A DNA stretch of 25,267 bases from a virus. The position numbers were made by a program, and so were the translations under genes. Positions 1-25,267 of the stretch are shown here, piece by piece. How positions within the stretch are numbered: the first letter of the stretch is position 1; each line of letters opens with the position of its first letter. The notes beneath the pieces are model-generated. The model worked only from the letters and a program-made list of their open reading frames with translations. It had not been told where the DNA came from and ran no database searches. The stretch is taken from positions 1 to 25,267 of the IMG/VR virus record IMGVR_UViG_3300035633_000452; one strand, 5' to 3'.

Positions 1-198
1 CTCAGAGCGTTCTTGAAAACATCCAACTGCTGATTAGTATCGCTAGCATAACGAACAACAGAGAAGCTTCCTTCGACAGTATAAGCAACCGGCTCATGAC
101 TAATGATTTCAAAGATACCAATCGACTCAATTGGTACATGTTGTACGTTATGCTAGCGATACTAATCAGCAGTTGGATGTTTTCAAGAACGCTCTGAG
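1..198. repeat. Fold-back inverted repeat at left edge
   Basis: Bases 1-53 are an exact reverse complement of 146-198. After one mismatch (54 versus 145) the match continues for six more bases, giving arms 1-60 and 139-198 with a 78-base spacer. The left arm starts exactly at the first base of the window. The spacer plus left arm, read on the minus strand, encode protein that is collinear with the downstream tube-like gene, so one DNA segment is present in both orientations. The hexamer TGTTGT at 139-144 pairs with ACAACA at 55-60, which is the microhomology expected if a 3' end folded back and primed on itself. I infer an amplification or assembly chimera rather than a genomic feature. A true inverted duplication cannot be excluded without reads. 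Confidence 0.9.
3..143 (-). pseudogene. Inverted fragment of the tube-like gene
   Basis: The minus strand from 143 down to 3 is open in one frame and reads QHVPIESIGIFEIISHEP, continuing to a segment that ends VVRYASDTNQQLDVFKNAL. It aligns without gaps to the second tube-like protein (593-1201): QHV matches NHV, HEPVAY matches HQPVSY, and the G-S-hydrophobic pattern that follows is shared. The last 20 or so codons are the same codons found on the plus strand from 140 onward, with one silent difference in a valine codon (base 145). This is therefore the true upstream coding sequence of the plus-strand gene, shown in reverse because of the fold-back. It is not an independent minus-strand gene. 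Confidence 0.8.
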
Positions 199-562
199 TG
201 GTGATACTTCTACAAATCAGCAGGCAGCTAACCACGCGGCAGGACTTCAAATCAATGACCATATTAACCCAGGTGCAATATTGACATCTACTACTTTCGA
301 TATGGAAGTTGTTGAAAAGTCTTCTGGAACTGAAAAAAACGTTAACTTCTTCACCATTAAAGATTGTAGGATTACACGTCGAGGATCTTCTCTTAATAAG
401 AGAAATGTTCTTGTTGATCAATATAGCTTCGTTGGTCGTCTTGCTGAAGATGGAGACGCTGTTGAAGGTACACCTGACGTCGCACCATCTCCTGGCGAGG
501 CAGGTGAGAGTACAGGTAGTGAAGCTACTGGCGCTGGTGGCGGTGGTGGCGGTGGTGAATAA
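131..562 (+). CDS. Tail-tube-like protein 1, 5' end disrupted
   Basis: This is the C-terminal part of a structural protein related to the next gene. Shared features are the VVRY / VIKY segment near the start and the later KDCRIT / RDCRFT strand followed by a KR-containing hairpin and an acidic turn. Such small beta-rich proteins just upstream of the chaperones are typical of contractile tail tubes and tube-like baseplate adaptors (T4 gp19, gp48, gp54); the assignment is inferred from fold pattern and position. The protein ends in an acidic, Pro/Gly-rich tail closing with seven glycines (about 538-557), which the paralogues lack. The frame is open only from 107, and the TTG at 131 is an artefact of the fold-back junction. 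Homology to the real protein begins at about 140. The true N-terminus is missing; more of it is readable on the minus strand at 143-3. The next gene has its own strong ribosome binding site. Confidence 0.7.
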   Translation: MVHVVRYASDTNQQLDVFKNALSGDTSTNQQAANHAAGLQINDHINPGAILTSTTFDMEVVEKSSGTEKNVNFFTIKDCRITRRGSSLNKRNVLVDQYSFVGRLAEDGDAVEGTPDVAPSPGEAGESTGSEATGAGGGGGGGE

Positions 563-592
563 GGTTAATCTCTTAACTTTTAGGAGGTTAGC

Positions 593-1201
593 ATGGCTAA
601 TCAAAAACCCTTCTTTATTACTGGTGCCAACGCTGCTATTAAAGTAGATGGTATCAATGTTGCTTACGCCAACTCAGTCTCTTGCCAAGTCACTGTCAAT
701 CATGTATCTCCTCGTGTACTTGGTAGGGCTGAGGTTGAAGCACATCAGCCAGTTTCTTACGATGTATCTGGATCTCTAACTGTAATTAAATACGGTCAAG
801 GAATTCGGGAGTTTATTGGAAGCGACAAATCTCCAAGATTATCCACAAATAAAGGTAATGGTCCAGGTTCTTTTGAAGCCGAAGGTTCACTGGTTTCTAG
901 GGCGTTAGGTTTACCTAAATTATTAGGTGATGACCCCACAGGTGCAGCAGCAGAAGGTTTCGATCCTTTCCACTTCTTCCAATCTAAGCAGTTTAATATT
1001 GAGATTCAGCAAAAAGCTGGTGGCAATGAAAAGATAGATATAGCAACTATGATTAGGTTGAGGGACTGTAGATTCACTGGACTTCAATTTCAACTTCAGA
1101 AACGTGGAGCTGGTACCATGGTGATGGCATTTAAAGCACGCTATTATGACGATGATACAATAATAGCTAGAGGTTCTGGAGTAGGTCAGGAGCTTAGCTA
1201 A
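593..1201 (+). CDS. Tail-tube-like structural protein 2
   Basis: This 202-aa protein is predicted to be beta-rich and is the only complete close relative of the broken gene upstream. It begins MANQKPFFITGANAAIKVDG, followed by alternating hydrophobic strands, a HQPVSYDVSGSLTVIKY hairpin (about residues 50-66) and a C-terminal RDCRFTG strand (about 157-163). This pattern matches the tube-fold family that makes the inner tube or its baseplate-proximal rings in contractile tails. The family assignment is inferred from pattern, size and position, not from a search. The start is secure: AGGAGG at 582-587 lies six bases before ATG 593. The stop overlaps the next start (TAATG at 1199-1203), so translation is probably coupled. 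It could be the major tube protein or a gp48/gp54-like tube initiator. Confidence 0.65.
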   Translation: MANQKPFFITGANAAIKVDGINVAYANSVSCQVTVNHVSPRVLGRAEVEAHQPVSYDVSGSLTVIKYGQGIREFIGSDKSPRLSTNKGNGPGSFEAEGSLVSRALGLPKLLGDDPTGAAAEGFDPFHFFQSKQFNIEIQQKAGGNEKIDIATMIRLRDCRFTGLQFQLQKRGAGTMVMAFKARYYDDDTIIARGSGVGQELS

Positions 1202-1797
1202 TGGCAGTTGAAAATAAAATTACAAAAAATGGTTCAATAGTTGGAGCTGCTGGTGGACTTTTACAAAACTCTCTAGAGTCTGCTATTGGCGGCATATCCC
1301 CTTTAAATGATTTTGGTAAATACTTCACAGGTCTTAGGGCGATCATAAAGATAAACGATCGACTATTTGGCTTTGCTTTTGCTGTAACGATGAATATCAA
1401 ATACCAGACCGATGAAATTTGGACTATCGATAACACTCTACCTCATGAACTTGCACCACAAAAGATGATAGCCAATGGAACTATTTCAATGTTTCACATT
1501 CCTGGTAGAGGGCCAGGTACTAGACATATTACACCAAACGTGCTATCGTTGTTGAATCATAGATATATAACTATCGACATATCTGATCAAACAACTGGCG
1601 AGACTATTTTTAAAACAGATAAAGCAATGATAGTAGGTAGATATCAGGATGTTCAAGCTGATAAGATCTCTACCATAAAGCTAGATTGGAAAGCTATCGA
1701 GTGGCAGACAGAGAATGCACCAGCAGAACCAACTGGAGCGAGTGAGTCAGCAGACACTGGAGATAGTGGTCTTATTCCAAATTTTAACCTTTTTTAG
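1201..1797 (+). CDS. Tail-tube-like structural protein 3
   Basis: This 198-aa protein begins with a Gly/Ala-rich stretch (to about residue 35), then the segment FTGLRAIIKINDRLFGFAFA, which matches the AAIKVDGINVAYA segment of protein 2. A histidine-led hairpin (HELAPQKMIANGTISMF, about 81-97) corresponds to HQPVSYDVSGSLTV, and a closing strand pair ends KLDWKAIEW. I read it as a third, more diverged member of the same tube-like family. In T4, gp48 and gp54 are tube-like proteins that cap the baseplate and start tube assembly, and one of the three could have that role. The C-terminus (about 165-190) is Ala/Glu/Ser-rich and probably disordered. AGGAG at 1188-1192, inside the end of gene 2, precedes the ATG, which overlaps the upstream stop by one base. 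Confidence 0.55.
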   Translation: MAVENKITKNGSIVGAAGGLLQNSLESAIGGISPLNDFGKYFTGLRAIIKINDRLFGFAFAVTMNIKYQTDEIWTIDNTLPHELAPQKMIANGTISMFHIPGRGPGTRHITPNVLSLLNHRYITIDISDQTTGETIFKTDKAMIVGRYQDVQADKISTIKLDWKAIEWQTENAPAEPTGASESADTGDSGLIPNFNLF

Positions 1798-1798
1798 G

Positions 1799-1804
1799 TA
1801 TAAT
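1799..1804 (+). promoter_or_regulatory. TATAAT in intergenic gap, possible late promoter
   Basis: TATAAT lies two bases after the stop of the third tube-like gene, in the 38-bp gap before the chaperone gene. I see no convincing -35 hexamer, which would be acceptable for a phage late promoter that uses its own sigma factor. The same hexamer occurs in two of the other gaps in the window (9029-9034 and 21645-21650). In an AT-rich genome this could be chance. Confidence 0.25.
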
Positions 1805-1835
1805 CTTCATATCGGTCTATGAGTTGGAGATTTAA

Positions 1836-2255
1836 ATGTATAAGAGCTTACCAAAGATAGAGAAAACTTTCGAAATTGAAGTAGAAGGTGAAACCACTGG
1901 AATCAAGTATGAAGGTAAATTCACATCTAAATGCGTACTCTCTCTAGCTGATAAGCAAAGTCTTGAGCTTGAGAAATCGCGCCTAACAGCAGATTATGCA
2001 AATCCAAGCGGCAAACTATATGCTATGGCAACTATGGTCTCATCTTTGCGAGCTCGCCTAGTCGAATTTCCTGAATGGTGGAAAGAGGTTGGAAACGGAT
2101 CTGATCTTTTAGATGAGAATGTGCTAGTAGATATTTTTGATAAATGTGAAGATCTTGCATTAGAGTGGAAGAATGATCTCAAGAAAGCCTCTGGTAAGGA
2201 GGAAAAAGAGAAATCGGGAAACTCGAAAAAGGAGAGCGGGAAGAGCACTCCATAG
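1836..2255 (+). CDS. Tail assembly chaperone, G-type frame
   Basis: This 139-aa protein has a mixed alpha/beta N-terminal half (about residues 1-110), including FEIEVEGETTGIKYEGKFTS and a WWKEVG segment, and ends in a lysine/serine/glutamate-rich disordered tail. It sits directly upstream of the tape measure gene and is followed by an overlapping reading frame in -1. That is the classical arrangement of tail assembly chaperones such as lambda G and G-T, which bind the tape measure during tail assembly and are absent from the mature virion. The start is supported by GGAG at 1826-1829, six bases before the ATG. The assignment rests on position, size and overlapping frames rather than on a recognised motif. 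The slippery region falls in the charged tail, about eight codons before the stop. Confidence 0.7.
   Translation: MYKSLPKIEKTFEIEVEGETTGIKYEGKFTSKCVLSLADKQSLELEKSRLTADYANPSGKLYAMATMVSSLRARLVEFPEWWKEVGNGSDLLDENVLVDIFDKCEDLALEWKNDLKKASGKEEKEKSGNSKKESGKSTP
2196..2231 (+). promoter_or_regulatory. Candidate programmed -1 frameshift site
   Basis: The chaperone frame and the downstream open frame overlap from 2198 to 2255, with the second frame in -1. Within the overlap the best slippery heptamer is G AAA AAG at 2225-2231 (zero-frame codons AAA and AAG). A weaker candidate, GGAAAAA, lies at 2201-2207. AAGGAGG at 2196-2202 is a strong internal Shine-Dalgarno-like sequence and could stimulate slippage, although it is farther upstream of the first heptamer than in the well-studied dnaX case. 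Slippage at 2231 would give a fusion of about 282 residues. Confidence 0.55.
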
Positions 2256-2683
2256 TTGACATTATAGACTCAATATCTGAATCTCACTTTTCTAAAGATA
2301 ATCCAGACTATACATTGCATTTTTTACAAATGTGGTGGTGTAAAAAATACAATAAACCATTGAAAGATCCAATTCTTATGCAGTACTCTGTAGAGGAGTT
2401 ATTGTATGAGATGATGTCGCATAGGCATTATGACAATGATCTAAATAGACAACGTCAAGAAGAAGCTGATAGAATAGAAATTGAGAAGTATGATGAAGAC
2501 GTTGAATGGGCAGAAGAAATGGAACGTCTTGAGGCAGAAAAGCTTAAACAAGACACCAAACCTCCTACTTCTCCTGCTGAAGCTCCTCATAACCAAGAGT
2601 GGATGCAGCAGATAATTGAAGAAGAGAAGAAGAAGTTTGGTGACGATTTTGGTGAAGATATTTCTTTTAACATGGATGAATAG
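2231..2683 (+). CDS. Tail assembly chaperone, T-type frame (-1 extension)
   Basis: This frame is open from 2198 to the stop at 2681-2683, in -1 relative to the G-type frame. It has no ATG or GTG, and no TTG before 2315; that TTG lacks a ribosome binding site and would cut off part of the conserved block. Expression by -1 frameshifting is therefore the simplest reading. The product contains HFLQMWWCKKYNKPLKDP followed by a YSVEELLYEMM helix, a pattern I associate with the second chaperone domain in large phages. After that comes a long charged helix (about 2420-2560) rich in Glu, Asp and Arg, a Pro/Ala linker, and an acidic end. The T domain is expected to bind the tape measure protein encoded two bases downstream. 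An annotation of only 2315-2683 would miss the N-terminal part. Confidence 0.65.
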   Translation, partial: GEREEHSIVDIIDSISESHFSKDNPDYTLHFLQMWWCKKYNKPLKDPILMQYSVEELLYEMMSHRHYDNDLNRQRQEEADRIEIEKYDEDVEWAEEMERLEAEKLKQDTKPPTSPAEAPHNQEWMQQIIEEEKKKFGDDFGEDISFNMDE

Positions 2684-2685
2684 AT

Positions 2686-5600
2686 ATGGCTACAAACTAT
2701 AATAGAGGTAGAGGTAAAATTTCTTCTCGTATTGAAGAAGCCATCTCTAGAAGAGATAAAGAATTAGATACAGTAACTTCTGAAACTGCTAGAAGGATAG
2801 AGCAACTTCATAAAGCGAGAGAAGAGGCTGTTGCTAAGCGCATAGAAGATCTTCAAGAAATTAAAGAGAGTATAGCTGAGTTAGAAGTTGAAAAATATAA
2901 ATACTCTCAAACAGGTCGTCAAAAAGAAGCTGCTGTTTTACAAACTCAAATATCTGATTTGAAAGATAGTGAAGTAAATCTTACTAGAAGAGGTAGTCTA
3001 AATCTAGATCGCCTTTTTGAAAAAAGAGAACAATCTGACATGCAAAGAAGGTCAGAAATTACAGCCGCTCAACAGGGTTTTGAGCGATCTATGGCTTCTG
3101 CAATGTCAACAAGACAAACAGCATCTGAGATATCTCAAGCAAGATCTAGAGAAGAAGTTAGACGTAAAGCAATTGATCAAGCCTCTAGACCTGAAATATC
3201 AACATTTGAACTTCAGAGAAATATAGAAAGAAGACGAGAGCTACTTAAGACTGCTCAGGGAAGAGTGCTTGAATCTGCTAGAGGTCAGACACTGGAATCA
3301 ACTCTAGAATATGATGAGCGTAAGGGCGCTGTTTTAGACGACAAGGCACAAGCAGAGCTAGCATTTGGTAGACGAGTAAGCCCTCTCCTTTCACAACGTA
3401 TAGGTGTAGAGCAGAGAATAAAAGGCAGCATTGCACAGGATGAAGAAACTCTTGCTGAAAGAAAGCGACTAGGTCTGGATATATATAGTCGCTTCAGTAG
3501 AGCTAGCGCTAGAGCTGAACAGGTAGAGACCACTGAAAGACAGGGAATGCTTCGTAGAGAAGTATTGGGTGGCCAATACAATAAAGCAGACATTGATAAA
3601 GAAGTTGCTGAAAAAACTAGAGAATTAATAACCACCTTTAGTGAATTAAATAAAGCCTTTAAAGAGGGTTCAGAAAATGCTGACATGTTGTCAGCAAGTT
3701 TTGAAAAGGTTGACTCGGAGCTAAAAGAAAAACAATTTATTCAAAGAGAGTTGGCTAGAGTCCCAAGTGGTCGTGACATTTCAGATACACTTGGTTATGT
3801 CGGTAGACAGTTTCAAGGTGTGGGTGCTGCATTATCTACTGCTGGTGAAACCTACGGCTATGGCACGGTAGGTGTTCAAGAACAGCTTATGGCTAATCGT
3901 ACTGCATTTGCAGAAAGAGCTAATCAGATTAATCGAGATGCTATTTCAGCAGCACAGGGTGACTTTTCCGCTATTCGACGAGTGTTAACAGGCCAAATTG
4001 AGCAAGAAGCATCCTACGGTGCTCAAATAGGCAATATGCAAGATACTGCTCAAGGGTTTGGTCTGTTGGGTAGTGGTGCTGTTGCTTTAGGTGCAATTAC
4101 ATCAGAAGGTGGTGATCTTGCTAGTCGTTTTATAACCGGTAGTGCAATTAACCCACTGATGGGATTAAAAGCTGCTGCATCTGGCGCTCTAGAAGACATG
4201 GGTCAAGCTGCTCCTTCAATCGGTGGATTTTTAAACAATGCAGCAGACTATCGATTCCAAATACAACAAAAAAGAGCTGAACTAGGTGCACAACAACAAG
4301 CACGAGCGCTTGATAGTGCAATTAATGCGCTTTCTGATGAAGCAGGTCAAGCTGGATTAGAATATACTATCAGTGTTGCGGAAGCTACTAGAGGTCTTGG
4401 GCGCGGTCAAGTAGGTGCTAGACGTGACAGACCGTTGTTAGAAACAGGTCAGGCACTTCAAGATAGATCTGCAAATATTCAAGAATCTACTTTAGGATTT
4501 TTCTCTGGTGTTGATCTTGATTTTAGAGATACACAGAGAGAGAGCTATAGCAGAGAGTACCGTGGTAGCAGCATTCGCCGAATGACACCAGAAGATCAGG
4601 CTATAAGATCGAGGAACGTAGATAGGGGTATTTCTGACAAGTTTATGGATTTTGTTGATTTCACAGAATCTCTTGGGAACGCTATTCCACAATCATCGAG
4701 ATCGGCTTACAATGGACCACTTCGTCCACTGTCTGAAGGCATGGATGGAATAATGAGAGAAGGTGGTGAATCTGCTACCGATAGAAGATCAAGATTACAG
4801 CAAGCTCTTAGAGATCCTGCTGAGATAGCTGAAGAAAGTGGACTTACTCAACAGCAACTTATTGGCCTAGTTGGTCAATCTATCCAAGGACTAGGATCTC
4901 AATTCTCTAGAGATCCTGAACAACTAGAAAGATTGGAAGAAGCTGGAAGGTTAGCTCGTTCAGGCTATTTACGCTCTCCAGAACAGGCAATTGAGTTTCA
5001 AACTAAGCTCACAAGACTTGGTGGCGATGAGACTGACACTAGAATGAGAAGTGTCATGGAATCAGCTTTTGCTGCTGGTTTTGATAACTCTACAGCATTC
5101 TCTGAATTGGTAAACGTAGCTACAGAAACAGCAGCCAATACAAAAGCTACTGCTTCTGGTATTGATGTAACCAGTGCAGCTTCAAACATTGCGTCAATAG
5201 CTTTTCAGGCTGGTGATAGAGGTATGAATGAGTTTCAAAGAGCTCGTTCAGCACAAACAGCCATAGGTCGCATCAGCGATGTTATGACTAGCGGAGATAT
5301 GTCTTTCGGCAACGTTATGGAAAGACAATATCTGCAGCAAGGCTTAGAAGGTGCAGATACACTTCAGATAGAACAGATATCTCGAATGTCTCCTGCAGAA
5401 ATAAGAGCTTTGAATGAAGCCTTTGCAAAAGGTGATGAAGCTGGGCAACGATACATACAGCAAAACTTTCCAGGACTTCAAGGAACTTTAAAAACAGGAG
5501 AGGACATAGAAGCAGTAAATAAAGCTGGTCGTGCAAATGTTGTTTTTGGAAGTGGGTATACATTAGGCGTTGGTGGCGAAGGTGTACCAGCACTGAAAAA

Positions 5601-6120
5601 ATTTATTGAAACAGGCGATAAATCGGCTTTTGACAATCTAGATAGCAAAACTAGAAATAACATCCTTTCAATGCTACAAATGGAATACGGTAAACCAGAT
5701 ATTGCTATTGGTGCTATTACAGCGACCACATCTGCAGATGATCCACAAAGAAGAGCTTTAGATCAACGCGCACAAATCAGTGCTGAGCAACTTAGAAATG
5801 CTAGGGCTGAAGGTCAAGCAACAGTTACATCTGCTGGTGTAGAGCAAGTTGAAGATGTTGGTATAAGCAATGTAGCTAAAATAATGAAAGAAGCTGCTGA
5901 TCAGATAGATTTTGGCGCATTTAAAAAAGCAGCTGAAACTGCAGCTTCAGATCTCAGCGTATCGCATACAGCTTTCAAGACTGAGTTGGAGTCTATGACC
6001 GGTAATGTTAAATTTATCACCGATGCTCTTATGGAAATTGGAACCAGCTTAGGGTTGGTTAAGATAGACACTAATAGTAGAGGTAGGTATAACTTCGGTG
6101 GCAACAGAAGGGGTAGATAG
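2686..6120 (+). CDS. Tape measure protein
   Basis: This 1144-aa protein is the longest product in the early part of the operon and directly follows the chaperone pair, the standard place for the tape measure, which sets tail length and is ejected ahead of the DNA. Residues 1 to about 370 are strongly charged (Arg/Glu/Lys/Gln) and predicted coiled coil. About 452-515 is a hydrophobic, Gly/Ala-rich segment (GLLGSGAVALGAITSEGG and onward) that could insert in a membrane. The remainder is Ala/Gln-rich and helical with few aromatics. Both ends are Arg/Gly-rich (NRGRGK at the start, GGNRRGR at the end). I see no peptidase or lysozyme motif, so it may lack the cell-wall enzyme some tape measures carry. 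At the usual 0.15 nm per residue its length suggests a tail of roughly 170 nm. ATG 2686 follows the previous stop by two bases, with only a weak ribosome binding site. Confidence 0.85.
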   Translation: MATNYNRGRGKISSRIEEAISRRDKELDTVTSETARRIEQLHKAREEAVAKRIEDLQEIKESIAELEVEKYKYSQTGRQKEAAVLQTQISDLKDSEVNLTRRGSLNLDRLFEKREQSDMQRRSEITAAQQGFERSMASAMSTRQTASEISQARSREEVRRKAIDQASRPEISTFELQRNIERRRELLKTAQGRVLESARGQTLESTLEYDERKGAVLDDKAQAELAFGRRVSPLLSQRIGVEQRIKGSIAQDEETLAERKRLGLDIYSRFSRASARAEQVETTERQGMLRREVLGGQYNKADIDKEVAEKTRELITTFSELNKAFKEGSENADMLSASFEKVDSELKEKQFIQRELARVPSGRDISDTLGYVGRQFQGVGAALSTAGETYGYGTVGVQEQLMANRTAFAERANQINRDAISAAQGDFSAIRRVLTGQIEQEASYGAQIGNMQDTAQGFGLLGSGAVALGAITSEGGDLASRFITGSAINPLMGLKAAASGALEDMGQAAPSIGGFLNNAADYRFQIQQKRAELGAQQQARALDSAINALSDEAGQAGLEYTISVAEATRGLGRGQVGARRDRPLLETGQALQDRSANIQESTLGFFSGVDLDFRDTQRESYSREYRGSSIRRMTPEDQAIRSRNVDRGISDKFMDFVDFTESLGNAIPQSSRSAYNGPLRPLSEGMDGIMREGGESATDRRSRLQQALRDPAEIAEESGLTQQQLIGLVGQSIQGLGSQFSRDPEQLERLEEAGRLARSGYLRSPEQAIEFQTKLTRLGGDETDTRMRSVMESAFAAGFDNSTAFSELVNVATETAANTKATASGIDVTSAASNIASIAFQAGDRGMNEFQRARSAQTAIGRISDVMTSGDMSFGNVMERQYLQQGLEGADTLQIEQISRMSPAEIRALNEAFAKGDEAGQRYIQQNFPGLQGTLKTGEDIEAVNKAGRANVVFGSGYTLGVGGEGVPALKKFIETGDKSAFDNLDSKTRNNILSMLQMEYGKPDIAIGAITATTSADDPQRRALDQRAQISAEQLRNARAEGQATVTSAGVEQVEDVGISNVAKIMKEAADQIDFGAFKKAAETAASDLSVSHTAFKTELESMTGNVKFITDALMEIGTSLGLVKIDTNSRGRYNFGGNRRGR

Positions 6121-7913
6121 TGGCTACTATAGAGCATATTAAAAAGGTTAGCCATGCTGCTATTAAGATATTCAACTACGATGAACGTGGTAATGCAGAT
6201 GGTATATCAAGCCCTGATGACATCTTTGAAAAAATAGATTTAACTAATGAGATTATCTCTATTGATGTAAGTAAAGATAAATCATCACCTTCTGGTGAAT
6301 TTCAATTTTATCTAGCACCTACCTCAAATTGGGTGTCACGCATTACACCGGGCAGCTGGTGTGTAATCATGATGTCTAATGACAAAGATGCAATTAACTT
6401 TAAAAAAGCAGATCGCAAATCATTGAAGATGGTTGGTAGGATTACCTCTGCCAGATTAGCAGTTCAGGTAGATGATGCTACTGGTGCTAGAAATACGCAA
6501 TACGTTGTTACTGGTAAAGATTGGGGATGTGTATTTGAATCTCTTATATATATCGACCCCATCTTTCGTGGCTCAACCATCGATGGAAAAAGTGCAATAT
6601 TTCAAGCTTCTGCTTTGCTGAGTAGCTATAAGGCTAGTTGGATAAATGGACAGGGTTTACCAACTCCAGGTAATGTAGTTAAATCACTTAAAGCACTATG
6701 GGGACAAGAAGAAAATCTATTATCTAGTTTTGTAGGAGCTTTGTCTGACTCTAGCTCTTTTAAAGTTCAACCAACTCTAGCCTCATTATCTTCTTTTCGT
6801 TTACCTTCTTTAGTTGCAGATTACTTATCTAAAGATACTTCAATATCTGGTACTTCCTCTAATTTTGCTTCATTTATTACTGATGTTGAAGGTATACTAT
6901 CTTCTGAAGATAGTTATAAAACTGAAAGTGGCTATGATGGCTACGGAATGCCAGACATACATGCACTATATGGAATTAATAGGTTTTGGGATGTTCTACA
7001 GCAAAATGCAAACCTATCTTTAAACGAGATGTTTTGCGACATTCGTTGGGACGACAATCTACCAAGATTTGCCCTATATAGAAGAATAAAACCATTCTGT
7101 CTACGTGCTGAGTTTGAGGGATCTAAAGATCTTACTAACAAGATATCCTTGTTTAAAAACATACGTAAGATAAAAGTAAAAGCATCTGAGGTTATTGATA
7201 TCAATGCTGGAACAAATTGGCGAGATCGTGTTAACTTCATAGAAATGAAAGCAGCACCAAACCTAATAAGGGATTTTTTCAGTAGCAGTGTCAAACTAGA
7301 TCAGCAGATTGCTGATGCTAAATCTATTGAACGAGATGGCTTTAGACCATTTCCAATAAGCATGTCCACGGCTACCTATCTACCATTCTCTTCTAATAAG
7401 CCAGGTCAAAATGATAAGAACGCTTTGGATTTTGTAAATTGGAAGTATCTCTTAAAAGAGTGGAACTTCAATACCCATACATTGCTGAACGGATCTATGA
7501 ATATTGTTGGTCAAGATGATTATATTGGAGTTGGCGACAATATAATGGTTAACGCATCAATATTTGGTGGTGGAAGTTTTAACTCATCAAGCTCAAATAG
7601 TTCAGCATATCTACTTGTGCACGTTGAAGGTGTTAGTCATAACATGCAGGTTACATCAGAAGGTGCTAGAGTCTTTTCAACATCTATACGCTTTGTGCGC
7701 GGTGTATTTACCGATGAAGAAGGTAATCCACTTTCTGGTAATGGTGTAGCTGGAGTATTAAGCTCATTCGCTCCTCCATCTTTGGGTGCTGGAGGTGGTC
7801 CACTTACTGAAGGTATAGATGACAAAGCTTCTGATACAAAGGGTGTTGATTTTGGTACAAATAACAAAATAGCACCTAAAATGAACTCTTCAAATGATCC
7901 AAAGGGAGAGTAA
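6120..7913 (+). CDS. Baseplate hub protein (gp27/GpD-like)
   Basis: This 597-aa protein directly follows the tape measure. It starts with GTG, sharing its first base with the upstream TAG (TAGTG). The N-terminal region has two patterns typical of hub barrels: a 'TPGSWCVIMM' strand preceded by an APTSNW segment (about 67-85), and 'MVGRITSARLAVQVDD' leading to a YVVTGKDWG motif (about 103-140). The C-terminal part has LLVHVEGVSHNMQV followed by ARVFSTSIRFVRG (about 497-530), again a hub signature. Hub proteins form a trimer linking the tube to the spike at the baseplate centre. The insert between the two parts (about 160-330) is Ser/Leu-rich and unassigned. The C-terminal 60 residues are Gly/Pro-rich and probably flexible. 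I see no lysozyme domain. The assignment is from motif memory and gene order. Confidence 0.7.
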   Translation: MATIEHIKKVSHAAIKIFNYDERGNADGISSPDDIFEKIDLTNEIISIDVSKDKSSPSGEFQFYLAPTSNWVSRITPGSWCVIMMSNDKDAINFKKADRKSLKMVGRITSARLAVQVDDATGARNTQYVVTGKDWGCVFESLIYIDPIFRGSTIDGKSAIFQASALLSSYKASWINGQGLPTPGNVVKSLKALWGQEENLLSSFVGALSDSSSFKVQPTLASLSSFRLPSLVADYLSKDTSISGTSSNFASFITDVEGILSSEDSYKTESGYDGYGMPDIHALYGINRFWDVLQQNANLSLNEMFCDIRWDDNLPRFALYRRIKPFCLRAEFEGSKDLTNKISLFKNIRKIKVKASEVIDINAGTNWRDRVNFIEMKAAPNLIRDFFSSSVKLDQQIADAKSIERDGFRPFPISMSTATYLPFSSNKPGQNDKNALDFVNWKYLLKEWNFNTHTLLNGSMNIVGQDDYIGVGDNIMVNASIFGGGSFNSSSSNSSAYLLVHVEGVSHNMQVTSEGARVFSTSIRFVRGVFTDEEGNPLSGNGVAGVLSSFAPPSLGAGGGPLTEGIDDKASDTKGVDFGTNNKIAPKMNSSNDPKGE

Positions 7914-9010
7914 TGTACGATTATATAGTTAATGATTCATCTATTCTGACTAAAGATGACGATGGGTTAAATAGGTTTCCAGATGCTAGACCACCTAATG
8001 GAATTCATATAGGTATTGTTAGGACTGTTGAGGAAGCTGTGGATGAGCAGTTGCTATATATAATTGAAATATTTATGGAAGGTAAGCAGTATCCAGTTGC
8101 TTGTAAGCCTATTTTTAAATTCGGTGGTGTATATAACTATGAAGAATATAACTTTCGTCCTTGGAATGCTGCTGGACTAGAGGATAATCTTCCAATATCG
8201 GCTGACAGTTATGAATATAGAAATGGAGATGCTGTTGTAGTTGGTCTACTTAATAACGACACTCGTGAGGGTGTGATATTAGGTGGGCTGCAACACCCTG
8301 CAAGATCACAGCAGGTTCCAAATGAGGATATTCAATATTATTCTGTGTTTCAGGGTTTAGAAAAGCAGATTAGAACTGATGGTAGCTATAAGGTTACTTT
8401 TAATGGTGCGGCTACAAATGAAGCTACTTTAGAGGTGCCACCTACCGGTGTAACTGCAATTGATCCAATATATAATCCACTAACAGCTGGTAGTTATTAT
8501 GGTTTTGACTCTGAAGGTAGTTTTGTTGCTACAGATGCGGGACAGATCACTACTCAAACAATTAAGATTTTTAAAGACTCTACTGGCAATGGATCAATTA
8601 TTCTAAAGTCTGGTCAAGTAGAAGTAGAGATAGGTGGCAGTATTGCAACGGGGCAATTTGGTGCAAAAGCATCATCTATTACTCTAGATGCACTACAAGC
8701 GGTGAACATTGGATCTAAGCTTAAAACAAATATTCAAGGAACTCAACTTAGTTTAAAGGGTTTGCAGGTTGCTATCGGTAATGATAATGTTGAATTAGTT
8801 TCAGCACTAGTAGAACTTATTACCGAACTAGGTTTAGTAATTGTTAACAGCCCTGTCGGCACATGTACCCCAATATCTACATCTCCTAATTGGGCATCTA
8901 AAGTGATACCACTTCAGGTAAAATTACAGCTACTAGCCGGCAGTCTTGAAGATGCTGAGTCGTTTTCACTAAATGGTGATGATAGTGAAGATATTGGAGA
9001 TGATATCTAG
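7913..9010 (+). CDS. Baseplate central spike protein (gp5/GpV-like)
   Basis: This 365-aa protein has an OB-fold-like N-terminal domain: GIHIGIVRTVEE (about residue 30 onward) and then GDAVVVGLLNNDTREGVILG with LQHPAR (about 105-131). This is the hallmark of GpV/gp5/VgrG-type spikes. After it comes a beta-rich section with repeated short strands (about 150-275), consistent with a spike shaft. The C-terminal helical segment ends in a strongly acidic tail (DDSEDIGDDI). The spike caps the hub trimer and pierces the host envelope. No lysozyme domain and no PAAR tip motif are visible. ATG 7913 overlaps the upstream TAA by one base, with GGGAG just before it. A 41-bp gap containing a hairpin follows the stop. 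Confidence 0.75.
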   Translation: MYDYIVNDSSILTKDDDGLNRFPDARPPNGIHIGIVRTVEEAVDEQLLYIIEIFMEGKQYPVACKPIFKFGGVYNYEEYNFRPWNAAGLEDNLPISADSYEYRNGDAVVVGLLNNDTREGVILGGLQHPARSQQVPNEDIQYYSVFQGLEKQIRTDGSYKVTFNGAATNEATLEVPPTGVTAIDPIYNPLTAGSYYGFDSEGSFVATDAGQITTQTIKIFKDSTGNGSIILKSGQVEVEIGGSIATGQFGAKASSITLDALQAVNIGSKLKTNIQGTQLSLKGLQVAIGNDNVELVSALVELITELGLVIVNSPVGTCTPISTSPNWASKVIPLQVKLQLLAGSLEDAESFSLNGDDSEDIGDDI

Positions 9011-9022
9011 TCATAGCGCTTT

Positions 9023-9046
9023 CTAGCTTATAATAAGCTAGGAGGT
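9023..9046 (+). promoter_or_regulatory. Hairpin with TATAAT loop abutting a strong RBS
   Basis: In the gap between the spike gene and the next gene, CTAGCTTA (9023-9030) can pair with TAAGCTAG (9034-9041) across a three-base loop. The element contains TATAAT (9029-9034), and its 3' arm overlaps the first bases of AGGAGGT (9040-9046), the ribosome binding site for ATG 9052. It may be a promoter, a translation-modulating or RNA-processing hairpin, or both. No T-run follows, so it does not look like an intrinsic terminator. Confidence 0.4.
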
Positions 9047-9051
9047 GGATA

Positions 9052-10029
9052 ATGCCAGCACAACTTTTACAACCAGGCGGCGGTGGAGGATCGAGCTCGA
9101 GTATTTTGGGTGGTGATCCTGCTGTTAACAATATTTTTCAATTGGCAGTCAACCACTACGATATTGGCGATGGTTCTACAAACAGCACGCATCTACTTTG
9201 GTATAAGGCTAGACCTTATGGGTTTAAGTTTACTAATGCAGAAGGTGCATCTTCAACTATATATCTACCGATACTTCCAAGCAATCTAAACATTAGAACT
9301 AATTTTGCTACTAACATAACAACCACACTATATGGAGTTGTTGAGCAGCATTCTGAAAATAGATATTATGACATCTCGATTCAAGGAACTACTGGCTTTG
9401 GTCCTCAATTCTTGCAACACGATGACTTTTCTGTACAGAAAGGTAGAGATACATTTGGAAACAATGCAGATGCGCCTTTTAGCCTAGGTGGATTTCTTCC
9501 AGAAATTACAAACTCAATCAATCAACTCACTAACAGTATGGCAGACATTGTTGGTGAAGGTGAAAGTAATCCCACTGGACTAAATGCTGACACAAATGGT
9601 TATGTAGCATTTCATAACTTTTATCGATTTCTCTTAGAATATAAGAGGCAGATATCTCAAGAATCAGAAGGTGGAACATCTTCTAGCTCTACTCAGGCAG
9701 GCTTTTCAAGCAACACCACAAGTCAAATACCTGGAGCTAGTGGTGAAAGATCTAAGTCAGCTCCTCTTCAGTTTTTAAACTATAAAGATGGCAATCAGTA
9801 CGATGTGGTGATTCAAAACTTTACACTCAATCGTTCTGCTGACAAGCCGTTCTTGTATAACTACTCAATTACTATGAAGGCTTATAATTTAACCACGGTA
9901 GCAAGCGATTCTGGAGTAGAATCACTTAATGATATTAAAGAAAGGCTTGGTGTTAATGGTTTGTCGAGTTTTTCAAAAACAACCCGTGTTGTAAGTAATG
10001 TTTCTAGCTTAGTGAGTGGAATACTTTAA
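9052..10029 (+). CDS. Putative baseplate/tail protein, role unassigned
   Basis: This 325-aa protein lies between the spike and the LysM/gp25 gene, so it is almost certainly a baseplate component. It begins with a low-complexity Gly/Ser segment (residues about 8-18). A beta-rich domain follows, with IYLPILPSNLNIRTNF (about 70-85) and then a YDISIQGTTGFGP strand (about 107-119). This resembles the N-terminal domain of baseplate proteins that carry LysM elsewhere (XkdP-like), but no LysM is present here. A Ser/Thr/Gln-rich linker (about 202-235) leads to a C-terminal domain with LQFLNYKDGNQYDVVIQNF and a final YSITMKAYNL strand (about 240-282). I do not recognise the family with certainty. The start is firm: AGGAGG lies six bases before ATG 9052. 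The stop overlaps the next ATG (TAATG). Confidence 0.55.
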   Translation: MPAQLLQPGGGGGSSSSILGGDPAVNNIFQLAVNHYDIGDGSTNSTHLLWYKARPYGFKFTNAEGASSTIYLPILPSNLNIRTNFATNITTTLYGVVEQHSENRYYDISIQGTTGFGPQFLQHDDFSVQKGRDTFGNNADAPFSLGGFLPEITNSINQLTNSMADIVGEGESNPTGLNADTNGYVAFHNFYRFLLEYKRQISQESEGGTSSSSTQAGFSSNTTSQIPGASGERSKSAPLQFLNYKDGNQYDVVIQNFTLNRSADKPFLYNYSITMKAYNLTTVASDSGVESLNDIKERLGVNGLSSFSKTTRVVSNVSSLVSGIL

Positions 10030-11627
10030 TGAGTTCTCAGGTTAGAGCCGGTTTTGAGGCTATATCAAGACTAAGACTGTGGTCTAAGCTCCGTAATAGT
10101 GATGAGCTTGATATGGCTGATTTCCCTGAAATTATTTCATTGAGGTGGCAGTTCTTTCGATCTGATTGGGAATTTGTAAAAGATTCTCTAAAAGAAAACC
10201 TAGATAGCGCTACGTTTCCAGAACAGCTGCGAGATCAGATAGAAAGACTGTCTCGCCTTATTGAAATACAACGCAACTCAGTAAATCAAAATATCAATCC
10301 GTTTCTAAGTTCCGACATATTTAATAGATACTATGTTGTTTGGGACAATATTAGTTTAAACATAATCAACTTAACTAAGCAAGAAACAGCGATAGCAAAC
10401 AACAAAATAGCTGAGATTAATAGATATACTCGTACTAACTTTCTAGAGATTAGAAGATTATTAAGAGAGGCTAGAGATAGTATAGCGGACACTATAGGAT
10501 TAAGTGATGCTGATTACGACTCATCGTTCGATAGAAGAGCTGGCAGTGGCTTAAAGTCTCCAAAAGTGTCTGACATCAATAATATGCAACTATTTCAAGC
10601 AGCTATATTTGAATGCGACAATATATTGGCTAATATATTTAGTTTAGAAACAGCAACTATCGATCCTTTTGCACTAGCTAGAGCGAATGCAAATAACCCA
10701 GAAATCACTATCAATGACAACAATTCTGGCACATTTGTAGCTATGGAAGCTGGAGAAAGTCTACAATCACTTTCAGCAAAATATCTTGGAGATCCAGATC
10801 GATGGAATGAGATTGCTATTGCAAATGGATTAAAAGCGCCATTTGTCGATGAGATAGGCGAGTTTGTACCACTACTATCTAATGCAAGTTTGTCTCTTAT
10901 CAATATTGCACAAAGTGATGCATCTGGAAATTCTAATATTAAGAAGTTTTTCATAGGACAGCCGGTTTTTATATCATCAGACACTTTTAGATTTGGTGAG
11001 CAGAGGGAGATAATCAATATAACCACTGTGCCAATTAGCAATGAGATAGTTATCGAACTATCTGGTGAAAATGATCTAAATAGGTTTAAGACTTCTGAAA
11101 ATGCAGGAATTAGGGTATATAGGCCAAACACTATTAATAGTAACTTTTTGATATTAATACCAAATCAGCAGAATACAGATAATCTACCAGAATCTCAACT
11201 ACCTTTCTTCCTACAATCTAAAAAAGAGGATGAGAGGAAGGCAGGAGTAGACCTATTTCTTAATGATGATTTTGATCTTAACTTAACATCCAGTAGTGAT
11301 TTGCAGTTAAGTTTTGGAATCAATAATGCATCGCAGGCCGTAAAATTAAAAGTTGCATCAGAACAGGGACAGAACTTCAGACACCCTGCTTTTGGTATTC
11401 GTACACAAATAGGCTCTAAAGCAGACAATGTAGAGCTTACACAGCAGCAATTAGTGTCTAGCATCACTTCAGCTGTAGAGGTTGATGATCGTTTTCAAAG
11501 AGTGGAATCTCTAGTAGTTGCGTTAGATGATCGTGATGAAACAAAAGCTTTTCGTGTACAATTAGTGGTAAGAATGGCTGGTGTAGATAGTTTAGTACCA
11601 ATTTCCTTCTCAGTTAGGGCTGGATAA
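10029..11627 (+). CDS. LysM and gp25-like baseplate wedge protein
   Basis: This 532-aa protein has at least three parts. Residues 1 to about 225 are helical with scattered aromatics. About 235-285 is a LysM-like domain (EAGESLQSLSAKYLGDP, then RWNEIAIANGL), which matches the LysM pattern of a G-[DE]-[ST]-L opening and an I-A-x-x-N-x-L close. About 404-532 matches the GPW/gp25 wedge family: a DL.L start, GQNFRHPAFGIRT, and a final block ending LVPISFSVRAG. In T4, gp53 (LysM-containing) and gp25 are separate proteins that meet in the baseplate wedge, so this gene seems to combine them. The place where many gp25 proteins have Glu-Pro-Arg reads Asp-Asp-Arg here (486-488). The protein should bind the J protein encoded 2 bp downstream and help join wedge to sheath. 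ATG 10029 overlaps the previous stop. Confidence 0.75.
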   Translation: MSSQVRAGFEAISRLRLWSKLRNSDELDMADFPEIISLRWQFFRSDWEFVKDSLKENLDSATFPEQLRDQIERLSRLIEIQRNSVNQNINPFLSSDIFNRYYVVWDNISLNIINLTKQETAIANNKIAEINRYTRTNFLEIRRLLREARDSIADTIGLSDADYDSSFDRRAGSGLKSPKVSDINNMQLFQAAIFECDNILANIFSLETATIDPFALARANANNPEITINDNNSGTFVAMEAGESLQSLSAKYLGDPDRWNEIAIANGLKAPFVDEIGEFVPLLSNASLSLINIAQSDASGNSNIKKFFIGQPVFISSDTFRFGEQREIINITTVPISNEIVIELSGENDLNRFKTSENAGIRVYRPNTINSNFLILIPNQQNTDNLPESQLPFFLQSKKEDERKAGVDLFLNDDFDLNLTSSSDLQLSFGINNASQAVKLKVASEQGQNFRHPAFGIRTQIGSKADNVELTQQQLVSSITSAVEVDDRFQRVESLVVALDDRDETKAFRVQLVVRMAGVDSLVPISFSVRAG

Positions 11628-11629
11628 AT

Positions 11630-14600
11630 ATGACAGTTAATATTCGCAGTTTTAATCAAATATTAGGTCAGATGGTCAGAAAGATCGTTGCCGATACACC
11701 GCTCAATGACATTAGAGAAGGTTCAGCATTACTAACACTATTGGAAGCAGCTGCACAATCTGACTTTGAAAACAATGCATCTATACTTAATGTATTAGAA
11801 TTGCTTAGCATCGATGCTCTAAGAAATAGTGATCTAGATGCACGTGCTACAGATCTTGGATTATCTAGAATTGCTGCACAACGCTCTACAGGCTTTGTAG
11901 AAATAGGTGACAGCTCTATTACTAAACGAAGTACGACACTTTTTCAAGTAAAACCAGCACCGATCGCAGGTTCAACAGTTCTTTTTGTAAATGACGCTCA
12001 AAGTTGGAATTCTACTGGCGGTGAACTGTTTATTGGTCGAGGGACTGCTAACTTTGAAGGTCCTATTACCTATACATCTATTATAGATAATGGATCTTTC
12101 TACACTATCAACCTAGCATCAGCACTTCAGAAAGACCATCTATCTTCTGAAACTGTTGTTGATGCACAGGGAACTGCAGATAGAAGAATTGTTCAGGGTA
12201 CAGTAGTAATCATTCCTCCCAATAATCAAAACCCACAGATTGAATTTAGAACACTTAGGGATGCTACTATTCCAGCTGGTGAAGATGTTGTAACCAATGT
12301 GCCGATAGTTTCAATTGTTGCTGGCACTAGATCTAATGCAGGTATCAACACCATAACACAGTTCTCATCACCGCCTTTTACTACAGCTACAGTAACTAAC
12401 ACCACAGCTATTACAGATGGCAGAGATGTGGAATCAGATGATGACTTCAGAGAAAGAATTAAAGCTTACTCGAACTCGCTAGCACGCGGTACTGAGAATG
12501 CGATTCTTTCTGAAGTTATTGGTGTATCTGATAACGATGACGGTAAACAAGTAGTTTCCGCAACAATAACAGAGCCTCCCAGAGTTGGTGACCCTTCGAT
12601 TCTATATATTGATGATAGCACTGGATTTCAGCCTAGTTTTCAAGGTCAATCAGTTGACCAACTATTGACTGAAGCGTCAGGAAACGAGGAGTTCTTACAG
12701 CTTGCAAACTTTCCACTACCAAGACCGCAAGCGGTAAATGCAGCTGATGGTCCTTATGAGATATCAGAGGGTATGACACTTAGAGTGTTAGTGGACGGTG
12801 TAGAAGAGCAGGTTACATTCTCTACAAGTCAGTTTATTAATAGTGCTTCTGCTACATTGGCTGAAGTTATAGTTGCTATTAATGACCAAAGCAACACTTT
12901 TAAATGTACTTTTACGGCAAATTCTACTAGACTATTATTGTTTCCAACTAGCTCAGAATCTGAAACAATTCAAGTTGCAGCACTTAGAGATAATGAAGAT
13001 TCTTCTCTATATGCTAACAGTCAATTTAAATTCCCTACGGATGAATTTTCTTACATCAGGCTATTTCAAAACAGCACGCTGCTTAGTGAGCGTGCTAGAT
13101 CTGCTTCACTTCTCACAAATGAGTTTAGCAGCTGGAACATTCTAAGTCAAGGCAACATTGTCATAGAAGTAGATGGAACTCCTGCACAAGACAGGCTATT
13201 CACAACTACAGACTTCGGCGGAACTACATTTGAAGCACTAACACTAGATGATTGGGTTAATGCTTTTAATCAGAAGTTTGCAGGATTAACAGCAACAGCT
13301 ACATCTAGTGGTCGCATGCAGATCACATCAAACAATGAAGGTGCAGCTTCGCTAGTTAATGTCGTCGGTGGTTCATTTTTTGACACATGGTTTACTGGAC
13401 TAGATACTAGATCTGCTGGTAGAAACTCAGACTTTGAGCTTAATCGACAAAACGGCAACATTAGAATATTGACACCGATATCTCAGGGCGACACTATTAG
13501 CGCAGGTTCTGAAGATACAAAAGGATCAATAACATCTTCATCCACAACTACAGGTACTTACAACCTAGCTACAGACGCAAACTCTAGAAGAGCTGAAGCT
13601 GTAATCACATCTGACATGTCAGATTTTGCAGTTAGAGAGTCAGCTGTTGCTCCACTAAATGGAACAATAACTATCTCTGATCAAGGCTCTAGTGTTATGA
13701 GGGTTATGTCGAGCAGCGTTACATCTTTCGCATCAGTTGTTCCTGGTGATTTTATCTTCATTACAAATCGGGGATCGCTAGTAGGATGGGTTGATCCAGA
13801 GAATGCAGGTATCTTTAAGATTGTTGCTAAGGGTGGACACTCTTCAGCTGGTGTAGATTCATATGTTGAAGTTAAAAATGCTACAATTGTTCCAGGTACT
13901 CATACGGTAGATTCTGCAGACGATGTTCATGTGTTTAAGTCAGACACGTATCCACAGATCTGGAGCGGTCTACTGACACCAAACCCTGCTTCATCGACAC
14001 TAAACGATATTGTTGAATCGTTTGATGACAATCTGGTTAACGTAATAGCCTCTATCTTCAAAACTAACTCCGTTAAACTAACTTCTACTACTGAAGATGG
14101 TGGAAGTATTGCAGTTCCAGTTTCTACTGGAAACGCATCTACTCTTTTTGCCACTAGACAGGGTCAGCAATCGGGCACACCGTCGCAGATCGCTAATCGA
14201 GCAAACATTACAGCAGCAACCGGATACTTTAAGAGAACAGAGCCTAGCAACTCCGATATCTGGCTTGGCAGATATATCTATTCAGATGTAAGAGGTACAC
14301 TTACTTCAGATGCAGAACCAGGTACAGCGGGAGTAGATGTATACAGTGAACAGCTAGAAGCAACCGGTGTACTGACAGATGCTTTAGTAGACTACGATGA
14401 TGTTCTTAATATAACTGGCGGATCTAACAAATCTCACTACAGATCTGTAAGAGATCTTTTAGCTGGTGATGTTGTTGGTACGCAGCATGAACTTCCAAGA
14501 ACTGTAATGGACTATGTTGTTGATGAGGATATCAATATCATGCGTCCACTTACTTTCTATCCTGATGACAGCATTGTATTCATCTTAGATCAAGATTCAG

Positions 14601-17600
14601 TAGCTAAGACTATTGATGTGTCTATGTCTAGAACTGGTGTTGTCAACAATGAATTTACAGCGACCGACTTGTCGTTCTCTGCTAATGATGCAGATAACGA
14701 ACCTGGAATAACCTTTGGCAACCTTCAAGTTTGGGGCAAAGATACAGCTGATACTGAGTTCCAAAACTATGCCGTCTGGTTCCGTGCTAGAAACTGGTAC
14801 GTGTCTGGTGGTGTAGGTTCAGGCGGTGGATCGATGATTCTTCGTGCGGATGAGTATGGTCCGCACGGTGAAAGACTTAGATTCACTATTGACTATCCAC
14901 AGTCACCTGCTCTTGCAGCAACCATCTCACACAACAACCTACCCGAGCACACAGACATCACGTTCAGGTTTGGTTCTGATATTGAGATACCTACTTCCAT
15001 CGTTGCTGCGGATCAATTTACTGTTACTGATCTAGGTGGAAATAATTTCCGTTATACGTTTCAAAGTGTAGCTACTGACTTCAGTCAGATAGCGGCCGAT
15101 AATATCGTCACCTTCGGCAATGACTCTGGTGTAAGTGCTGCAAACCGTGGAACACTTAGAATTACTGCTGTAGATGATTCACTTAAAACTATCGATGTAT
15201 ATAATCCAAGTGGATCTGCTACCATAGTAGGTTCTGCTGAGGTTACTCAGGTTACCACTGCAGCAGATATCGCCGGATCGACTACCAACTCAAATGTTAT
15301 AGTTAATAAGACAGGAACCGGCGTCAATGATGGTGATTATTTTGTTATAGAGGATTCTGCTGGTCTTGTAGCAGTTTATTATCAAAAAATTCTACCACTA
15401 CCGACACCAGGTTCACTAGGTGTAAATAGAATCATATCTGTAACATTAAGTGGTGGTGAATCTGATGCTACTGTAGCAGGCTTAACAGCAGGAGCACTAG
15501 CTGCTGATTCTGAATTTATCGCATCTGCTATATCGAACATACTTAATATCGACAACGTAGACAATGGACCTTTCCAAATTGCTGCTGATGGTACAGTGGC
15601 TTTTGTTTATTCAGGTACAGTTGGTGTTGCTGACGACAGTCTAGAAGGTGAATATTTCATTCTACAGGATCAGAATGGTAGTGTTGCTTTTTGGTATGAT
15701 GTTTCTGGCGTTGCTACTGAGCCGCTTCATGGTGCTGATCGATCTGTTGAGATCGTCAGTGTTGTTGCGGGCGACAGTGCTATCGATGTTGCATCTAAAA
15801 CCGCAGTAGCAATCACGTCTGATTCACAGTTCTCTGCATCAGCAGCTACCAACATCATCACCATTACAGATGCTAACAACGGAGTTAGACCAACATCTTC
15901 AGCTGGCACAACGCCATTTACCGTAGCTCAGATAACTGCTGGTGTTGACGATACATTTGAAACAATATCTATTCCTTTGTCAGTTAAGTTTTATCCTCTA
16001 CTGAACACTGCTGTAGATGAGATTGCCACTGTTGTGTCTTCAAGTCCATTGATTGAAGCAACTGTGCTAGATAATAGTAATGACATTGTCCTAGCTACAA
16101 AAGATGAAGTTTATACACCTGCTGGTATAGGTGATTTCAGTGTTTCATTGGCATATGGTCACGATCCAGCTAGTACAAATAACGATTACGTATCTTTCTA
16201 TGATTCAATTTCGTGGGTTAAGGATTTTGAAAACTCTAATCCACAGTTTGCATTAAAGAGTCCACTGATTCTACAAGGCGTAGCTCCTAGTGCATATTCG
16301 ATCGACTCAACTGTAAACAGAGATTCAACCGAAACTGGTGAGTTCTTTAAATTAGTGCCAACTACACTAAACAACCTACTGCACCACTTTACACAGAAAG
16401 CATTGTCTCAGCTTCCCATCGTCGCAGATGTAGACATTGCATCTAATATTCGTGGAGTTCAGGTTAAATCAAAGATCGTTGGATCTAGTGGTGCTGTTGA
16501 AGTTGTTGGTGGAAATGCAAACTCTGTACAGTATTCTATATTTGATGAAGGTGTTACTGTAACTCAAAGTGGAAAAGACTTTACTGAGCTTACTATCGCA
16601 TCTTCACCAGTAACGCTTACAGATGGAACTCTTATAAGTGTTGAGAACACAAACGCAGCACAGAGACTATCTCGTGTCAAGAGTTCAGATACATTAGATG
16701 TGTCGGTTAATGTTGACCAGACGTCTGAATACATATACAATCAAAAAGATAATCGCCTTAACAATGTAGTTAAAATGAGTGTTGCTGATCAGTCAGCAAC
16801 TTACTCTAGACCTGCAGGTACAGTATGGCGCTGGACATTTAACGATGCTGGCTCTAAGTTTCGAGTCACTGGATTGAGTCCTGCTTTGGCAGGAACTGCA
16901 CCTAATGATTTTAATGCTGCTGGTACAGGTACAACAGCTGCTCTAGTTAGTGAGCTTGTTCAAACAGGCAGCGCAACAGATGTTCAAATCTTAGACCTGT
17001 CAGTAAATGATCTACCAACGCAAGCAGATTACTTTATATTTGAAGGCCCTTCTGGTGACACATTTGCCGTTTATTTTGACATCGATGGAGCCAATATTCA
17101 ACCTGCAGGCGGTGCAACTCCATTTGGTTTAAGTACTCACAAGATAGAAGTAGATATCTTAAGCAGCGATTCACCGAATCAAGTGACATCTAAGCTATCT
17201 ACAGTTCTTCTAGCTGATCTTAACTTCCTTGCAGACTTCTCTGGAGTACAACTCCAAGGAGCTAACTATGATGAGGTAGGTGAAGGTGATACGCTTATTG
17301 TTGGAGGAGCACTTGATGCGTCATGGCCTAGCGGCAACAAATCAAGACAAACTGGAGACGGTAAGATCGCTGGATTCCCTATCATTGCGACTACGTCTAG
17401 TTACATTGATGTAGTTAATCCAAACGGCGTTGCGATGTCTGACGTATCTATTGAATCAGGCTCGGTAAATATATGTCCTACACCTTTCCTTGAATGGAAG
17501 CTGGGACACTACGCTAAAACAAAGATATCTAACATCATCATTTCAAGCGGTACAGCGACCGTAAACACACCATCTGAGCATAATCTTGAGGTAGGCGATT

Positions 17601-19093
17601 CTATAACTATAGAAGACACTTCATTAGCTCAAACCGTTACTGTACTTACAGTAGATGATCCGATAACTTTTACATTTATAGATACAACAGCAGCTGCTGA
17701 TGGCACTTATGACAATGGTTTTGTTATAGAATCTGGGAAAACAGAAAGTAGATACAGAATTGAAAGTGTTGGATTTAACAACTTATATCGACTAAAAAAT
17801 GTACTAGGTGATGCTCCTCGCTTTACTGATTTCGGTGTTGCAGTTGATGATCTTATGATTATCAGTGGTGAGACATTTGCTAGCAACAACACTGGTGTTT
17901 TCCGTGTACTGGGTGTTGACAATGAGTCTGTGTTGTTTGAAAACTCTTTAGCTTCTGAGCAGCGAGATCTTTTTGTCCCATTTAATAACCTACAAGATGC
18001 TGTTAACTGGGTATCTAACTTTGATGAAGTTAGCGGAACTGCTGGCACATTTAAAAATGTAGCTATAGGTACTTGGGTTAAGAAAAAGGAAGACTCAGAA
18101 GAGCGGTTTGTACAGGTTATTGACCTTCTAGATGCATCAGATGTATCCACTACAGCTGAGCTTGCTGTTAAGTTGAAGCTAGGACAGAACTACACAGGAA
18201 CGAGTTCTAGTGCTGAAGGTGTAGCATTTGATCAGATATCAGGCCCAGATGCAGGCATAGTGCTAGACAGTATCGACGACATTAGATTTTTGGAAGGTGA
18301 TGCAGCAAGGGTTGGTGACTCTATATTTATCGACAACATTGCTAATTCTTCTTGGTTTTCATCCTCAAATGCTGGAAACTTTACGATTCAGCAGATTGGA
18401 ACTAACGCATCTTATAGGCCGTTTGTTAGAGTAGAAAACTCACTAGCTATAGCTCAAACTGGAGTTGATGCTGGTGTTAGCTTGCAAGGTCTATTTATTC
18501 TAGAGAGCGATAGTAATAAATTTAGTTCTGTAAGACTTGTAGAGCACTCATCTATCGATGAAACTGATTCCAATAAGCGTCAGATTTATGTTACTCCAGA
18601 AACAAGAACATACAAAATGTCTCGTTCTAATGGAACTGTCGTGAGATCTCTAGGTAAACTAAACTACTCTAGTGACGTCACTATTGGAATTGACGGCTAC
18701 AACTACTACACAGGACTGCTAAGAACTGTACAAAGAATCTTAGATGGTTTTGAACCTGAAGCTACAACGTTTCCTGGACGCAGAGCAGTTGGTAGCGCAA
18801 TTGAGACACTTGGACCATTGATTAAAAAAGTTTCAATTGCACTAGATGTGGTAACCACAGAAGGTGTTAACGTCAATGAGATTATTAGTGATGTTAAATC
18901 TTCGATAATCGACTATGTTGATGATCTAGGTGTTGGTGAAGATGTTATTCTTTCTGAGATAATAGTTCGTGTAATGGAAATTTCAGGCGTAGAATCTGTC
19001 ACGTTCACAACACCTTCTCCAAACACCGATCGTATTGCAGTGGCAGATAATGAAAAACCATTCGTAACATCTGACAATATTGCAATTGCGTAG
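11630..19093 (+). CDS. Giant baseplate J-like (gp6-like) wedge protein
   Basis: This 2487-aa protein has baseplate J family sequence at both ends. The N-terminal 300 or so residues include a helical start, an IPAGEDVVTNVPIVSI strand and the diagnostic DGRDVESDDDFRERIKAYSN followed by RGTENAI (about 263-290). The C-terminal 140 residues (from about 2347) contain GYNYYTGLLRTVQRIL and the terminal helix-strand pattern of J proteins. P2/Mu J and T4 gp6 are roughly 300-660 aa. The excess here is an insert of about 2000 residues made of repeated beta modules. Two have a dG...tf.t..F..at..EV pattern (about 371-455 and 501-585). At least five have a GD.i.i...N.G.f.I...V.N pattern (about 687, 1128, 1742, 2041 and 2201). 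Three have a YF...G...WYd pattern (from about 1236, 1341 and 1800). One has an HNLEVGD pattern (1984). The protein forms the wedge ring around the hub. ATG 11630 follows the stop by two bases. Confidence 0.85.
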   Translation: MTVNIRSFNQILGQMVRKIVADTPLNDIREGSALLTLLEAAAQSDFENNASILNVLELLSIDALRNSDLDARATDLGLSRIAAQRSTGFVEIGDSSITKRSTTLFQVKPAPIAGSTVLFVNDAQSWNSTGGELFIGRGTANFEGPITYTSIIDNGSFYTINLASALQKDHLSSETVVDAQGTADRRIVQGTVVIIPPNNQNPQIEFRTLRDATIPAGEDVVTNVPIVSIVAGTRSNAGINTITQFSSPPFTTATVTNTTAITDGRDVESDDDFRERIKAYSNSLARGTENAILSEVIGVSDNDDGKQVVSATITEPPRVGDPSILYIDDSTGFQPSFQGQSVDQLLTEASGNEEFLQLANFPLPRPQAVNAADGPYEISEGMTLRVLVDGVEEQVTFSTSQFINSASATLAEVIVAINDQSNTFKCTFTANSTRLLLFPTSSESETIQVAALRDNEDSSLYANSQFKFPTDEFSYIRLFQNSTLLSERARSASLLTNEFSSWNILSQGNIVIEVDGTPAQDRLFTTTDFGGTTFEALTLDDWVNAFNQKFAGLTATATSSGRMQITSNNEGAASLVNVVGGSFFDTWFTGLDTRSAGRNSDFELNRQNGNIRILTPISQGDTISAGSEDTKGSITSSSTTTGTYNLATDANSRRAEAVITSDMSDFAVRESAVAPLNGTITISDQGSSVMRVMSSSVTSFASVVPGDFIFITNRGSLVGWVDPENAGIFKIVAKGGHSSAGVDSYVEVKNATIVPGTHTVDSADDVHVFKSDTYPQIWSGLLTPNPASSTLNDIVESFDDNLVNVIASIFKTNSVKLTSTTEDGGSIAVPVSTGNASTLFATRQGQQSGTPSQIANRANITAATGYFKRTEPSNSDIWLGRYIYSDVRGTLTSDAEPGTAGVDVYSEQLEATGVLTDALVDYDDVLNITGGSNKSHYRSVRDLLAGDVVGTQHELPRTVMDYVVDEDINIMRPLTFYPDDSIVFILDQDSVAKTIDVSMSRTGVVNNEFTATDLSFSANDADNEPGITFGNLQVWGKDTADTEFQNYAVWFRARNWYVSGGVGSGGGSMILRADEYGPHGERLRFTIDYPQSPALAATISHNNLPEHTDITFRFGSDIEIPTSIVAADQFTVTDLGGNNFRYTFQSVATDFSQIAADNIVTFGNDSGVSAANRGTLRITAVDDSLKTIDVYNPSGSATIVGSAEVTQVTTAADIAGSTTNSNVIVNKTGTGVNDGDYFVIEDSAGLVAVYYQKILPLPTPGSLGVNRIISVTLSGGESDATVAGLTAGALAADSEFIASAISNILNIDNVDNGPFQIAADGTVAFVYSGTVGVADDSLEGEYFILQDQNGSVAFWYDVSGVATEPLHGADRSVEIVSVVAGDSAIDVASKTAVAITSDSQFSASAATNIITITDANNGVRPTSSAGTTPFTVAQITAGVDDTFETISIPLSVKFYPLLNTAVDEIATVVSSSPLIEATVLDNSNDIVLATKDEVYTPAGIGDFSVSLAYGHDPASTNNDYVSFYDSISWVKDFENSNPQFALKSPLILQGVAPSAYSIDSTVNRDSTETGEFFKLVPTTLNNLLHHFTQKALSQLPIVADVDIASNIRGVQVKSKIVGSSGAVEVVGGNANSVQYSIFDEGVTVTQSGKDFTELTIASSPVTLTDGTLISVENTNAAQRLSRVKSSDTLDVSVNVDQTSEYIYNQKDNRLNNVVKMSVADQSATYSRPAGTVWRWTFNDAGSKFRVTGLSPALAGTAPNDFNAAGTGTTAALVSELVQTGSATDVQILDLSVNDLPTQADYFIFEGPSGDTFAVYFDIDGANIQPAGGATPFGLSTHKIEVDILSSDSPNQVTSKLSTVLLADLNFLADFSGVQLQGANYDEVGEGDTLIVGGALDASWPSGNKSRQTGDGKIAGFPIIATTSSYIDVVNPNGVAMSDVSIESGSVNICPTPFLEWKLGHYAKTKISNIIISSGTATVNTPSEHNLEVGDSITIEDTSLAQTVTVLTVDDPITFTFIDTTAAADGTYDNGFVIESGKTESRYRIESVGFNNLYRLKNVLGDAPRFTDFGVAVDDLMIISGETFASNNTGVFRVLGVDNESVLFENSLASEQRDLFVPFNNLQDAVNWVSNFDEVSGTAGTFKNVAIGTWVKKKEDSEERFVQVIDLLDASDVSTTAELAVKLKLGQNYTGTSSSAEGVAFDQISGPDAGIVLDSIDDIRFLEGDAARVGDSIFIDNIANSSWFSSSNAGNFTIQQIGTNASYRPFVRVENSLAIAQTGVDAGVSLQGLFILESDSNKFSSVRLVEHSSIDETDSNKRQIYVTPETRTYKMSRSNGTVVRSLGKLNYSSDVTIGIDGYNYYTGLLRTVQRILDGFEPEATTFPGRRAVGSAIETLGPLIKKVSIALDVVTTEGVNVNEIISDVKSSIIDYVDDLGVGEDVILSEIIVRVMEISGVESVTFTTPSPNTDRIAVADNEKPFVTSDNIAIA

Positions 19094-19100
19094 GTGGTAA

Positions 19101-21626
19101 ATGGCTGACAATAAAACAAAAATTGATCGCATACATGACCTTCTGCCGAAGATCTTTAAAACAAAAGCTAACCCTAACTGGAAAGCTATTGTTGAAGCTC
19201 TTGGAGAACAGGATGAGTTGATTACTGAGCTTGTTCAAGAGGTAAGAGATCAGTTTTTTGTAGCAACAGCAGACAGACCGTATCTCGATAGATTGGGTGC
19301 AAATGTTGGAGTTGCAAGACCACAGCAGGTAGGTATGGATGATGCTACTATGCGTCGCTTTATTCCAGTCCTCTCATATCAACCAAAGCAAGTAAAGATA
19401 ATTTTAGATCAGCTTTTAGATATATTCTTTTTTAGAGAGTCAACAAGCGCTTTCACACAATCACAGCAGTTTGAACCGTTTGCTTTGAAAGATGGTTGGC
19501 AATTGCTTTACACTGCTGATGGAATCAATGAAGAATTTATCACCTTTAAAAGCAATGATTTTACAGATATTGCTAATGCAACTGCAGATGAAGTTGTAGG
19601 TGTAATAAACAGACAAGCGCAAAATAGCTTTGCTGTTGTTTTTGATGATCGTGTAAATGATAGGAAGTTTATTAGACTGTTTACTAGCACTGTTGGTGCT
19701 AAAGGTTCTGTACAAATAACTGGTGGTCAAGCTAACATCGGTCTACAGTTTGTTGGATACAATAATGAAGCGGGATCTCAAGCAGATACTCAGTGGAGTG
19801 TGACTAAAGTTGGCGATACGGTAACATTTCAACACATAGGAGGAACATCACCCAATCTATCTTCTGTAGCTGTAGGTGATGTTGCATTAATAGATGTTCC
19901 AGACAATGAAGGCTCTTTTCCTATTGAGTCCATCGATCTTTCTAACTCGTCTTTCTCATTCACCAATCTTTTTGGCACACCTGGAGTATATGATAAGTCT
20001 CTACTACCTGACTCTTCTGTAAATTTCATGACGCCTGAAAAATTCTTTGTTTACACTAAAGATAATCGGGCTATCGTATGGGAAACACAGCCAGGTCAGG
20101 TGATAGTAGAGATGCCAGCTACTCCGCCAGTGGTTAAGCGTGTATTGGAAGGCTCTGCGCATGTTAATGGACTAACTGGCACCGTCATAAATAGAATTGA
20201 CGACACAACACTAGAGTTTTCTGATGCTAGCGAATGGCCAGCAGGTGGCGGCAACTTCGTTCTGCAGCCTAGGTGTGAAATTCAAACCAGATATCTAACG
20301 GATTCTGAAGATTCTTCTGGCAGCTTAGAGTTTGGCACTAGGTTTGACAAACAAAGCTTTTACTACTCCTTTACAGGAGTTTCAGGTAATCAAATCCTAG
20401 GCATCGATCCACCTCTACCTGCAGAATCTGGCATTTTTGAAGCTAACATCTCTACATTGCAGAGAGTAGGCGATGAAGTAACTGTACAAACTGTCGCTGA
20501 GCATAATTTCAACATTGGTGAAAGTGTTAGGGTTCAGAACACACAATCAGCACTTGCTACACAGGGTGTGAGAGTTGATGTTGAGCTATTAGATTCTGCT
20601 ACAGATGTGGCAGCAAAGACAGCAGTTGCTTTAAACGATCTGCCTGGATTTACAGCAGTTTCTGCTTTCGACATTGTGACAACCACAACTGTTGATAACA
20701 ATGTAGTTACAGATGCTGCAGACGTAGATGCTGGAGCTGTTGTTAACGTGATTCAACAAGGAAATCTATCGCAACCAGAAATCACTGAGATTATGGTCCC
20801 AGATGGAGCATCTGTTAATGTAGTTGGAAGTGCACTTCGTTGGAACATTAGCGATGCATCTGGAAACGACTATCATGTTTGGTATGTTGTGAACGATGTA
20901 GCTACAGAGCAGACAAATCCAGGTATGGATGATCTTGTTAATTCTACTTTTAAAATCAACGCTATAGATACACCGACATCTTTTCGCTTTACATCTGCTG
21001 GAGAATCTGGCAATGCGACTGGTGGAATATCTCGCGTTGAACGCATAGGTATTACTAGTGGATCTATTGCATATCTCACATCAGCTAGACTGGGCACTGG
21101 AGTTCTTGGTCCAAATGTGTGGGACACTAACGCATCATTCGTACTATCTTCATTAACTTCAAATATTACTGAAGAAGTTAGACAAGGTACCAACGTTAAA
21201 ACACTTGGTATTGATGCTGGAAACAATATTCCAGATGAAGAAGGTTTTGTAATATTTGGATTTGGTACTGAAAACCAAGAAGGTCCTGTTAGATATCTCT
21301 TTAAACCTAATGATAATAGCATGCAGATAGACCCAGCATATTTCTTTGAAAACACACATGCAGTTGGAACTGCAATTACGGTTATTAGAAGACGTGGAGC
21401 ACATACACTGAGCTCCGATGGCCGTGAATTTGCTCCATATATTACAGATCCAGGTATTGCATTATCTGTACTTCAGGATCTGTTGTTGCAAGTTAAATCA
21501 GTTGGTATTTCAATGGACTTTTTGATTAGATATCCAGAACAACTATATGCTACACTCGACGTTTATAGAAGTTGTAGTGACCTGCTTTATCCAATAAGCG
21601 AAGAAGCTGCAGCAGATTGTGAGTAA
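19101..21626 (+). CDS. Baseplate protein, gpI/gp7-like candidate
   Basis: This 841-aa protein is encoded seven bases after J, with AGGTGG before ATG 19101. The N-terminal 110 residues are helical and include a RDQFFVATADRPYLDRLGAN segment, then RRFIPVLSYQPKQ and an LLDIFFFR helix. That pattern and the place just after J suggest the P2 gpI / T4 gp7-like wedge partner of J. A dG...F...DF..nATAdEV module shared with J follows (about 124-215), then a GD...N.GsF.I module (about 230-300). An HNFNIGE module (about 467) is interrupted by a module with swapped halves (about 489-605). The C-terminal part has EFAPYITDPGIALSVLQDLL (about 775-794) and a Cys-containing acidic end. Apart from the N-terminal domain it is an array of the beta modules also seen in J. 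The function is inferred from position. Confidence 0.55.
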   Translation: MADNKTKIDRIHDLLPKIFKTKANPNWKAIVEALGEQDELITELVQEVRDQFFVATADRPYLDRLGANVGVARPQQVGMDDATMRRFIPVLSYQPKQVKIILDQLLDIFFFRESTSAFTQSQQFEPFALKDGWQLLYTADGINEEFITFKSNDFTDIANATADEVVGVINRQAQNSFAVVFDDRVNDRKFIRLFTSTVGAKGSVQITGGQANIGLQFVGYNNEAGSQADTQWSVTKVGDTVTFQHIGGTSPNLSSVAVGDVALIDVPDNEGSFPIESIDLSNSSFSFTNLFGTPGVYDKSLLPDSSVNFMTPEKFFVYTKDNRAIVWETQPGQVIVEMPATPPVVKRVLEGSAHVNGLTGTVINRIDDTTLEFSDASEWPAGGGNFVLQPRCEIQTRYLTDSEDSSGSLEFGTRFDKQSFYYSFTGVSGNQILGIDPPLPAESGIFEANISTLQRVGDEVTVQTVAEHNFNIGESVRVQNTQSALATQGVRVDVELLDSATDVAAKTAVALNDLPGFTAVSAFDIVTTTTVDNNVVTDAADVDAGAVVNVIQQGNLSQPEITEIMVPDGASVNVVGSALRWNISDASGNDYHVWYVVNDVATEQTNPGMDDLVNSTFKINAIDTPTSFRFTSAGESGNATGGISRVERIGITSGSIAYLTSARLGTGVLGPNVWDTNASFVLSSLTSNITEEVRQGTNVKTLGIDAGNNIPDEEGFVIFGFGTENQEGPVRYLFKPNDNSMQIDPAYFFENTHAVGTAITVIRRRGAHTLSSDGREFAPYITDPGIALSVLQDLLLQVKSVGISMDFLIRYPEQLYATLDVYRSCSDLLYPISEEAAADCE

Positions 21627-21644
21627 ACATGACTTATGTTACGG

Positions 21645-21650
21645 TATAAT
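21645..21650 (+). promoter_or_regulatory. TATAAT in the largest intergenic gap, possible promoter
   Basis: The 77-bp gap between the gpI-like gene and the last gene is the longest in the window. It contains GGTATAAT, the same GGTATAAT found at 1797-1804. No -35 hexamer at normal spacing is visible. The gap holds no ORF of more than a few codons and no terminator-like hairpin that I can see. A promoter here could allow separate expression of the long distal gene. Confidence 0.3.
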
Positions 21651-21703
21651 TTTAGAAGTTAATGATATGTTGGCACTAGCTATAACCACAAAGTAGGGTA
21701 GAG

Positions 21704-24700
21704 ATGGCAGTTTTAGGTAGACTCCTATTCGGATCAGCACAAAGGTTAGACCTGCCTGACCTATTGTCACTTGATTCCTATGTAGCAGGTGACTTTAAGT
21801 TTCTTATCCAAAGTTTCGTTGGTTCAGATACTCCATATATTTTGAAGGGTTTTGAGGTTATTCAGCCTCAAGATGCTATTGGTACTGAAAATATATCTAT
21901 CAGTATTGCTGATTCAATTGTTTATTATCCGACTGCAAAAGCAGGCAGCTTCTATCACGGCTTGCCTGAAGGTGACACTAACGCTCAACCGCTAACACCG
22001 GTACTTCGTAAAAACGCTACTAACTTTGTATACTTAACCTTTAGTACTCAAGACACTAGTCGTGATACTCGTGCATTCTGGGATCCAGATAGCAACGGTG
22101 GTGAAGGTGCAGAGTTTAGTCAAGACGTTAACACTGAAACTGCTCTTATCGTAGAGGTTGGAGTATCAGTTACTTCCTTCCCAGAAGATACGGTTCCAGT
22201 GTGTAAGATTGATGTTGGATCATCTGTTATCGACTCCATCCAAGACTGTAGACACATGCTCTTCAGACTTGGTGCTGGTGGTCTTAATCCAGATCCGTTT
22301 TCCAACTATGATTTTAGAAGCTTACCGGGACCTGGTTTTGAGCGAAACGAGCCATCTACTGAGATGACTTCTGCAGCCGACTCAAATGCATTCCAGGGCG
22401 GCGACAAAAACATCTTCTCTCTAAAAGAGTGGATGGACGTCGTGATGACCCGCATTAAAGAACTTGGTGGTACGACGTACTGGTATCAGGGAAATCCTGG
22501 TGGCGGTGTAGGTTCATCGCCGGGTCTTGCGAATCTATTCACCGACTCGGTAGGATCTACTCTTAAATCAAAAGGTGAATGGTCGCACGATGCAGCAACT
22601 CCAGGTGAAGTAAACTGGAGTGAGGATATTCAATACTATTCTCTTACCGATCCTCGTGTCTCTATCATTAGAGCGTCTACAATCAACCTCGCCAATGAGG
22701 AAGTTGCCTATGTCGACTTGATTAGAGATGCAGATCTAAATGGATCTTCTACTTCTGTTCAGTGGCAAAATGGTTTAAATGCGGTAAACGGTGCGGTTGG
22801 TTCGTTTGAAAACCTTGCAAAAGGCGATTGGACAAAAAGACGATCAGATTCTAAACAATTCTATCTACGTGTTGAAGAATTCTATGCTGGAACTGGACTT
22901 ACTGGCGGAACAACAACTCCCGCTCTAGCCCAGTCTATTAAGCTTAGTGATAGTTACGCAGGATCTTCGGGTACAGATGCAGGTGAATACACTAAAGGTG
23001 AATACCTAACAGCAGACGTTCAGACTGATTCAAGGGACAATGCAGATCCTACCGCAGCTGGAGGTAACTTCTTTTGGCTGTCTTATAGATCTGACACCGC
23101 TGTAGGTATTACAGGTATCACACCTACTCAACTATCTCTTGCGATTGATGCTGCAGATGGTCAGCGAGCTAGAGTCACTGCTACGGCACATGGCTTGCAA
23201 GATGGTGATAGGATCACTATTACGACTGGCGCTTATGTTGGTACTTATAAGGTAGAAGTAGAAGACGCCAACGAGTTCTTTATTGAGACCGCAGTCACTG
23301 GTGACGATCCAGCAGCCGATGCATTCTACGCTATTGTTGAAACCGCTGCAGTAAACACCGATGATGGTTTTAATCTAGAAAGTGCAACACACGGTTTTGA
23401 AGACGATCAATATGTGACAATATCTGGCACAAGTACTGGATACGATAACTCTTATCAGATAAATGTAAGAGCATCTACACTTTTTCAAATTCCAATATCA
23501 TCGCTAATTCCTAACCCAGGTCCAGTAACAGCCGCTAGAGCTACTCTTCCTAGAGTCAATGTTAAGACTGAATTTGGTACTGTTAAAGTAGTTCAAGGAC
23601 AATCGATTGATATCGGTGAAAGTGAAACAGAGAATATTATGTCGTTTGTTGGCATGGACTCTCTTGCACAGACTCATCCAAACTATCTAGTACCAGACAG
23701 CTACAATACAATTAATGGATATCAAAACTACAACTCTGATCCTGAAGATAGCCTAACCACTAGGATGTCAAAGGTCACAGCAATGATGGCTGACCGAATT
23801 CAGGACCGGGGCATTCAGATTGTAGGTCGAGCTAATATAACTAGTGAAACAGTAGCAGCTAATCAAGTGGTTAAATCTACACACGATCTAGTTATCAAAA
23901 AACCTGCCGGTCCTGATCAGACAATCTCAATACAGAACAATGATATTGTTATGCCAGCAAATTCCGTAGCGGTTGTTGAGATAGATCGCGATGGAAGTGC
24001 TGCACTAGTGCCATCTGTAGAAAGCTGGGGAAGCTCGCATCTTTTAGAAGAGAATAAGCTTATCTTGTTCTATCGTTTTAGCGACGATATAGTCTACACT
24101 TGGAACTCTCAAATTCTACAGCCATTTGATCATGTTAATACTGGCAATGTAGAAGATGCACAAAATAGAAATATAATCTTCTACATGCCTGGATCTGTTC
24201 GTTGGGCATCTGGAACAGGTGACATCATATTGGATGTTCAACAGAATCCAGAAGAAACAGATATTCAAACTGTAGATGCAAGTTCTTTTGCTCAAAATGC
24301 TTACTTCGTGCTATATGCCGCAAAAGATCTAAATCAATATTATGTTTGGTTTAATCAAGATGGTGGTGGATCTGATCCAGGTGCTGCAGGTACTGGGATT
24401 GAAGTTGCTATACTTAGCTCAGACACTGCAGACGATGTTGCAAGTAAAGCTGCAGCTGTAATAAATGGAATAGCAGATTTCAATGCAACTGTAACCGATG
24501 ATGTAATTAACATAGTTAACGCAGATGTTGGTGAAGCTACAGATGCTTCTGATGGTGCAATTCCTACAAACTTCATATTTACAGTAGTGTGTCAAGGTAT
24601 TGATCCCGATCCGACTATCGTAATTCCAGGTTCAGTGAACGACAATGCTATTGATGCAGATGCGATAAATCTAAGCGGTTCGCTTCAAATTCAAGATGGA

Positions 24701-25267
24701 CAATCAGCTTGGGTTCGCATTGATCGCTTCGGTGCTAAGGTGTTTGATAATGTTAGTACCGATCCTACAGTAGAAGATACACAGCTAAACGGCTCTATCT
24801 ATATAACATCTACAGATGATGTACCTATCGATCAAGATGTGTTTGTGCTATTTTCTAGGGTTGATGAGAATCTGATTCAACACCATAGGCACCAGAATCC
24901 TGATTCTAATGTCTATGAAGAAAATATCTCTATTGTAGATTCAATTACTGGATCTAATCAAATTGTTGGTCCAGTGCCATCTGGAACTCAGATAATTCTT
25001 CCACTTGATAGCAGAGATGCTAGCACTCCTCAAACCTATGTGGTTGGTGCTGGATTTTTAGAGATTTTCCTAAACGGTCAATATCTTTGCCAAGGGGATG
25101 ACTGGTTAGAAGTTGGTCCATTAGATTGTGAATCTAATAAGATTGCCATAAATCAACCACTTCAGTCTGGTGATAAGCTTACTTTCAGAATCGACACTAA
25201 TGGAGGAGTGTTCTTCTCTTCTGCTGGTGCTGGTACTGGAGCATCTACTTCACTTCAAGTGGAAGAA
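21704..25267 (+). CDS. Tail fibre or peripheral baseplate protein, 3' truncated
   Basis: The frame is open from ATG 21704 to the last base (1188 codons) with no stop, so the gene continues beyond the window. GGGTAGAG just upstream is a modest ribosome binding site. The N-terminal 260 residues appear globular and include FQGGDKNIFSLKEWMDVVMT (about 230-249), a block I associate with distal structural proteins of large phages. Residues about 495-590 hold two HG[LF]..[GD]D..[IV]TI modules (AHGLQDGDRITI, THGFEDDQYVTI). A YYVWF...SDPG...GIEVAI module starts at about 867, related to those in J and the gpI-like protein. Near the visible end is FLEIFLNGQYLCQGDDWLEV (about 1117-1136), a beta motif common in phage fibre and baseplate proteins. 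Position at the end of the baseplate genes and its modular build suggest a fibre or an arm linking fibres to wedges. I cannot identify a receptor-binding or enzymatic domain. Confidence 0.6.
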   Translation, partial: MAVLGRLLFGSAQRLDLPDLLSLDSYVAGDFKFLIQSFVGSDTPYILKGFEVIQPQDAIGTENISISIADSIVYYPTAKAGSFYHGLPEGDTNAQPLTPVLRKNATNFVYLTFSTQDTSRDTRAFWDPDSNGGEGAEFSQDVNTETALIVEVGVSVTSFPEDTVPVCKIDVGSSVIDSIQDCRHMLFRLGAGGLNPDPFSNYDFRSLPGPGFERNEPSTEMTSAADSNAFQGGDKNIFSLKEWMDVVMTRIKELGGTTYWYQGNPGGGVGSSPGLANLFTDSVGSTLKSKGEWSHDAATPGEVNWSEDIQYYSLTDPRVSIIRASTINLANEEVAYVDLIRDADLNGSSTSVQWQNGLNAVNGAVGSFENLAKGDWTKRRSDSKQFYLRVEEFYAGTGLTGGTTTPALAQSIKLSDSYAGSSGTDAGEYTKGEYLTADVQTDSRDNADPTAAGGNFFWLSYRSDTAVGITGITPTQLSLAIDAADGQRARVTATAHGLQDGDRITITTGAYVGTYKVEVEDANEFFIETAVTGDDPAADAFYAIVETAAVNTDDGFNLESATHGFEDDQYVTISGTSTGYDNSYQINVRASTLFQIPISSLIPNPGPVTAARATLPRVNVKTEFGTVKVVQGQSIDIGESETENIMSFVGMDSLAQTHPNYLVPDSYNTINGYQNYNSDPEDSLTTRMSKVTAMMADRIQDRGIQIVGRANITSETVAANQVVKSTHDLVIKKPAGPDQTISIQNNDIVMPANSVAVVEIDRDGSAALVPSVESWGSSHLLEENKLILFYRFSDDIVYTWNSQILQPFDHVNTGNVEDAQNRNIIFYMPGSVRWASGTGDIILDVQQNPEETDIQTVDASSFAQNAYFVLYAAKDLNQYYVWFNQDGGGSDPGAAGTGIEVAILSSDTADDVASKAAAVINGIADFNATVTDDVINIVNADVGEATDASDGAIPTNFIFTVVCQGIDPDPTIVIPGSVNDNAIDADAINLSGSLQIQDGQSAWVRIDRFGAKVFDNVSTDPTVEDTQLNGSIYITSTDDVPIDQDVFVLFSRVDENLIQHHRHQNPDSNVYEENISIVDSITGSNQIVGPVPSGTQIILPLDSRDASTPQTYVVGAGFLEIFLNGQYLCQGDDWLEVGPLDCESNKIAINQPLQSGDKLTFRIDTNGGVFFSSAGAGTGASTSLQVEE

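Follow-up and report, generated by a model that had tools for sequence, protein, structure and literature searches.

The window analyzed here, an entire IMG/VR record of 25,267 bp (IMGVR_UViG_3300035633_000452), begins within a tail-tube-like gene. Two tube-like paralogues lie in tandem (1–562 and 593–1201) and are followed by a third protein (1201–1797), an order that is kept in relatives (L158, 5273–7045; L159, 5490–7306). The second paralogue is intact and gave weak matches to the tail protein family phrog_365 and to the Pfam family Phage_tube_2; the third protein weakly matched the same PHROG as this copy, phrog_3776. The first paralogue is in correct orientation only at 199–562, its C-terminal part according to the list of open reading frames and the read-through alignment described below, and in the stretch that immediately precedes it (146–198). 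Further downstream, the window encodes a very long baseplate J-like protein (11630–19093, 2487 aa), to which the counterpart from Myxococcus phage Mx1 is 35% identical over the N-terminal part (L003, 17977–23754), and a frame encoding 1188 aa or more (21704–25267) leaves the contig at its right end.

Position 1 of the window is the first base of the contig, and it is there that an inverted repeat begins. A base-by-base check agreed with the perfect repeat of 53 bp announced in the original prediction, 146–198 being the exact reverse complement of 1–53. The perfect arms are adjoined by a single A·A mismatch (A54 opposite A145), beyond which six more base pairs are formed between ACAACA (55–60) and TGTTGT (139–144), with no complementarity past these bases; the six-base microhomology and the mismatch at 145 had likewise been described correctly. 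A repeat search returned the same structure as arms 1–60 and 139–198, at 98%. The left arm (1–53, minus strand) carries sequence of the tube-like gene inverted at the contig terminus, the right arm (146–198, plus strand) carries the same stretch in its correct orientation, and the loop between them (61–138) consists of unique coding sequence of this gene, present in inverted form only, with a minus-strand frame reading approximately HVPIESIGIFEIISHEPVAYTVEGSFS. One genomic segment is present twice, in inverted orientation and with its copies joined through a turn, as is the case in fold-back chimeras. The short complementarity at the turn, another trait of such molecules, comprises 6 bp, the A·A mismatch and probably 1–2 bp more.

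Repeats of this kind were rare in the sequences surveyed. The next-longest inverted match anywhere in the 25-kb window measured 16 bp, and the longest local inverted repeat in 30 dinucleotide-preserving shuffles of the window ranged from 12 to 24 bp. Across other viral loci totalling 1.4 Mb, no inverted repeats of at least 25 bp within 2 kb were detected, none of at least 18 bp were detected at 68 other contig ends, and no fold-back was found at the right end of this contig. With 0 of 68 sampled ends folding back, such ends cannot be very frequent in this collection, and this was counted against an artefactual origin of the left end.

The minus strand of 1–145 reads QHVPIESIGIFEIISHEPVAYTVEGSFSVVRYASDTNQQLDVFKNAL, is free of stop codons and runs in frame into 199–562. 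When the minus strand of 145–1 was joined to the plus strand of 199–562, a single tail-tube-like protein was obtained, which aligned with the intact orthologues of related phage contigs. The peptide encoded by the minus strand of 1–145 matched eight intact first-copy orthologues (E 7e-12 to 7e-10) at the position expected for the missing middle of the gene, whereas the plus-strand frames of the same bases gave nothing better than E 8 against these eight proteins; the missing middle is indeed readable on the minus strand only, as had been proposed. The read-through protein reached approximately 90–103 bits against the orthologues, compared with 69–73 bits for the plus-strand ORF 131–562 alone. 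This TTG-started, truncated ORF, which had been anticipated as a false gene, is made by the junction, and its first residues come from the inverted part. The alignment of the read-through protein with the copy of record G003 covered 130 residues at 39% identity with 0 gaps, and those with the remaining orthologues contained 3–4 gap openings. As for the paralogue at 593–1201, the ungapped alignment reported earlier held across the inverted part (peptide residues 2–33) but not over the whole read-through, which required 3 gap openings. Taken together, the orthologues, the read-through alignment and the two neighbourhoods presented below support a true locus that is collinear and lacks the inversion.

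Relatives were collected by scanning viral contigs with a two-sequence alignment of the baseplate J protein of the window and its Mx1 counterpart. The scan returned 32 relatives, with 54–60% identity in the nearer group, and their occurrence in records as long as 175 kb suggests a large contractile-tailed phage. One single-protein scan of viral contigs returned 1 distant relative. Among annotated phages, no match was obtained by blastn with positions 1–4000 of the window, nor by tblastn with the tube paralogue and the proteins at 6120–7910 and 7913–9007. Two tube-like copies were present as open frames in 12 of the 13 nearest records (one copy cut by the contig end), and the 13th record starts inside a tube copy. 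In records G001 and G002, an additional tube fragment or copy is apparently located some 1 kb downstream of the first copy.

The gene order was read in two relatives, where genes were named by position and by eye and not by family search: a sheath-like gene is followed by tube copy 1, tube copy 2 and the homologues of 1201–1797 and 1836–2255, with an additional gene between the sheath-like gene and copy 1 in one of them. Since this order matches that of the window, the window must break off inside copy 1, and the read-through therefore lengthens the gene without completing it. With the intact copy of G003 as reference, about 34 N-terminal codons are absent from the read-through and lie outside the contig. 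The original prediction, in which the intact gene was the reverse complement of 145–1 continued from 199, was thus right as to collinearity but yields a gene that is still short by these codons.

Phage inversion switches generally consist of a coding segment flanked by inverted repeats, and the left end of the contig shares this anatomy: a recombinase could flip 61–138 between the 60-base arms and so switch the tube gene. However, flipping 61–138 restores no gene, because the left arm, which would then lie upstream, contains 3 stops in the frame of the gene (plus frame 1), and no alternative intact gene is produced; in the relatives, the frame of the gene is open and no internal stops occur in it, and no recombinase appeared among the family matches obtained for the contig, which is itself a fragment. 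A real invertible segment was consequently considered exceedingly improbable. Hardly any credence was given either to a true genome terminus of hairpin or palindromic form (telomere), or to a palindromic intermediate of phage replication, sequenced through its turn. The structure is indeed a hairpin at a contig end, but the tail gene around it is conserved and has sheath-side neighbours in the relatives; moreover, the hairpin has a 78-nt coding loop between its arms and interrupts a gene that should extend some 34 codons further, whereas a true palindromic end would be located outside conserved genes. It was also judged highly improbable that the junction is present in vivo in part of the population, be it as a palindromic replication intermediate or as a rare rearrangement inactivating the first tube copy.

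We consider instead, with a probability of about 0.94, that bases 1–145 represent a fold-back (inverted) chimera of laboratory origin, retained by the assembler as a contig end, that is, an ordinary artefact and not biology. In the phage, the tube-like gene would be collinear and would extend to the left beyond the contig. An imperfect inverted repeat occurs naturally in the true gene (GTACAACA ... TGTTGTTC), its six-base cores being 78 nt apart. At the upstream half of this repeat, the antisense strand would end in a free 3' terminus (...TGTTGTAC-3'), which would fold back about 80 nt on its own molecule and anneal, with one internal A·A mismatch, to GAACAACA (window 53–60), in which ACAACA (55–60, minus strand) is the probable annealing site. 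Extension of the annealed end by a polymerase would then copy the gene back toward its 3' part; we infer that this occurred during whole-genome amplification or during end repair/PCR. Starting from the contig body, the assembler would have traced the chimeric reads around the turn and halted once it met sequence it had already incorporated, which left the 53-base arm.

The putative priming strand was identified from base 145, which is A, as in the folded strand's own end, and not the T that a copy of A54 would give. On the minus strand, the codon across 146–144 is GTA (Val), and Val occupies this column in the aligned orthologues and in the paralogue. Because this codon is conserved, A145 and probably C146 are likely to be genuine primer bases, and the junction (139–146, plus strand) would comprise TGTTGT, the mismatched A145 and probably C146 as the self-primed 3' end. 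The mismatch, which is present as first described but had been placed after the microhomology, would thus probably be internal to the primer and not at its tip, so that it could survive with a proofreading polymerase as well as with Taq. The next codon upstream, as read from the arm, is AAC, which would not fit the residues found there in the relatives (Ala, Ser, Val or Thr); pairing therefore probably ended at about base 147. A 5-bp hairpin, GTACA/TGTAC (134–138/142–146), was also considered as a priming site and rejected, since a strand primed there would be extended by copying leftward from 133 (CCAA...), whereas the bases that actually follow 146 are complementary to those running leftward from 52.

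Self-priming of a folded strand and a turn made by the assembler had been proposed side by side, and the geometry of the junction matches published artefacts of the former kind. A pure assembler error, with no chimeric DNA molecule in the library, is very unlikely. In favor of such an error, the arm coincides exactly with the contig terminus, and its 53 bases could correspond to a k-mer overlap of that length; a tie to the k-mer of a particular assembler is left as speculation. Nevertheless, the turn shares six bases and then a mismatch, far under any usual k-mer or overlap length. With only six shared bases, the library must have yielded chimeric reads, which the assembler merely followed before stopping.

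Chimeras with comparable features have been described. In multiple displacement amplification (MDA), 85% of the chimeras were inversions, which arose mostly within one molecule by priming at short complementary stretches that measured up to 21 bp (Lasken and Stockwell, 2007; PMC1855051). As in those molecules, nearby segments of the same molecule are joined here in inverted orientation at a few complementary bases of a 3' end, although the spacing is short (about 80 nt) and one mismatch lies inside the paired stretch. During library preparation, single-stranded ends can anneal through naturally occurring, near-perfect inverted repeats, which inverts the intervening sequence and carries mismatches along (PMC10908179). 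The resulting self-pairing (PDSM) chimeric reads, formed by fragmentation and end repair, resemble our junction in the short, near-perfect natural repeat, the inverted middle and the mismatch carried over, but they were found as soft-clipped reads of human targeted libraries, whereas here the chimera has become fixed at the end of a metagenomic contig. Palindromic MDA reads are likewise pervasive and disturb assemblies (PMC13265396); palindromic artefacts enter assemblies in both cases, that study dealing with long-read mitogenomes and ours with a metagenomic viral contig. By this comparison, the observed junction would be compatible with both the MDA route and the library end-repair route.

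The relevance of the chimera is confined to annotation. A spurious, truncated tube gene with a TTG start will be called by gene finders at 131–562, and any comparison should be preceded by masking or trimming of bases 1–145. More generally, a coding sequence that passes smoothly through an inverted contig end provides a cheap test for fold-back artefacts.
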